Below, one piece after another: positions 1-48,854 of a stretch of DNA of 48,854 bases. Both the position numbers and the translations under genes were made by a program. The stretch is from Pseudomonadales bacterium (lineage in GTDB: Bacteria > Pseudomonadota > Gammaproteobacteria > Pseudomonadales > Pseudohongiellaceae), in NCBI GenBank assembly GCA_022827425.1, contig JAJDSZ010000060.1, positions 1 through 48,854 on the forward strand, written 5' to 3'. The notes below the pieces were generated by a model. The model worked only from the letters and a program-made list of their open reading frames with translations. It had not been told where the DNA came from and made no database searches. How positions within the stretch are numbered: the stretch's first letter is position 1; every line of letters begins with the position of its first letter.

Positions 1-655
1 CGGTCTTGGGATCCACTCCCACGTCGCGCGCGATGTTCGCGTAGTTGACGATGGTTCCGTTCGCCTGAGCCGCCACTTCGAGAAATTCCCGGAACGGATC
101 CAGCCGCCTGGTGACTTGTTCGGCGGCGATTTCCTCCTTCAGATATGTAAGCGCGTACGCGCGAAGGTACGCGGTTTTGTCGGTGTCGTCGGCGAGTGAA
201 TGGATTTTCGGCAAGGTTCCCCAGCGCAAGGCGTCTTCGAGCACGAACGCATCCCGCAATTCCGGCGCGGTCAGTGGAAAGAGGTGATGGACGAACGCAC
301 GGCCGGCCAGCAGATTGGACGCCCCGCGTTTGAGCTTGCGGGCGCTTGAGCCGGTAAGCACGAAACGCTTGTCGGTGTTCTCGATCAGCCGATGCGTCAC
401 GTCAAGCAGCCGCGGCGCCCGCTGCACTTCGTCGATGAGCACCCATCGCACCGATGCGGACAGCGCCGCAAGCTCGCTTTCCAGCCGCCCCGGTGTTCTG
501 CGATAGCTGTCCTCGACTTCAGGGTCCAGCAAATCGACGTAGAGCGAAGCGTCGGGATCGAAAGCCCGCTTGATGAAGGTGGTTTTGCCGGTGCCGCGCG
601 CCCCGAACAGGAAGCACGAATGGCCACGTGGCAATTGTAAAAACCGCTCAAACAT
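1..655 (-). CDS. AAA_14/DUF4143-type ATP-binding protein, partial (C-terminus beyond window)
   Basis: This reading frame stays open from an ATG at 655 to the window edge (218 codons), so only the N-terminal part is present. The Walker A motif GARGTGKT is at residues 18-25 and the Walker B-like VLIDEVQ at about 72-78. An LTGSSARKLKRG sensor segment and an AGRA motif follow near residues 100-120. This order is typical of the AAA_14 plus DUF4143 family, whose cellular role is poorly known; many members sit in mobile or accessory DNA. The gene has an AT-rich upstream region containing a large palindrome at 678-720. It is on the same strand as mgtE but 118 bp away, so probably has its own promoter. 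The family call is confident; the biological function is unknown. Confidence 0.85.
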   Translation of the reverse strand, partial: MFERFLQLPRGHSCFLFGARGTGKTTFIKRAFDPDASLYVDLLDPEVEDSYRRTPGRLESELAALSASVRWVLIDEVQRAPRLLDVTHRLIENTDKRFVLTGSSARKLKRGASNLLAGRAFVHHLFPLTAPELRDAFVLEDALRWGTLPKIHSLADDTDKTAYLRAYALTYLKEEIAAEQVTRRLDPFREFLEVAAQANGTIVNYANIARDVGVDPKT

Positions 656-677
656 GGCGTAAATCTACACCAAATCG

Positions 678-720
678 GGATTTAATTCCATATTTCGATT
701 CGAAATCGGGAATTAAATCC
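678..720. promoter_or_regulatory. 43-bp nested palindrome upstream of the ATPase gene
   Basis: Two perfect arms, GGATTTAATTCC (678-689) and GGAATTAAATCC (709-720), share their centre (base 699) with an inner palindrome ATTTCGA-T-TCGAAAT (692-706). Only two base positions on each side fail to pair. The halves also read as imperfect direct repeats starting AAATCGGGA (672 and 703). It lies 23-65 bp before the ATPase start in otherwise GC-rich DNA, so it looks like an operator for a symmetric DNA-binding protein, perhaps autoregulatory. The regulator is not identified. Confidence 0.6.
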
Positions 721-773
721 TAATTGCTAGAATCATATTGTGCTGAACCCGCACACTCGTGGAGGTGAGTCAC

Positions 774-2129
774 TCATAGATAGAACGCCTGTGCGAGTAC
801 CAGGACGGCGAAGAAGCCGATGGAGTCGGTGAGGGTGTGGAGGACCACGGAGCCGGCCAGGGCCGGGTCGAGGTTGACCCGGCGCAGGAAGAGGGGGAGG
901 TAGGCGCCGGTGAGCGCGGCGCTGACGAGATTGATCATCATGGCGACGCCGGCGATCAGCGCGAGCAGCAGGTCGCCGTACCAGAGCATGGCGATCAGCC
1001 CCATGGCCACAGCCCAGACAAGGCCGTTGAGCAGCGCCACATTCAACTCGCGGATAACGAGCCAGGCGCTGTTGGAAGGGCTGATGTGTCCCAGGGCGAT
1101 GCTGCGGATGACCAGGGTCAGGGTCTGGGTGCCGGCGACTCCACCCATGTTGGCCACGATCGGCATCAGCACCGCCAGGTAGACGATCTGGTCCACCACG
1201 TCCTGAAAGGCGTAGATCACCAGCGCGGCAAGCGCCGCCGCCACCAGGTTCACACCCAGCCATACCGCCCGCCGCCGGGCGGTCTTGATCACCGGGGCAA
1301 AGGTATCGTCCTCTTCATCTAGGCCGACCATACTCATCAGGGAATGTTCGGTGCTGTCGCGAATCACGTCCACCACATCGTCAATTGTGATGCGGCCGAC
1401 GAGTTTGCCCTGTGCATCGACCACCGGCGCGGACACCCAGTCGCGCTGCTCGAACAACTGCGCCACCTGCTCCGCCGGGAGAGATACCGGGATGGCTTCG
1501 ATATCGGTGCGCATGATGTCGATGACCAGGGTGGACGGATCTGACACGAGCAATTCCCGAATCGGCAGGATGCCCTGGAAATCGTCCTGGCGATTCACCA
1601 CGTGGATGTTGTCGGTCATTTCCGGAATGAAGTCGTGGCGGCGCAGATAGCGCAAGACGAGTTCCACCGAGTGGCCCTTGCGCACGGCGATGGTGTCGGT
1701 ATTCATCAGGCCGCCGGCGGTGTCCTCATCGTGGGACAGCACGGTTTCCACCCGTTGCCGATCCTGTTCGTCCATGGCCTGCAATACCTCAGCGGCGACT
1801 TGCCGGGGCAGTTGCTGGAGGATGTCGGCGAAGTCGTCGGGTTCGAGTCCGGTGGCGAGTTCCGCCACTTCGGCGGCGTTGTAGTCGCGCAGGAATTCGG
1901 CCTGCAGGTCTTCGTTCAGATACTGGATCACCTCGCCTTCGGCGTCCTTGTCGAGCAGTTGCCAAAGGATGCCGCGCGCCTTGGGCGGCGAAGATTCCAG
2001 CAGGTGGGCGATACCCGCCGCCGGCAGGGTCTTGACCATCTGCCGCACCTGATACAGCGAACCGCTTTCCAGCGCCAGATTCAGCAGACGCAGGCGGTCG
2101 CTCCGGAAATCGGTGTCGGACATGGACAT
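774..2129 (-). CDS. mgtE: Magnesium transporter MgtE
   Basis: Inner-membrane Mg2+ channel/transporter of 451 residues, the usual family length. The order is an N-terminal MgtE_N superhelical domain (about 1-130), a CBS pair (about 135-260, including the ITIDDVVDVI segment) and a five-helix membrane domain (about 285-451). The membrane part carries the PIVANMGGVAGTQTLTL signature that lines the pore. The cytosolic N and CBS domains are known to sense Mg2+ and gate the pore in this family. It lies 21 bp downstream of ptsO, so it is probably the last gene of the rpoN-ptsN-rapZ-ptsO transcript. The start at 2129 (MSMSDT) could instead be the second Met at 2123. In the last helix SVVLHTLTDSIGFF carries a His where many homologues have Thr. 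Confidence 0.95.
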   Translation of the reverse strand: MSMSDTDFRSDRLRLLNLALESGSLYQVRQMVKTLPAAGIAHLLESSPPKARGILWQLLDKDAEGEVIQYLNEDLQAEFLRDYNAAEVAELATGLEPDDFADILQQLPRQVAAEVLQAMDEQDRQRVETVLSHDEDTAGGLMNTDTIAVRKGHSVELVLRYLRRHDFIPEMTDNIHVVNRQDDFQGILPIRELLVSDPSTLVIDIMRTDIEAIPVSLPAEQVAQLFEQRDWVSAPVVDAQGKLVGRITIDDVVDVIRDSTEHSLMSMVGLDEEDDTFAPVIKTARRRAVWLGVNLVAAALAALVIYAFQDVVDQIVYLAVLMPIVANMGGVAGTQTLTLVIRSIALGHISPSNSAWLVIRELNVALLNGLVWAVAMGLIAMLWYGDLLLALIAGVAMMINLVSAALTGAYLPLFLRRVNLDPALAGSVVLHTLTDSIGFFAVLVLAQAFYL

Positions 2130-2150
2130 GGCTCCTTCAGGCGCCGCCGC

Positions 2151-2417
2151 TCAGGGGTTCTCGCCGAATCCATCCTCGATCAGGCGCACGATGGCCGGCA
2201 GCGCTTCTTCTTCGTCGGGTCCGTCCACTTCCACGCGCAGCATGGTGCCCTTGACCGCCGCCAGCATCATGAGGGCGAGAATGCTCTTGCCGTCGACCAT
2301 TTTCTCATGGCCCACACGAATCTCGCTGGCAAAACGCGAAGTCACCCCCACCAGCTTCGACGCCGCCCGGGCGTGGAGCCCGGCCTTGTTGACGATGAGC
2401 GATTCGGCGCTGCGCAT
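2151..2417 (-). CDS. ptsO: Nitrogen-PTS phosphocarrier NPr (HPr-like)
   Basis: Small cytoplasmic phosphocarrier of 88 residues that passes phosphate from EI-Ntr to EIIA-Ntr (PtsN). His15 in the KAGLHARAA motif is the phosphorylation site, and a Ser in DGKSILALMML matches the HPr Ser-46 region. The start at 2417 lies only 2 bp after the rapZ stop, so translation is probably coupled. No sugar-PTS permease is in the window and ptsP is not present, which fits a regulatory rather than a transport role. Confidence 0.92.
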   Translation of the reverse strand: MRSAESLIVNKAGLHARAASKLVGVTSRFASEIRVGHEKMVDGKSILALMMLAAVKGTMLRVEVDGPDEEEALPAIVRLIEDGFGENP

Positions 2418-2419
2418 GC

Positions 2420-3277
2420 TCAGACCCGCAGTTCCCGATGACGGACCTGGACATTGGCGATCCTGCCCTGGAAGTGGCGCCCGAGCTTTTCGCAGATGAA
2501 AACCGAACGGTGCTGGCCGCCGGTGCAACCCACCGCCACGGTGATATAGCTGCGGCTGTTTTCCTCGAAGCGCGGCAGCCAGGTTTCGAGAAAACGGCAA
2601 ATGTCGCCGCACATCCGCTGCACCACCTCGAATGACTCCAGAAACGAGCGCACCGCGGCGTCACGGCCGTCGAGCGCCCTCAGCCTGGTTTCCCAATAGG
2701 GATTCGGCAGGCAGCGCACATCGTAGACGATGTCGGCGTCGGTGGGCACGCCGTTCTTGTAGCCGAAGGACTGGAACAGCAGGGCAAGGCCGCTCTCGGA
2801 CTTTTCAATGATGCGCTGGCTGATGGCGTCCTGGAGTTGCTGCAGCGACATGCTGCTCGTGTCGATAGCGAGGCTGGCGAGCAGGGCGATGGGTTCGAGC
2901 AGCGCCGATTCCTCATCGATGGCCTCGCTCAGCCCCACCTGGCCGGTGGACAGGGGATGCTTGCGGCGGCTTTCGCTGAAGCGCTTCAACAGGGTTTCGC
3001 TGTTGGCGTCCAGAAAAACGACTTCCACCGGGATTTCCCTTTCCCTGAGCTGGTCGACAATGCCGGGCACGAGTGGCAGGTCCACCGACAGATTGCGGGC
3101 ATCGATACTGACGGCCAGGTTGCCGATGCCGCCGGAATCTCCGGCGATGCGCTCCACGAGGGCGGGCAGCAGGCTCGCGGCGAGATTGTCCACACAGTGG
3201 TAGCCGCGATCTTCCAGATACCGCAGCACAGTGCTCTTGCCGGAACCCGAACGGCCACTGATGATGGTCAGTTTCAT
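2420..3277 (-). CDS. rapZ: RNase adapter / nucleotide-binding protein RapZ
   Basis: Cytoplasmic protein of 285 residues. In enterobacteria RapZ binds the sRNA GlmZ and directs RNase E to it, so controlling glucosamine-6-phosphate synthase. The N-terminus MKLTIISGRSGSGKST carries the P-loop; the C-terminal half contains GCTGGQHRSVF, the RapZ signature of the sugar-phosphate-sensing and RNA-binding domain. The start at 3277 is chosen over the Met eight codons upstream because it matches the family N-terminus and has an AAGG ribosome-binding site 7 bp before it. It follows ptsN after a 198-bp gap that contains a family A repeat. Whether a GlmZ-type sRNA exists in this organism cannot be seen here. 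Confidence 0.93.
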   Translation of the reverse strand: MKLTIISGRSGSGKSTVLRYLEDRGYHCVDNLAASLLPALVERIAGDSGGIGNLAVSIDARNLSVDLPLVPGIVDQLREREIPVEVVFLDANSETLLKRFSESRRKHPLSTGQVGLSEAIDEESALLEPIALLASLAIDTSSMSLQQLQDAISQRIIEKSESGLALLFQSFGYKNGVPTDADIVYDVRCLPNPYWETRLRALDGRDAAVRSFLESFEVVQRMCGDICRFLETWLPRFEENSRSYITVAVGCTGGQHRSVFICEKLGRHFQGRIANVQVRHRELRV

Positions 3278-3350
3278 GAGTAAACCTTGCCGATACCGCA
3301 ATTCTGAACCTGGGCAGTCACGGTCAGTTTCATGCTATTGCCCTTCTCTC

Positions 3351-3463
3351 GTCATTCTGCGCGTAGTCGCAGAATCCCGTCGGGAGGCCACTTCCCGGAA
3401 TTTTGCGACTTCGCTTCGCTGCGCGCGGAATGACATCCCGGGGTTTGGCTCGGCGCGGAATGA
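3351..3463. repeat. Family A palindromic repeat, copy A1 (ptsN-rapZ gap)
   Basis: A long imperfect palindrome starts with GTCATTCTGCGCG (3351) and ends with GCGCGGAATGAC (3434). Inner arms contain GTCGCAGAATC and its complement. A second, solitary end CGCGGAATGAC follows to 3463. Six copies of the family occur in this window, all intergenic or at gene ends. In RNA it would form a long hairpin that could terminate or stabilise the rpoN-ptsN transcript. Confidence 0.85.
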
Positions 3464-3475
3464 CACGGAGGAAAC

Positions 3476-3931
3476 TCAGGCCTGACAAGTAATGGTGACA
3501 GTATACAAGTCGCTCGCATCGGCGGTATTGCGCAATGTGAAACAGAAATCCGCATCGTTGAACAGGGTCGCCACCTGCGCCAGGGTGCGCACGTGGTCGT
3601 CGTCCCTGGCGTCGGGAACCACTAGGAAAAACAGCAGGTCTACGGGCCGCTCGTCCATGGCGTCGAAATCGATGGGCTCACACAAGGTCACCAGCACGCC
3701 GAAGATTTCGCCGCAGCCTTCCACACGGCAGTGCGGCACGGCAATCCCCTGACCAAGCCCGGTGCTGCCGAGCTGCTCCCGGGCCATGAGCGCGTGGAAG
3801 ACCGCATCGGCGTCGACGCCGGAGGCTTCATCGGCGATCAATTCGCTGATCCGGTAAAACAGCCTTTTCCTGCTATGGCCCTCGATGGCGCAAAGACAGC
3901 GCCCGGGCGTGAGAATTTCTTCGAGTTGCAT
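3476..3931 (-). CDS. ptsN: Nitrogen-regulatory PTS EIIA component PtsN
   Basis: EIIA-Ntr protein of 151 residues, the terminal acceptor of the nitrogen PTS, which regulates K+ transport and stress or nitrogen responses through protein contacts. His67 in GIAVPHCRV is the phosphorylated residue. The start at 3931 (MQLEEILTP) is preferred over an upstream start that would run into rpoN; it has an AAGGA ribosome-binding site 6 bp before it. The gene begins 16 bp after the rpoN stop, so it is cotranscribed. The hpf/raiA-type ribosome hibernation gene normally found between rpoN and ptsN is absent. Confidence 0.93.
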   Translation of the reverse strand: MQLEEILTPGRCLCAIEGHSRKRLFYRISELIADEASGVDADAVFHALMAREQLGSTGLGQGIAVPHCRVEGCGEIFGVLVTLCEPIDFDAMDERPVDLLFFLVVPDARDDDHVRTLAQVATLFNDADFCFTLRNTADASDLYTVTITCQA

Positions 3932-3947
3932 GTGACGTCCTTTCGCC

Positions 3948-5351
3948 TTAATCCTGTACCGGCATCGCAAGCCGCTTGCGCTCGTTGGAAGGGGGAATGG
4001 AAAGCGACTCGCGGTATTTCGCGATGGTGCGGCGGGCCACCTCGATGCCGCGTTCCCGCAACAGCGTCGCAATCCGGTTATCCGACAAGGGCTTGCATGT
4101 ATTCTCCTGCGCCACGAGTTTCCTGATAATGGCCCGGATTGCCGTCGATGAACACTCTCCGCCGCCGCTGGTGGAGACGTGGGATGAAAAGAAGTATTTT
4201 AGCTCAAACACCCCCCGCGGCGTGTGCAGGTATTTTTGCGTGGTCACCCGGGAAATCGTCGATTCGTGCATGTCCACCGCTTCGGCGATTTCGTGCAGCA
4301 CCAGGGGTTTCATGGCTTCTTCGCCGTATTCGAGGAAGTCCCGCTGATGCTCGACGATTCTCGCCGCCACTTTCAACAGCGTCTCGTTGCGGCTTTGCAG
4401 GCTTTTCAGGAACCAGCGCGCCTCCTGCAGATTACTGCGCAGATAGCTGCCGTCGTCGCCTGCCGAATTCGACGCCAGGTCGGCGTAATCCTGATTGATG
4501 CGGATGCGGGGGGCGCTGTCGGGATTGAGGTCAACCCGCCATGTGGCGGAAGCCGGGTCCCGGCGCACCAGCACATCCGGTATCACATAACCCGCCGCCG
4601 CGGGCGAAAGTTGGGCGCCGGGCCGGGGATTGAGCGATTCGATCAGCCGAATGGCGGCGCCGAGTTCGTCCTCACGCAGCCGGGCGCGCCGCATCAATTG
4701 CGCGTAATCGTGGCTTGCCAGGAGGTCGAGATGGTTGTTTACGACCCGTCTGGCGCACTCGGCGGCGCTTTCAAGTTCCGGATCGCTGATCTGCCCGAGT
4801 TGCAGCAACAGGCATTCGGCGAGGTCGCGGGAAGCCACCCCGGCGGGGTCGAATTGCTGGATCCGGTGCAATACCGCCAGCGCTTCATCGGCGCCGACCC
4901 CCGCCGCCGGGGCAAAAGCCGCGAGCAGGGAATCGATATCCACGCTGAGCATGCCGTTGGCGTCGATGGCGTCGATAATGGCCAGGGCGATGGTCTGGTC
5001 CCGGTTCGACATGGGCGTCAGGTTCAGTTGCCAGAGCAGGTGGTCCTGCAGGCTGTCGGGCTCGGGGCTGCTCGCGGCGAAATCAAAGGCTTCGCCATCG
5101 CGGGCCGGGCCGCTGAAGGAAGGCTGCCAGGGTTCCTGCCACCGGGTTTCCCGCCAGTCGTCTTCCGCCCGCAACTGCGCGCTGTGCTCCCGCTCGCTTT
5201 CCTCGAGTTCGAGCATGGGATTGGATTCGAGCATCTGCCCGACTTCCTGATGCAGGTCGGTACTGGAGAGTTGCAGCAGCCGGATCGCCTGCTGAAGCTG
5301 CGGAGTCATCGCGAGTTGCTGTCCGAGCTTGAGCTGTAGCGAAAGTTTCAT
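3948..5351 (-). CDS. rpoN: RNA polymerase sigma-54 factor
   Basis: Sigma factor of 467 residues that recognises -24/-12 promoters and needs AAA+ activators. The Gln-rich region I ([24 protein letters not shown] pattern, about residues 2-25) binds activators. An acidic linker follows near residues 50-90, then the core-binding domain, and an HTH near 340-370. The C-terminal RpoN box [10 protein letters not shown], close to the canonical ARRTVAKYRE, contacts the -24 element. The start at 5351 (MKLSLQLK) matches the family; the in-frame upstream codons are not typical. It is the first gene of the rpoN-ptsN-rapZ-ptsO-mgtE group and has a sigma-70-like -10 and a sigma-54-like site upstream (5404-5436). 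Confidence 0.96.
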
Positions 5352-5403
5352 TTCCCTGGACGACCGAATTTCGGGGGAACTCCCCACCCGATGCAGAAAA
5401 TTC

Positions 5404-5436
5404 AGTATACCCGAAGACTTTGGCACTTTCCTTGCA
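5404..5436. promoter_or_regulatory. rpoN upstream control region: -10 box (minus) overlapped by sigma-54 site (plus)
   Basis: On the minus strand, TATACT (5404-5409) is a good -10 box about 53 bp before the rpoN start. On the plus strand, TGGCAC-N5-TTGCA (5421-5436) is a perfect -24/-12 sigma-54 recognition element with the required GG-N10-GC spacing. The sigma-54 element occupies the place of the -35 region of the minus-strand promoter and points away from rpoN, into the 3' end of lptB. It could let sigma-54 holoenzyme repress its own gene, or drive an antisense transcript. No activator site was identified. Confidence 0.5.
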
Positions 5437-5459
5437 TGACCGCGAAATCTGCGAACTCG

Positions 5460-5538
5460 GTCATCCTGCGCGCGGTCGCAGAATCTCCCTGGGAGGCCAC
5501 TGCATGAGTTTCTGCGACTTCGCTTCGCGCAGAATGAC
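5460..5538. repeat. Family A palindromic repeat, copy A2 (lptB-rpoN gap)
   Basis: Imperfect palindrome from GTCATCCTGCGCGCG (5460) to CGCGCAGAATGAC (5538), with inner GTCGCAGAATC and TTTCTGCGACTTCGCTTCG arms. It lies downstream of lptB and upstream of the rpoN promoter, where it may act as a terminator separating the lpt and rpoN units. Confidence 0.85.
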
Positions 5539-5596
5539 GAAGGATGAAGAGGGACCGGGCGCTGCTGTTACGCTCGAATTGGCGGAAGGCCCGCGC

Positions 5597-6328
5597 CTAC
5601 ATGTCGAAATTTTCCCCGAGATAGACTTCGCGAACGGTGGGATTGGCGAGAATCGTGGCGGGTTCGCCCTGGGCGATGATGCGGCCTTCGCTGACGATGC
5701 AGGCCTTTTCGCAGATGTCGAGGGTTTCCCGGACGTTGTGATCGGTCAGCAGAATGCCAATGCCCCGGGCCTTGAGATGGGCTATGAGATGCTTGATGTC
5801 GCTTACCGATATCGGATCGATACCGGCAAATGGCTCGTCGAGCAGCAGGTAGCCCGGTTCGGTGGCGAGGGTGCGGGCGATTTCGGTGCGCCGCCGCTCG
5901 CCGCCGGAAAGGCTCATGCCCTTGCTGTGCCGCACATGGGCGATATGGAATTCTTCGAGCAGGGCTTCGAGCCGCCGCCCGCGCCCCTGGCTGTCCAGTT
6001 CCTTGCGGGTTTCGAGAATGGCAAGGATATTGTCTTCCACGCTCAGGGTGCGGAAGATCGAGGCGTCCTGGGGCAGATAGGCGAGGCCATGGGCGGCGCG
6101 GCGATGGATGGGCTGGTTCGTCACCTTGTCGCCGTCGATGAAGACATCGCCCTGGTCCGGGCGAATCAGCCCCACGAGCATGTAGAAGCAGGTGGTCTTG
6201 CCGGCGCCGTTGGGGCCAAGCAGGCCGACCACCCCGCCCCGCTCGATGGCCAGGGAAACCTCGTTGACCACCCGGCGTCCCCGATAGCTCTTGACGAGGC
6301 CGACAGCTTCAAGCATGGCTTCAGTCAT
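5597..6328 (-). CDS. lptB: LPS export ABC transporter ATPase LptB
   Basis: Cytoplasmic ATPase of the LptB2FG complex that extracts LPS from the inner membrane and pushes it along the Lpt bridge. It has 243 residues, the usual size. Walker A GPNGAGKT is at 38-45, the signature LSGGERRR near 138-145 and Walker [10 protein letters not shown] near 158-166, followed by the H-loop LLTDHNVRE. The start overlaps the lptA end by 8 bp, so translation is coupled. LptF and LptG are not in the window, as usual for this locus. Confidence 0.96.
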
Positions 6329-6830
6329 TCCGGGGAGTGAAGGCCCCCGCGCAGTTGCCGCTGGCGCGGATCAGTTCGAGCCCGGTCACATAAACGATGG
6401 ACTCGCATTGGGTGTCCATTTCCCGGGAGCGAATGCCGGCATTGCCCACGAGTTCAATAACGGTATTGCCGTCGGCATCGGTGTAGAAAAGGATGGTATC
6501 GCCGCTGCCGGCGACAAGCCCGCCGTCGTCATCGAGGCTTTGCCGATAGTTCGCCGGGGTGCCCTGTACCTTTACCCCGTTCAGTTCGTTGGTTTCGGTG
6601 CTGTACTCGATCAGGGCCTGGTCGCCACGGATTTCCAGGCTGCCCCGGGTGATGATGACGTTGTCGGTCATATGCAACTGGCGTACGCCGTTTTCCATCG
6701 ACAGGGAAGAGTCGCCGTCGGCGCTCCATTCGATGGCCTGCCCGTCGTCGTTTTCCTGCGCCGGCGCCACAATGGCCCAGGCCAGCGCGCCCGCCAGCGC
6801 GAACCGGCGGGAAACCTCAGGGCCGCGCAT
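6321..6830 (-). CDS. lptA: Periplasmic LPS transport protein LptA (OstA-like)
   Basis: Periplasmic bridge protein of 169 residues that links LptC to LptD and carries LPS across the periplasm. A short signal peptide (hydrophobic [13 protein letters not shown], about residues 11-23) precedes an OstA-type beta-jellyroll. Typical repeats are visible: [19 protein letters not shown] and the [12 protein letters not shown] segment. It overlaps lptC by 14 bp and lptB by 8 bp within kdsD-kdsC-lptC-lptA-lptB. The sequence is divergent but position and fold motifs make the call firm. Confidence 0.92.
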
Positions 6831-7416
6831 GGCCGCCCCGGACTTCGCCGAGCATGAGCAGGCTGTCTTCCGGCAGATGCAGCACCAGCCCCGCCGCGCT
6901 CTGCCACAATGCGCCGGAGGTCATTTCCACCCGGGCATCGGTGGCGATGATTTCATCCACCAGATCGATATCGAGGCTGCTGGTGGTCAGCGTCAACCCG
7001 TCGGAATCACCGGCGTCATTGCGCCGCAGCATGACATTTCCGCTCAATTCGAGATGCTCGCCGCTGGCGGGCGAAACTCCCTGTTCCGCCTCCATCTGCC
7101 AATCGGTGCCGCCATCGCCGGCATACCACTGCAGGAAAGGCTCGCTCCACTCGATGGTATTGTCGCTGAAACGAATCTGGCGGGCCGCCTGCAAGGCGTA
7201 TCCGAGCCTGCCCGCTTCGTTGTGGAAGCGCAGGTCCACGCCTTCGGCATGCGCATTGTACGCCGGCGCCGCCAGCGGTGGGGAAGGCGATTCCCGCACG
7301 GTTTCCAGGCCGCCGATTGCCGCCACCGCGGCGGCCACGGCCACAGCGGGTGGGATGAAGCTTCTCTTTGGCACAGTCGAATCAAACTCGGTTCCGGTCT
7401 GCGAACAGCCTATCAC
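6817..7416 (-). CDS. lptC: LPS export protein LptC
   Basis: Bitopic inner-membrane protein that passes LPS from LptB2FG to LptA. An N-terminal membrane anchor (PPAVAVAAAVAAIGGL, about residues 22-37) is followed by a periplasmic jellyroll domain with LptC motifs (GVDLRFHNEAGRLGYALQA, and the GNVMLRR strand). The length is 199 residues from the GTG at 7416; a second GTG at 7374 would give the shorter, more typical N-tail (VPKRSF). Neither has a strong ribosome-binding site, so the start is uncertain. A family A repeat separates it from kdsC. Confidence 0.88.
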   Translation of the reverse strand: MIGCSQTGTEFDSTVPKRSFIPPAVAVAAAVAAIGGLETVRESPSPPLAAPAYNAHAEGVDLRFHNEAGRLGYALQAARQIRFSDNTIEWSEPFLQWYAGDGGTDWQMEAEQGVSPASGEHLELSGNVMLRRNDAGDSDGLTLTTSSLDIDLVDEIIATDARVEMTSGALWQSAAGLVLHLPEDSLLMLGEVRGGHARP

Positions 7417-7439
7417 GAAACTTCGGCGATTCTTCTCCC

Positions 7440-7553
7440 GTCATTCCGCGCGAGACGAAGCGCCCCACCCCGTCATTCCGCGCGGAGCGAAGCGCAGTCG
7501 CAGAATCCCAGGCAGAGTCCTCCCACGAGATGCCGCATCTGCGCGCAGCATGA
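7440..7553. repeat. Family A palindromic repeat, copy A3 (kdsC-lptC gap), with an extra end
   Basis: A solitary left end GTCATTCCGCGCG (7440) is followed by a complete copy from GTCATTCCGCGCG (7472) to GCGCGCAGCATGAC (7553), with GTCGCAGAATCC inside. The tandem ends suggest one copy inserted beside or within another. It sits inside the kds-lpt operon between kdsC and lptC. Confidence 0.85.
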
Positions 7554-7576
7554 CGGGGAGGAAAGGGAGTGATATT

Positions 7577-8125
7577 TCACCTTGCGGCTTGCAGGAATTC
7601 ATCATAACGGCTCTGGCAGCGCAGCAGGAAATCGGTGATTTCCCGCACGGCGCCGCTACCTCCGGGGAGCGAGGTGACCACATGCACCTGATCGCGCACG
7701 TCTTCATGGCCATTGGGCACCGAGCAGGCAAGTCCCGCCGCCCGCAGCACCGGCAGGTCCATGAGATCGTCGCCGACGAAGCCGAACTGCTCGGCTTCGA
7801 GCCCGGCGAGCTGCAGGAAATCCCCCATGGCCGCGAGCTTGTCCACCGCGCCCTGGTAGAGGTGGTGGATGCCGAGGTCGGCGCAGCGCCGTTCGAGAAT
7901 CGGCGAGGCGCGGCTGGTGATGATCACAACTTCCATGCCGGCCTGGCGCAGCATTTTCAACCCATGGCCATCGTGGGCGTGAAAGGCCTTCATTTCCTCG
8001 CCGGCGCTGGTGAAATACAGCCGCCCGTCGCTGAGCACGCCGTCCACATCGAGCCCGAGCGCCCGGATGGGCAGCGCCCGCCGCCCGGCTTCGGGTTCGC
8101 CGCACTGGAATTTCATCGCCACCAA
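7577..8125 (-). CDS. kdsC: 3-deoxy-D-manno-octulosonate 8-phosphate phosphatase KdsC
   Basis: HAD-superfamily phosphatase of 182 residues that releases phosphate from KDO-8-phosphate in the pathway for the LPS inner-core sugar KDO. The catalytic motif DVDGVLSDG is near residues 26-34 (family DxDGVLTDG), with ITSR (motif II) and a GDDLMDLP motif (motif IV). It lies 3 bp after kdsD, the previous enzyme branch of the pathway. The start at 8125 (MVAMKF) could be the Met three codons later; a leading tail of about 20 residues before the first strand is normal. Confidence 0.95.
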   Translation of the reverse strand: MVAMKFQCGEPEAGRRALPIRALGLDVDGVLSDGRLYFTSAGEEMKAFHAHDGHGLKMLRQAGMEVVIITSRASPILERRCADLGIHHLYQGAVDKLAAMGDFLQLAGLEAEQFGFVGDDLMDLPVLRAAGLACSVPNGHEDVRDQVHVVTSLPGGSGAVREITDFLLRCQSRYDEFLQAAR

Positions 8126-8128
8126 GCC

Positions 8129-9103
8129 CTACACCACATTGGCCCGGAGCAGGTCGTGCATCTTGACGATGCCGCTGGGCTCGCCTTCGGTATCGGTAAC
8201 GATCAACACATAGACACTGGTTTCCTGCATGATGCGCGCCGCTTCCGCCGCCAGGGCGTTTTCGTCGATGTGGACGAAATTCGCCGACATGACCTCTTCC
8301 ACCCGGGTCGCGCCAATGTCATGGCCCGCGTCGATGGCCCGGCGCAAATCGCCGTCGGTGAACACTCCGCTGACCTTGCCCGCCGCGTCGGTTATCGTGG
8401 TGAGGCCGAAGCCGCCGGCGCTGACTTCAAGCAGGGCCTCGGCAAGCCCGGCGCCGGCCTGCACCTGCGGAATCTCCTGCTTGGGATGCATGATGTCCCT
8501 GACCTTGACGAGCAGACGCCGTCCCAACTGTCCGCCGGGGTGAGAGCGGGCGAAATCCTCGCTGCTGAATCCCCGTGCCTCCAGCAGGGCCATGGCAAGG
8601 GCGTCGCCTAGCGCCAGCGCCGCCATGGCGCTTGCCGTGGGCGCCAGGCCCAGGGGGCAGGCTTCCTCGCTGACTCCCGCATCGAGATGGATATCCGCCG
8701 CCCGGGCGAGTTCCGAGCCGGATTTGCCGGTCATGGCGACCAGGGGAATGCCGCGCCGCCGCAGCACCGGCAACAGGGCGATGATTTCATCGGTGGCGCC
8801 GGAATTGGAAATCGCCAGCACCACATCGGCCGAGGTAATCATGCCGATGTCGCCGTGGGCGGCTTCGGCGGGATGCACGAACAGCGCCGGTGTGCCGGTG
8901 CTCGACAGAGTGGCGGCAATCTTGTTGCCGATATGACCCGACTTGCCCATGCCGGTGACCGCCACGCGGCCCCTGCAGGACAGCATCAGCCGGCAGGCCT
9001 GCCCGAACCCGTCGCCGATTCGCCCCGGCAATTCGGCAAGCGCCGCCCGTTCGATGGCAATCGTGCGCAAGGCGCTGTCGATAAAGGAAAAGTTCTTGTC
9101 CAT
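8129..9103 (-). CDS. kdsD: Arabinose-5-phosphate isomerase KdsD
   Basis: Cytoplasmic isomerase of 324 residues that converts ribulose-5-phosphate to arabinose-5-phosphate, the first committed step of KDO synthesis. An SIS domain (about 40-190) includes VTGMGKSGHIGNKIA and the HPAEAAHGDIGMI segment; two CBS domains (about 205-324) follow, with DGDLRRAID as landmark. Length and order match the family. It lies 8 bp downstream of the Ca/Na exchanger gene and 3 bp upstream of kdsC. Confidence 0.96.
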   Translation of the reverse strand: MDKNFSFIDSALRTIAIERAALAELPGRIGDGFGQACRLMLSCRGRVAVTGMGKSGHIGNKIAATLSSTGTPALFVHPAEAAHGDIGMITSADVVLAISNSGATDEIIALLPVLRRRGIPLVAMTGKSGSELARAADIHLDAGVSEEACPLGLAPTASAMAALALGDALAMALLEARGFSSEDFARSHPGGQLGRRLLVKVRDIMHPKQEIPQVQAGAGLAEALLEVSAGGFGLTTITDAAGKVSGVFTDGDLRRAIDAGHDIGATRVEEVMSANFVHIDENALAAEAARIMQETSVYVLIVTDTEGEPSGIVKMHDLLRANVV

Positions 9104-9111
9104 GGCAGGAC

Positions 9112-10065
9112 TCAGGTGTTTTGCAGCATTAACGTAAACCAGCCGCAGTAGATTAACAACAAGGTCAGGCCGCCCAGTCGGCCGATTGATCTGCCGCGCC
9201 GGATGCTGAGATAACAGAACAGCGCCAGCACGAGGCAGATCAGCAATACCGCGGCGTAATCGAGATAGAGGAAGCTCGGCTCCAGCGGCCCCGGCGCAAG
9301 CAGCCCGGGAAAGGGCAGGACCACCAGCAGGTTCATGATGTTCGAGCCGAGAATATTGCCGATGGCGAGTTCATCCTCGTCCTTCACCGCGCAAGTCACC
9401 GACAGCGCCAGCTCCGGCAGGCTCGTGCCCAGGGCCACCACGGTCAGCCCTATGACGCCGGTGCTCACGCCCAGGGTATGGGCGATGGAAGTCGCGGCGA
9501 CCACCAGCGCCTGGGAACTGACCACCAGCATCAACAGGCCGAAAAGCAGGAAGCAGATCGCCCGGAAATTGCTGACTTTCTCGATCCGCAGCTCGTCGAG
9601 CACCTTTTCCGGTTCGCTCTTCACCTGGGGCAGCATCAGTTTGCGGATGAAGAAAACGGCAATGATGATCAGCACCGCGGCGTCGGTCCAGCCAAGGTGC
9701 AGGTCGATGAACAGCAGGCCGGTGACCAAGGTGACCAGCAGCATCGCCGCCATTTCCTTGCGCATCAGGTTCGGTGGCGGCGTCAGCGGGGCGACCATGG
9801 CGGCAACGCCGAGAGCAATGCCCACATTGAACAGGTTCGAGCCCAGGGCATTGCCCACCGCCAGATGGGGTTCACCGTTGAGCGAGGCAACCGCCGAGGA
9901 AAAGAATTCCGGCGCCGAAGTGCCGAAGGCGACCACGGTAAGGCCGATGAGCAGCGGCGAAACTCCCAGATTGCGGGCCAGAGCCGAGGCACCGAAAACG
10001 AAGAGATTTGCGCCCCAGGCCAGACCGACAAAGCCGAGAACGATGAACAGGATGTCAAGAAGCAT
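9112..10065 (-). CDS. yrbG: Calcium/sodium antiporter, YrbG family
   Basis: Inner-membrane K+-independent Na+/Ca2+ exchanger-type protein of 317 residues with about ten helices. The two inverted alpha-repeats are visible: TVVAFGTSAPEFFSSAVA with GNALGSNLFNVGIA in the first half, and TVVALGTSLPELALSV with GNILGSNIMNLL in the second. The start at 10065 (MLLDILF) is chosen over the start at 10095, because the likely promoter (10103-10131) would place transcription start near 10095. It is the first gene of the kdsD-kdsC-lpt transcript, as in E. coli. Its physiological substrate has not been settled in this family. Confidence 0.93.
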   Translation of the reverse strand: MLLDILFIVLGFVGLAWGANLFVFGASALARNLGVSPLLIGLTVVAFGTSAPEFFSSAVASLNGEPHLAVGNALGSNLFNVGIALGVAAMVAPLTPPPNLMRKEMAAMLLVTLVTGLLFIDLHLGWTDAAVLIIIAVFFIRKLMLPQVKSEPEKVLDELRIEKVSNFRAICFLLFGLLMLVVSSQALVVAATSIAHTLGVSTGVIGLTVVALGTSLPELALSVTCAVKDEDELAIGNILGSNIMNLLVVLPFPGLLAPGPLEPSFLYLDYAAVLLICLVLALFCYLSIRRGRSIGRLGGLTLLLIYCGWFTLMLQNT

Positions 10066-10102
10066 TAGCCGGAAAATCCACCGGGCCGCGAGCAAGCGCC
10101 CA

Positions 10103-10131
10103 ATTAGAAGGATGTTTGTTCGCTAATGCAA
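10103..10131 (-). promoter_or_regulatory. Sigma-70-type promoter of the yrbG-kdsD-kdsC-lpt operon
   Basis: On the minus strand TTGCAT (10131-10126) and TCTAAT (10108-10103) are separated by exactly 17 bp. Transcription would start about 30 bp upstream of the chosen yrbG start, leaving a short leader. Confidence 0.5.
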
Positions 10132-10195
10132 GTGATCGCGGAAAGACCCAAACGCCGCTGCCTGAAACAGCGCCGCAAAAGACTCGCCTGACCCG

Positions 10196-10216
10196 GGAGC
10201 CTGCGTCGCAGGCTCC
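10196..10216. repeat. Family C short palindrome (copy C1)
   Basis: GGAGCCTGCG-T-CGCAGGCTCC is a perfect 10-bp inverted repeat with a one-base centre, between the divergent yrbG and GntR genes. Shortened copies start at 39573 (AGGAGCCTGCGCCGC) and 48713. It resembles REP-type palindromes; as RNA it would form a tight hairpin. Confidence 0.6.
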
Positions 10217-10225
10217 TAGGCGACA

Positions 10226-10257
10226 TTTGATATATCATTATAACTTTCTATATCAAA
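10226..10257. promoter_or_regulatory. Inverted repeat in the GntR gene promoter, likely operator
   Basis: TTTGATATA (10226-10234) and TATATCAAA (10249-10257) form a perfect 9-bp inverted repeat with a 14-bp spacer, just before the GTG start of the GntR regulator. On the minus strand 10241-10231 reads ATAATGATATA, a motif also present upstream of the amidohydrolase gene (18697-18707) and the MFS gene (23429-23419). Autoregulation is typical of GntR/HutC proteins. The motif also contains a TATAAT-like -10, so promoter and operator may overlap. Confidence 0.5.
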
Positions 10258-10267
10258 CGAGCCCGCC

Positions 10268-11044
10268 GTGAACGTTTTCGATACCCTGAGTGACGAGTCG
10301 CGCTTCAAGGAACTCGACAAATCTTCGCCGACGCCGCTGTATTTTCAGCTCTACAGCCTGTTGAAGACCCTGATTCTCGATGGCACCCTGCCCTTCGGCA
10401 GCCGCATGCCCACCGAGGAAGTGCTGGCCAATCTGTTCAATGTCTCCCGAATCACCGCCAAGCGCGCCATGGACGATCTTGCCGGCGAAGGCCTGCTCGC
10501 CCGCAGCCGGGGCAAGGGCACCCATGTCATCTACAAATATTCGCCGCGGCCGGTGAAGGCGCCGCTGGTGGGCATGCTCCAGGAGATCGAGACCATGGCG
10601 CGCAACAGCCGTGCCCGGGTGATCCGCTGCAGTTGGCAGGAACCGCCCCAGGCGGTGCGGGACGAATTGGGCCTTGACCCGGGAGAGCGGGCCTTGCACC
10701 TGATTCGGGTGCGGCAGCGGGACCGGCTCGACTTCGGCTATTACACGAGTTGGACCGCCGGTGTCGATATGCCCTCGAAACCGGCGATATTCGAGACTAC
10801 GCCCCGGCTTTCGTACTTTCGCCAGAAGGGGCTCGAAGTAACCCATGTAAAACAGACCCTTAGCGCCGAAGCCGCCGCCGCCGAGGCCGCCAGGGCGCTG
10901 GATGTGGCTGAGGGCAGCCCCCTGCTCAGCCTCACCCGCCGCTCCTATAACAAGAGCGCCGAAGGCGAGCGCATGCACGACTACCTTCGGGCGCTCTACA
11001 ACCCGGAACACTTCCGCTACGAAATGGACCTTGAGGTCGATTGA
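10268..11044 (+). CDS. GntR/HutC-family transcriptional regulator
   Basis: DNA-binding repressor or activator of 258 residues. The N-terminal winged helix (about 25-90) carries LPFGSRMPTEEVLANLFNVSR and the GKGTHV wing; the C-terminal half (about 95-255) is a UTRA ligand-binding domain, ending with SLTRRSYN and DYLRALYNPEHFRYEMDL, as in HutC. Ligands in this subfamily are often sugars, amino acids or organic acids; the one here is unknown. The start is GTG. It is divergent from yrbG and followed, 164 bp later, by cysM. Shared promoter motifs suggest it controls the catabolic island at 16454-23381. The gap to cysM (11045-11208) holds only a small hairpin near 11114. Confidence 0.9.
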   Translation: MNVFDTLSDESRFKELDKSSPTPLYFQLYSLLKTLILDGTLPFGSRMPTEEVLANLFNVSRITAKRAMDDLAGEGLLARSRGKGTHVIYKYSPRPVKAPLVGMLQEIETMARNSRARVIRCSWQEPPQAVRDELGLDPGERALHLIRVRQRDRLDFGYYTSWTAGVDMPSKPAIFETTPRLSYFRQKGLEVTHVKQTLSAEAAAAEAARALDVAEGSPLLSLTRRSYNKSAEGERMHDYLRALYNPEHFRYEMDLEVD

Positions 11045-11208
11045 CGGGTGGGGCCCGGCAGGCTCCCAGGCCTCGCCGTGCGCGCCGAGTCTGGGTGAGG
11101 GCAGGCGTTTGCGAAGCGCAGCTTCGTGCGCGGGCCAAATGCCCTTGCGCTTCGTTCGGTGGCTGGAAAGCGACCGGAGTTCGTTCGGATCCAAAATGAG
11201 AAATACGC

Positions 11209-12111
11209 ATGGATTACCCGACAATAGAAAGCCTGGTAGGCAATACGCCGCTGGTGCGCCTGCAACGATTGCCCGGAGAGACCGGCAATCATGTGCTGAT
11301 CAAGCTCGAAGGCGACAACCCCGCAGGATCGGTGAAAGACCGCCCCGCCATGAGCATGATCCAGCGCGCCGAGGAACGCGGCAATATCGCCCCCGGCGAT
11401 GTTCTCGTGGAAGCCACCAGCGGCAATACCGGCATCGCCCTGGCCATGGCTGCGGCGATCAAGGGCTACCGCATGAAGCTCATCATGCCCGGCAACATGA
11501 GCGAAGAGCGCAAGGCCTCCATGGCGGCCTATGGCGCCGAGTTGATTCTGGTTTCCGAAGAAGAAGGCATGGAAGGTGCCCGGGACCTTGCCCTGGACAT
11601 GAACCGGCGCGGCGAAGGCAAGCTGCTCGATCAGTTCGCCAATCCGGACAACCCCCTGGCCCATGTGGAAGCCACCGGTCGCGAGATTTGGCGGGACACT
11701 GCGGGAACAGTAACACATTTCGTCAGTTCCATGGGCACCACCGGCACCATCATGGGAGTATCGCGCTATCTCAAGCGGAAGAATCCCGCTATCGAGATCA
11801 TCGGCCTGCAGCCTGATGACGATTCTCGCATTCCCGGCATCCGCCGCTGGCCCGAGGAGTATCTGCCGAAGATTTTTGATCGTGGCAGGGTGGACCGCAT
11901 CATCGATATCGCCCAGCGCGACGCCGAGGTCACCATGCGCCGGCTTGCTGCGGAGGAGGGTGTCTTCTGCGGCGTTTCCTCGGGTGGGGCGGTCTTCGCC
12001 GCCTTGCAGATTTCCCGCGAAGTGGAAAACGCCACCATTGTGGCAATCATCTGCGATCGCGGCGACCGTTATCTCTCCACCGGCGTCTTCTCCAGTGAAT
12101 CCGGAACCTGA
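11209..12111 (+). CDS. cysM: Cysteine synthase B (O-acetylserine sulfhydrylase) CysM
   Basis: PLP enzyme of 300 residues that makes cysteine from O-acetylserine and sulfide or thiosulfate. The N-terminus MDYPTIESLVGNTPLVRLQRL is CysM-type. The PLP lysine is in PAGSVKDRPA (about residue 45), followed by EATSGNTGIALA and the phosphate-binding GTTGTIMG loop. The ending IICDRGDRYLSTGVF is diagnostic for the CysM branch rather than CysK. The downstream rlmD start lies inside its last codons, the same neighbourhood as in several other gammaproteobacteria. Confidence 0.95.
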   Translation: MDYPTIESLVGNTPLVRLQRLPGETGNHVLIKLEGDNPAGSVKDRPAMSMIQRAEERGNIAPGDVLVEATSGNTGIALAMAAAIKGYRMKLIMPGNMSEERKASMAAYGAELILVSEEEGMEGARDLALDMNRRGEGKLLDQFANPDNPLAHVEATGREIWRDTAGTVTHFVSSMGTTGTIMGVSRYLKRKNPAIEIIGLQPDDDSRIPGIRRWPEEYLPKIFDRGRVDRIIDIAQRDAEVTMRRLAAEEGVFCGVSSGGAVFAALQISREVENATIVAIICDRGDRYLSTGVFSSESGT

Positions 12112-13339
12112 GGCGGGTTTCCGTTCCGGCCGGGCTCCCCGGTCTTCTTCGTCAAAACCGGAAACGACCTCAATCACTCCCCGCTGCGCGGTTTTTGCCG
12201 CCTGCGGCGGATGCAGCCGGCAGGATGTTCCCGGTACCGCGCAATTGGCCGACAAACAGGCGCTGCTGCAACGGGAACTCGCGGAGCTCGCTGGCATCGA
12301 GCCGGAAAGCTACCAGTTGCTGCCGCCTGTGACGGGCCCACAATGGAATTACCGCCGCAAGGCGCGGCTCGCGGTGCGCCTCGTACGCCGCAAGGGCGGT
12401 GTGCTCGCGGGATTCCGGGAAAAACGCGGCAGTTTTGTCACCGACATGAAGGACTGCGAGGTGCTCGTTGCGCCCCTGGCCGCCCTGATCCGCCCCCTGC
12501 GGGCACTGCTCAACGGCATGGCGGCCCGGGAGGCGATTCCCCAGATCGAAGTCGCCGCCGGTGAGTCCGATGCCGGCGGCGAATGCTCCCAGGCCGCCAT
12601 TGTGCTGCGCCATATGCGCCCGCTGGGCCGGGACGATTTGCAGCGGCTCAGCGCATTCGCCGTCCGATGGGGGCTGCAAATCTATTTGCAGCCAGGCGGC
12701 GTGGACAGCGTCCGGCGGCTGTACCCGCGCAGCGGGCCGGAACGCCTGCATTATCACTTGCCGAAATTCGGCCTGCGGCTGGCCTTTCATCCCATGGATT
12801 TTCTTCAGGTGAATGCAGTGGTGAACCGGCGCGCAATCGATCTCGTGAGCGAATTGCTTGATTTGCGAAAGCATGACCGGCTGCTCGACCTGTTCTGCGG
12901 CCTCGGCAATTTCAGCCTGCCCCTGGCGACCCGCTGCGAGCACGTGACCGGCATCGAAAACAGTGGGGAAATGGTGGCCAGGGCAGTGGAAAACGCCCAG
13001 GCCAACGGGATCACGAATGCCGGTTTCATTGCCGCCGACCTGTATCGCAAGCATCCCCTTGCCCTGCCGCAGCCGCCGGAGTCCTGCAATCGGATCCTGC
13101 TGGACCCGCCCCGCAGCGGCGCCCTGGAAACCATTCCCCTGATTGCCGCCAGCGGCGCCGACCGGGTGGTCTACGTTTCCTGCAATCCGGAAAGTCTGGC
13201 CAGGGACGCCAGGGAACTGCGCCGCCGGGGGTTTGATTTGAAATCCGCCGGGGTAATGGATATGTTCCCGCATACCTTGCATGTCGAGTCGGTGGCCATG
13301 TTCGAATCCGCGCGGCAACGGGCCGGGAGCCTGCCATGA
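12095..13339 (+). CDS. rlmD: 23S rRNA (uracil-5-)-methyltransferase, RlmD-like, without TRAM domain
   Basis: SAM-dependent RNA m5U methyltransferase of 414 residues, expected to modify 23S rRNA U1939. The [4Fe-4S] cysteines C31, C37, C40 (RCAVFAACGGC) and C121 (MKDCEVL) are present. The SAM site is LLDLFCGLGNFSLPLA; the catalytic nucleophile is C363 in YVSCNPESLA, and DPPRSGA precedes it. The N-terminal TRAM RNA-binding domain of E. coli RlmD is missing: only about 30 disordered residues precede the first cysteine. The GTG start at 12095 overlaps cysM by 17 bp; starting further upstream gives no TRAM-like sequence. It could be a divergent RlmC, but context beside cysM and mazG favours RlmD. 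Confidence 0.85.
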   Translation: MNPEPEAGFRSGRAPRSSSSKPETTSITPRCAVFAACGGCSRQDVPGTAQLADKQALLQRELAELAGIEPESYQLLPPVTGPQWNYRRKARLAVRLVRRKGGVLAGFREKRGSFVTDMKDCEVLVAPLAALIRPLRALLNGMAAREAIPQIEVAAGESDAGGECSQAAIVLRHMRPLGRDDLQRLSAFAVRWGLQIYLQPGGVDSVRRLYPRSGPERLHYHLPKFGLRLAFHPMDFLQVNAVVNRRAIDLVSELLDLRKHDRLLDLFCGLGNFSLPLATRCEHVTGIENSGEMVARAVENAQANGITNAGFIAADLYRKHPLALPQPPESCNRILLDPPRSGALETIPLIAASGADRVVYVSCNPESLARDARELRRRGFDLKSAGVMDMFPHTLHVESVAMFESARQRAGSLP

Positions 13340-14253
13340 ACCGGGACCGGGAACCCGGCGATCAGTCGCAACTCGCGCAACTCTCGCCCGTGGACCGGCT
13401 GCTGGCACTGATGTCGATGCTGCGGGATGCGGAGCATGGCTGCCCCTGGGACCTCAAGCAGACTTTCGAATCGCTGATTCCCCATACCGTGGAGGAAGTC
13501 CACGAAGTCATCCACGCCATTGAAAACGGCGACCGGGACGAGTTGCGCGATGAACTCGGCGACCTGCTGTTTCAGGTGGTCTTCTATGCCCAGTTGTCCC
13601 GGGAAGAGGGCGGTTTCGACTTTCAGGATATTGCGGCGGAGGTTACCGGCAAGCTGCTGCGGCGCCATCCCCATGTGTTTCCCGACGGTCGGCTGGAAAG
13701 CTTTGGCCAGAAGCAGGAACTCAGCGCCGGCGAGGTGGCAAGCAACTGGGAGGCGATCAAACGGGCCGAACGCGCGGCAAAGGGGAAAACGCACGGAAAC
13801 CGCAATGGCGCCAATGGGGAAGAAGACAACTCCGCCAGCGTGCTGGACGGCTTGCCGAAGTCGCTGCCGGCGTTGGAAAAGGCGCGCAAGCTGCAACAAC
13901 GCGCTGCGGGAGTCGGTTTCGACTGGCCCTCGCCGCCGCCGGTGCTGGACAAGGTCCGGGAGGAAGTCGGCGAGTTCAGCACCGCCCTGGAAACCGCGGA
14001 CTCCGCGGCCATGCGCGGGGAACTCGGCGACATGCTTTTCGCCGTGGTCAATCTGGCGCGGCATTGCCGGATCGACCCGGAATCCGCACTGCGGGAATCG
14101 AACCGCCGCTTCGAGGCTCGCTTCCGGCTACTTGAGCGACTCGCCCTCGCGCGCGGCTGGAAGCTGCCGGAGCGCGAATTGCGGGAACTTGACGAACTGT
14201 GGGACTTGGCGAAGAATCGCGTCCGCACCAACCATTCTGGTGACTCACATTGA
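13336..14253 (+). CDS. mazG: Nucleoside triphosphate pyrophosphohydrolase MazG
   Basis: House-cleaning NTPase of 305 residues that hydrolyses NTPs, including aberrant ones, to NMP and PPi. Two MazG helical domains are visible: the first (about 15-130) with [13 protein letters not shown] and the metal-binding EEVHE, the second (about 185-285) with REEVGEF and [13 protein letters not shown] hydrophilic insert of about 30 residues (near 145-180, [12 protein letters not shown]) makes it longer than the 263-residue E. coli protein. The start shares ATGA with the rlmD stop. Confidence 0.94.
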
Positions 14254-14894
14254 AAATGATCTTGCTCGGCGCCCCCGGCGCCGGAAAGGGCACCCAGGCC
14301 CGCTTCATCACGGAAAAATTTGCGATTCCGCAAATTTCCACCGGCGATATGCTGCGCTCCGCGGTGCGTGACGGCACCGAACTCGGCCGGCAGGTCGAGG
14401 CGGTCATGGCCAGCGGCGCCCTGGTCGGCGACGAACTTATCGTCGCCCTGGTGCTTGAGCGCATCGCCCGGGAAGATTGCGCCGGCGGATTCCTGTTCGA
14501 CGGTTTTCCCCGCACGATTCCCCAGGCCAGGGCCACCACCGAGGCCGGGGTTGAAATCGACGTGGTGCTCAATATCGCCGTAAACGACGATGAAATCGTC
14601 CGCCGGCTCGGCGGGCGCCGGACCCATCCGGCTTCCGGCCGCGTCTATCACGTGGAGTTCAATCCGCCGACAGTCGCCGACCGCGATGACGAAACCGGCG
14701 AGGAACTGATCCAGCGCGAAGACGACCACGAGGAGACCGTGCGCCAGCGCCTCGCGGTTTACCATCAGCAGACCAAGCCCCTGGTGGCCTATTACCGCGG
14801 ATTGGCCCAGGAAGGGCTGCCCCTGCGAGTGCTCAATGTGGAAGGCAACGCGCCAGTTTCCGAAATCCGCGATGCGGTTCTGCGCCTGCTATGA
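14250..14894 (+). CDS. adk: Adenylate kinase
   Basis: Essential enzyme (ATP + AMP to 2 ADP) of 214 residues, the E. coli length. The P-loop GAPGAGKGT is at residues 7-15; the AMP-site segments STGDMLR and DGFPRT are present, and the LID is of the long type with [12 protein letters not shown]. The start is TTG at 14250, sharing TTGA with the mazG stop: this gives M-K-M-I-L-L, matching M-R-I-I-L-L of E. coli, whereas the ATG two codons later would shorten the first strand. The tight coupling to mazG and tsaB puts nucleotide housekeeping in one operon. Confidence 0.96.
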
Positions 14895-14901
14895 GAATGG
14901 G

Positions 14902-15630
14902 ATGTCGTCCATTCTGATGCTCAATACGGCGCTGGCGTCGGCCTGTGCTGTTTTCGCGGGAACTGACGAAAGCAAATTGATCGTCAGGCGCGCCGGGGAC
15001 GAGCGCCAGTCCGCCCAGACCATCCTCCAACTCGCCCGGCAAGCGCTCGATGAAGCCGGTGTAAAGCGCGCCGATGCCGTGGCCGTGGTTTCCGGCCCCG
15101 GCTCCTTCACCGGCACCCGCATCGGCATTGCGGCGGCCCAGGGGCTCTGCGCCGCCTGGGATGTTCCCGCCCTGCCGATTTCGACCCTGGCGCTTACCGC
15201 CGCTGCCGCTCATCGATCGCAGCCGGCGGATACCTGGCTGGCCGGCATCCCCGCCCGGGCGGATGAGTTGTATTTTGGCTGTTATCGAAGCGCTGGCAAA
15301 GGGCTGACGCTCTTTGGCAGGGAACAGGGTGGCAGACTGGAAGAATTGAATATCGGCTCGGAATCATCGGCGGCCGGGAAAGACCTGGCGCCTCAGGATT
15401 TTGGAAGGGTCATGGCGGCAGGTGACGGCTGGCCCGAAGCAGCCGCTATTGAAGCCCGATTCAAACTCAGGCTGACGGGGGAGCCCATTGCGGTGACGGT
15501 GGAAGCAATCGATTTGGCACGGCTTGCCCGAACGGCCCGGCAGCGCGGCGAATTCGTCAATGCGGACTTGCTGCGGCCCAATTACGTGACCGGGATGCCA
15601 CAATACCGGGAACAGGCCACCAGTGGCTGA
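14902..15630 (+). CDS. tsaB: tRNA t6A biosynthesis protein TsaB
   Basis: ASKHA-fold partner of TsaD, needed for threonylcarbamoylation of A37 in ANN-decoding tRNAs. 242 residues. The N-terminus SILMLNTALASACA and the hallmark SGPGSFTGTRIGIAAAQGL (about 65-83) identify it. The Asp of the usual LAIDTS start is replaced by Asn-Thr (LNTA), a mild deviation. The start at 14902, 7 bp after adk, fits the family; the uppP start lies inside its last codons. Confidence 0.92.
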   Translation: MSSILMLNTALASACAVFAGTDESKLIVRRAGDERQSAQTILQLARQALDEAGVKRADAVAVVSGPGSFTGTRIGIAAAQGLCAAWDVPALPISTLALTAAAAHRSQPADTWLAGIPARADELYFGCYRSAGKGLTLFGREQGGRLEELNIGSESSAAGKDLAPQDFGRVMAAGDGWPEAAAIEARFKLRLTGEPIAVTVEAIDLARLARTARQRGEFVNADLLRPNYVTGMPQYREQATSG

Positions 15631-16423
15631 ACCGGGTTTCCCGCAGATTGTTGTCCTCGCCCTGATTCAGGGCCTGACGGAATTCCTGCCGGTTTCGTCT
15701 TCGGGCCACTTGCTGCTGCCATCGCTGTGGCTCGGCTGGCCCGACCAGGGCCTTGCTTTTGATGTGGCCTTCCACAGTGGCAGCCTGCTTGCGGTGATCG
15801 GCTACTTTCGCCGTGACCTGTGGCGCATGATGCTGAATGGACTGCGTTTCGGCCCGCAACACGCCGAGGGCCGCCTGCTCTGGTTGTTGCTGCTCGCCAC
15901 GGCGCCCGTCGGGCTCACGGGGCTGCTGCTGCGCGATACGGTGGAAGCCCATGCACGCACGGTCAGTGTCATCGCCTATGCGTCCATCGGCTTTGGCCTG
16001 TTGCTCTCCGCCGCTGATCTTGCCGGCCGCCGGGACCGGGGCATGGACGACATCGGCTGGAAAACCGCCCTGCTCATAGGTCTGGCCCAGTGTCTTGCGC
16101 TCATTCCCGGCGCCTCGCGCTCCGGCGTAACCATGACCGCCGCCCTGCTGTGCCGGCTCGACCGCGAATCCGCGGCGCGCTTTTCCTTTCTGCTGGCGGT
16201 GCCGGTAATGCTGGCCAGCGGCTCCCTGGAAGCGCTGGATCTCGTCCTGCGGCCGCCTCCCAACCGGCAGTTGTTATCGCTGGCTTTGGGCACGGCGCTC
16301 GCGGCGCTGGTAGCCTGGCTCAGCATCGACTGGTTCCTGCGCTGGATAGCAAGGGTGAGTTTCCAGCCATTCGTAATCTACCGAATAGCCCTTGGCCTCG
16401 CCATGCTGCTGTTCCTGGATTGA
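15623..16423 (+). CDS. uppP: Undecaprenyl-diphosphatase UppP (BacA)
   Basis: Inner-membrane phosphatase of 266 residues that recycles undecaprenyl pyrophosphate for peptidoglycan and LPS O-antigen synthesis. About eight helices. Signature motifs are QGLTEFLPVSSSGHL (about 15-29) with its catalytic Glu and Ser/His, and PGASRSGVTMTAAL (about 159-172) with the essential Arg. The GTG start overlaps tsaB by 8 bp. It ends the plus-strand housekeeping operon, 30 bp from the convergent lyase gene; no clear terminator was seen in that gap. Confidence 0.95.
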   Translation: MAEPGFPQIVVLALIQGLTEFLPVSSSGHLLLPSLWLGWPDQGLAFDVAFHSGSLLAVIGYFRRDLWRMMLNGLRFGPQHAEGRLLWLLLLATAPVGLTGLLLRDTVEAHARTVSVIAYASIGFGLLLSAADLAGRRDRGMDDIGWKTALLIGLAQCLALIPGASRSGVTMTAALLCRLDRESAARFSFLLAVPVMLASGSLEALDLVLRPPPNRQLLSLALGTALAALVAWLSIDWFLRWIARVSFQPFVIYRIALGLAMLLFLD

Positions 16424-16453
16424 AGATCGCATACCACGGTGGATCGGCGTGGC

Positions 16454-17365
16454 TCAAGACCCCACCTGCCCCCTCAACCACTCCCTCACCCTCCCGCCGG
16501 GGGCGTTGCCGGTCAATTCGGTGGCCAGGTCGGAGGCGGCCAGCAGCGCGCCGGTGTCGATGCCGGTTTCCATGCCCATTTGCCGCAACATCACCACCAC
16601 GTCCTCGGTGGCCACATTGCCGCTGGCGCCGGGAGCGAACGGGCAGCCGCCGAGGCCGCCGATGGAACTGTCGAACCAGCGCACTCCGGCATCGAGCGCG
16701 GCATAGACATTGGCCAGGGCCATGGCCCTCGTGTCGTGGAAATGGCAGCCGAGCACGCCGGGGCCGTGTTCGCCGGCCAGTTCGCCGAGCAGGGCGCTGA
16801 CCCGGGCCGGGTCAGCCGCACCGATGGTGTCCGCCAGAACCAGGCGATGGATTCCGGCATCGACGAAGCGGGCGGCAATCTTGTGGACGATGACGGGGCC
16901 CACGGCGCCTTCGAAAGGGCAGCGAAAACTCACTGCCACAATGACAATCACCTCAATCCCGTCTGCCCTGGCAAGGTCGATGATCCGGCAGGCCGCAAGT
17001 TCGGCATCGGCCATGCCCATGCGGGCATTGCGCCGGGCCATGGTCTCGCTTGCGTAGACCACCATGGTGACCGATTCGGCGCCGGCTTCCCGGGCGAGTT
17101 CATAGCCCCTGGTATTGGGAATGAGAAAGCTGTAACTGGCCCGGCCATTGCGTTCCGTCTGCTCCAGGGATTGCAGCAGCACATCGGTGCCGGCCATTGC
17201 CGGCACGGCTTTCGGCGAGACGAAACTGCCGGCCTCGATGCGGGAAAGCCCCGCGGCCTCCAGCGCCCGGATCAGTTGCAGGCGCCCGGAAACCGGCAGA
17301 ATGCGGCTCTGGCTTTGCAGCCCGTCCCGGGGGCCGACTTCATTGACGGTGACCCGGTCAGACAT
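16454..17365 (-). CDS. Hydroxymethylglutaryl-CoA lyase family enzyme
   Basis: DRE-TIM metallolyase of 303 residues. VNEVGPRDGLQSQ (about 7-19) gives the Arg and metal Asp; GCHFHDTRAMAL holds the metal-binding His pair, and FDSSIGGLGGCPFAPGASGN carries the catalytic loop Cys. The expected reaction is cleavage of a 3-hydroxy-3-methylglutaryl-CoA-like thioester to acetyl-CoA (or a related acyl-CoA) and a keto acid. Its start overlaps the stop of the CoA-transferase gene by one base, so the pair probably activates and cleaves one acid. True HMG-CoA is plausible, but a citramalyl- or related branched acyl-CoA is equally possible. Confidence 0.88.
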   Translation of the reverse strand: MSDRVTVNEVGPRDGLQSQSRILPVSGRLQLIRALEAAGLSRIEAGSFVSPKAVPAMAGTDVLLQSLEQTERNGRASYSFLIPNTRGYELAREAGAESVTMVVYASETMARRNARMGMADAELAACRIIDLARADGIEVIVIVAVSFRCPFEGAVGPVIVHKIAARFVDAGIHRLVLADTIGAADPARVSALLGELAGEHGPGVLGCHFHDTRAMALANVYAALDAGVRWFDSSIGGLGGCPFAPGASGNVATEDVVVMLRQMGMETGIDTGALLAASDLATELTGNAPGGRVREWLRGQVGS

Positions 17366-18573
17366 CAGCCGATCACTCCTTCTTCACGCAGCCGCTTGGT
17401 TTCCGCGGCATCGAGGGCAAGGCAGTCGCGCAGCACTTCGTCGGTATGTTGCCCGAGGCGCGGCGCGGCGCTGTAATCTGTCGTCGCCGTGCGCGACAAC
17501 CTGATCGGATTGCCGGGGCCTTTGGTGGCCCCGCCATCGGGGTGGCGCAGTTCCACCACCATATCCCGCCGCAGCACTTGCGGGTCGGAAAGGGCCTGCT
17601 CGAAATTGTTCACCGGGGCGCAGGGAATGCGTTTTTCCTCCAGCCGGCGCAGCCAGTTGGCGCAGGTGTCCCCCGCAAGCGCCTCTTTGACCCGGCGGTT
17701 GATGTGGTCCCGGTCGCGCCAGCGCCCCGGCTGGGTGTCGTACTCGGGTTTGTCGAGGTCGGGGCAGTCGAGCACCTGTTTCAGGTTTTGCCAGAAGTTG
17801 TCGGTGATGACGGCGATGACAATGAAGCCGTCGGCGCAGCCGAAAGTGTCGTATGGCACATGGACAAAATGGGAATTGCCGATGGGGTGGGGATTTTCCC
17901 CGGAGAGAAAGTACATGGTCGCCATGTAGTTGAGCATGGAGATCTGGCAGTCAAGCATGGAAATGTCGACTTCCTGCCCGCGCCCGCTGCGCTCGCGCTC
18001 CTGCAATGCCGCGAGCACTCCCATCACGCCGAACATGCCGCCGCCGAGATCGCCGATGGGAATGCCGGCGCGGACGGGATGCTCCCGGTCGGACCCGGTG
18101 ATCGACATGCCGCCGCCGGTGGCCTGGGCCACCTGATCGAAGGCGGGCCGCCTGCTGCCGGGGCCGCTGGCGCCGAAGCCGGTTACCATGCAGGCGATGA
18201 TGCGCGGATTGACCTTGGCGAGGCTTGGGTAATCGATGCCGAGCCGTTTCGGCACACCGGCGCCGAAATTGCTGATGACCACGTCGGAGACCGCCACAAG
18301 CCGATAGAAGAGCGCCAGGCCTTCCGTATTCTTCAGGTTGATCGCGACGCTTTTCTTGTTGCGGTTGAGCGTGATGAAATAGGCGCCCATGCCTTCGAGG
18401 GAATAGCGGGGATCGTTGGCGAGCAGTTTGCGGGTGCCTTCGCCGGCGGTGGGTTCGACCTTGATGGTTTCGGCGCCGAGGTCGGCGAGAATCATGCTCG
18501 CATAGGGCCCCGCCAGCATGTGGGTGAGATCGAGTATGCGGATTCCTTCGAGCGCGCCCGGCATGCTATTCAA
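17365..18573 (-). CDS. Class III CoA-transferase (CaiB/BaiF/Frc family)
   Basis: Transfers CoA between carboxylic acids through a glutamyl/aspartyl-CoA mechanism. 402 residues. The family start LEGIRILDLTHMLAGPYASM is clear, and the catalytic Asp175 lies in GIPIGDLGGGMFG. The NRNKKSVAINLK segment and the GRGQEVDISMLDC strand are typical. With the downstream lyase it probably forms a two-step module: activation of a dicarboxylate or hydroxyacid, then C-C cleavage. Overlap is TGATG. It is divergent from the amidohydrolase gene with a family A remnant between them. Substrate unknown. Confidence 0.9.
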   Translation of the reverse strand: MNSMPGALEGIRILDLTHMLAGPYASMILADLGAETIKVEPTAGEGTRKLLANDPRYSLEGMGAYFITLNRNKKSVAINLKNTEGLALFYRLVAVSDVVISNFGAGVPKRLGIDYPSLAKVNPRIIACMVTGFGASGPGSRRPAFDQVAQATGGGMSITGSDREHPVRAGIPIGDLGGGMFGVMGVLAALQERERSGRGQEVDISMLDCQISMLNYMATMYFLSGENPHPIGNSHFVHVPYDTFGCADGFIVIAVITDNFWQNLKQVLDCPDLDKPEYDTQPGRWRDRDHINRRVKEALAGDTCANWLRRLEEKRIPCAPVNNFEQALSDPQVLRRDMVVELRHPDGGATKGPGNPIRLSRTATTDYSAAPRLGQHTDEVLRDCLALDAAETKRLREEGVIG

Positions 18574-18605
18574 CTCCAGAATTTTTCAGGCATGCACCTT
18601 CTCCC

Positions 18606-18655
18606 GGAATCCCCTGTGAGATTCCGCGACTTTGCTTCGCTTCGCGCAGAATCAC
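18606..18655. repeat. Family A repeat, truncated copy A4
   Basis: Only the right half survives: GAGATTCCGCGACTTTGCTTCGCTTCGCGC-type sequence ending AGAATCAC, with a short remnant of the left arm (GGAATCCC). It lies in the divergent gap between the CoA-transferase and amidohydrolase genes. Confidence 0.7.
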
Positions 18656-18696
18656 AGAGGGCTTCCAGCGGATTGCCTTGCAAGATTGTAATTGTA

Positions 18697-18707
18697 ATAA
18701 TGTTATA
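18697..18707 (+). promoter_or_regulatory. Shared 11-bp promoter motif before the amidohydrolase operon
   Basis: ATAATGTTATA matches ATAATGATATA (minus strand 10241-10231, GntR promoter) and ATAATGATATT (minus strand 23429-23419, MFS promoter) at 9-10 of 11 positions. It lies in an AT-rich island in a GC-rich genome, 12 bp before the likely start codon. It could be an operator for the GntR regulator or overlapping -10 sequences. Confidence 0.4.
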
Positions 18708-18719
18708 CCTTTAGGGCAA

Positions 18720-19427
18720 ATGCTCGATTTGGCGAGGAAAAACGGGGCTTGGGATATGGAACGGACAGACCGCACGGCGAAAGAATTATATTTCGAAATC
18801 AAGGCGAACCCCCGTCCGCGATTCGGTTTTGGCGACAAGGCGATCCTGGTCAATGTGGACCTGCAGAAGGTCTACACCCGCCCCGACCTGTTCGTCACGG
18901 CCTATGAAACCGACCCGAAACAGAAGGAATACGTCAATCGCCTCAGCGCCGGTTTCCGCCGCCTTGGCTGGCCGGTGGCGTGGACCTATGTGGCCTATAT
19001 GGAGTCCGGCGAGGACTGCGGCATCTGGGGAACCCGCAGCGACACCCCCGACTCCCTGCAGAACATCAGGCACGGCTCGGAGCGCGCCGAATTCGACGAC
19101 CGGCTCGAAATCGACCGCGGGCGCGATGTCATCTATTGCAAAAAAATGCCCTCGGCTTTTTTCGAGACCCAGTTGCAGTCGCTTTGCGTATGGCACCGGG
19201 TGGACACCGTGGTGCTCACCGGCGGCTCGACTTCCGGCTGCATCCGCGCCAGCGCCGTGGAGTCCCTGTCCCGGGGTTATCGCACCATCGTTCCCGAGGA
19301 ATGTGTCGCCGACAAGCACGAAAGCGTGCACTATGCCAATCTGATGGACCTTGCCATCAAGTACGCCGACGTGATTCCCGTGGCCGAGGTTTTCGCCTGG
19401 CTCGATGCGCTGCCGGCCAAAGGCTGA
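18720..19427 (+). CDS. Isochorismatase-like cysteine amidohydrolase (N-carbamoylsarcosine amidase type)
   Basis: Cysteine hydrolase of the isochorismatase fold, 235 residues from ATG 18720. The triad is visible: Asp47 (VNVDLQKVY), Lys141 or Lys142 (IYCKKMPSAFF) and Cys174 (GGSTSGCIRASAVES). The order and spacing resemble N-carbamoylsarcosine amidohydrolase and ureidoacrylate amidohydrolase, which remove carbamoyl groups to give ammonia and CO2. It begins a plus-strand operon with two PuuE-like deacetylases, so the pathway probably opens a cyclic amide or ureide. An alternative start (MERTDR, 18756) has a GGGG ribosome-binding site and cannot be excluded. Confidence 0.85.
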   Translation: MLDLARKNGAWDMERTDRTAKELYFEIKANPRPRFGFGDKAILVNVDLQKVYTRPDLFVTAYETDPKQKEYVNRLSAGFRRLGWPVAWTYVAYMESGEDCGIWGTRSDTPDSLQNIRHGSERAEFDDRLEIDRGRDVIYCKKMPSAFFETQLQSLCVWHRVDTVVLTGGSTSGCIRASAVESLSRGYRTIVPEECVADKHESVHYANLMDLAIKYADVIPVAEVFAWLDALPAKG

Positions 19428-19435
19428 GCAAAACC

Positions 19436-20368
19436 ATGCAGCCAGACCTCAAACTCTACGACTACTGGCCGTATCGCGACCGGCCGAAAATCGTCTGGCC
19501 CGGCGGCGCGAGAATCGCATTCTGGGTGGCGCCGAACATCGAATTCTACGAACTCGACCCGCCCGCCAATCCTTATCGCAAGCCCTGGCCGCGGCCGTAC
19601 CCCGACGTCGGCGGCTATTCGATCCGCGACTACGGCAACCGGGTGGGACACGAGCGGCAAATGCGCCTGCTCGACCGCTTTGGCATTCGCGGTTCGGTCT
19701 CGCTGTCGGCGGCGCTGTGCGAGCATCATCCCGAAATCATCGCGGCCTGCGCCGAGCGCGACTGGGAGTTTTTCAGCCACGGCATCTACAACACCCGCTA
19801 CACCTATGGCCTTTCCGAGGAGCAGGAGCGGGCCATGATCCTCGACGCCATGGACACCATCGAAAAGCATACCGGAAGGCGCCCGGCGGGCTATCTGGCG
19901 CCGGCGCTGTCCCATTCCGAACACACCATGGACCTGTTCGCCGAGGCCGGCGGTGTCTATACCTGCGACCTGTTTCACGACGACCAGCCCACCCCGGTGC
20001 GGGTGCGCGGCGGCCAGCGCTTCATCTCGATTCCCTATTCGCTGGAGATGAACGACACCATCGCCTATGTCGTCAATCGCATCGAGCCCCGGCGCTACGG
20101 CGGCATGCTGCGGGACAATTTCGACCGCCTCTACGCCGAAGGGGAAACCAGCGGCACGGTCATGTGCATTCCCACCCACAACTACCAGGTGAGTTGCCCC
20201 CATCGCCTCGCCGCACTCGAGCAGGCGCTTGCATACATCACCGGGCATGACGGGATCTGGGTCGCCACCGGGCGGGAAATCGCCGAGTACTTTCTCGCCA
20301 ATTACTACGATTGCGTGGTTGCGGACATTCTCCGCAAGCGGGAGGCCGCCGGTGGCGACGCCGCTTGA
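19436..20368 (+). CDS. Polysaccharide deacetylase-fold hydrolase, PuuE/allantoinase-like (1)
   Basis: NodB-fold metal-dependent amidohydrolase of 310 residues, of the branch that includes the cofactor-light allantoinase PuuE. Markers are VWPGGARIAFWV, the IRDYGNRVGHERQMRLLD segment and EFFSHGIYNTRYTYG with a conserved His. The canonical TFDD metal Asp motif of chitin deacetylases is absent, as in PuuE, so a small C-N bonded substrate is likelier than a polysaccharide. The start at 19436 follows the amidohydrolase by 8 bp. No signal peptide: it acts in the cytoplasm. It is a clear paralogue of the next gene. Confidence 0.87.
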   Translation: MQPDLKLYDYWPYRDRPKIVWPGGARIAFWVAPNIEFYELDPPANPYRKPWPRPYPDVGGYSIRDYGNRVGHERQMRLLDRFGIRGSVSLSAALCEHHPEIIAACAERDWEFFSHGIYNTRYTYGLSEEQERAMILDAMDTIEKHTGRRPAGYLAPALSHSEHTMDLFAEAGGVYTCDLFHDDQPTPVRVRGGQRFISIPYSLEMNDTIAYVVNRIEPRRYGGMLRDNFDRLYAEGETSGTVMCIPTHNYQVSCPHRLAALEQALAYITGHDGIWVATGREIAEYFLANYYDCVVADILRKREAAGGDAA

Positions 20369-21281
20369 TCCGGCTTATCTGCGCTACCGCCATCGCCGTC
20401 AGGGAATGGACCACCAGCGCTACGCCTGGTCGCAATTGCACCAGCGCGAGCCGGTAGAGTGGCCCGGTGGCGCGCAGGTCGCTTTCTGGGTCAATGTCTG
20501 CGTGCAGTTCTTCCCCCTGAACCCGCGCGGCGCTCCCTTCGCCGTCCCCGGCGGCATGAGCATGCCCTATCCCGACCTGCGCCACTTCAGCCTGCGCGAT
20601 TACGGCAACCGGGTGGGAATCTTCCGCATGCTCGACGCCCTTGACCGCTGCCGGATCAAGCCAAGTTTCGCCGTCAATGGCGTCATGGCGGAGCGGGCGC
20701 CGTATCTGCTTTCCGTCCTGCGCGAGCGCGGCGACGAAATCGCCGCCCATGGCTGGGACATGGACAGCCCGCACCATGGCGGCCTCACGCCCATGGAAGA
20801 AACCGACCTGATCCGGCGCAGTATCGACAGCCTGGAGGAGGCCACCGGGCGCCCGGTGCGGGGCTGGCTCAGCCCGGCGCGCAACGAAAGCCCCTTGACG
20901 CCGGATTTGCTGAAAGAGCAGGGGATCGTCTGGTTTGCCGACTGGGTCAATGACGAGATGCCCTACCGCTTCCATACCCGGGCGGGGGACTTATGGGCCA
21001 TGCCCCTTCCCAATGAAATCGAGGACCGCTTCATCCTCGTGCAGAACCTGCATTCGGAGGATTCCTGGGTGGACCAGGTCTGCGATTCCTGTGATTTTCT
21101 GCTCAAGGAGGCGGCGGAATCCGGCGGGCGCATGCTTTGCCTCAACCTGCACCCCTGGGTGCTCGGTCAGCCCCACCGCATCGCCCGCCTGGAGCGGGCG
21201 CTGGACTACATCACCGCACAAGCCGGTGTCTGGCCGGCCACGCCGGGAGAGATTCTGCGGCATCCGTCATTCCGCGCGTAG
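20352..21281 (+). CDS. Polysaccharide deacetylase-fold hydrolase, PuuE/allantoinase-like (2)
   Basis: Second NodB-fold protein, 309 residues, from GTG 20352 with GGAGG 7 bp before it; it overlaps the first deacetylase by 17 bp. It shares WPGGAQVAFWVNV, SLRDYGNRVGIFRMLDALD and IAAHGWDMDSPHHGG with its neighbour. Two paralogues side by side suggest sequential substrates or a heteromeric enzyme. Odd feature: the last codons and stop (SFRA-stop) are made from a family A repeat end, GTCATTCCGCGCGTAG (21265-21280), so the native C-terminus has been replaced or extended by repeat insertion. Confidence 0.86.
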   Translation: MATPLDPAYLRYRHRRQGMDHQRYAWSQLHQREPVEWPGGAQVAFWVNVCVQFFPLNPRGAPFAVPGGMSMPYPDLRHFSLRDYGNRVGIFRMLDALDRCRIKPSFAVNGVMAERAPYLLSVLRERGDEIAAHGWDMDSPHHGGLTPMEETDLIRRSIDSLEEATGRPVRGWLSPARNESPLTPDLLKEQGIVWFADWVNDEMPYRFHTRAGDLWAMPLPNEIEDRFILVQNLHSEDSWVDQVCDSCDFLLKEAAESGGRMLCLNLHPWVLGQPHRIARLERALDYITAQAGVWPATPGEILRHPSFRA

Positions 21282-21406
21282 CCCTCCCTCACCCTGTCAT
21301 TCCGCGCGGAGCGAAGCGCAGTCGCAGAATCTCATGCCGTGCCCGTCCAACAAGATTCTGCGACTACGCGCGGAATGACGGGGCGGAAGCAAAGCGCGGA
21401 ATGACG
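21265..21406. repeat. Family A palindromic repeat, copy A5 with extra ends
   Basis: The best-preserved copy. The outer arms GTCATTCCGCGCG (21296-21308) and CGCGCGGAATGAC (21367-21379) pair perfectly, and so do the inner arms AGTCGCAGAATCT (21320-21332) and AGATTCTGCGACT (21353-21365). Solitary ends lie on both sides (21265-21280 inside the deacetylase gene, and 21394-21406). It stands between convergent genes and would be a strong bidirectional hairpin, so probably terminates both transcripts. Confidence 0.9.
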
Positions 21407-21427
21407 GAATGGGGCTACGCGCGCCAC

Positions 21428-22105
21428 TCAAACGAACTTGGTCGCGCCAAAGAAGGCTACCGTGGCGATGCCGACCCAGTACACATAGGCCAGACGCTTG
21501 CCGAAGCGCAGCGACTTCTCCAGGGTGCTTTCCGCCTCGGGATCGGGTCCGGCGGCCAGCACCCGGAACAGTTCGGTCCATTCGCGCATGATGTAGCGCA
21601 GTTGCAGGCCGATGATGAGCATCAGGCCATAGATCAGCACTTTCCAGGCAAACCATTTCTGCCCCGTGCCGGCCTCGAAGGGACCATAGCCGAGCAGGGA
21701 CGACACCGCGGTGATCAACAGGGTGGGAATGACCACATAGCGGATGCGCTCGTCCCAGATCGTCAGGCGGATGCCCCGGTCGGTTTCGCGATGGAGGAAA
21801 GCCGCCCAGCACAGCGTCAGCCAGCCGGCGAACAGCGCCCACATCAGCCACAGCCAGATGCCGCCCAGGGGCTGTACGCCCCAGATATTGCCCATGTGCA
21901 GGCCCAGCGGCAGCAGCATGATGATGCCGGTGCGGGCGAGAATATCGATCCGGTAGGCGGTTTCCATATGCCGCCGCCGCTCTTCCATGGACAAGCGGCG
22001 ATTGATCACATGGGTGGAAGTCTGGAATACGCCCCATTCGCCCCCCAGCCAGTAGACCATGGCCAGAATATGCAGCCAGCGCAGCACCGCGAGCTCGGTA
22101 ATCAT
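21428..22105 (-). CDS. Six-helix integral membrane protein of unknown function
   Basis: 225 residues with six predicted helices (about 6-27, 57-77, 80-104, 121-141, 150-172, 201-222). Conserved-looking His residues lie in helix 1 (RWLHILAMVYWLGG) and helix 2 (PLGLHMG). This resembles small haem- or copper-binding membrane proteins such as CopD-like proteins and the membrane domain of the urate oxidase PuuD, which would suit the PuuE-like neighbours, but I cannot assign it. There is no C-terminal cytochrome domain. It starts 16 bp after the MFS gene stop, so the two are cotranscribed. Confidence 0.8.
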   Translation of the reverse strand: MITELAVLRWLHILAMVYWLGGEWGVFQTSTHVINRRLSMEERRRHMETAYRIDILARTGIIMLLPLGLHMGNIWGVQPLGGIWLWLMWALFAGWLTLCWAAFLHRETDRGIRLTIWDERIRYVVIPTLLITAVSSLLGYGPFEAGTGQKWFAWKVLIYGLMLIIGLQLRYIMREWTELFRVLAAGPDPEAESTLEKSLRFGKRLAYVYWVGIATVAFFGATKFV

Positions 22106-22121
22106 TGCAATCTCCCCTGGT

Positions 22122-23381
22122 TCAGGTCGAGGCGCCCGTAGCAGGCGCCGGCGCCGCCTCCGCCCCGGGCTGCCTGACCTGGGTCAGCGCCGCCAGAGCG
22201 ACCACGATTAGCGCGGCGAAAATCAGAAACGGCAGTTCATAGCTGCCGGTGGTGTCGTAAATCACTCCCGTGAGCCAGATGCCGAGGCCGCCGCCGCTGG
22301 CGTCGAGCACGGTGATGGTGCCGAGAATCTTGCCGGCGTCGCGGATGCCGAAAATGTTCATGACGGTGAGTTGGATCATGGTGTAGACCCCGCCCCAGCC
22401 GAGGCCGAAGGCGGTCACCGCGACCCAGATCAGCGCCACGTCCATGCGGATCAGAATCAGCGAACCGAGCAGCATCACCAGGATGTTGCCGTAGAATACC
22501 TTGCGCTTGTCGAGGTAATCCGCCGCCAGGCCGAATACGACTTTGCCGATCAGGGCGCAGAAAAAGAACAGGCTGATGGCGTTGGTCGCCACCTGGGCGT
22601 CGAAGTCGGCGTCGGTCATGTAGACGAAGATATGCGCCTGGGTGCCAAGCACGGTATAGAAAGTCGCCATGGCGATGATCGCCAGCGCCCAGAACGAGCG
22701 GCTGCGCAAGGCGTCGGCGTAGGCCATGCCGCTCCCGGGATCGGTTGCCGCTTGCCGCGCGGATGCCGCGCCCTCCCGGTCCGGGCGAGCATCCCCATTG
22801 TCGGGCCTGTCCTTGACCAGCAGCCAGGTCAGCACCAGCATCACCGCGGGAAACAGGCTGCCCCACAGGAATGCGCTGCGCCAGTCCAGGGCCTCGATCA
22901 TCGCGGTGCCGTATTGGGGGAAAACGATGCCACCGAGGCTCGTTCCCATCAGGGCGATGCCGATGGCGGTGCCGCGATAGCGCCCGAACCACTTGGATAC
23001 CAGAATCACCGCGGCATTGAGGCCGCAGACCACCAGCACCAGGGCGAACAGGGCATGCACCAGATAGAGCTCGGCGAGGCTGTCCATCCGGCTGTAGGCG
23101 ATGTTGCCCAGAATCAGCAGTCCCCAGCCGACCAGCATGCAGACCCGCACGCCGAAACGGTCGATCAGGATGCCGGTCGCCGGCGCCACCAGACCCGCGA
23201 GCAGCAGGGTAATCATGTCGCGGAAAGTGATCTCGCCCAGGGACCAGCCGAACTCGTTCATGAACTCGACATTGAAGACCGACAGCCCGGAAATGGTCTG
23301 CCCGTTGCTCACCATCAGCGCGATACAGGCGAAAACCGCGATCAACCAAGGGTAGTATCCGCTGGCGCGCAGACTGTTCAT
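22122..23381 (-). CDS. MFS transporter
   Basis: Major-facilitator permease of 419 residues with 12 predicted helices and a cytoplasmic loop near residues 190-215 (VKDRPDNGDARPD). Motif-A-like GILIDRFGVRVCMLVG lies after helix 2 and its repeat GLAADYLDKRKVF in the second half. This type commonly carries monocarboxylates or other organic acids. Together with the CoA-transferase/lyase and amidohydrolase operons it is the likely importer of the island substrate. Its promoter region carries the ATAATGATATT motif (23429-23419). Substrate unknown. Confidence 0.9.
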   Translation of the reverse strand: MNSLRASGYYPWLIAVFACIALMVSNGQTISGLSVFNVEFMNEFGWSLGEITFRDMITLLLAGLVAPATGILIDRFGVRVCMLVGWGLLILGNIAYSRMDSLAELYLVHALFALVLVVCGLNAAVILVSKWFGRYRGTAIGIALMGTSLGGIVFPQYGTAMIEALDWRSAFLWGSLFPAVMLVLTWLLVKDRPDNGDARPDREGAASARQAATDPGSGMAYADALRSRSFWALAIIAMATFYTVLGTQAHIFVYMTDADFDAQVATNAISLFFFCALIGKVVFGLAADYLDKRKVFYGNILVMLLGSLILIRMDVALIWVAVTAFGLGWGGVYTMIQLTVMNIFGIRDAGKILGTITVLDASGGGLGIWLTGVIYDTTGSYELPFLIFAALIVVALAALTQVRQPGAEAAPAPATGAST

Positions 23382-23412
23382 GGAGATTTTCCCGGCAACG
23401 ACAAGTTAGACC

Positions 23413-23429
23413 TAATGTAATATCATTAT
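23413..23429 (-). promoter_or_regulatory. Shared promoter motif and inverted repeat before the MFS gene
   Basis: TAATG-TAATAT-CATTA (23413-23428) is a 5-bp inverted repeat, and on the minus strand 23429-23419 reads ATAATGATATT, the motif also found at the GntR promoter and the amidohydrolase promoter. It starts about 30 bp upstream of the MFS start codon. CATAAT within it could also be the -10. Confidence 0.4.
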
Positions 23430-23500
23430 GCATAAGTTGCAAACGCCGGGTGGAGCATACATGATTCCTGGAACCCGAATCTGCCAAACCCGACTCCGTC

Positions 23501-23661
23501 ATGCAGCGCCGCCAGCTACCCATCGGCATCCAGAGCTTCCGCACCCTCCGGGAGGACGGTTGCTATTACGTCGACAAGACACCCCTGATCCACCAGCTGG
23601 TGAGCCAGGGCCGCCACTGCTTCCTGTCACGCCCGCGCCGCTTCGGCAAGAGCCTGCTGCG
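23501..23661 (+). pseudogene. Remnant of an AAA-ATPase-like / PD-(D/E)XK nuclease family gene
   Basis: The first about 54 codons are well conserved: RRQLPIGIQSFRTLRE, YYVDKTPLIHQLV and the Walker A-like FLSRPRRFGKSLL. This is the start of the AAA-ATPase_like (DUF1703-type) family, normally about 500 residues. Right after the Walker A the match is lost in GC-rich sequence, and a family B element begins at 23709. The rest of the gene is gone. These genes are often multicopy in symbiont and environmental genomes. The remainder of the gap, 23382-24095, holds the MFS promoter, this remnant, the repeat and about 160 bp with no recognised feature. Confidence 0.75.
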
Positions 23662-23708
23662 GCATGTGGCGGGGCGGAGGGGGGAGGTCCGGGAGCGGGG
23701 CGCGGACC

Positions 23709-23936
23709 TTAGGTATTCTCTGAAAAACTCCCTCCCTGGAGTTTTTCATTATCGCAAAACAAAAGCGTGGTTTTGTTTTGCTTGCGAATTCAATGGCTAG
23801 CTCCAGTTGCGGAGCATAGCTCCGCGCCGTTGCGGCCGCGCCCGAAGCCGCGCTTCGAAAACGCTTGCCTCCACCCATCGAATTCGGCGACACATCCTTG
23901 TGCCGCAGGGAAGCCCTGACTTGATCAGAGCTTCCC
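23709..23936 (+). repeat. Family B multi-hairpin element, copy B1 (long form)
   Basis: A chain of hairpins: GAAAAACTCC/GGAGTTTTTC (23722-23747), GCAAAACAAAA/TTTTGTTTTGC (23754-23781), GCGGAGC/GCTCCGC in an internal segment, CGAAGC/GCTTCG, and GGGAAGCCCTGA/TCAGAGCTTCCC (23908-23936, one mismatch). It starts AGGTATTCTCTG and ends AGCTTCCC. The same element, shorter by about 70 bp and inverted, is at 34531-34684; the right half is at 46689-46780. No coding capacity. It lies beside a broken ATPase gene. Confidence 0.85.
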
Positions 23937-24095
23937 CAAGCCCCTGACTGACTCGCGCGATAACTCGATTGGCGCGGCCCCCAACCACGCTTGCAATCAC
24001 TGGCGCGTTGGTGGGATATTTGAGTTGGGCCTAACGCGACCGGAAATCCCTGTCCGGATTCCGCCGCCGGCGCAAACGCAAATGGCGGAGTCAAC

Positions 24096-27000
24096 ATGAC
24101 GCATCCCACGTTCGACAGCTTGCACGCCACTCTTGAAGACCTTCGCCGCCGCCGCGGCACCTTCCTTGTATTGCGCCAACTCAGCCTGTTTTGCGCCGTC
24201 AGCGCCCTGCTGATATTCGGCTTTACCCTGTTGTTCAGCGAGTTGCAGCCGGCGCCTCTGGCGAGCCTGGCATTGCTCGCGGCGCTGCTGGGGGGCATCG
24301 GCGCACTGGGCTGGCGGCTGCTCGGCGTGCTGCGCCACCGCCATGCGACCCATCAGCGCCTGGCGCATTATGTGGAAGACCATATTCCCGATCTGGAACA
24401 GCGCCTGCTGACTTCCCTGGAATTCAGCGAGGATGAACTGCGGTTCGGCCGCCGGGGCGTTTCCCGGCAATTCATCGCCCGCCTGTGGCAGGACGCCGAG
24501 CGGCAAATGCTGCGGCAGCAGCGGGAAATGGAATCGATTACTCCGGTGGGTCGTTCCTGGCTCGGTTTCGGCCTGTCCGCGGCCGCCGTGCTCGCGGTCT
24601 CGGTGGCCCTGCTGACTTCGGGAAGCCTCAAGGATTCCTTCAGCCGCCTGCTGTGGCCCTTCGAAGCCGCAGAAATCGTCATCCAGGGCGAGCCGCCGCC
24701 GGTGATCGAAATTCTCATCGAGCCGGGCGATGTGGAATTGCAGCGCGGCGACGGCCTTGCCGTTGCGGCGCGGGTCAGCGGAGCCACCCCGGAGGCTGTG
24801 ACCCTGCGCCTGCAGGACGACAACGTCAACTGGCGCGATGTGGCCATGAGCCGGGACGGCAGCGGCAGCGATGGCGCCGCGTTCAGCTACTACATCCCGA
24901 GCCTGGACGAGGACACCACCTATTACGTGACCTTCAATCAGGGCCGCAGTCAAGACGCGCAGAATTCCCGCCAGTACCGCATCAGCGTTTTTGACCTGCC
25001 CCGGGTGGAGCAGATCGATGTGGCCTTCGATTATCCCGACTACACCGGCATGGAAGACCTGCTCGAAGAAGACGGCGGCGACCTGATCGCCCCGGTGGGA
25101 ACCGCGGTGGAAATCACCGTGGGCTTCAACAAGGCCGTGGCCGAGGCCCGGCTCGAATTCGACCCCGCCGCGGAAGGCGTCGACATGCCCGACCTGCCGC
25201 TGGCCATCGACGGCAATACCGGCGCCGCCTCCTTCACCCTCAGCCAGGATGGCGTGTACCGGGTGCGGGCGGTGGATCATTCCGGGCTGGCCAGCAGCGA
25301 CCCGCTCGACTACTACATCAGGGCCATTGTGGACCAGCCTCCGGAGCTCGCCCTGCGCCGCCCCGGCAGGGACCAGGACGTCATGCCGCTGGAGGAAGTC
25401 ATCCTCGAAATCGACGCCAGCGACGACTACGGCCTGACCCGCTTCGATCTCCATTACAGCGTGGTGGGCCAGGACGAGGTGGCGGCGGATTTCCTGCCCG
25501 AAGAGGCCGTGCGCAGCATATCCGGCGAGCAGTTGATTTATCTCGAGGACCTTGCCGTGGAGCCCGGCGATTTCGTCAGCTACTACCTCACCCTCGCGGA
25601 CAATAACGGCCTGGATGGCCCCAGCGAGGTGATTTCCGATATCTACTTTCTCCAGGTGATTCCCACCGATCAGGAATTCCGCCGCAACCAGGGCGGCGGC
25701 GGTGGTGGAGGAGGCGGTCAGGGCGGCGACAGCAGCGCCCTGGTCACGATCCAGAAAGACATCATCGCGGCAACCTGGAAGCTCAGGAACCGCGAATCCC
25801 GGGCGGCGCCCGAAGAGTTCGCCGCCGACGCCGAAATCATCGCCGAATCCCAGCTTGAAGCCACGCGCCAGGCGCGCATGTCGATTGACCGGCTGTCGGA
25901 AAGGCTCAATTTTTCCGACGACTCCTACGACCAGGCGGTGCAAAACCTTGCCTTGGCCATTGATCAGATGAATCTTGCGGCGGCGGAGCTCGACCTGCTC
26001 CAGGTCACCAGCGCCCTGCAGCCGGAACAGGCTGCGCTGCAGTACATTCTCAAGGCCGAAGCCAGTATCAACCGCACCGAAATCAGCATGCAGCAGGGCG
26101 GCGGCGGAGGCGGCGGCACGGATAGGCAGGAACGCGAAGATCTGCGCGAACTGTTCGAAATGGAGCTTGGCCAGTTGGAGAACCGCTATGAAAATCCCAA
26201 TAGCCGCGGCCAGAGCGCCCGGCAGCAGGAAGAGGCCAACAAGCTCGAAGAACTCGCCCGGCGCCAGGAGGGCCTGACCCGGGCCCAGCGCAATCTCGCC
26301 CGCCGCGCGGAACAATTGACCGAAGAGCAAAAGCGCAGGGAACTCGAAAGACTGGTGCGCCAGCAGGAGCAACTGAGCCAGGAAGTCCAGCAACTCGCCC
26401 GGCAGATGTCCCGGAGTCAGCAAGGCGCCAGCACATCACAAGGACAGAGTTCCCAGGGCGCAAGCGGTGGAGCCCGGCAGACCGGAGCGTTGCAGCAGGC
26501 GGCGCAGCAGATGCAGGACGCCGCCGAGGCGGAATCGCCTTCGATAGCCGCCGCCAGAAGCCAGAAGGCGCTGGAAAACCTGCGCCGTCAGCAGCAGCAA
26601 CTCGGCGAACAGGCGGATCGTTCGGTGAATCAACTGGCGCGCAATCTCGGCCAGCGCGGCCGGCAATTGCTTGCGCGGCAACGCGAGCTGCGGGAAGCCA
26701 TGGAAGAGGCCAGCCGGGAAATGGGCCTCGGCCAGACCCGGCAAGCGGTGCGCGACGACGCCGATCTCGACGAGCTGATCGAGGCCCAGCAACGCCGGCA
26801 GCAGGACATCGAGGAAATCGAGGACATGCTGCGGGCGGTAATCGCCCGGGGCGGCAACGAAGATCAGCGGCTGCTTTCCCAGGCCCAGCAGGCGACCCGG
26901 GAGTTGCGCCCCATCCAGGAAGAAATGCAGACCAGCAGCCGCATCCTGCGCAATGGCATGGTCAATCTCGCCGCGGATATCGAACAGACCGTGGAAGACC

Positions 27001-27635
27001 AGATCGAAGGTCTTGCCCAAAGCCTCGCGGCGCTCGACCCGACCCGGTCTCCGGGCAATCCCCTGCAACAGGCGGCGGCGGACGCCCGGCAGTTGCGCGA
27101 GCAGTTGCAGGCACTCGAAAGCCAGATCCAGGCGCTCAATGAAAACGGCAACCAGCCCGGCCCCGGCATGCCCGGTGTGGGTGAATTGCGCGAGCAGTTG
27201 CAGCAATCCCGCCAGCTCGCCCTCCAGATCAGCCAGCAGATGCGGCAGCAGGCCCAGCAAGGCGCCGGCGGGCAGGCCCGGGGCGGCAACCGGAACGGCG
27301 GTTCGCGCCAGCTTGGCGCCGACCGCTATGGCCCCGGCGGGGAAATCCGCACCGACGGCGGCAATCTGCCCTGGGGCAATGCGCGCTCGGTGACCCGGCA
27401 GATCACCCGCCAGGACATCGAGGACTTTCTCAACCAGCCCGAATTGTTCCGCGCCCTGCTCGAGCCGGTGATCGAACTCGAAGGCGCCCTGCGCGCCCAG
27501 GCCGAACTCGAGGAAATCAGCAACCGCCTGTACGCCACCATCGAGGAGGACATCCCCGACGAATATCGCGACCTGGTGCAGGAGTACTACCGCGTGCTGT
27601 CGGAACAACAGGGTTCGGACGATTCGGCGCGCTGA
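24096..27635 (+). CDS. Large DUF4175-like membrane protein with long coiled-coil region
   Basis: 1179 residues. Helices near 27-49, 52-77 and 152-174 anchor it in the inner membrane; residues about 185-525 look like two or more Ig-like beta domains outside the cytoplasm (PPPVIEILIEPGDVEL, then IDVAFDYPDYTG, then PPELALRRPGRDQDVM). A Gly-rich linker (about 531-543) leads to a long Gln/Arg/Glu-rich helical region (about 545-1179) interrupted by a second Gly run near 668. This matches the layout of DUF4175/TIGR02302-type proteins that accompany MoxR-vWA operons. The vWA gene starts 2 bp after its stop. Possible role: extracytoplasmic scaffold of the complex. The function is unknown; the family call is moderate. 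Confidence 0.75.
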   Translation: MTHPTFDSLHATLEDLRRRRGTFLVLRQLSLFCAVSALLIFGFTLLFSELQPAPLASLALLAALLGGIGALGWRLLGVLRHRHATHQRLAHYVEDHIPDLEQRLLTSLEFSEDELRFGRRGVSRQFIARLWQDAERQMLRQQREMESITPVGRSWLGFGLSAAAVLAVSVALLTSGSLKDSFSRLLWPFEAAEIVIQGEPPPVIEILIEPGDVELQRGDGLAVAARVSGATPEAVTLRLQDDNVNWRDVAMSRDGSGSDGAAFSYYIPSLDEDTTYYVTFNQGRSQDAQNSRQYRISVFDLPRVEQIDVAFDYPDYTGMEDLLEEDGGDLIAPVGTAVEITVGFNKAVAEARLEFDPAAEGVDMPDLPLAIDGNTGAASFTLSQDGVYRVRAVDHSGLASSDPLDYYIRAIVDQPPELALRRPGRDQDVMPLEEVILEIDASDDYGLTRFDLHYSVVGQDEVAADFLPEEAVRSISGEQLIYLEDLAVEPGDFVSYYLTLADNNGLDGPSEVISDIYFLQVIPTDQEFRRNQGGGGGGGGGQGGDSSALVTIQKDIIAATWKLRNRESRAAPEEFAADAEIIAESQLEATRQARMSIDRLSERLNFSDDSYDQAVQNLALAIDQMNLAAAELDLLQVTSALQPEQAALQYILKAEASINRTEISMQQGGGGGGGTDRQEREDLRELFEMELGQLENRYENPNSRGQSARQQEEANKLEELARRQEGLTRAQRNLARRAEQLTEEQKRRELERLVRQQEQLSQEVQQLARQMSRSQQGASTSQGQSSQGASGGARQTGALQQAAQQMQDAAEAESPSIAAARSQKALENLRRQQQQLGEQADRSVNQLARNLGQRGRQLLARQRELREAMEEASREMGLGQTRQAVRDDADLDELIEAQQRRQQDIEEIEDMLRAVIARGGNEDQRLLSQAQQATRELRPIQEEMQTSSRILRNGMVNLAADIEQTVEDQIEGLAQSLAALDPTRSPGNPLQQAAADARQLREQLQALESQIQALNENGNQPGPGMPGVGELREQLQQSRQLALQISQQMRQQAQQGAGGQARGGNRNGGSRQLGADRYGPGGEIRTDGGNLPWGNARSVTRQITRQDIEDFLNQPELFRALLEPVIELEGALRAQAELEEISNRLYATIEEDIPDEYRDLVQEYYRVLSEQQGSDDSAR

Positions 27636-27637
27636 GC

Positions 27638-29938
27638 ATGCAAGTCACCCAGCCCACGCTGCTGTCCGCGCTGCAACAAGGCAATCTGAGTTTTGCCCAC
27701 GGCGTCGGCCCGTGGCTGTTCGGGCTCATTTCCCTGTTCATTGTCGCCGCGGTCTGGCTGAGCTACCACCGCACCACCCGGCCGCTGTCGCCCGCCTGGA
27801 AAGCCTGGTTCATCGGGCTGCGCTCCCTGGTGCTGATCCTGATCCTGTTCTGTCTGCTGCGGCCGGTGGTGAACACGCGCCAGGTCTCGCCCCAGGATAC
27901 CTATCTCGCCGTGGTGCTCGACAATTCCCAGAGTATGACCATCGCCGACATGGACGGCCGCAGTCGGGCGGAGGCCGCCGCGGACGCCTTTCTCGCCGGT
28001 CCGATGGCGGATGAACTCGCAGAATCCTTCCAGCTTCGCAGCTTCGCCTTCGACCAGACCACACGCCGCCTTGCGCCGGGAGAAAGCGACGGCGCGCTCG
28101 GCGAATCCGGAACCGGTTCCGCCATCGGCCAGGCGCTGGAAGCCGTGGCCGACCAGCTTGACGGCCTGCCCCTCGGCGGCGTGGTTCTCGTCAGCGACGG
28201 CGCCGACAACAGCAATAGCGACCCGATCATCGCCGCCCGGCAGTTGGGCAACCGCCAGATTCCCGTTTTCACCGTGGGCGTGGGTCAGGAGGACATTCCA
28301 CTCGATATCGGCATTGTGGACGTCAGCGCCGCCCGCACCGTGCTCGAAGGTTCGGTCTTCACCGTGACCGCGGCCCTGCGCCACCAGGGATTCGCCGGCC
28401 AGGAAGTGGAACTCGCGGTGCTCGACGGCGGCGCCACGGTGAGCAGCGAAGTCGTCAGCCTCGGCGCCGCGGGCGTATCCCGGCGCTTCAGTCTCGAAGT
28501 CACCCCGGAACGCGCCGAGCGCATCGTCTACGAACTGCGGGTGGGCGTTCAGCCCGGCGAGATCATTACCCGCAACAACAGCTACAGTTTCCTGGTGGAC
28601 AATACCGACAAGCCGCCACTGGACATCCTCTATCTCGAAGGACACCCGCGCAACGAATACAAGTTCATCCGCCGGGCGGTGGAGGATGACGAGTCCCTGC
28701 GGCTGGCGACCTATCTGCAAACCGGCCCCGGCAAGTTCTACCGTCAGGGCATCGAATCGCCCACCGAGCTTGCCGAAGGCTTTCCCGGCAACCGGGAGAC
28801 GCTGTACGAGTACGAGGCGATCATCCTCGGCGATATCGAAAAAGAGTTCTTCAACGACGACCAGTTGCGGATGATCGAGGGCTTTGTCGCCGAGCGCGGC
28901 GGCGGCCTGCTCAAGAGCGGCATGGTGGACGAGGAGTTCATCGGCACCCCGCTGGTGGACATCCTGCCCGTGACCCTGGTGGAGGAGAATTTCCTGCCCA
29001 ATCCGCTGCGCGGCGGCATACGCCGGGGCGACCATCCCAGCGGCGAGCTGTTCACTCCGCGCCTGACCCGCAACGGCGAATTCTCGCCGCTGCTGCGGCT
29101 CGCCGGGGAAGACGCCGAAAACCGTTTCGCCTGGTCGCAACTGCCACAGTTGCAGGGAGTCTACGTCACCGGCCGCATCAAGCCCGGGGCCGAAGTGCTG
29201 CTGGAGCATCCGGCGCTGCAATACCAGAACCAGGCCCTGCCGGTGATCGTCACCCAGCGTTATGGCAGCGGCCGGGTCCTGTCGCTCACCACCGCGAGCA
29301 CCTGGCGCTGGCAGATGATGATGGACTCGGAAGACCCCTCACACGAAACCCTGTGGCGGCAGATGCTGCGCTGGCTTGCGGTTTCGGCGCCGGACCGGGT
29401 GACCCTGGAGTTCGACCGCGAGTTCTACAACATCGGCGACGAGGTGCGGGTCACCGCCCGGGTGCTCGACGAACAGTATGAGCCCGACAATGACGCCAGC
29501 CTGTGGATCCAGACCACCAACCCGCTGGACGAAATCACCGACACCCCCATGGAATGGAATATCGAGGAAGACGGCATTTACCGCTCCACCTTCATTGCCG
29601 ACCAGGAGGGGGTTTTCGACCTGCTCGTGGACTTGACCAGCGCCGCCGGCGAGGAAGGCGCCGAGAAGCGGGCCGCCATCGTGGTGACGCCTTCCCTGCG
29701 CGAATTCAACAATGCCGGCATGGACCGGGGCCTGCTTGGCCGCATGGCGGAAGCCGCCGGCGGCAGCTATTTCGATCTCGACGAGGTGGGCGGACTGCCC
29801 GAAGCCATCGAATTCACCCCCAACGCCTATTCCCGGGAAACGCAGATCGACCTGTGGGACGAGCCCTGGCTGCTCGCCCTGCTCGTAGGCCTGCTATGCA
29901 TCGACTGGATGACGCGCCGGCTGCGGGGTTTGTCATGA
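27638..29938 (+). CDS. vWA-domain membrane protein with glutamine-amidotransferase-like domain
   Basis: 766 residues. Two helices near 23-45 and 58-77 are followed by a vWA domain (about 86-260) with the MIDAS motif DNSQSMT and a VSDGADNSN loop. CARDB/Ig-like strands follow (about 265-325), then a class I GATase-like fold (about 330-575, LDILYLEGHPRNEYK, with GGGLLKSG near the normal nucleophile site and no Cys there). A C-terminal helix (about 738-755) returns to the membrane. Such proteins accompany MoxR ATPases, which are thought to act on vWA partners through the metal site. It overlaps the next gene by ATGA. Confidence 0.82.
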   Translation: MQVTQPTLLSALQQGNLSFAHGVGPWLFGLISLFIVAAVWLSYHRTTRPLSPAWKAWFIGLRSLVLILILFCLLRPVVNTRQVSPQDTYLAVVLDNSQSMTIADMDGRSRAEAAADAFLAGPMADELAESFQLRSFAFDQTTRRLAPGESDGALGESGTGSAIGQALEAVADQLDGLPLGGVVLVSDGADNSNSDPIIAARQLGNRQIPVFTVGVGQEDIPLDIGIVDVSAARTVLEGSVFTVTAALRHQGFAGQEVELAVLDGGATVSSEVVSLGAAGVSRRFSLEVTPERAERIVYELRVGVQPGEIITRNNSYSFLVDNTDKPPLDILYLEGHPRNEYKFIRRAVEDDESLRLATYLQTGPGKFYRQGIESPTELAEGFPGNRETLYEYEAIILGDIEKEFFNDDQLRMIEGFVAERGGGLLKSGMVDEEFIGTPLVDILPVTLVEENFLPNPLRGGIRRGDHPSGELFTPRLTRNGEFSPLLRLAGEDAENRFAWSQLPQLQGVYVTGRIKPGAEVLLEHPALQYQNQALPVIVTQRYGSGRVLSLTTASTWRWQMMMDSEDPSHETLWRQMLRWLAVSAPDRVTLEFDREFYNIGDEVRVTARVLDEQYEPDNDASLWIQTTNPLDEITDTPMEWNIEEDGIYRSTFIADQEGVFDLLVDLTSAAGEEGAEKRAAIVVTPSLREFNNAGMDRGLLGRMAEAAGGSYFDLDEVGGLPEAIEFTPNAYSRETQIDLWDEPWLLALLVGLLCIDWMTRRLRGLS

Positions 29939-30987
29939 ATCGCCTGGGAGCGCTGGTCCTGCTGCTGGTATTCGCGATTACCGCGGCCCGGGCGCAACTT
30001 CCGCCGGAAAGCGACTATTTCCTCGAAGCGCCGGATTCCGCCAAGTACGCGGTGATTATCGTCGGCCCATCGGTGGGCGCCGACAATGTTTCCCGGTTCC
30101 GGCGGTGGGCCTATTCGCTCCACGACATCCTCATCCGGGACTACGACTATTCCACCGATTCCATCACCCTGCTCCACAACCCGGACGCCGCCGGCCCCAA
30201 TGCCGGCAGCCGGCTCGACGGAACCAGCAACCGGGCCGGCATCGCGGCGGCTTTTGGCGAATTGCGCGATCAGGTGAACGACGGAGACCAGCTTACCGTC
30301 TATCTCATCGGCCACGGCACCGGCGAAGGCGAGGAAGCCAAATTCAATATCATCGGCCCGGATTACACCGGCCCGGAGTTCCGCGAATTGCTGGAACCTT
30401 TCGCGCGGCAGGATCTGGTCATCGTCAATACCACCAGCGCGAGCTACGGCTTTTCCACCTTTCTCTCGGGAGAGGGCAGGGTGGTGATTTCCGCCACGCG
30501 CTCGGCTTCCGAGAAATATGATCCGGTTTTCTCGCGCTACTTCATCGAAGCCCTCGACGGCCGCGCCGGCGACCTCGACAAGAACAACCGGGTTTCCCTG
30601 CTGGAAGCCTTCAATTACGCCCGGGCCAACGTGGAGCAGTGGTACGCCGACCAGGGCCGGCTCGCCTCGGAACACGCCGGGCTCGACGATAACGGCGACG
30701 CCATGTTCAGCCTCGGCCCGGGCCTCGATGACCCGGACGGCCGCCTGGCGGAAATCGCCTATATCGACTCCGCCGCGGCGGAAACCGCCAATCTCGGCGG
30801 CGAAGCACTGGCGCTGAAATCCCGCATGCAACAACTGGAACGCTCGGTTTTCATTCTGCGGGGCCGCAAGACCGAATTCCTCGAACCCGACTACTGGCGC
30901 CAGCTCGAGGAATTGCTGGTGGAGCTGGCCCGCGCCACCGCGAGATTCCATGCGCTTGCGCCACAAAATCCGAATCCCTTGCCATGA
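29935..30987 (+). CDS. Secreted C13/caspase-fold protein lacking the catalytic cysteine
   Basis: 350 residues with a signal peptide (LGALVLLLVFAITAARA, cleaved near residue 20), so periplasmic. The core (about 35-215) follows the legumain/caspase pattern: KYAVIIVGPSVGADN, then YLIGHGTGEG with His127, then LVIVNTTSASYGFSTFLSG, then RVVISATRSASEKYDPVF. Where active C13 peptidases have Glu-Ala-Cys-Glu-Ser-Gly, this protein has Asn-Thr-Thr-Ser-Ala-Ser; Thr167 aligns with the Cys. It is therefore probably a pseudoprotease or binding module. A helical tail (about 275-345) ends it. Overlaps: ATGA with the vWA gene, ATGA with the next gene. Confidence 0.8.
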   Translation: MNRLGALVLLLVFAITAARAQLPPESDYFLEAPDSAKYAVIIVGPSVGADNVSRFRRWAYSLHDILIRDYDYSTDSITLLHNPDAAGPNAGSRLDGTSNRAGIAAAFGELRDQVNDGDQLTVYLIGHGTGEGEEAKFNIIGPDYTGPEFRELLEPFARQDLVIVNTTSASYGFSTFLSGEGRVVISATRSASEKYDPVFSRYFIEALDGRAGDLDKNNRVSLLEAFNYARANVEQWYADQGRLASEHAGLDDNGDAMFSLGPGLDDPDGRLAEIAYIDSAAAETANLGGEALALKSRMQQLERSVFILRGRKTEFLEPDYWRQLEELLVELARATARFHALAPQNPNPLP

Positions 30988-33671
30988 ATATCCTGAACCG
31001 TCTGCCGCTCGTCCTGATCCTGCTGCTGCCCGCCGCGGCGATCGCCCAGCCCGAAGATGAGCCGGTGCTTGCCACGGCTCCCCTGCAGCGCGGCGAGCAA
31101 TTGCTGCTGTCGGGCGCCTACGCCGCCGCCGCCGAGGTGTTCCGGCAGGCCGACGGGCTCGACCGCAACGCCGGCGTCATCGGCGCAAGCCGCGCCCTGG
31201 CGGGCATGGGCAATTATCAGGAGGCAATGGCGGTCTGCGAGGAACTGATCGGCGGCGACTATGCGGATTACCCCCTGGTCAGCACCCAGTTGGCCGAAGT
31301 CAAGCGCATGACCGGCAATTCCGCCGAGGCGATCGCCATTCTCCAGTCGGTGATCGACGGTCTTGGAGTGGAAGGCGCGCCGGTGCGCAGTCTGGCGCAA
31401 CAGGCCTCGCTGCTGCAGTTCACCGGTCGCGGGGACGAAAGCTTTCCCCTGCTCGAGGAAGTCGTGGGCCGCTACAACAACGGCCTGATTTTCAGTTCCG
31501 CCGATGTGACCATGACGGCCCTGGCAAGCTGGCTGCTCGGACGTTTTCACGACGCCAACAGCCTGTTCCGGGAAGCCACCCGGGCCGACCCGCAAAACCT
31601 CGAGGCGCAAACGCTCTGGGGCGACCTGTTCCTGGAAAAATACAACGAAGGCGAGGCGCGAACCTCCTATGAGGACGCGCTGGAAGTCAACAACCGTTAC
31701 GTTCCCGCCCTGGTGGGCCTGGCGCGGATCACCGGCGACGAGCGCAGCCTGCAGCGGGCGCTGGCAATCAATCCCAATACGGTGTCGGCCATGGAAGTCT
31801 GGGGTCGGCTGTTGCAGCGCAATGAGCGGGTGGAGGAGGCCGCGGGGCATTTTTCCCGGGCGCTCAATCTGAACCCCGAAGCCCTGGGCGTGCTCAGCGC
31901 CATGGCGGCCCAGGCGGCCATGGAAGAGCGCATGGCGGACTACGAACTGCACGCCGCCCAGGTGGAGGCATTCAGCCCCGGCAACCCGGTTTTCCTGGCC
32001 GATGTGGCGGATCATTTCGGTCGCAACTACCGCTTTGCCGAGGCGGTGGAATACGCCCGCGCCGCCATTGCCGCCGACCCGGAATACTGGCGTGGCTATA
32101 CCGTGCTGGGCAGCAACCTGATCCGCCTCGGCGAGGAAGCCGAGGGCCGCGCCAATCTCGAAATCGGCTTCGATAACGATCCGTTCAATGTGCTGTCCTC
32201 CAATCTGCTCACGGTGTTCGACACCCTGGAACAATACGCCACCCTGGAGAGCGAGCATTTCCTCGTCCACATGTCCCCCCGGGACGCCAAAATACTCTGG
32301 CCGTATCTCGAGCCGCTGCTGGAAGAGGCCTGGGACGAGATGGTGGAAAAATGGCAGTTCGAGCCGGAGTATCCGGTACTGATCGAGGTTTTTGAAAATA
32401 CCCAGGATTTCGCCGTGCGCTCCGTGGGCCTGCCCGATATCGGGCCGCTGGTGGGCATCTGCTTCGGCAAGGTGATTACCCTGATCTCCCCGGACACCCT
32501 CAGCGCCAACTGGCAGGAAATCGCCTGGCACGAGTTTTCCCACGTGATTACCCTGCAAATGACCCGCAACCGGATTCCGCGCTGGCTGTCGGAAGGCATT
32601 TCGGTATGGGAGGAACAGCAGGGCCGGCCCTACTGGGGCCGCCGCCAGGGCCTGGACCTGGTGCGCGCCGCCGGACAGGAGCAGTATCTGCCGGTGTCGG
32701 AGTTGAACTCGGCCTTCAGCGGCGCCCGCAGCAATGCCGACCTGGGTTTCGCCTACTTCCAGTCGTATCTGGTGGTGGATTACATCGAGCAGACTTTCGG
32801 CTTCGACAAGCTGCGGGAACTGGTCGTGCAGTACGGCCTTGTCAAGCGGGACAGCGAGCGCTTCCGGGAAGTTTTCGACCTCTCCCTGAACGAGTTCGAC
32901 GCGGGCTTTCGCGGCTGGATCGCCCAGCGGGTGGCCGAGATCAATGTCTACGTCCATAATGAGGACGTGCCCGACGAAGTCGAAGGCCACGGCCACGGCA
33001 TCCGGGAAAATTCCAGCGCCATCCTCTCGGAACTCTACAACAACGCTTCCCTCAAGCAGTACATGCGCGGCCGGCTGGAAGAGAACTCCCGGGACTTCAT
33101 GGCGCATCTGCAACTCGGCATCGTGCTGTTCAAGGAAGAGAACTTCGCCGAGGCGAAGCAATCACTGCTGGCGGCCCACGAATTGCTGCCGAGTTATTCC
33201 GGTTATCCGAGCCCGCCCCTGGTGATGTCCCAGATATATGAAAGCGAGGGCAATCCGGAGGAACAGCGGCGCTGGCTCGAAATCCTGCTGGACAATCTGC
33301 AGCACGACGACCAGTCCGCCCTGATTCTGGCGGAAGCCGCCCTTGACGCGGGCGATACCGAACGCGCCGACTACTATATCGACCGGGCCCTGCAGGTGGA
33401 CCCGTACGAAAGCGAAGTCCACGCCCTGCGCGCCAGGCTTGCCGACCAGACCGGCGACTCTTCGATAGCGGTCACCGAGTATGAAATCCTGCTGGAGCTG
33501 GAAATCTCGGACCCGGTGGCAGCCGGAACGAGCCTGGCCGAAGCCTATCTGCGCGACGGTCGGCCCGCAGCCGCCCGGGAAACCGCGCTGCGGGCGCTGG
33601 AGACCGCGCCAAGCTATCTCCGGGCGCAACAGGTGCTGCTCCAGTCCATCGACGGGAATCCCCGCCAGTGA
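30984..33671 (+). CDS. Secreted TPR protein with zinc-metalloprotease (gluzincin, MA-like) domain
   Basis: 895 residues with signal peptide (LPLVLILLLPAAAIA). TPR-like repeats fill about 30-415 and about 690-890. Between them lies a peptidase domain (about 420-660) with His516-Glu517-x-x-His520 (WHEFSHV) and the third ligand Glu537 in WLSEGISVWEE, the HExxH-(16)-E geometry of gluzincins. The catalytic residues are intact, so proteolysis in the periplasm is expected, unlike the neighbouring C13-like protein. TPRs probably hold substrate or partners. It overlaps both neighbours by 4 bp. Confidence 0.85.
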   Translation: MNILNRLPLVLILLLPAAAIAQPEDEPVLATAPLQRGEQLLLSGAYAAAAEVFRQADGLDRNAGVIGASRALAGMGNYQEAMAVCEELIGGDYADYPLVSTQLAEVKRMTGNSAEAIAILQSVIDGLGVEGAPVRSLAQQASLLQFTGRGDESFPLLEEVVGRYNNGLIFSSADVTMTALASWLLGRFHDANSLFREATRADPQNLEAQTLWGDLFLEKYNEGEARTSYEDALEVNNRYVPALVGLARITGDERSLQRALAINPNTVSAMEVWGRLLQRNERVEEAAGHFSRALNLNPEALGVLSAMAAQAAMEERMADYELHAAQVEAFSPGNPVFLADVADHFGRNYRFAEAVEYARAAIAADPEYWRGYTVLGSNLIRLGEEAEGRANLEIGFDNDPFNVLSSNLLTVFDTLEQYATLESEHFLVHMSPRDAKILWPYLEPLLEEAWDEMVEKWQFEPEYPVLIEVFENTQDFAVRSVGLPDIGPLVGICFGKVITLISPDTLSANWQEIAWHEFSHVITLQMTRNRIPRWLSEGISVWEEQQGRPYWGRRQGLDLVRAAGQEQYLPVSELNSAFSGARSNADLGFAYFQSYLVVDYIEQTFGFDKLRELVVQYGLVKRDSERFREVFDLSLNEFDAGFRGWIAQRVAEINVYVHNEDVPDEVEGHGHGIRENSSAILSELYNNASLKQYMRGRLEENSRDFMAHLQLGIVLFKEENFAEAKQSLLAAHELLPSYSGYPSPPLVMSQIYESEGNPEEQRRWLEILLDNLQHDDQSALILAEAALDAGDTERADYYIDRALQVDPYESEVHALRARLADQTGDSSIAVTEYEILLELEISDPVAAGTSLAEAYLRDGRPAAARETALRALETAPSYLRAQQVLLQSIDGNPRQ

Positions 33672-34531
33672 AGCCAATTGAGGACTCCCGCCCGGCTTTT
33701 TCCCGTTATCGCCTCGGGCTGCCGGTCGCGGGACTGTGCCTGCTGCTGGCGCTTTCCGCCTCAATCCAGGCCCAGCAACTGCGTCTCGAGGACAACGAAG
33801 ACCTGGCCATCTACGGCGACGACATCACCGAATTCACCTGGGTGCGGGGGCAATACACCAATCATGGCGGCGCCGGCTTTTCCTTCCGCCGCCGGGGCGG
33901 CTGGTGGGACACCGACTACCCCGACTCCGACGAGAACTTCCTGCGCGGCGTCCAGCGCTACACCAATATCGACACCAACCCCCGCAACCACACCTTCATG
34001 CAATTGACCGACCCGCGCATTTTCGAGCACATCTTTCTCTACATGAACTGGAAGCGCGTGCCCATCGGCTCGAGCTACAGCGGCCCGAATTTCAGCGCCG
34101 AGGAAATCGAAATCCTGCGGGAATTCATGTTCCGGGGCGGATTCGTCATGGTGGACGATTTCTGGGGCCAGCCCCACCTCGACGACATGTACATGGAAAT
34201 CGGCAAGATCTTCCCCGACCGGGAAATCGTCAAACTCGACACCAGCCACGAGATTTTCCACATCTTCTTCGATATCGACGAGTTGGCCCAGGTACCCGGG
34301 CGCATGGTGACCTGGGATTTCGGCGGCTACATGAATCTCGATGACCCGAGCTATCCGCCCGAAGTCTATGCCGTGCTCGACGACGATGGCCGTGTCATGA
34401 TGCTGGCGAACTACAATACCGATCTCGGCGACGGCTGGGAGCACACCTTTTATGCGGGATATCCGACCCGCTACACCAACGAGGCTTACAAGATCGGGAT
34501 AAACTTCCTGATCTACGCTTTCAGTCACTAG
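33668..34531 (+). CDS. Secreted DUF4159 family protein
   Basis: 287 residues from GTG 33668 (GTGA overlap with the TPR gene), with a signal peptide (AGLCLLLALSASIQA, about 21-36). The DUF4159 domain (about 50-287) shows FTWVRGQYTNHGGAG, the DENFLRGVQRYTNI segment, GGFVMVDDFWG and a C-terminal GINFLIYAFSH. The fold is GATase-like without a catalytic Cys in the expected place. DUF4159 is a regular companion of MoxR/DUF58/BatA operons, usually as the C-terminal part of a larger membrane protein; here it is a separate secreted chain. Its TAG stop is shared with the first base of the family B element. Confidence 0.85.
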   Translation: MKPIEDSRPAFSRYRLGLPVAGLCLLLALSASIQAQQLRLEDNEDLAIYGDDITEFTWVRGQYTNHGGAGFSFRRRGGWWDTDYPDSDENFLRGVQRYTNIDTNPRNHTFMQLTDPRIFEHIFLYMNWKRVPIGSSYSGPNFSAEEIEILREFMFRGGFVMVDDFWGQPHLDDMYMEIGKIFPDREIVKLDTSHEIFHIFFDIDELAQVPGRMVTWDFGGYMNLDDPSYPPEVYAVLDDDGRVMMLANYNTDLGDGWEHTFYAGYPTRYTNEAYKIGINFLIYAFSH

Positions 34532-34684
34532 GGAAGCTCTGATTAAGTCAGAGCTTCCCTGCGGCACATGGAAGTGCCGCCGAATTCGATGGCGTAAGCC
34601 ATTGAATTCGCGAGCAAAACAAAACCACGCTTTTGTTTTGCGACAATGAAAAATTCCATGGATGGAATTTTTCAGAGAATACCT
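34531..34684 (-). repeat. Family B multi-hairpin element, copy B2 (short form, inverted)
   Basis: Five hairpins in a row with almost no unpaired sequence: GGGAAGCTCTGA/TCAGAGCTTCCC (34531-34559, 12 bp), GCGGCAC/GTGCCGC (34561-34580), CGAATTCGATGGC/GCCATTGAATTCG (34581-34610, one G-T pair), GCAAAACAAAA-type (34614-34641, 11 bp) and GAAAAATTCCA/TGGAATTTTTC (34648-34673, 11 bp). It starts at the last base of the DUF4159 stop codon and ends about 50 bp before the MoxR start. It could terminate, attenuate or process the long transcript. Confidence 0.88.
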
Positions 34685-34736
34685 GGATCATCAACCTGGA
34701 AATTTCCGGATTTCCACAAGCAACGGGAAACAGGGC

Positions 34737-35804
<1,068 letters not shown>

Positions 35805-35809
35805 CCCCG

Positions 35810-36703
35810 GTGTCGGAATCCCTCAATTTTCTCGACCCGTCGGTTCTGGCGGGGCTTTCCAATCTCGAGATGCGCGCCCGGGTGGCGGTGGAGGGATTCC
35901 TGTCTGGCCTGCACAAGAGTCCGGACCGGGGGTTCAGCGTCGAGTTCAACGATTACCGCCACTACTATCCCGGCGATGACATGCGCCATGTGGACTGGCG
36001 GCTCTACGCCCGCTCGGGGAAGTTCTACGTCAAACAATACGAAGACGAAACCAATGTGCGCTGCGTCATCCTGCTCGACAACAGCGCCTCCATGGCTTAC
36101 GGCACGGGCGATTTCACCAAACTGCAGTATGGCGTCACCCTGGCTTCGGCGCTGTCCTACTTCATCATGCGCCAGCGCGACGCCGTGGGGTTGATCGTGT
36201 TCGATGAGGAAATCCGCGATTACATTCCACCCAAATGCCGGCAAATGCACTTGATGCGGATTCTGCGCTCGCTGGCGAAAGTCGAGCAGGGCGGCGGCAC
36301 CGACGTGGTCAAGCCGCTCACCGACCTGGCCACCTCGCTCCACAAGAAAAGTTTCGTGGTGCTGATTACCGATATGCTGGACGATGAGGAGCGCGTGATC
36401 CGCACCCTGCAGAACCTGCGCGCCATGGGCCACGACGTTATCGCCTTCCAGATCATGGACCACGCCGAGCTCGAATTCCCCTTCACCGAGGCCACCGAGT
36501 TCATCGACATGGAGAACGACGAGAGTTTTATCACCTCGCCGGCGGCGATACGCAAGTCCTATCTCCAGCATGTCCGGGAGTTTCTCGACTATTGCCGCGG
36601 GAAATGCCAGGGCAGCGGGGTGGACTATTGCCTTATGGACACTTCCCAGCCCCTTGACCAGGCGCTTTCGGCGTTCATGATGCGGCGGGCGCGGAGCTTC
36701 TGA
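35810..36703 (+). CDS. DUF58 (vWA-like) protein
   Basis: 297 residues from GTG 35810. The DUF58 hallmark lies near 43-70: RGFSVEFNDYRHYYPGDD, then RHVDWRLYAR. A degenerate vWA fold follows with the MIDAS-like LLDNSASM (about 86-93) and LITDMLDDEE. No signal or membrane segment, so it is cytoplasmic and a probable direct partner of MoxR. Its stop overlaps the next start (TGATG). Confidence 0.92.
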   Translation: MSESLNFLDPSVLAGLSNLEMRARVAVEGFLSGLHKSPDRGFSVEFNDYRHYYPGDDMRHVDWRLYARSGKFYVKQYEDETNVRCVILLDNSASMAYGTGDFTKLQYGVTLASALSYFIMRQRDAVGLIVFDEEIRDYIPPKCRQMHLMRILRSLAKVEQGGGTDVVKPLTDLATSLHKKSFVVLITDMLDDEERVIRTLQNLRAMGHDVIAFQIMDHAELEFPFTEATEFIDMENDESFITSPAAIRKSYLQHVREFLDYCRGKCQGSGVDYCLMDTSQPLDQALSAFMMRRARSF

Positions 36704-38724
36704 TGGTCTTTCTCACGCCGCTGTTCCTGCTGGGCCTGCTTGCCGCGCTGGTTCCGGTGGCGATTCACCTCATCCGCCGGGAAAAGCCGCCCAGAATGAG
36801 GTTCAGCACGGTGCGCTTTCTCAAGAAAACCTCGCGCAAGCTGGTGTTGTTCCAGCATTTGCGGCAATTGCTGCTGCTTGCCCTGCGCGCGGGCCTGATC
36901 GCCCTGCTGGTATTCGCCTTCGCCCGCCCCCTGATCAACCTCTCGGTGGCGCGGCTGCTCGACGCCGATCCCGAGTCGGCGGTGCTGCTGCTCGATGTGT
37001 CCATGAGCATGCGCTACGAGGACGTGTTCGAAACCGCCCGGGGGGAGGCCCTCGACCTGATCGACTCCCTCGACGCCGGCGACGAAGTCGCGCTGGTCGC
37101 TTTCGACGAAAGCGTCGGTCTTGTCCGCGAATTCAATACCGACCTCGACAGCGTCCGTTCGCTGCTGCGGGAAATCGAGCCGGGCTACGGCGCCACCGAT
37201 TTCATGCCGGCCCTGCGCCTGGCCAATGAACTGCTCGAGTCTTCCCGCTTCGAAAACCGCGCGCTGTATCTGGTTTCGGACTATCAACAGGCGGGCATGG
37301 ACAATGTGGCGGAAGACTGGAAACTCGCCCCGGGAGTGCGCTTCACCGGGCTCGACGCCGGCAGGCCCGAATCGGTGAATCTGGCCCTTACCGACGTGCG
37401 TTCGCCGGAACAATTGCTCGAAGACGAACTGCGGCAGCAGGTGCTCGCCCGGGTCCGCTCCACCGGGACGCTGTTCACCGGGCAAGCCGATGTCAGCCTG
37501 CTGATCAATGACCAGCTCATCGACCGCCAGTCGGTGGCGCTCGATGACCGCTCCGAGCGCGTGGTCAGCTTTGCCGCGAGTTTTCCCGAACAGGGCAGCC
37601 ATATCGGCCGCATCGAAATCGCCGGCGATAACTTTCCCGCCGACAACGCCTGGCATTTCACCGTGGACGTGCTGCCGGGAATTCGCATTCTGCTGGTCAA
37701 TGGCGAGGCTTCCGAGCAGTGGTTCGACGACGAAGGCCACTGGTTTTCCCTGGCGGTGGGCAGCTCCGGGGAATCGCCCTTTCGCCTGCGGGCGCTGCAG
37801 CCGGAGGATTTGAGCGCGGCGGCCCTGCGCCAGAACGACGTGGCGGTGCTGCTCAATGTGGGCGAACTCAGCGCCAGCCAGGCGGATGCCCTGGCGGACT
37901 ATGTGCGCGGCGGCGGCGCCCTGCTCATCGCGCCCGGCGATCAGGTGGAGCCGGAGCGCTTCAATGAACAGTTCGCCGAAATCAGCCCGGCGCAACTGGC
38001 AAGCCCGGAACTCACCGGCGCCGGCGATTATCTGGTCATCGCCGATTTCGACCGGCGGCATCCGGTGTTCCGCTCGCTGGATACCGACTGGTCGGCGCGC
38101 TTCCGGCATCACTGGTGGCTTGCCGCCAATCCGGGCGCGGAAGTGCTGATGCAGTTCGACAACGCCATGCCGGCGCTGGTGGAGCAGGAATTCGGCGAAG
38201 GCAAGGTGCTGCTGTTCGCTTCGAGCATGGATCTGGAATGGAACAATCTGCCGCTCCAGGGCCTGTTCCTGCCTTTCATCCATGAAACCCTGCGCCACCT
38301 GGCGCAGCCGGAACTGAAGCGGCGTTCGTATCAGGTGGGGGACCGGTTTTCCGTGGACATCAATGGCGCCGGGGTGGTTGCGGGCGTGCAAGGCCCCGAC
38401 GGCAATGCAATGGCATTCTCCGCTGAGAACTTTGTGGTGGAAGCAAGCATGCCGGGCATCGTCCGCGCCGAGGTGGACGGCGGCAATGAGAGTTTTGCCG
38501 TAAATGCCGCCGCCGCCGAGTCAAACCTGGAAAGAGTGGCGGTGGCGACCCTCGCCGATTCCATCATCAATCCCGACACCGATGTGGTTCGCTCCCGGGA
38601 CGTGCAGATGGCGGAACTCGCGGAGGAACTCGAACGGCCCCAGCGCATCTGGTGGTGGATTCTGCTGTTCGCCATGATCCTGCTGCTCGCGGAATCCCTG
38701 CTTGCCAATCGGACCCACCGTTAG
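36703..38724 (+). CDS. BatA/vWA-domain membrane protein with GATase-like region
   Basis: 673 residues. The N-terminal BatA anchor (FLTPLFLLGLLAALVPVAIHLIRR, with PPRMRFSTVRFLK) and a second helix near 55-75 flank the membrane. A vWA domain (about 88-260) has the MIDAS motif LLDVSMSM. A GATase-like domain (about 330-500, IRILLVNGEASEQWF, and GGGALLIAPG) and an Ig-like tail follow, with a last helix near 650-667 (WWWILLFAMILLLAES). The layout mirrors that of the 766-residue vWA protein upstream, so the operon has two scaffolds of the same kind. It ends the MoxR unit. Confidence 0.88.
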   Translation: MVFLTPLFLLGLLAALVPVAIHLIRREKPPRMRFSTVRFLKKTSRKLVLFQHLRQLLLLALRAGLIALLVFAFARPLINLSVARLLDADPESAVLLLDVSMSMRYEDVFETARGEALDLIDSLDAGDEVALVAFDESVGLVREFNTDLDSVRSLLREIEPGYGATDFMPALRLANELLESSRFENRALYLVSDYQQAGMDNVAEDWKLAPGVRFTGLDAGRPESVNLALTDVRSPEQLLEDELRQQVLARVRSTGTLFTGQADVSLLINDQLIDRQSVALDDRSERVVSFAASFPEQGSHIGRIEIAGDNFPADNAWHFTVDVLPGIRILLVNGEASEQWFDDEGHWFSLAVGSSGESPFRLRALQPEDLSAAALRQNDVAVLLNVGELSASQADALADYVRGGGALLIAPGDQVEPERFNEQFAEISPAQLASPELTGAGDYLVIADFDRRHPVFRSLDTDWSARFRHHWWLAANPGAEVLMQFDNAMPALVEQEFGEGKVLLFASSMDLEWNNLPLQGLFLPFIHETLRHLAQPELKRRSYQVGDRFSVDINGAGVVAGVQGPDGNAMAFSAENFVVEASMPGIVRAEVDGGNESFAVNAAAAESNLERVAVATLADSIINPDTDVVRSRDVQMAELAEELERPQRIWWWILLFAMILLLAESLLANRTHR

Positions 38725-38791
38725 GAGCATAAAGCACCAAAATGATGCATCAAGAATATGATCTTTATAAAACAGTAACTTACAATCTTGA

Positions 38792-38809
38792 TTGTCATAA
38801 AATTGTCAT
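38792..38809 (+). promoter_or_regulatory. Pho box (PhoB binding site)
   Basis: TTGTCAT-AAAA-TTGTCAT: two 7-bp direct repeats separated by 4 bp, differing from the classic CTGTCAT-N4-CTGTCAT only in the first base of each repeat. It lies in a very AT-rich island about 90 bp before the start of the small secreted protein gene. A clear -10 was not found at the usual distance, so activity is unproven. Confidence 0.6.
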
Positions 38810-38899
38810 ATATTTGAAAAAACTGGCCGATTTTTCTTGATATTGCCGCGCTGATGCGCGATATTCGAAGCGGTGTTTTTCGCTTCGGGGTTTCGCATC

Positions 38900-39574
38900 A
38901 TGCCGGTTTTTCTCGACAGCATCAGGATATCCATCTTTTCCGGGGCCGGTTTGTGGAGTTGGTTCGCGGTCGCTGCGCTGGTATTGCATTCCCCTGTCAA
39001 CGGGCAGTCAGGGGATTTATTCCCGGCGGATTCCCCGCTTGCAGATTCACTGTTGCGCCGGGCCCAGTCTCTCCAGGAACAGCACGAGCACGCGGCAGCC
39101 CTGCCCATTCTGCGCCGGGCACTCGAGCTGGCCCGCATGTCCAGGGGCCTGTATCACGAAGGTCAGCTTGATATTCTCTACAGCCTGATCGAAAGCGAGT
39201 CGGTGCGGGCCAACTGGGAGCAGGTGGACGATTACTTCACTCTGCTGCAAAGCCTGTACCTGCGCTTGTACGCCGATGATCCGGCCCGGCTGGAGAGTGG
39301 GCTGGCCAGGGTAAGCGACTGGCACGCCGATGCCCTGCGCCATGGACTCGACGGGCGCACGGTGTCGCATCTGCGCCAGGCCCGCCGATTGTTCAAGCTG
39401 AGGCTGCAACTTGCCGAGGCCGCGCCGAGCCGGGACCCGGGCAAGGTTGAAAGGCTGCGGAGCGGTATCCGCATCGCCGAATCCCATCTGGGCCTGTATT
39501 CCATGAGCGACAGCGGAATCCTGCACAAACAGCAGGAGCAGCAACGGGAATTGCTGCTGTCAAGTCTGCGCTAG
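38900..39574 (+). CDS. Small secreted helical-repeat (TPR-like) protein
   Basis: 224 residues from ATG 38900, preceded by GGGG; a GTG at 38873 is an alternative. A signal peptide or anchor (ISIFSGAGLWSWFAVAALVL, about 8-27) is followed by a wholly helical chain: LLRRAQSLQEQHEHAAALP and ILRRALELARMSRGL look like TPR helices, with further helices to the end. No catalytic motif. It lies behind a Pho box, so it may be phosphate-regulated. The gene-free stretch after it (39575-39928) holds a family A repeat and a possible structured RNA. Function unknown. Confidence 0.75.
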   Translation: MPVFLDSIRISIFSGAGLWSWFAVAALVLHSPVNGQSGDLFPADSPLADSLLRRAQSLQEQHEHAAALPILRRALELARMSRGLYHEGQLDILYSLIESESVRANWEQVDDYFTLLQSLYLRLYADDPARLESGLARVSDWHADALRHGLDGRTVSHLRQARRLFKLRLQLAEAAPSRDPGKVERLRSGIRIAESHLGLYSMSDSGILHKQQEQQRELLLSSLR

Positions 39575-39591
39575 GAGCCTGCGCCGCCCCC

Positions 39592-39665
39592 GTCATTCCG
39601 CGCGAAGTCGCGGAATCTCAGGCAGAAGCCTCCCAGGGAGATTCTTCGGCTGCGCGCAAGTTGAC
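39592..39665. repeat. Family A palindromic repeat, copy A6
   Basis: From GTCATTCCGCGCG (39592) through GTCGCGGAATCTC to GCGCGCAAGTTGAC (39665); the right arm is degraded. A short family C piece, AGGAGCCTGCGCCGC (39573-39587), abuts it. It lies just downstream of the small secreted protein gene. Confidence 0.8.
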
Positions 39666-39692
39666 GGGGCGTCGGGGAGAAAGTTAAAAGGC

Positions 39693-39844
39693 GCTGAAGG
39701 GAAGCGTCGCCAGCAATTCCATTCGTTTAGGGGGAACGATAAAGAAAGTAAACTCACGAGCCCCGCCTTCAGCTATTCATTCGCTGTTTACGGGGGGGCG
39801 TACAGCGAATGAATTGCCAAGCATCTTAACGCCGACTCGGGGCT
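39693..39844 (+). ncRNA. Candidate structured RNA with possible pseudoknot
   Basis: Three long complementarities occur in 152 nt: GCTGAAGG (39693-39700) with CCTTCAGC (39766-39773); AGCCCCG (39759-39765) with CGGGGCT (39838-39844); and a perfect 13-bp hairpin, arms 39775-39787 and 39802-39814, around a G-rich 14-nt loop. The first two helices cross each other with abutting strands, the geometry of an H-type pseudoknot. There is no ORF here and no match to an RNA class I recognise. The strand is unknown; it could equally be read on the minus strand as the 3' end of the CNNM transcript. Confidence 0.4.
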
Positions 39845-39928
39845 GATTACGGTTTTGTAACAACTTATCACAATGTAAGCTGGATTCTCTGTCTCGCGTT
39901 GTCATCGCCGCCCGATTTCGCCCGGATT

Positions 39929-41017
39929 TTACTGTTTCAGCGGGATAATGCCGAGCTTCTGGGCCCGGCGTTTCCAGTTTCCGCGGGCCAGGGCCTGCAT
40001 GTCCTCGGTATCGTCGGATTCGTCGACGATCTCGAGCCCGAGCAGGGTCTCGATGATGTCCTCCATGGTCAGTATGCCCTCCATGGCGCCAAATTCATCC
40101 ACCACCACCGCCAGGTGTTCCTTCTTGGCGATGAACATGTCGAGCAGGTCGGGCACCGTGGCGGTCTTGTGGACGGCGATGATGTCCCGGCGCAGGTCCT
40201 TCAGCCTCACCTCGTCATGTTCTTCCACAAGCTTGAGCAGGACTTCGTCCTTGAGCACATAGCCGGTGACATTGTCATTCTTGCCCTGATACACGGGGAT
40301 GCGCGAAAAAGGCAGTTCATCGTGGCTGTCGTGAAACTCCCGCAGCCCGGTGTCCTCGCTTGCCGCCACCACGACAATGCGCGGCGTCATCACATCGGCG
40401 GCCTGAATGCCGCGGAAGGCGAGCAGGTTGTGGATGATCTTGCGCTCGCTCTCGGCAAGCACGCCGGTTTCGGTGCCGATGTCGGTCATCACCGCAAGAT
40501 CGGTGCGGCTGAGCACGGGCCGGTCCTTGTCCTTCTTCAGTTTGCCGGTGATGAACTGGCTCAGCCACACCAGCGGCCAGAGCACGATGAGCATGACCTT
40601 GAGGGTTCTGGTGGTGGCCGGGGCGAGCGCCTCCCAGTTGTTGGCGCCGATGGTCTTGGGAATGACTTCCGAGAAGATGAGAATCGCCAGGGTCATGATC
40701 ACCGCCACGATGGCTTCCCAGTTCAGCGCAATGCCCATGCCGAACAGCGAAATCTCCGAATGGGGAAACAGCACGGCGGCCTGGGCGCCAACGCCAATGG
40801 CGCCGACGGTATGGGCGATGGTATTGAGCGTCAGTATCGCCGCCAGTGGCCGGTCGATATCCTCCTTGTAGGCGGCAAGGTCGGCGGCGACGCTGGAGCC
40901 CTGCTTTTCCAGAACGCCCACATAGGTCGGTGTGACGCTGAGCAGCACCGCTTCCATGATGGAGCAGAGAAAAGAGAAGCAGATGCTGACAAAAAAGAAC
41001 GCGAGCAGAAGGCCCAT
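39929..41017 (-). CDS. CNNM-domain (DUF21) CBS-pair membrane protein
   Basis: 362 residues. Four helices in the DUF21 domain (about 2-22, 60-85, 95-125 and 130-150; ILIFSEVIPKTIGANNW is the diagnostic segment) are followed by a CBS pair (about 195-330; HNLLAFRGIQAADVMTPR, with VVVDEFGAMEGILTMEDIIETLLG at the end). The CorC_HlyC domain that often follows is absent. Members transport or regulate Mg2+/Co2+ or extrude Na+; the role here is unknown. The start at 41017 (MGLLLAFFF) is preferred to one 57 codons upstream that would overlap the RND gene. Confidence 0.9.
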   Translation of the reverse strand: MGLLLAFFFVSICFSFLCSIMEAVLLSVTPTYVGVLEKQGSSVAADLAAYKEDIDRPLAAILTLNTIAHTVGAIGVGAQAAVLFPHSEISLFGMGIALNWEAIVAVIMTLAILIFSEVIPKTIGANNWEALAPATTRTLKVMLIVLWPLVWLSQFITGKLKKDKDRPVLSRTDLAVMTDIGTETGVLAESERKIIHNLLAFRGIQAADVMTPRIVVVAASEDTGLREFHDSHDELPFSRIPVYQGKNDNVTGYVLKDEVLLKLVEEHDEVRLKDLRRDIIAVHKTATVPDLLDMFIAKKEHLAVVVDEFGAMEGILTMEDIIETLLGLEIVDESDDTEDMQALARGNWKRRAQKLGIIPLKQ

Positions 41018-41156
41018 GAAAACTACCGCAACATCCCCGGAACCGATTCTCACACAGTCCCCCAAGCCCTTACAAGCGCAGCCGGGACCGAAGCCGCAAC
41101 CGGGCAAGGGTGCGCCCGCCGATTGCCTCAAGGGTGGTTTCGCGCGTTCTTCTGCC

Positions 41157-44100
41157 TCACTCGTATCCGAGCCGGCGCGGAAGAACAAGGCGCAGCAGCG
41201 CGTCCCGCATGCGGCGAAGGCTTTGCGGGAGGGCCAGCATGGCCGGGGTGACGATCAGGGTCAGGATGGTGGCGAAGGACAGGCCGAAGACAATGGCGGA
41301 GGCCAGGGCCACCCATTGCGAGGTAATCGGGCCGCCCACTTCGATTTCGGCGCCGATGAGGTCCACCGATACGTGCATGGCGAGCGGCAGCAGGCCAAAA
41401 CCGGTGGTGAAGGTGGTCAGGAACACCGGGCGCAGGCGCTGCACGCCGGTATGGACGATCACTTCCCGCAGCGACCATTCCGGGTGTTGGCGGCGCAGCA
41501 CATTGAAGGTGTCGATCAGGACGATATTGTTGTTGACGATAATGCCGGCAAGGGCCACGATGCCGATGCCGGTAAGAATGACGCTGAAAGTCTGGCCGGT
41601 GATGAGCAGGCCGAGCAGCACCCCGGAAGTCGACAGCAGAATCGATGACAGGATCAGCAGCGACTGGTAATAGCTGTTGAACTGGGTGATGAGCAGAATC
41701 GCCATCAGCGCCATGGCCAGGGAGAAGGCCTGGGTCAGAAAGGCCGCGGATTGCGCCTGCTCTTCATTGGCGCCGCGGAACTGGTAGTCCACGCCGGCCA
41801 CGGGCGGGTTGTTCTCAAGCCAGGCCGCAAGCTCCCGCACCTTGTTGTCGGCGACGACGCCCGGCGCCGGATTGGCGCGAACGTACACCACGCGATTGCC
41901 ATTGACCCGCTGGATGGAGCTTACCGCGGGCCTGGCTTCCCGGGTGATGAAGCTGCTGATGGGAACCGGCCCGTTGGCGGTGGCGATGCGGATGGTGTCG
42001 ATTTCGTCGAGGCCCCGGTATTCCCGCGGATAGCGCAGGCGGATATCGACTTCCTCCTCGGTGTCGTCCGGCCGGTACACCCCCATGAACACGCCGTTGG
42101 TCAGCATCTGGATGGCGGTGCCGATTTCGGCCATGCTCGCCCCCATGATGGCCGCCTGGGCCCGGTCCACGGAGATTTCCCACTCGATTCCCGGCACCGG
42201 CGCGGTATCGTCGATGTCGATCAGGCCGGTCATGGTTTCTTCCATGTAGGTGCGGATTCTTCTGGCTTCGGAGAACAGCAGATCGAGATTTTCACCGGAA
42301 AGCTCCAACTGGACTTCCTTGCCCACCGGCGGACCGTCCTCGATGGGCGCCACTTCGGCCCGGGCGCCGGGCAGGCCGGTGATGGCCTGGCGGTAGAGAT
42401 TTTCCAACTCGATGCCGTTGACGTCCCGGTCCCTGCGGTCGGTCATTTCGACGTAGATCGAGCCGATCAGATCCGAGGCGGTTTGCTGGTCTCCCCCCAT
42501 TTGCATGCCGGCGCCCGACTGGGTGACGATGCCCTTGAAATGGCCCACCTGGCGAATGCGGTCCTCGACTTCCAGCATGATGTCGCGCAGCTCCGCCGGG
42601 GAGTAATTGCCCCGGGCGAAAACCCGTATCCTGGTCTGATTGGGCTCGACGCCGGTAAAAAATTCCACGCCCCGGCCGAAAGTCGCATAGGACCCGACAA
42701 TGACCACCAGGGCGGTGACGCTGAGCAGGAAAACCGTGCCCGGAAAGCGCACCGCGAGCCCCAGCAGTTTGGCGTAGGCCGCGGTGATGCCGCCGGTCTG
42801 CTCCGGGTCGCCGTCTTCCAGGGCGCGCAGATACTTCTTGTCGGCATCGCTGGAACGACCGATCAGGGCGCCGATGGCGGGGGCGAACAGCAGGGCGTAC
42901 AGCAGCGAGCCGATGAGCACCGCGAATACGGTAATCGGCAGATAGCTCATGAACTGCCCCGCGACCCCGGGCCAGAACATGATCGGCAGAAAGGCCGCCA
43001 GGGTGGTGGCGGTGGACGCGGTAATCGGCCAGAACATGCGCTCCACCGCCGCCCGGTACGCCTGTTTGCTGTTGAGGCCTTCCGCCATCTTGCGGTCGGC
43101 GTATTCCACGAGCACGATGGCGCCGTCGATGAGCATGCCGAGGCCGAGCAGCAGGCCGAAGATCACCATGAAATTGTAGGTGAATCCCATGATGGTGATG
43201 ACGATGAAGGCGAAAAAGAAGGAGAAGGGCACCGCCAGGGTGACCAGCAGGCCCGAACGCACCCCCACCGCCGCAATCACCACGATCAGCACCAGCGCCA
43301 TGGCGGTGGCCATATTGCCCTGCAGGCCCATGTTCTGTTCGAGGACCAGGGGGGCGGTGTTGTTGATGTAGTCCACATTGACCGCCGGCGGCAACTGGGG
43401 CCGAATCTCGCTCACGACTTCGTCGATGGCCGCCATGGTGTCCACCAGATTGGCGCCCTTGCGCTTCATCACATTGAGGGAAATCGCCTGGGCGCCATTG
43501 GCGTAGGAAAAGCGGGTCGCATCCTTGAAGGTGCGCCGCACGCTGGCCACATCGCCCACGGTGAGCACGCCAAGATCGTTTGACACCAGGGGCAGGTCGA
43601 ACAGGTCGTCGGCGGTTTCGATCAGGCCAGGCACCTTGATGGAAAAGCTGCCGCGCCCGGTGTCCACCTGCCCGGCGGGAATCAGCCGGTTGTTGCCGAG
43701 CACCGCCTGGCCGATCACCGTGCTCGGAAAACCATAGGTTTCCAGCTTGTTGGGATCGACGATGGCCTCCATCAGTTCCTCGCGGTTGCCCACCATCTGG
43801 GCTTCGAGCACCGGCGGCAGAATCTCGATCCGGCTCTGCAACTCCTCGGCCACCCGCAGCAGGGTCCGCTCCGGCACGCCTTCGCCGGTAACGACGATAT
43901 TCACCACGGGAATGCCCGAGGCGGAGACTTCCTGGATGATCGGCTCCTCGGTATCCGGCGGGAACCACACCTTGGCGCGGTCGATGGCTTCCCGCAGCTC
44001 GTTGAGCGCGGCCTGGGAGTCCATGTCGATATCGAACTCGGCGACGATGGTGGCGGCGTTCTCGCTGGAGAAGGTGGTGTATTCGGTGATGCCGTCGAGC

Positions 44101-44318
44101 GCCTTGAGTTCGACTTCCACCGGCTTGGAGATCAGCCGCTCGGAATCTTCCGGGGAAATACCCTCGTGAATCACCGTGGTGACGATGATCGGGACCTGCA
44201 CATCGGGGTTCAGTTCCACGGGAATCGCCAGATAGCAGGCGAAGCCGGTGAGCATGATGGCGGCGAAACTGGTCAGCGTGGTGCGCGATCGGGAAACGGC
44301 GGCGTCGATGTACTTCAT
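41157..44318 (-). CDS. RND efflux transporter permease
   Basis: Inner-membrane pump of 1053 residues, full family length, exporting drugs or toxic compounds by proton antiport. Twelve helices in two repeats are separated by large periplasmic loops. The start KYIDAAVSRSRTTLTSFA places helix 1 near residues 12-30; GLLLGLGMLIDGAIVLVEYADR (near 395) carries the paired acidic residues of helix 4, and GIGIVALAGIIVNNNIVLID lies in the second half. It lies 14 bp after the adaptor gene. No outer-membrane TolC-type gene is in the window. Substrate unknown. Confidence 0.95.
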   Translation of the reverse strand: MKYIDAAVSRSRTTLTSFAAIMLTGFACYLAIPVELNPDVQVPIIVTTVIHEGISPEDSERLISKPVEVELKALDGITEYTTFSSENAATIVAEFDIDMDSQAALNELREAIDRAKVWFPPDTEEPIIQEVSASGIPVVNIVVTGEGVPERTLLRVAEELQSRIEILPPVLEAQMVGNREELMEAIVDPNKLETYGFPSTVIGQAVLGNNRLIPAGQVDTGRGSFSIKVPGLIETADDLFDLPLVSNDLGVLTVGDVASVRRTFKDATRFSYANGAQAISLNVMKRKGANLVDTMAAIDEVVSEIRPQLPPAVNVDYINNTAPLVLEQNMGLQGNMATAMALVLIVVIAAVGVRSGLLVTLAVPFSFFFAFIVITIMGFTYNFMVIFGLLLGLGMLIDGAIVLVEYADRKMAEGLNSKQAYRAAVERMFWPITASTATTLAAFLPIMFWPGVAGQFMSYLPITVFAVLIGSLLYALLFAPAIGALIGRSSDADKKYLRALEDGDPEQTGGITAAYAKLLGLAVRFPGTVFLLSVTALVVIVGSYATFGRGVEFFTGVEPNQTRIRVFARGNYSPAELRDIMLEVEDRIRQVGHFKGIVTQSGAGMQMGGDQQTASDLIGSIYVEMTDRRDRDVNGIELENLYRQAITGLPGARAEVAPIEDGPPVGKEVQLELSGENLDLLFSEARRIRTYMEETMTGLIDIDDTAPVPGIEWEISVDRAQAAIMGASMAEIGTAIQMLTNGVFMGVYRPDDTEEEVDIRLRYPREYRGLDEIDTIRIATANGPVPISSFITREARPAVSSIQRVNGNRVVYVRANPAPGVVADNKVRELAAWLENNPPVAGVDYQFRGANEEQAQSAAFLTQAFSLAMALMAILLITQFNSYYQSLLILSSILLSTSGVLLGLLITGQTFSVILTGIGIVALAGIIVNNNIVLIDTFNVLRRQHPEWSLREVIVHTGVQRLRPVFLTTFTTGFGLLPLAMHVSVDLIGAEIEVGGPITSQWVALASAIVFGLSFATILTLIVTPAMLALPQSLRRMRDALLRLVLPRRLGYE

Positions 44319-44332
44319 TTTTCCGCCCTGTC

Positions 44333-45457
44333 CTACCGCGTCCGGTCGAGATCGGCGGTGACCACCTGGCCGGGGAAAACGATCTCCTGGCCGATGGTGA
44401 TCAGATTGACTTCGCCTTCCAGCCCGCTGACCCAGACCCCGGGCTCCAGCAGGCTGGTGTTGTCGCCGACGATTTCGATAGTGCGGAAGCGCACGGTCTG
44501 GTTTGCGTCGATGATCTTGACGCCGAGCAGGCCAAGGTCGTCCAGGGTCAGGGCGGATGAGGGGATCAGGTGGGCGCTGATTTCATCGGCGCTGACCTGC
44601 ATTTCGGCGGTAATGCCCGAACGGATGGCAAACTGCTCCGGGTCCACCTCGATCTCGATGCGGTAGCTGCGCGAGGAAGGGTCCGCCGAGCGGGAAAGAT
44701 AAATGACCCGGCCGGTGATGGTCTCCCCGCTGACGAGTTCGGCGCCGACCGCGGCGCCCAGGGTAATGCGGCCGATGTCCTGCTCCGGCACCAGCCCGAT
44801 CAGCAGCATGGGGTCGTCGTCGAGCACCGATGCGCAGACCGTGCCGATATTGAGCAGATCGCCGACCTCCACCGTGCGCGATTCCACAATGCCGTCAAAG
44901 GGGGCGGTGATGTGGATCTTTTCCAGGGCGATGCTTGCCCGCGCCACCGCCGCCCGGGCGGAGGCCAGCGCCGCCTTGTACTGGGCCACGGCCACATCGG
45001 ATTGCAGGTCCCGCCGCTGCAGGTCCAGGGCCGCCTCGTACTCGAATTCGGCCTGCTCGCGGCGGCTGAGGGCTTCATCGAGATCGGCCTGGCGATTGTC
45101 CACGGCGATTTCACAGAGCGTATCGCCCGCCCGCACCCGGGCGCCCCGGGGCACCGGGTCGCTGACAATGCGGCCCGCCTGTTCGGCGCGGACTTCCACA
45201 TGGCGGAAAGCTTCGGTGCGGCCGCGAACGCGAACCGTGGCGGCATAAAGCCGGGGCGAAATCCGCGCCGCGCGGACGAAGGGCACATCCGCCGCGCCGC
45301 CCGCCGGCACATCCGCCGGCAGGGCCAGGATGGGCGGCGCGGTGCGCTGGCCCGCGGCGATTTCTTCCTCATCGCCGCTTTCCGCGCTGCGAGGCAGGAA
45401 AAGCCACGCGCAGAGGACGATCAGAAGCAATCCCGCGACAATCTGTTGTTTCTTCAC
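44333..45457 (-). CDS. RND efflux periplasmic adaptor (membrane fusion protein)
   Basis: 374 residues with an N-terminal anchor (IVAGLLLIVLCAWLFLP, about 6-22). A lipoyl half (EVRAEQAGRIVSDPVPRGARVRAGDTLCEIA, about 88-115), an alpha-hairpin (about 118-175), the second lipoyl half (ITAPFDGIVESRTVEVGDLLNIG) and a beta-barrel (about 215-290) follow in the standard order. It bridges the permease and an outer-membrane channel. It is the first gene of the minus-strand pump operon and is divergent from the SDR gene. Confidence 0.94.
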   Translation of the reverse strand: MKKQQIVAGLLLIVLCAWLFLPRSAESGDEEEIAAGQRTAPPILALPADVPAGGAADVPFVRAARISPRLYAATVRVRGRTEAFRHVEVRAEQAGRIVSDPVPRGARVRAGDTLCEIAVDNRQADLDEALSRREQAEFEYEAALDLQRRDLQSDVAVAQYKAALASARAAVARASIALEKIHITAPFDGIVESRTVEVGDLLNIGTVCASVLDDDPMLLIGLVPEQDIGRITLGAAVGAELVSGETITGRVIYLSRSADPSSRSYRIEIEVDPEQFAIRSGITAEMQVSADEISAHLIPSSALTLDDLGLLGVKIIDANQTVRFRTIEIVGDNTSLLEPGVWVSGLEGEVNLITIGQEIVFPGQVVTADLDRTR

Positions 45458-45604
45458 GCGAACCTCGGTTTCACCGGTATCCGTTCAGGCAGCCATGTGG
45501 CCAGACCGCGGCAATGGCCTACGATGTCTATTTACGTGAAAACGCCGCCGGCGGATGAAAAGTTACGCCCGGGCAATTCAGTTGCTGAACTTCATGGAAA
45601 CGGA

Positions 45605-45667
45605 ATTGTAACCCATTGCCCGCCATTCAATACATATTCAGTTCCCGTGTCCGTTACGGATTGTAAC
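45605..45667. promoter_or_regulatory. Repeated ATTGTAAC boxes in the pump/SDR divergent region
   Basis: ATTGTAAC occurs at 45605-45612 and 45660-45667; the second is the right half of GTTAC-GGATT-GTAAC (45653-45667). A related inverted box, ATTACAAT, is at 45776-45783 just before the SDR gene. These may bind a regulator of the efflux operon or the SDR gene. The rest of the 356-bp gap 45458-45813 shows nothing else I can name. Confidence 0.3.
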
Positions 45668-45813
45668 TGTCTCGTTCTTGTCAAAGGCGGCATCCGGTGT
45701 TGCGGCCGGGTTTTGGCAGCGGCGATTTTTCCGTCGCCGGCGCGGTCACCGGGCGCTTGTTTGGCGCAATGGTGTATTACAATTGCGTCTCGCCGAAAAT
45801 GACGGACATTCGG

Positions 45814-46605
45814 ATGGAGAAACTGCAAGACAAGGTCGCAATCGTTACCGGATCAAGCAGCGGGGTCGGGGCGGCCACGGCGAAGCTGCTGGCCTCGCTG
45901 GGCTGCAATGTGCTGGTGAATTACCACTCGAACCGGGCCGGGGGCGAGACGGTGGCGGAGGAGTGCCGCGCCTTCGGGGTGGATGCGCTGGTTTTCGGCG
46001 GCTCGGTGGCCGATGACGCCGCCTGCGTCGAAATGGCCGCGGCGGCGCGCGAGCGCTGGGGACGGATCGATATTCTGGTAAATAATGCCGGTACGACGAA
46101 GTTCGTTCCCCATCATGATCTCGCCGGTCTGGACCTCGAGGATTTTCAGCATATCTACGGCGTCAACGTGATCGGCGCCTTCCAGATGGTGCGGGCCGTC
46201 GAGCCTGTGATGCAGTCGCAGCCGGAAGGCGGCAGCGTGGTGAACGTGGCCTCCACCGCCGGCCTCGACGGCGTTGGCAGTTGCATTGCCTATGCCGCCT
46301 CCAAAGGAGGCATGGTGATCATGACCAAATCGCTGGCGCGGGCGCTCGGGCCGGAAATTCGAGTCAATGTGGTTTGTCCCGGCTTCATCGCCGGCGATTG
46401 GCTGCGTCAGGGGTACGGCGACGAAGCATACGAAAAGATGCTGGAGGCACAGCAGCGCAATACGCCGCTGCGCCAGACCGCAACGCCGGAAACCGTGGCC
46501 CGGGCAATCCTGCAATTCATTGCCGGCTCGCCGGTGGTTACGGGCGACAAGCAGATCGTGGACGGCGGCGCCCATTTGATGCGCATGACCCTGGCCCGGC
46601 GCTGA
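45814..46605 (+). CDS. Short-chain dehydrogenase/reductase (SDR)
   Basis: NAD(P)-dependent oxidoreductase of 263 residues. TGSSSGVG (about 12-19) binds the cofactor, NNAG follows near residue 90, the catalytic Ser is in NVASTAGLDG and the Tyr-Lys pair in YAASKGG. VNVVCPGFIAGDWL is the usual C-terminal segment, and the end GDKQIVDGGAHL is typical of the FabG-like classical group. The start at 45814 (MEKLQDK) is preceded by ACGGA; an ATG five codons upstream is possible. It stands alone; no substrate can be assigned. Confidence 0.9.
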   Translation: MEKLQDKVAIVTGSSSGVGAATAKLLASLGCNVLVNYHSNRAGGETVAEECRAFGVDALVFGGSVADDAACVEMAAAARERWGRIDILVNNAGTTKFVPHHDLAGLDLEDFQHIYGVNVIGAFQMVRAVEPVMQSQPEGGSVVNVASTAGLDGVGSCIAYAASKGGMVIMTKSLARALGPEIRVNVVCPGFIAGDWLRQGYGDEAYEKMLEAQQRNTPLRQTATPETVARAILQFIAGSPVVTGDKQIVDGGAHLMRMTLARR

Positions 46606-46617
46606 GCAGGCGGGCGG

Positions 46618-46690
46618 GGCACCCTGTACGTGTTCTGCGAAGACCGGCTGCTGGTGGTCTGGCTGCGCCCGGGCGACAGCGGCGGCGCTC
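46618..46690 (+). pseudogene. Fragment of an IS1380-family transposase
   Basis: A 24-codon stretch reads GTLYVFCEDRLLVVWLRPGD followed by SGGA, matching the conserved LYVFC....LL...LRPSNIDGA core of IS1380-type DDE transposases. There is no start, and nothing recognisable before or after; a family B copy begins directly downstream. It is a short relic and cannot be active. Confidence 0.5.
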
Positions 46691-46780
46691 GAAGCCGCGC
46701 TTCGAAATCGCTTGCCTTCACCCATCGAATTCGGGGGCACTTCCATGTGCCGCAGGGAGGCCCTGACTTAATCAGCGCTG
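46689..46780 (+). repeat. Family B multi-hairpin element, copy B3 (right half only)
   Basis: It matches B1 from CGAAGCCGCGCTTCG through CACCCATCGAATTCG, GGCAC-TTCCAT-GTGCC and GCCCTGACTTAATCAG. The left hairpins (A/T-rich) are missing and the final arm has diverged. The TGA stop codon of the response regulator (46774-46772) lies inside the conserved CTGATTAAGTCAG core, so the element reaches into the gene end. Confidence 0.75.
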
Positions 46781-47308
46781 CACGGGCCGCTTCCGCAGCT
46801 TGCGCTGCAGGGTTCGGCGGTGCATGTTCAATTGCCTCGCCGTGGCCGAGATATTGCCATTGTTCTGCTCCAGCACTTTCTGGATATGCTCCCATTCCAG
46901 CCGCCGCACCGACATGGGTTGCAAGGCGGCGTCGTGTTCGGATTCATTGTCCGGGTCGCTGAGCAGGGCGGTGAGGATCTCATCGGTGTCCGCGGGTTTG
47001 GCGAGATAATTGTCGGCGCCGAGCTTGATCGCCCGCACCGCGGTGGCGATGCTGGCATAACCTGTCAGCATCAGGATGCGCATGACGGGATTGCGCTCGC
47101 GCAGGGGCAGGATGAGGTCGAGCGAGGTGCAATTGCCGAGGTTGAGGTCGAGCACGGCATAATCAAAGGCTTCCTCCTCCACCAGCTTGCGGGCCTGGTC
47201 GAACTGCCCCGCGTGACTTACCGCATAGCCCCGCCGTTCCAGCGCCCGCCCGGCGGCCCAGGCGAAAGCCTCGTCGTCTTCCACGAAAAGCAGTCCGCCT
47301 TCGCTCAT
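46772..47308 (-). CDS. RegA/PrrA/ActR-family response regulator
   Basis: 178 residues: a receiver domain (about 5-120; acidic pair Glu10-Asp11, phospho-acceptor Asp54 in AVLDLNLG, Thr in MLTGYAS, Lys in YLAKPAD) and a short Fis-type HTH (about 135-175; ISATARQLNMHRRTLQRKLRKR), the near-invariant DNA-binding end of this family. RegA proteins control respiration, carbon and nitrogen metabolism according to redox state. The start overlaps the kinase stop by 4 bp. The stop codon lies in a family B repeat. Confidence 0.93.
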   Translation of the reverse strand: MSEGGLLFVEDDEAFAWAAGRALERRGYAVSHAGQFDQARKLVEEEAFDYAVLDLNLGNCTSLDLILPLRERNPVMRILMLTGYASIATAVRAIKLGADNYLAKPADTDEILTALLSDPDNESEHDAALQPMSVRRLEWEHIQKVLEQNNGNISATARQLNMHRRTLQRKLRKRPVQR

Positions 47309-48642
47309 GGCCCCGGTTCCCGGGCAAGCGGCAGGCGAATCAGGCTGGTGGCGCCGCCGCCCCGCCCGTTGAACATTTCGATACTGCCGCCAGCCCGGCG
47401 CAGGGCGGCGTTGGCGAGAAAAATTCCCAGCCCCATGCTGCCCTTGCGCCGGGAAACAAAGGGTTCGCCAATGCGCTCAAGCACCTCGGCGGGAATGCCG
47501 GGGCCATCATCCGTCACGCTGATCAAGAGCTTGCCGCTGTCTTCCCGGTCCGGGGCATAGTTGACCCGCACTTCGCGCCGGGCAGCCTTGATTCCGTTCT
47601 CGATGATATTGATCACGGCGTGGCGCAGGCTCGGTTCGATTCGCAGGGGCGTGTCAGGCGCCGCCTCCAGGGCGAAATCGACTTTGGCGGAAGGATGCAC
47701 GTTGAGGATGTAGTCCTTGATGTCCGCCGCGAAACGCCCCAGCCCGAGTTCTTCCCGGGCGCCGGGATTGTCCTTGTGGTAGTAGCGGATCAACTGGTTG
47801 ATGGAGTGCTTGCAGCGGCCCACCTGTTCCCGCAGCAGGCCGATGTCCTGCCGCACCGATGCCTCGCCAAGCTTGTCCTCCCCGAGTTCATCCAGATCAT
47901 TGAGAATCACCGACATGGTGGAAAGCGGAGTGCCCAGGGCGTGGGCGGTGCCCGCGGCAAGCGTGCCGATGGCGACAAGCTGTTCATTGCGCAATTCGTT
48001 TTCCCGGGCTTCGGCGAGATGGTGTTCGCGCTCCCGCACGGCGATGGCCATGGCGCTGATGAACACGGTGATCAGAATGGCGCTGACCACGAAAATCACC
48101 CACATTCCCACCAGATGCAGTTCGAACATCGACACGGCGGAGCCGCTCATGCCCATCATGTCCTGTTCGGCGGACAGGTCGAGCAGCAGGAAAAAGGTGT
48201 AAATGACGATGCTGCCCAGGGCAAAGGAGTTCACATGGCGCCGGGGCAGCAGGGTGGCGGCGACGGCAAGCAGCACGAGCAGGTAGGAAATGAGCGGGTT
48301 GCCGATGCCGCCGGTGTACAGCAGCAGCAGCACGAGAAAAACCACATCCACCAGAATATGCAGGAACAACTCGCTATTGTCTATGGGCCGGCTCGAACCG
48401 AGGCGCCGATAGCCGAGTAGAATCGAAACCACGATGGCCGCCACCAGCCCGGCGATAAACGCCACGGGAATCACCAGCCCGGAAAAGAACTGCAATACCA
48501 GCAGACCAATACAGCTTGCGCCGGTAACAAAGGCCCGCAGCAGCAACAGGCGTCGCAGCCCCTGACGGGCGAGGCTGCTGCCACCCGATTGCACGGGAAT
48601 CAGCGAAGCCGCAAGGCGGCCAAATCCGGCAAGTTGTCGCAT
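47305..48642 (-). CDS. RegB/PrrB/ActS-family redox sensor histidine kinase
   Basis: 445 residues from ATG 48642 (a GTG at 48696 would add 18). Six helices cover about 30-210. The quinone-site segment GGIGNPLISYLL (about 110-121) has Leu where RegB proteins have Phe in GGxxNPF. The H-box GTAHALGTPLST holds the phospho-His (about 233), and the conserved Cys is in QVGRCKHSI, the position linked to redox control in RegB. HATPase_c motifs NIIENGIKAA, DDGPGIP and GLGIFLANAAL follow. With the regulator it forms a redox two-component system. Confidence 0.92.
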   Translation of the reverse strand: MRQLAGFGRLAASLIPVQSGGSSLARQGLRRLLLLRAFVTGASCIGLLVLQFFSGLVIPVAFIAGLVAAIVVSILLGYRRLGSSRPIDNSELFLHILVDVVFLVLLLLYTGGIGNPLISYLLVLLAVAATLLPRRHVNSFALGSIVIYTFFLLLDLSAEQDMMGMSGSAVSMFELHLVGMWVIFVVSAILITVFISAMAIAVREREHHLAEARENELRNEQLVAIGTLAAGTAHALGTPLSTMSVILNDLDELGEDKLGEASVRQDIGLLREQVGRCKHSINQLIRYYHKDNPGAREELGLGRFAADIKDYILNVHPSAKVDFALEAAPDTPLRIEPSLRHAVINIIENGIKAARREVRVNYAPDREDSGKLLISVTDDGPGIPAEVLERIGEPFVSRRKGSMGLGIFLANAALRRAGGSIEMFNGRGGGATSLIRLPLAREPGP

Positions 48643-48712
48643 TCGCCCAGTGTACAGCAACTCCGCCGCAAGGCGTTGAGGTATCGAAACTTGCACCCCG
48701 CCCCAAGTTCCC

Positions 48713-48730
48713 AGGAGCCTGCGCCGCAGG
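48713..48730. repeat. Family C palindrome, partial copy
   Basis: AGGAGCCTGCGCCGCAGG contains CCTGCG-C-CGCAGG, a perfect 6-bp inverted repeat matching the core of the palindrome at 10196-10216. It lies upstream of the sensor kinase gene. Confidence 0.5.
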
Positions 48731-48854
48731 AATTCGCGAAAGCGAAAATTCGCTATCGCCGCGCCCCTGGCCGGTCGATTGAGGCGAATATTGGTGGATA
48801 TGCAACGAAATCGAGCGGCCGGGGGCGCGGATGAGAGCGGATTTGCAGCCGTGA

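Follow-up and report, generated by a model that had tools for sequence, protein, structure and literature searches.

MoxR-DUF58-BatA envelope operons and the locus in the window

MoxR-vWA operons are widespread. Fusion of DUF4159 to a BatA-type protein marks the cmd type, for which the genes RL3500-RL3502 of Rhizobium leguminosarum presumably encode proteins of the DUF58, BatA/DUF4159 and GATase types, respectively. Together with RL3499, which encodes a MoxR protein, these form the four-gene RL3499-RL3502 (cmdA-cmdD) operon, whose mutants are reported to have envelope and cell-shape defects (cited in PMC5700661, PMC5118466 and PMC3893208). Bat (Bacteroides aerotolerance) operons also combine MoxR, DUF58 and BatA-type vWA proteins, and have no secreted protease pair as described in the accessible part of PMC5700661.

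The locus reported here lies in the window, by which we mean the whole stretch of DNA analysed (48,854 nucleotides, Pseudomonadales contig JAJDSZ010000060.1). It belongs to the known MoxR-DUF58-BatA kind, sharing these three components with the Bat operons, and is a variant of it. DUF4159, fused in the cmd type, is here a separate, apparently secreted chain of 287 aa, so that the locus is not the four-gene cmd type; the window also adds a DUF4175 protein, a legumain-like pseudoprotease and a TPR metallopeptidase. Its features are:

24096..27635, + strand: g1, DUF4175-like, 1179 aa (Pfam DUF4175, 35.5 bits against a cut-off of 27.3; hydropathy)
27638..29938, + strand: g2, membrane protein with vWA, GATase-like and MG2/Ig-like parts, 766 aa (Pfam, hydropathy)
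29935..30987, + strand: g3, predicted secreted legumain(C13)-fold pseudoprotease, 350 aa, zero cysteines (profile comparison and structure)
30313..30315, + strand: His127 codon of g3, at the catalytic-His place of C13 peptidases by alignment
30436..30438, + strand: Ser168 codon of g3, at the catalytic-Cys place, aligned with Cys139 of metacaspase-4
30984..33671, + strand: g4, predicted secreted TPR gluzincin (Peptidase_MA_2), 895 aa (Pfam, 53.8 bits against a cut-off of 32.4)
33668..34531, + strand: g5, predicted secreted DUF4159 protein, 287 aa, GTG start (Pfam, 123.4 bits; N-terminal hydrophobic segment)
34532..34736, + strand: gap between g5 and g6, 205 bp, inverted repeats
34737..35804, + strand: g6, predicted cytoplasmic MoxR AAA+ ATPase, 355 aa from an internal ATG (Pfam AAA_3, 209.7 bits; AAA_lid_2)
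35810..36703, + strand: g7, predicted cytoplasmic DUF58 (vWA) protein, 297 aa (Pfam DUF58, 172.7 bits; no hydrophobic segment)
36703..38724, + strand: g8, membrane protein with BatA-N, vWA and ThuA/GATase-like parts, 673 aa (Pfam BatA, 62.0 bits; VWA_2, 57.2 bits)

We favour, at a probability of about 0.45, the reading that all eight gene products belong to a single envelope machine in which g3 and g4 form a periplasmic protease module, controlled from the cytoplasm by MoxR and DUF58. The first-pass annotation had described a co-oriented run with short overlaps or gaps, and this is what we found: all eight frames are open on the + strand over 24096..38724, with spacings from g1 to g8 of 2, -4, -4, -4, 205, 5 and -1 bp in order if the MoxR frame is counted from its internal ATG at 34737. 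The "repeat element" placed between g5 and g6 does contain inverted repeats, but 25-base pieces (sampled every 15 bases) are single-copy in the window. Rfam returned 0 matches, and the promoter and terminator scans gave 2 promoter-like signals against 2.5 expected and 5 terminator-like signals against 13.1 expected.

Pfam matches were counted as supported only above the curated cut-offs. By this measure DUF4175, vWA (g2, g7 and g8), Peptidase_MA_2 with TPRs, DUF4159, AAA_3 with AAA_lid_2, DUF58 and BatA are supported, but the GATase-like and ThuA-like parts fell short. In g2, which has two N-terminal hydrophobic segments and a vWA motif (DNSQS at 95; Pfam VWA above its cut-off), GATase1_like scored 26.2 against 27 and MG2 also lay below its cut-off. 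Hydrophobic segments of g1 span residues 29-78 and 156-174, and the remainder is probably a periplasmic Ig-like/coiled-coil region. The GVPGLAKT motif of g6 is kept in 57/57 aligned MoxR rows, the window's included, and g6 is followed directly by the DUF58 gene g7, as in cmd- and Bat-type operons. The vWA motif of g8 (DVSMS at 98) is accompanied by hydrophobic segments at 3-21, 56-74 and 649-667, and its scores for BatA and TIGR02226 (64.5 bits) identify it as a double-anchor vWA protein of the BatA-N type. In BB0173 of Borrelia, also BatA-type, the vWA domain is periplasmic by experiment (PMC5700661).

Recurrence of the eight genes across two phyla

Loci were picked through g3 or DUF4159, so that the survey covers g4 only within such loci, and those with g3 numbered 125 distinct loci after removal of 7 duplicates. 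In 121/125 of these, g2 and g4 flank g3 immediately on either side; in the remaining 4, a contig end interrupts the locus. MoxR is present in 114/125, and the 11 loci lacking it (12 if L017 is kept over its duplicate L016) all end at most 44 bases past the last operon gene. The genes had been taken for a single unit, a claim that would be in doubt if g3 homologues were rarely near MoxR/BatA genes; for g3, the opposite was found. Split frames occur in loci L029 and L073/L236.

All eight genes recur together across families, but not always in the window's order. The position of g1 switches between operon ends, and 24 of the 125 distinct loci showed no g5 beside the seven remaining genes (in 23/24, the sequence in view before g2 is 1.3 kb or longer; counts refer to the locus only). 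In another phylum, Gemmatirosa kalamazoonensis carries all eight, in the order g2-g3-g4-g5-g6-g7-g8-g1, and its g3 is 42% identical to the window's over 236 residues. A gene order that returns in several families and in a second phylum exceeds chance. Among neighbouring genes, the transporter-like g0 upstream occurs in only 1/56 loci of the window's gene-order type that extend far enough to show it, and in 0/30 of the other type. Downstream, g9 and gm are found in 30/39 and 27/39 loci, a control that covers the window's gene-order type only, as the stretches fetched for the type with g1 after g8 end with the operon. In the window's type, conservation of these two genes thus nearly equals that of the operon itself, near relatives sharing neighbours on this side too, and close synteny alone proves little there.

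The mobility or absence of g1 and g5, beside stable g2-g3-g4 and g6-g7-g8 blocks, would also suit co-transcribed envelope-maintenance genes that serve two or more complexes, such as one of MoxR-DUF58-g2-g8 beside a g3-g4 protease acting on its own. We consider this unlikely, since the two blocks are joined in each of the 114 distinct loci of sufficient length, and in another phylum. A complex and mere co-regulation look the same in gene neighbourhood.

Within the window's family, g3 is present in 107/109 genomes, and in 89/89 of those of good quality; it is also found in 45/48 genomes of another order, in 2/2 of a third, and in Pseudohongiella acticola. Such core status is unlike the patchy distribution of defence genes and bears on whether the locus could be a vWA-MoxR ternary system for defence or conflict, its effector being caspase-like. 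Ternary systems combine MoxR, vWA and sometimes caspase-superfamily parts (PMC7159879), and the bpMoxR Pfam model matches g6 above its cut-off, albeit far below AAA_3. The Pfam scan gave no effector-associated domain among the eight genes. Against this, locus composition is near constant, most components look secreted or membrane-bound, and g3 has no nucleophile. We regard a defence role as highly improbable.

A cysteine-free legumain fold beside an intact metallopeptidase motif

The first-pass annotation had paired an intact metalloprotease with a dead C13-like one, and both halves of this description stand in large part. In g4, HEFSH at 516-520 is followed by SEG at 536-538, the HExxH with downstream Glu of the gluzincins, in agreement with a Peptidase_MA_2 score above its cut-off. 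HExxH is present in 128/131 g4 ORFs, the remaining 3 being pieces of 314-425 aa, and is accompanied by the downstream EG pair in 71/71 aligned rows.

The likeness of g3 to C13 comes from profile comparison and structure, which indicate a legumain-type fold; g3 itself has no Pfam match at E <= 0.1, C13 included, and a relative in locus L094 has a C13 match below the cut-off. The 50 structural matches listed comprise legumains and their relatives, GPI transamidase, metacaspases, caspases and MALT1 (an early structure prediction with 33 close relatives gave a pLDDT of 65). Compared with family C13 of clan CD, the fold is common to both, and the catalytic Cys is missing in 481/481 g3-family sequences examined; the homologue lists covered the best 120 of 1326, 170 and 2684, so that distant Cys-bearing relatives could fall outside. 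The His-Gly is invariant. Judged by these residues, g3 is not classed as an active C13 peptidase. The "dead" state is not a random loss: as the Cys is missing throughout in two phyla, g3 belongs to a Cys-free family, and we rejected recent decay of a protease. A displaced Cys nucleophile was likewise rejected for the window's g3, which has no Cys at all.

At the nucleophile place, Ser is found in 362/364 sequences of the first g3 set and in 104/117 of the set found from a Gemmatimonadota member (466/481 in all), and His occupies the His127 place in 364/364 and 117/117; Ser168 and His127 are both among the 15 residues invariant in 39 diverse g3 sequences. Such constancy would fit a live g3, with a Ser168-His127 serine-type dyad in a legumain fold and two working hydrolases in the module, as would the weak Abhydrolase_6 match, just under the cut-off, of one divergent member (L152). 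We down-weight this reading and hold it to be quite improbable, because Pro (13/117, in the Gemmatimonadota-seeded set) or Asn (2/364) replaces the Ser in 15/481 sequences in which the rest of the site is kept. A Ser nucleophile is not known from the peptidases of clan CD. An alpha/beta-hydrolase fold for g3 was not adopted on that one match; it is not among the 50 structural matches listed, although absence there proves nothing.

Phylum-wide searches with g3 profiles gave, the own genome aside, only weak matches (in 4 further genomes of 299 and in 19 of 398), and the four weak-match loci read (L159-L162) encode Cys-type MORN-C13 proteins. An apparent natural g3-g4 fusion, P0234, was set aside: with a signal-like segment retained in its interior and a contig of only 1.8 kb around it, it may be frameshift read-through.

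Possibly interchangeable proteases and the proposed role of the core

The separate DUF4159 chain, which had been named among the features suggesting a periplasmic complex, is not peculiar to this locus. DUF4159 is a separate chain also in loci L090-L092 and L101-L103, and its non-detection in the 24 seven-gene loci indicates that it is not essential at this place. The HExxH-like HEIFH of g5 takes the form HE[IVLM]FH in 81/116 g5 rows, mostly from near relatives. Other DUF4159 lineages that were inspected have different residues there, and we did not adopt it as an active site. In the DUF4159 survey, for which 20 of the 71 distinct places listed were read (G094, a short-frame match outside the window's own order, not among them), matches in the same phylum but another class lie mostly in open frames of about 920-1220 aa; the named control genome with DUF4159 is Caulobacter. 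No literature on DUF4159 was found among the open-access papers searched.

In 6/6 loci that have a separate DUF4159 and MoxR-DUF58-BatA and lack g3 and g4, a TldD-like and a TldE-like gene adjoin the core, the former with HExxxH and a Tat-type start, the latter without HExxxH. No such genes occur in any of 149 further loci, a set that includes every g3 locus but the plasmid record L237. The g3/g4 pair thus looks replaceable by a TldD/TldE-like pair. Both pairs would consist of one metal-bearing and one non-catalytic subunit, while g3 and g4 lie outside the PmbA/TldD families, to which none of the eight genes has a Pfam match; in E. coli TldD/E, both subunits are needed and the metal site is in TldD only (PMC5810440). 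GPI transamidase, which joins a C13-type subunit with a metallopeptidase-like partner, offers an analogy only, being eukaryotic and having its catalytic Cys.

Six further loci of the same phylum (L104-L109) resemble the cmd operon, with MoxR, DUF58 and long BatA-type and/or GATase-type proteins. There, DUF4159 is fused to the BatA-type protein and the MoxR-DUF58 core has neither g3/g4 nor TldD-like genes beside it; the core must therefore have a function without these proteases. This would be expected if the locus were a chaperone or assembly device for an envelope complex, as proposed for other MoxR-vWA pairs, with g3 and g4 binding clients or metals and proteolysis minor or absent. Binding modules (vWA, TPR, Ig-like, GATase-like) do predominate, and PMC3893208 describes MoxR proteins as maturation factors that resemble chaperones. 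Weighing against it are the zinc-protease motif of g4, intact in every ORF that is not a piece, and the unrelated protease pair that adjoins the core in six other loci; we consider a chaperone role possible, if doubtful. A wider proposal, which we put forward still more tentatively, is that the MoxR-DUF58-vWA-DUF4159 core may be a general ATP-driven inner-membrane platform for interchangeable periplasmic proteases, each a live metallopeptidase with a dead partner, either TPR-gluzincin and legumain-fold pseudoprotease or TldD and TldE.

Returning to a single envelope machine with a protease module, gene content, order, linkage in two phyla, folds and the catalytic residues kept or lost are established here, whereas complex formation, the topology of the large domains, the direction of control and the substrate are inferred; the open-access literature yielded no expression, interaction or phenotype data on g3, g4 or the eight-gene set. 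MoxR (g6) and DUF58 (g7) would act in the cytoplasm, and g3, g4 and g5 would be secreted. The scaffold proteins g2 and g8 would be inner-membrane proteins that expose only a short basic loop to the cytoplasm and carry their vWA, GATase-like and Ig-like domains on the periplasmic side; g1 is a putative large membrane-anchored periplasmic coiled-coil/Ig protein. By spending ATP, MoxR and DUF58 could switch or remodel the g2/g8/g1 scaffold, turning the protease module on or loading its substrates. This module would be the working end, in which g4 alone has an intact catalytic motif (HExxH) and g3 may be its dedicated partner, binding peptides or proteins and either presenting them to g4 or restraining it. 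Envelope proteins would probably be turned over or matured as a result.

Being present in nearly all genomes of one family, the protease module offers a handle on the envelope role of MoxR-vWA operons, through the active site of g4 and the pseudo-active site of g3, and in carriers such as Gemmatirosa kalamazoonensis (all eight genes) and Pseudohongiella acticola (g3). The g3 family clearly exemplifies strong selection on a dead enzyme, since two phyla keep it in the same position next to a live protease. Should the exchange with TldD/TldE be functional, it would point to ATP-controlled proteolysis in the periplasm, which itself has no ATP.

Composition and predicted topology of the operon

The operon, on one contig of a 2.86-Mb draft genome, consists of eight genes for which Pfam and NCBIfam support the assignments listed here, except for g3, the Cys-less legumain (C13)-fold pseudoprotease, which neither scan matched.

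Genes of the operon
24096-38724, all one orientation: g1-g8, with successive spacings of 2, -4, -4, -4, 205, 5 and -1 bp
g1: DUF4175
g2: vWA, GATase-like and MG2-like parts
g3: pseudoprotease, no Pfam or NCBIfam match
g4: TPRs and Peptidase_MA_2
g5, 33668-34531: DUF4159
g6: MoxR (AAA_3, AAA_lid_2)
g7: DUF58
g8: BatA-N, vWA and ThuA/GATase-like

By hydropathy, g3, g4 and g5 begin with signal-like segments, g1, g2 and g8 contain membrane segments, and a cytoplasmic location is indicated for g6 and g7. Both g2 and g8 have a basic loop joining their two N-terminal segments, and by the positive-inside rule we therefore infer that their vWA and GATase-like domains lie in the periplasm. The same orientation, with a periplasmic vWA domain, was found experimentally for the BatA-type protein BB0173 (PMC5700661).

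The g5-g6 gap (34532-34736) holds several inverted repeats and varies in length among near relatives (loci L002, L003 and L004); a mobile or REP-like insertion would fit this pattern.

Linkage, gene order and spread

Searching with g3 identified 75 genome-contig loci (two of them, L016 and L017, from one MAG), of which 59 have the complete set arranged as in the window, four of these with split frames, and the other 16 carry a contiguous part of that order. Pooling all sets yielded 125 distinct g3 loci after removal of seven duplicates. The g2 gene lies directly 5' and g4 directly 3' of g3 in 121 of these; in the remaining four, g3 stands at the contig start and is followed by g4. A refuting condition named in the first-pass annotation, that homologues of the pseudoprotease are rarely near MoxR, did not hold for these g3 loci: MoxR is present at 114/125, and every locus lacking it stops within 44 bases of its last operon gene. 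All eight genes occur at 80/125 loci, seven, with g5 undetected, at 24/125, and parts at the rest. The order varies by branch: the window's relatives have g1-g2-g3-g4-g5-g6-g7-g8, with g1 first, and other genera, families and orders have (g5)-g2-g3-g4-g6-g7-g8-g1. In another phylum, Gemmatirosa kalamazoonensis carries g2-g3-g4-g5-g6-g7-g8-g1 on a 1.1-Mb replicon. Judged from sequence, the eight genes would form one unit.

As a control we examined the neighbouring genes. Among loci with room for it, the upstream transporter-like gene (g0) recurs at 1/56 where the order is that of the window and at 0/30 of the other type. Two downstream genes were followed in the window's order type alone, the stretches fetched for the other type extending no further than the operon.

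Downstream neighbours
38873-39574, operon strand, about 150 bp 3' of g8: g9, N-terminal hydrophobic segment, weak TPR_12 match
39929-41188, minus strand, opposite to the operon: gm, predicted membrane protein (hydropathy)

Among the 39 distinct loci with room for them, g9 is retained in 30 and gm, which we take to resemble CNNM/CorC-type proteins, in 27. Synteny among near relatives thus proves little by itself, and the argument depends chiefly on the loci from more distant families and orders and from the second phylum. The small g9 protein is a possible lineage-specific ninth member.

The g3 gene occurs in 107/109 genomes of the window's family, in 45/48 of the order of genome G810 and in 2/2 of the order of genome G768. 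Strong matches were found in 15 of 293 genomes of the order sample (two families; weak matches in 16), in 4 of 274 of the class sample, own genome counted, and in the own genome alone among 398 of the phylum sample. On these counts, g3 belongs to the core genome of certain lineages but is missing from the majority. In two g3 sequences (locus L158 of G391, and protein P0185) Asn replaces Ser at the pseudo-nucleophile position, His being retained; one of them bears the name Pseudohongiella nitratireducens.

In the g4 alignment for the window's order type, the HExxH motif and its downstream EG pair are present in 71/71 rows; across all sets, 128/131 g4 ORFs contain HExxH, the other three being pieces of 314, 396 and 425 aa. 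An HExxH-like HEIFH also occurs at g5 residues 194-198; HE[IVLM]FH is found in 81/116 g5 rows, with different letters in other DUF4159 lineages.

Known operons and other DUF4159 loci

Among known operons, the closest are the Bat operons and Rhizobium cmdA-cmdD, whose mutants have envelope and morphology defects (as cited in PMC5700661, PMC5118466 and PMC3893208). The features of the MoxR-DUF58-BatA core are present in the window operon, whereas the fused DUF4159 of the cmd-type operon is not; the operon is therefore a cmd/Bat-type variant plus an added protease module. Within the open-access library searched, no paper mentions DUF4159 and none mentions DUF4175 together with MoxR; pairing MoxR with C13, pseudoprotease, caspase or TldD gave nothing on this arrangement among the matches listed. 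Within that library the arrangement therefore seems to be undescribed, its parts being already known.

We drew DUF4159 (PF13709) matches from the order and phylum samples and read 20 of 71 distinct places. Six loci (L090-L092, L101-L103), spanning four families, one outside the class, combine a separate DUF4159 gene with the core and no g3/g4. PmbA/TldD-type proteins, called by Pfam for L090 alone and by BLAST for the other five, adjoin the core in 6/6; each locus has one or more that combine HExxxH with an RR-x-F-[LI] start, presumably a Tat signal, and one that lacks HExxxH. BLAST of the other 149 loci scanned detected a PmbA/TldD-type protein in none. Six fused-DUF4159 loci (L104-L109) carry MoxR-DUF58 and long BatA-type and/or GATase-type proteins, with neither g3/g4 nor a TldD-type pair, and at five loci DUF4159 is alone, the core missing.

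Each of the seven family genomes with DUF4159 in the order sample has two matches. The second DUF4159 gene of the window's genome (L084; G000:C128:17030-17797) is lone and secreted, and the genes convergent with it are, we assume, hemX/hemY-like. Three genomes of 2.0-2.3 Mb (G319, G352 and G404, family f92) have three or four matches each, one of which sits in a g3-containing operon.

A model for the g3/g4 module

E. coli TldD/E is a heterodimer with its metal site confined to TldD and both subunits required (PMC5810440). By analogy, which is not proof, the g3/g4 module would be a regulated periplasmic protease, mainly because a live and a dead subunit adjoin the same core. Starting from the observed gene content, order and fold, we infer the subsequent steps: MoxR and DUF58, on the cytoplasmic side, probably act on g2 and g8 through their basic loops, and thereby on a scaffold in the periplasm that would comprise g1 and the vWA, GATase-like and Ig-like domains. 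This scaffold would probably hold or release g3-g4, of which g3 probably binds substrates and g4 cuts them, and g5 may serve as an adaptor.
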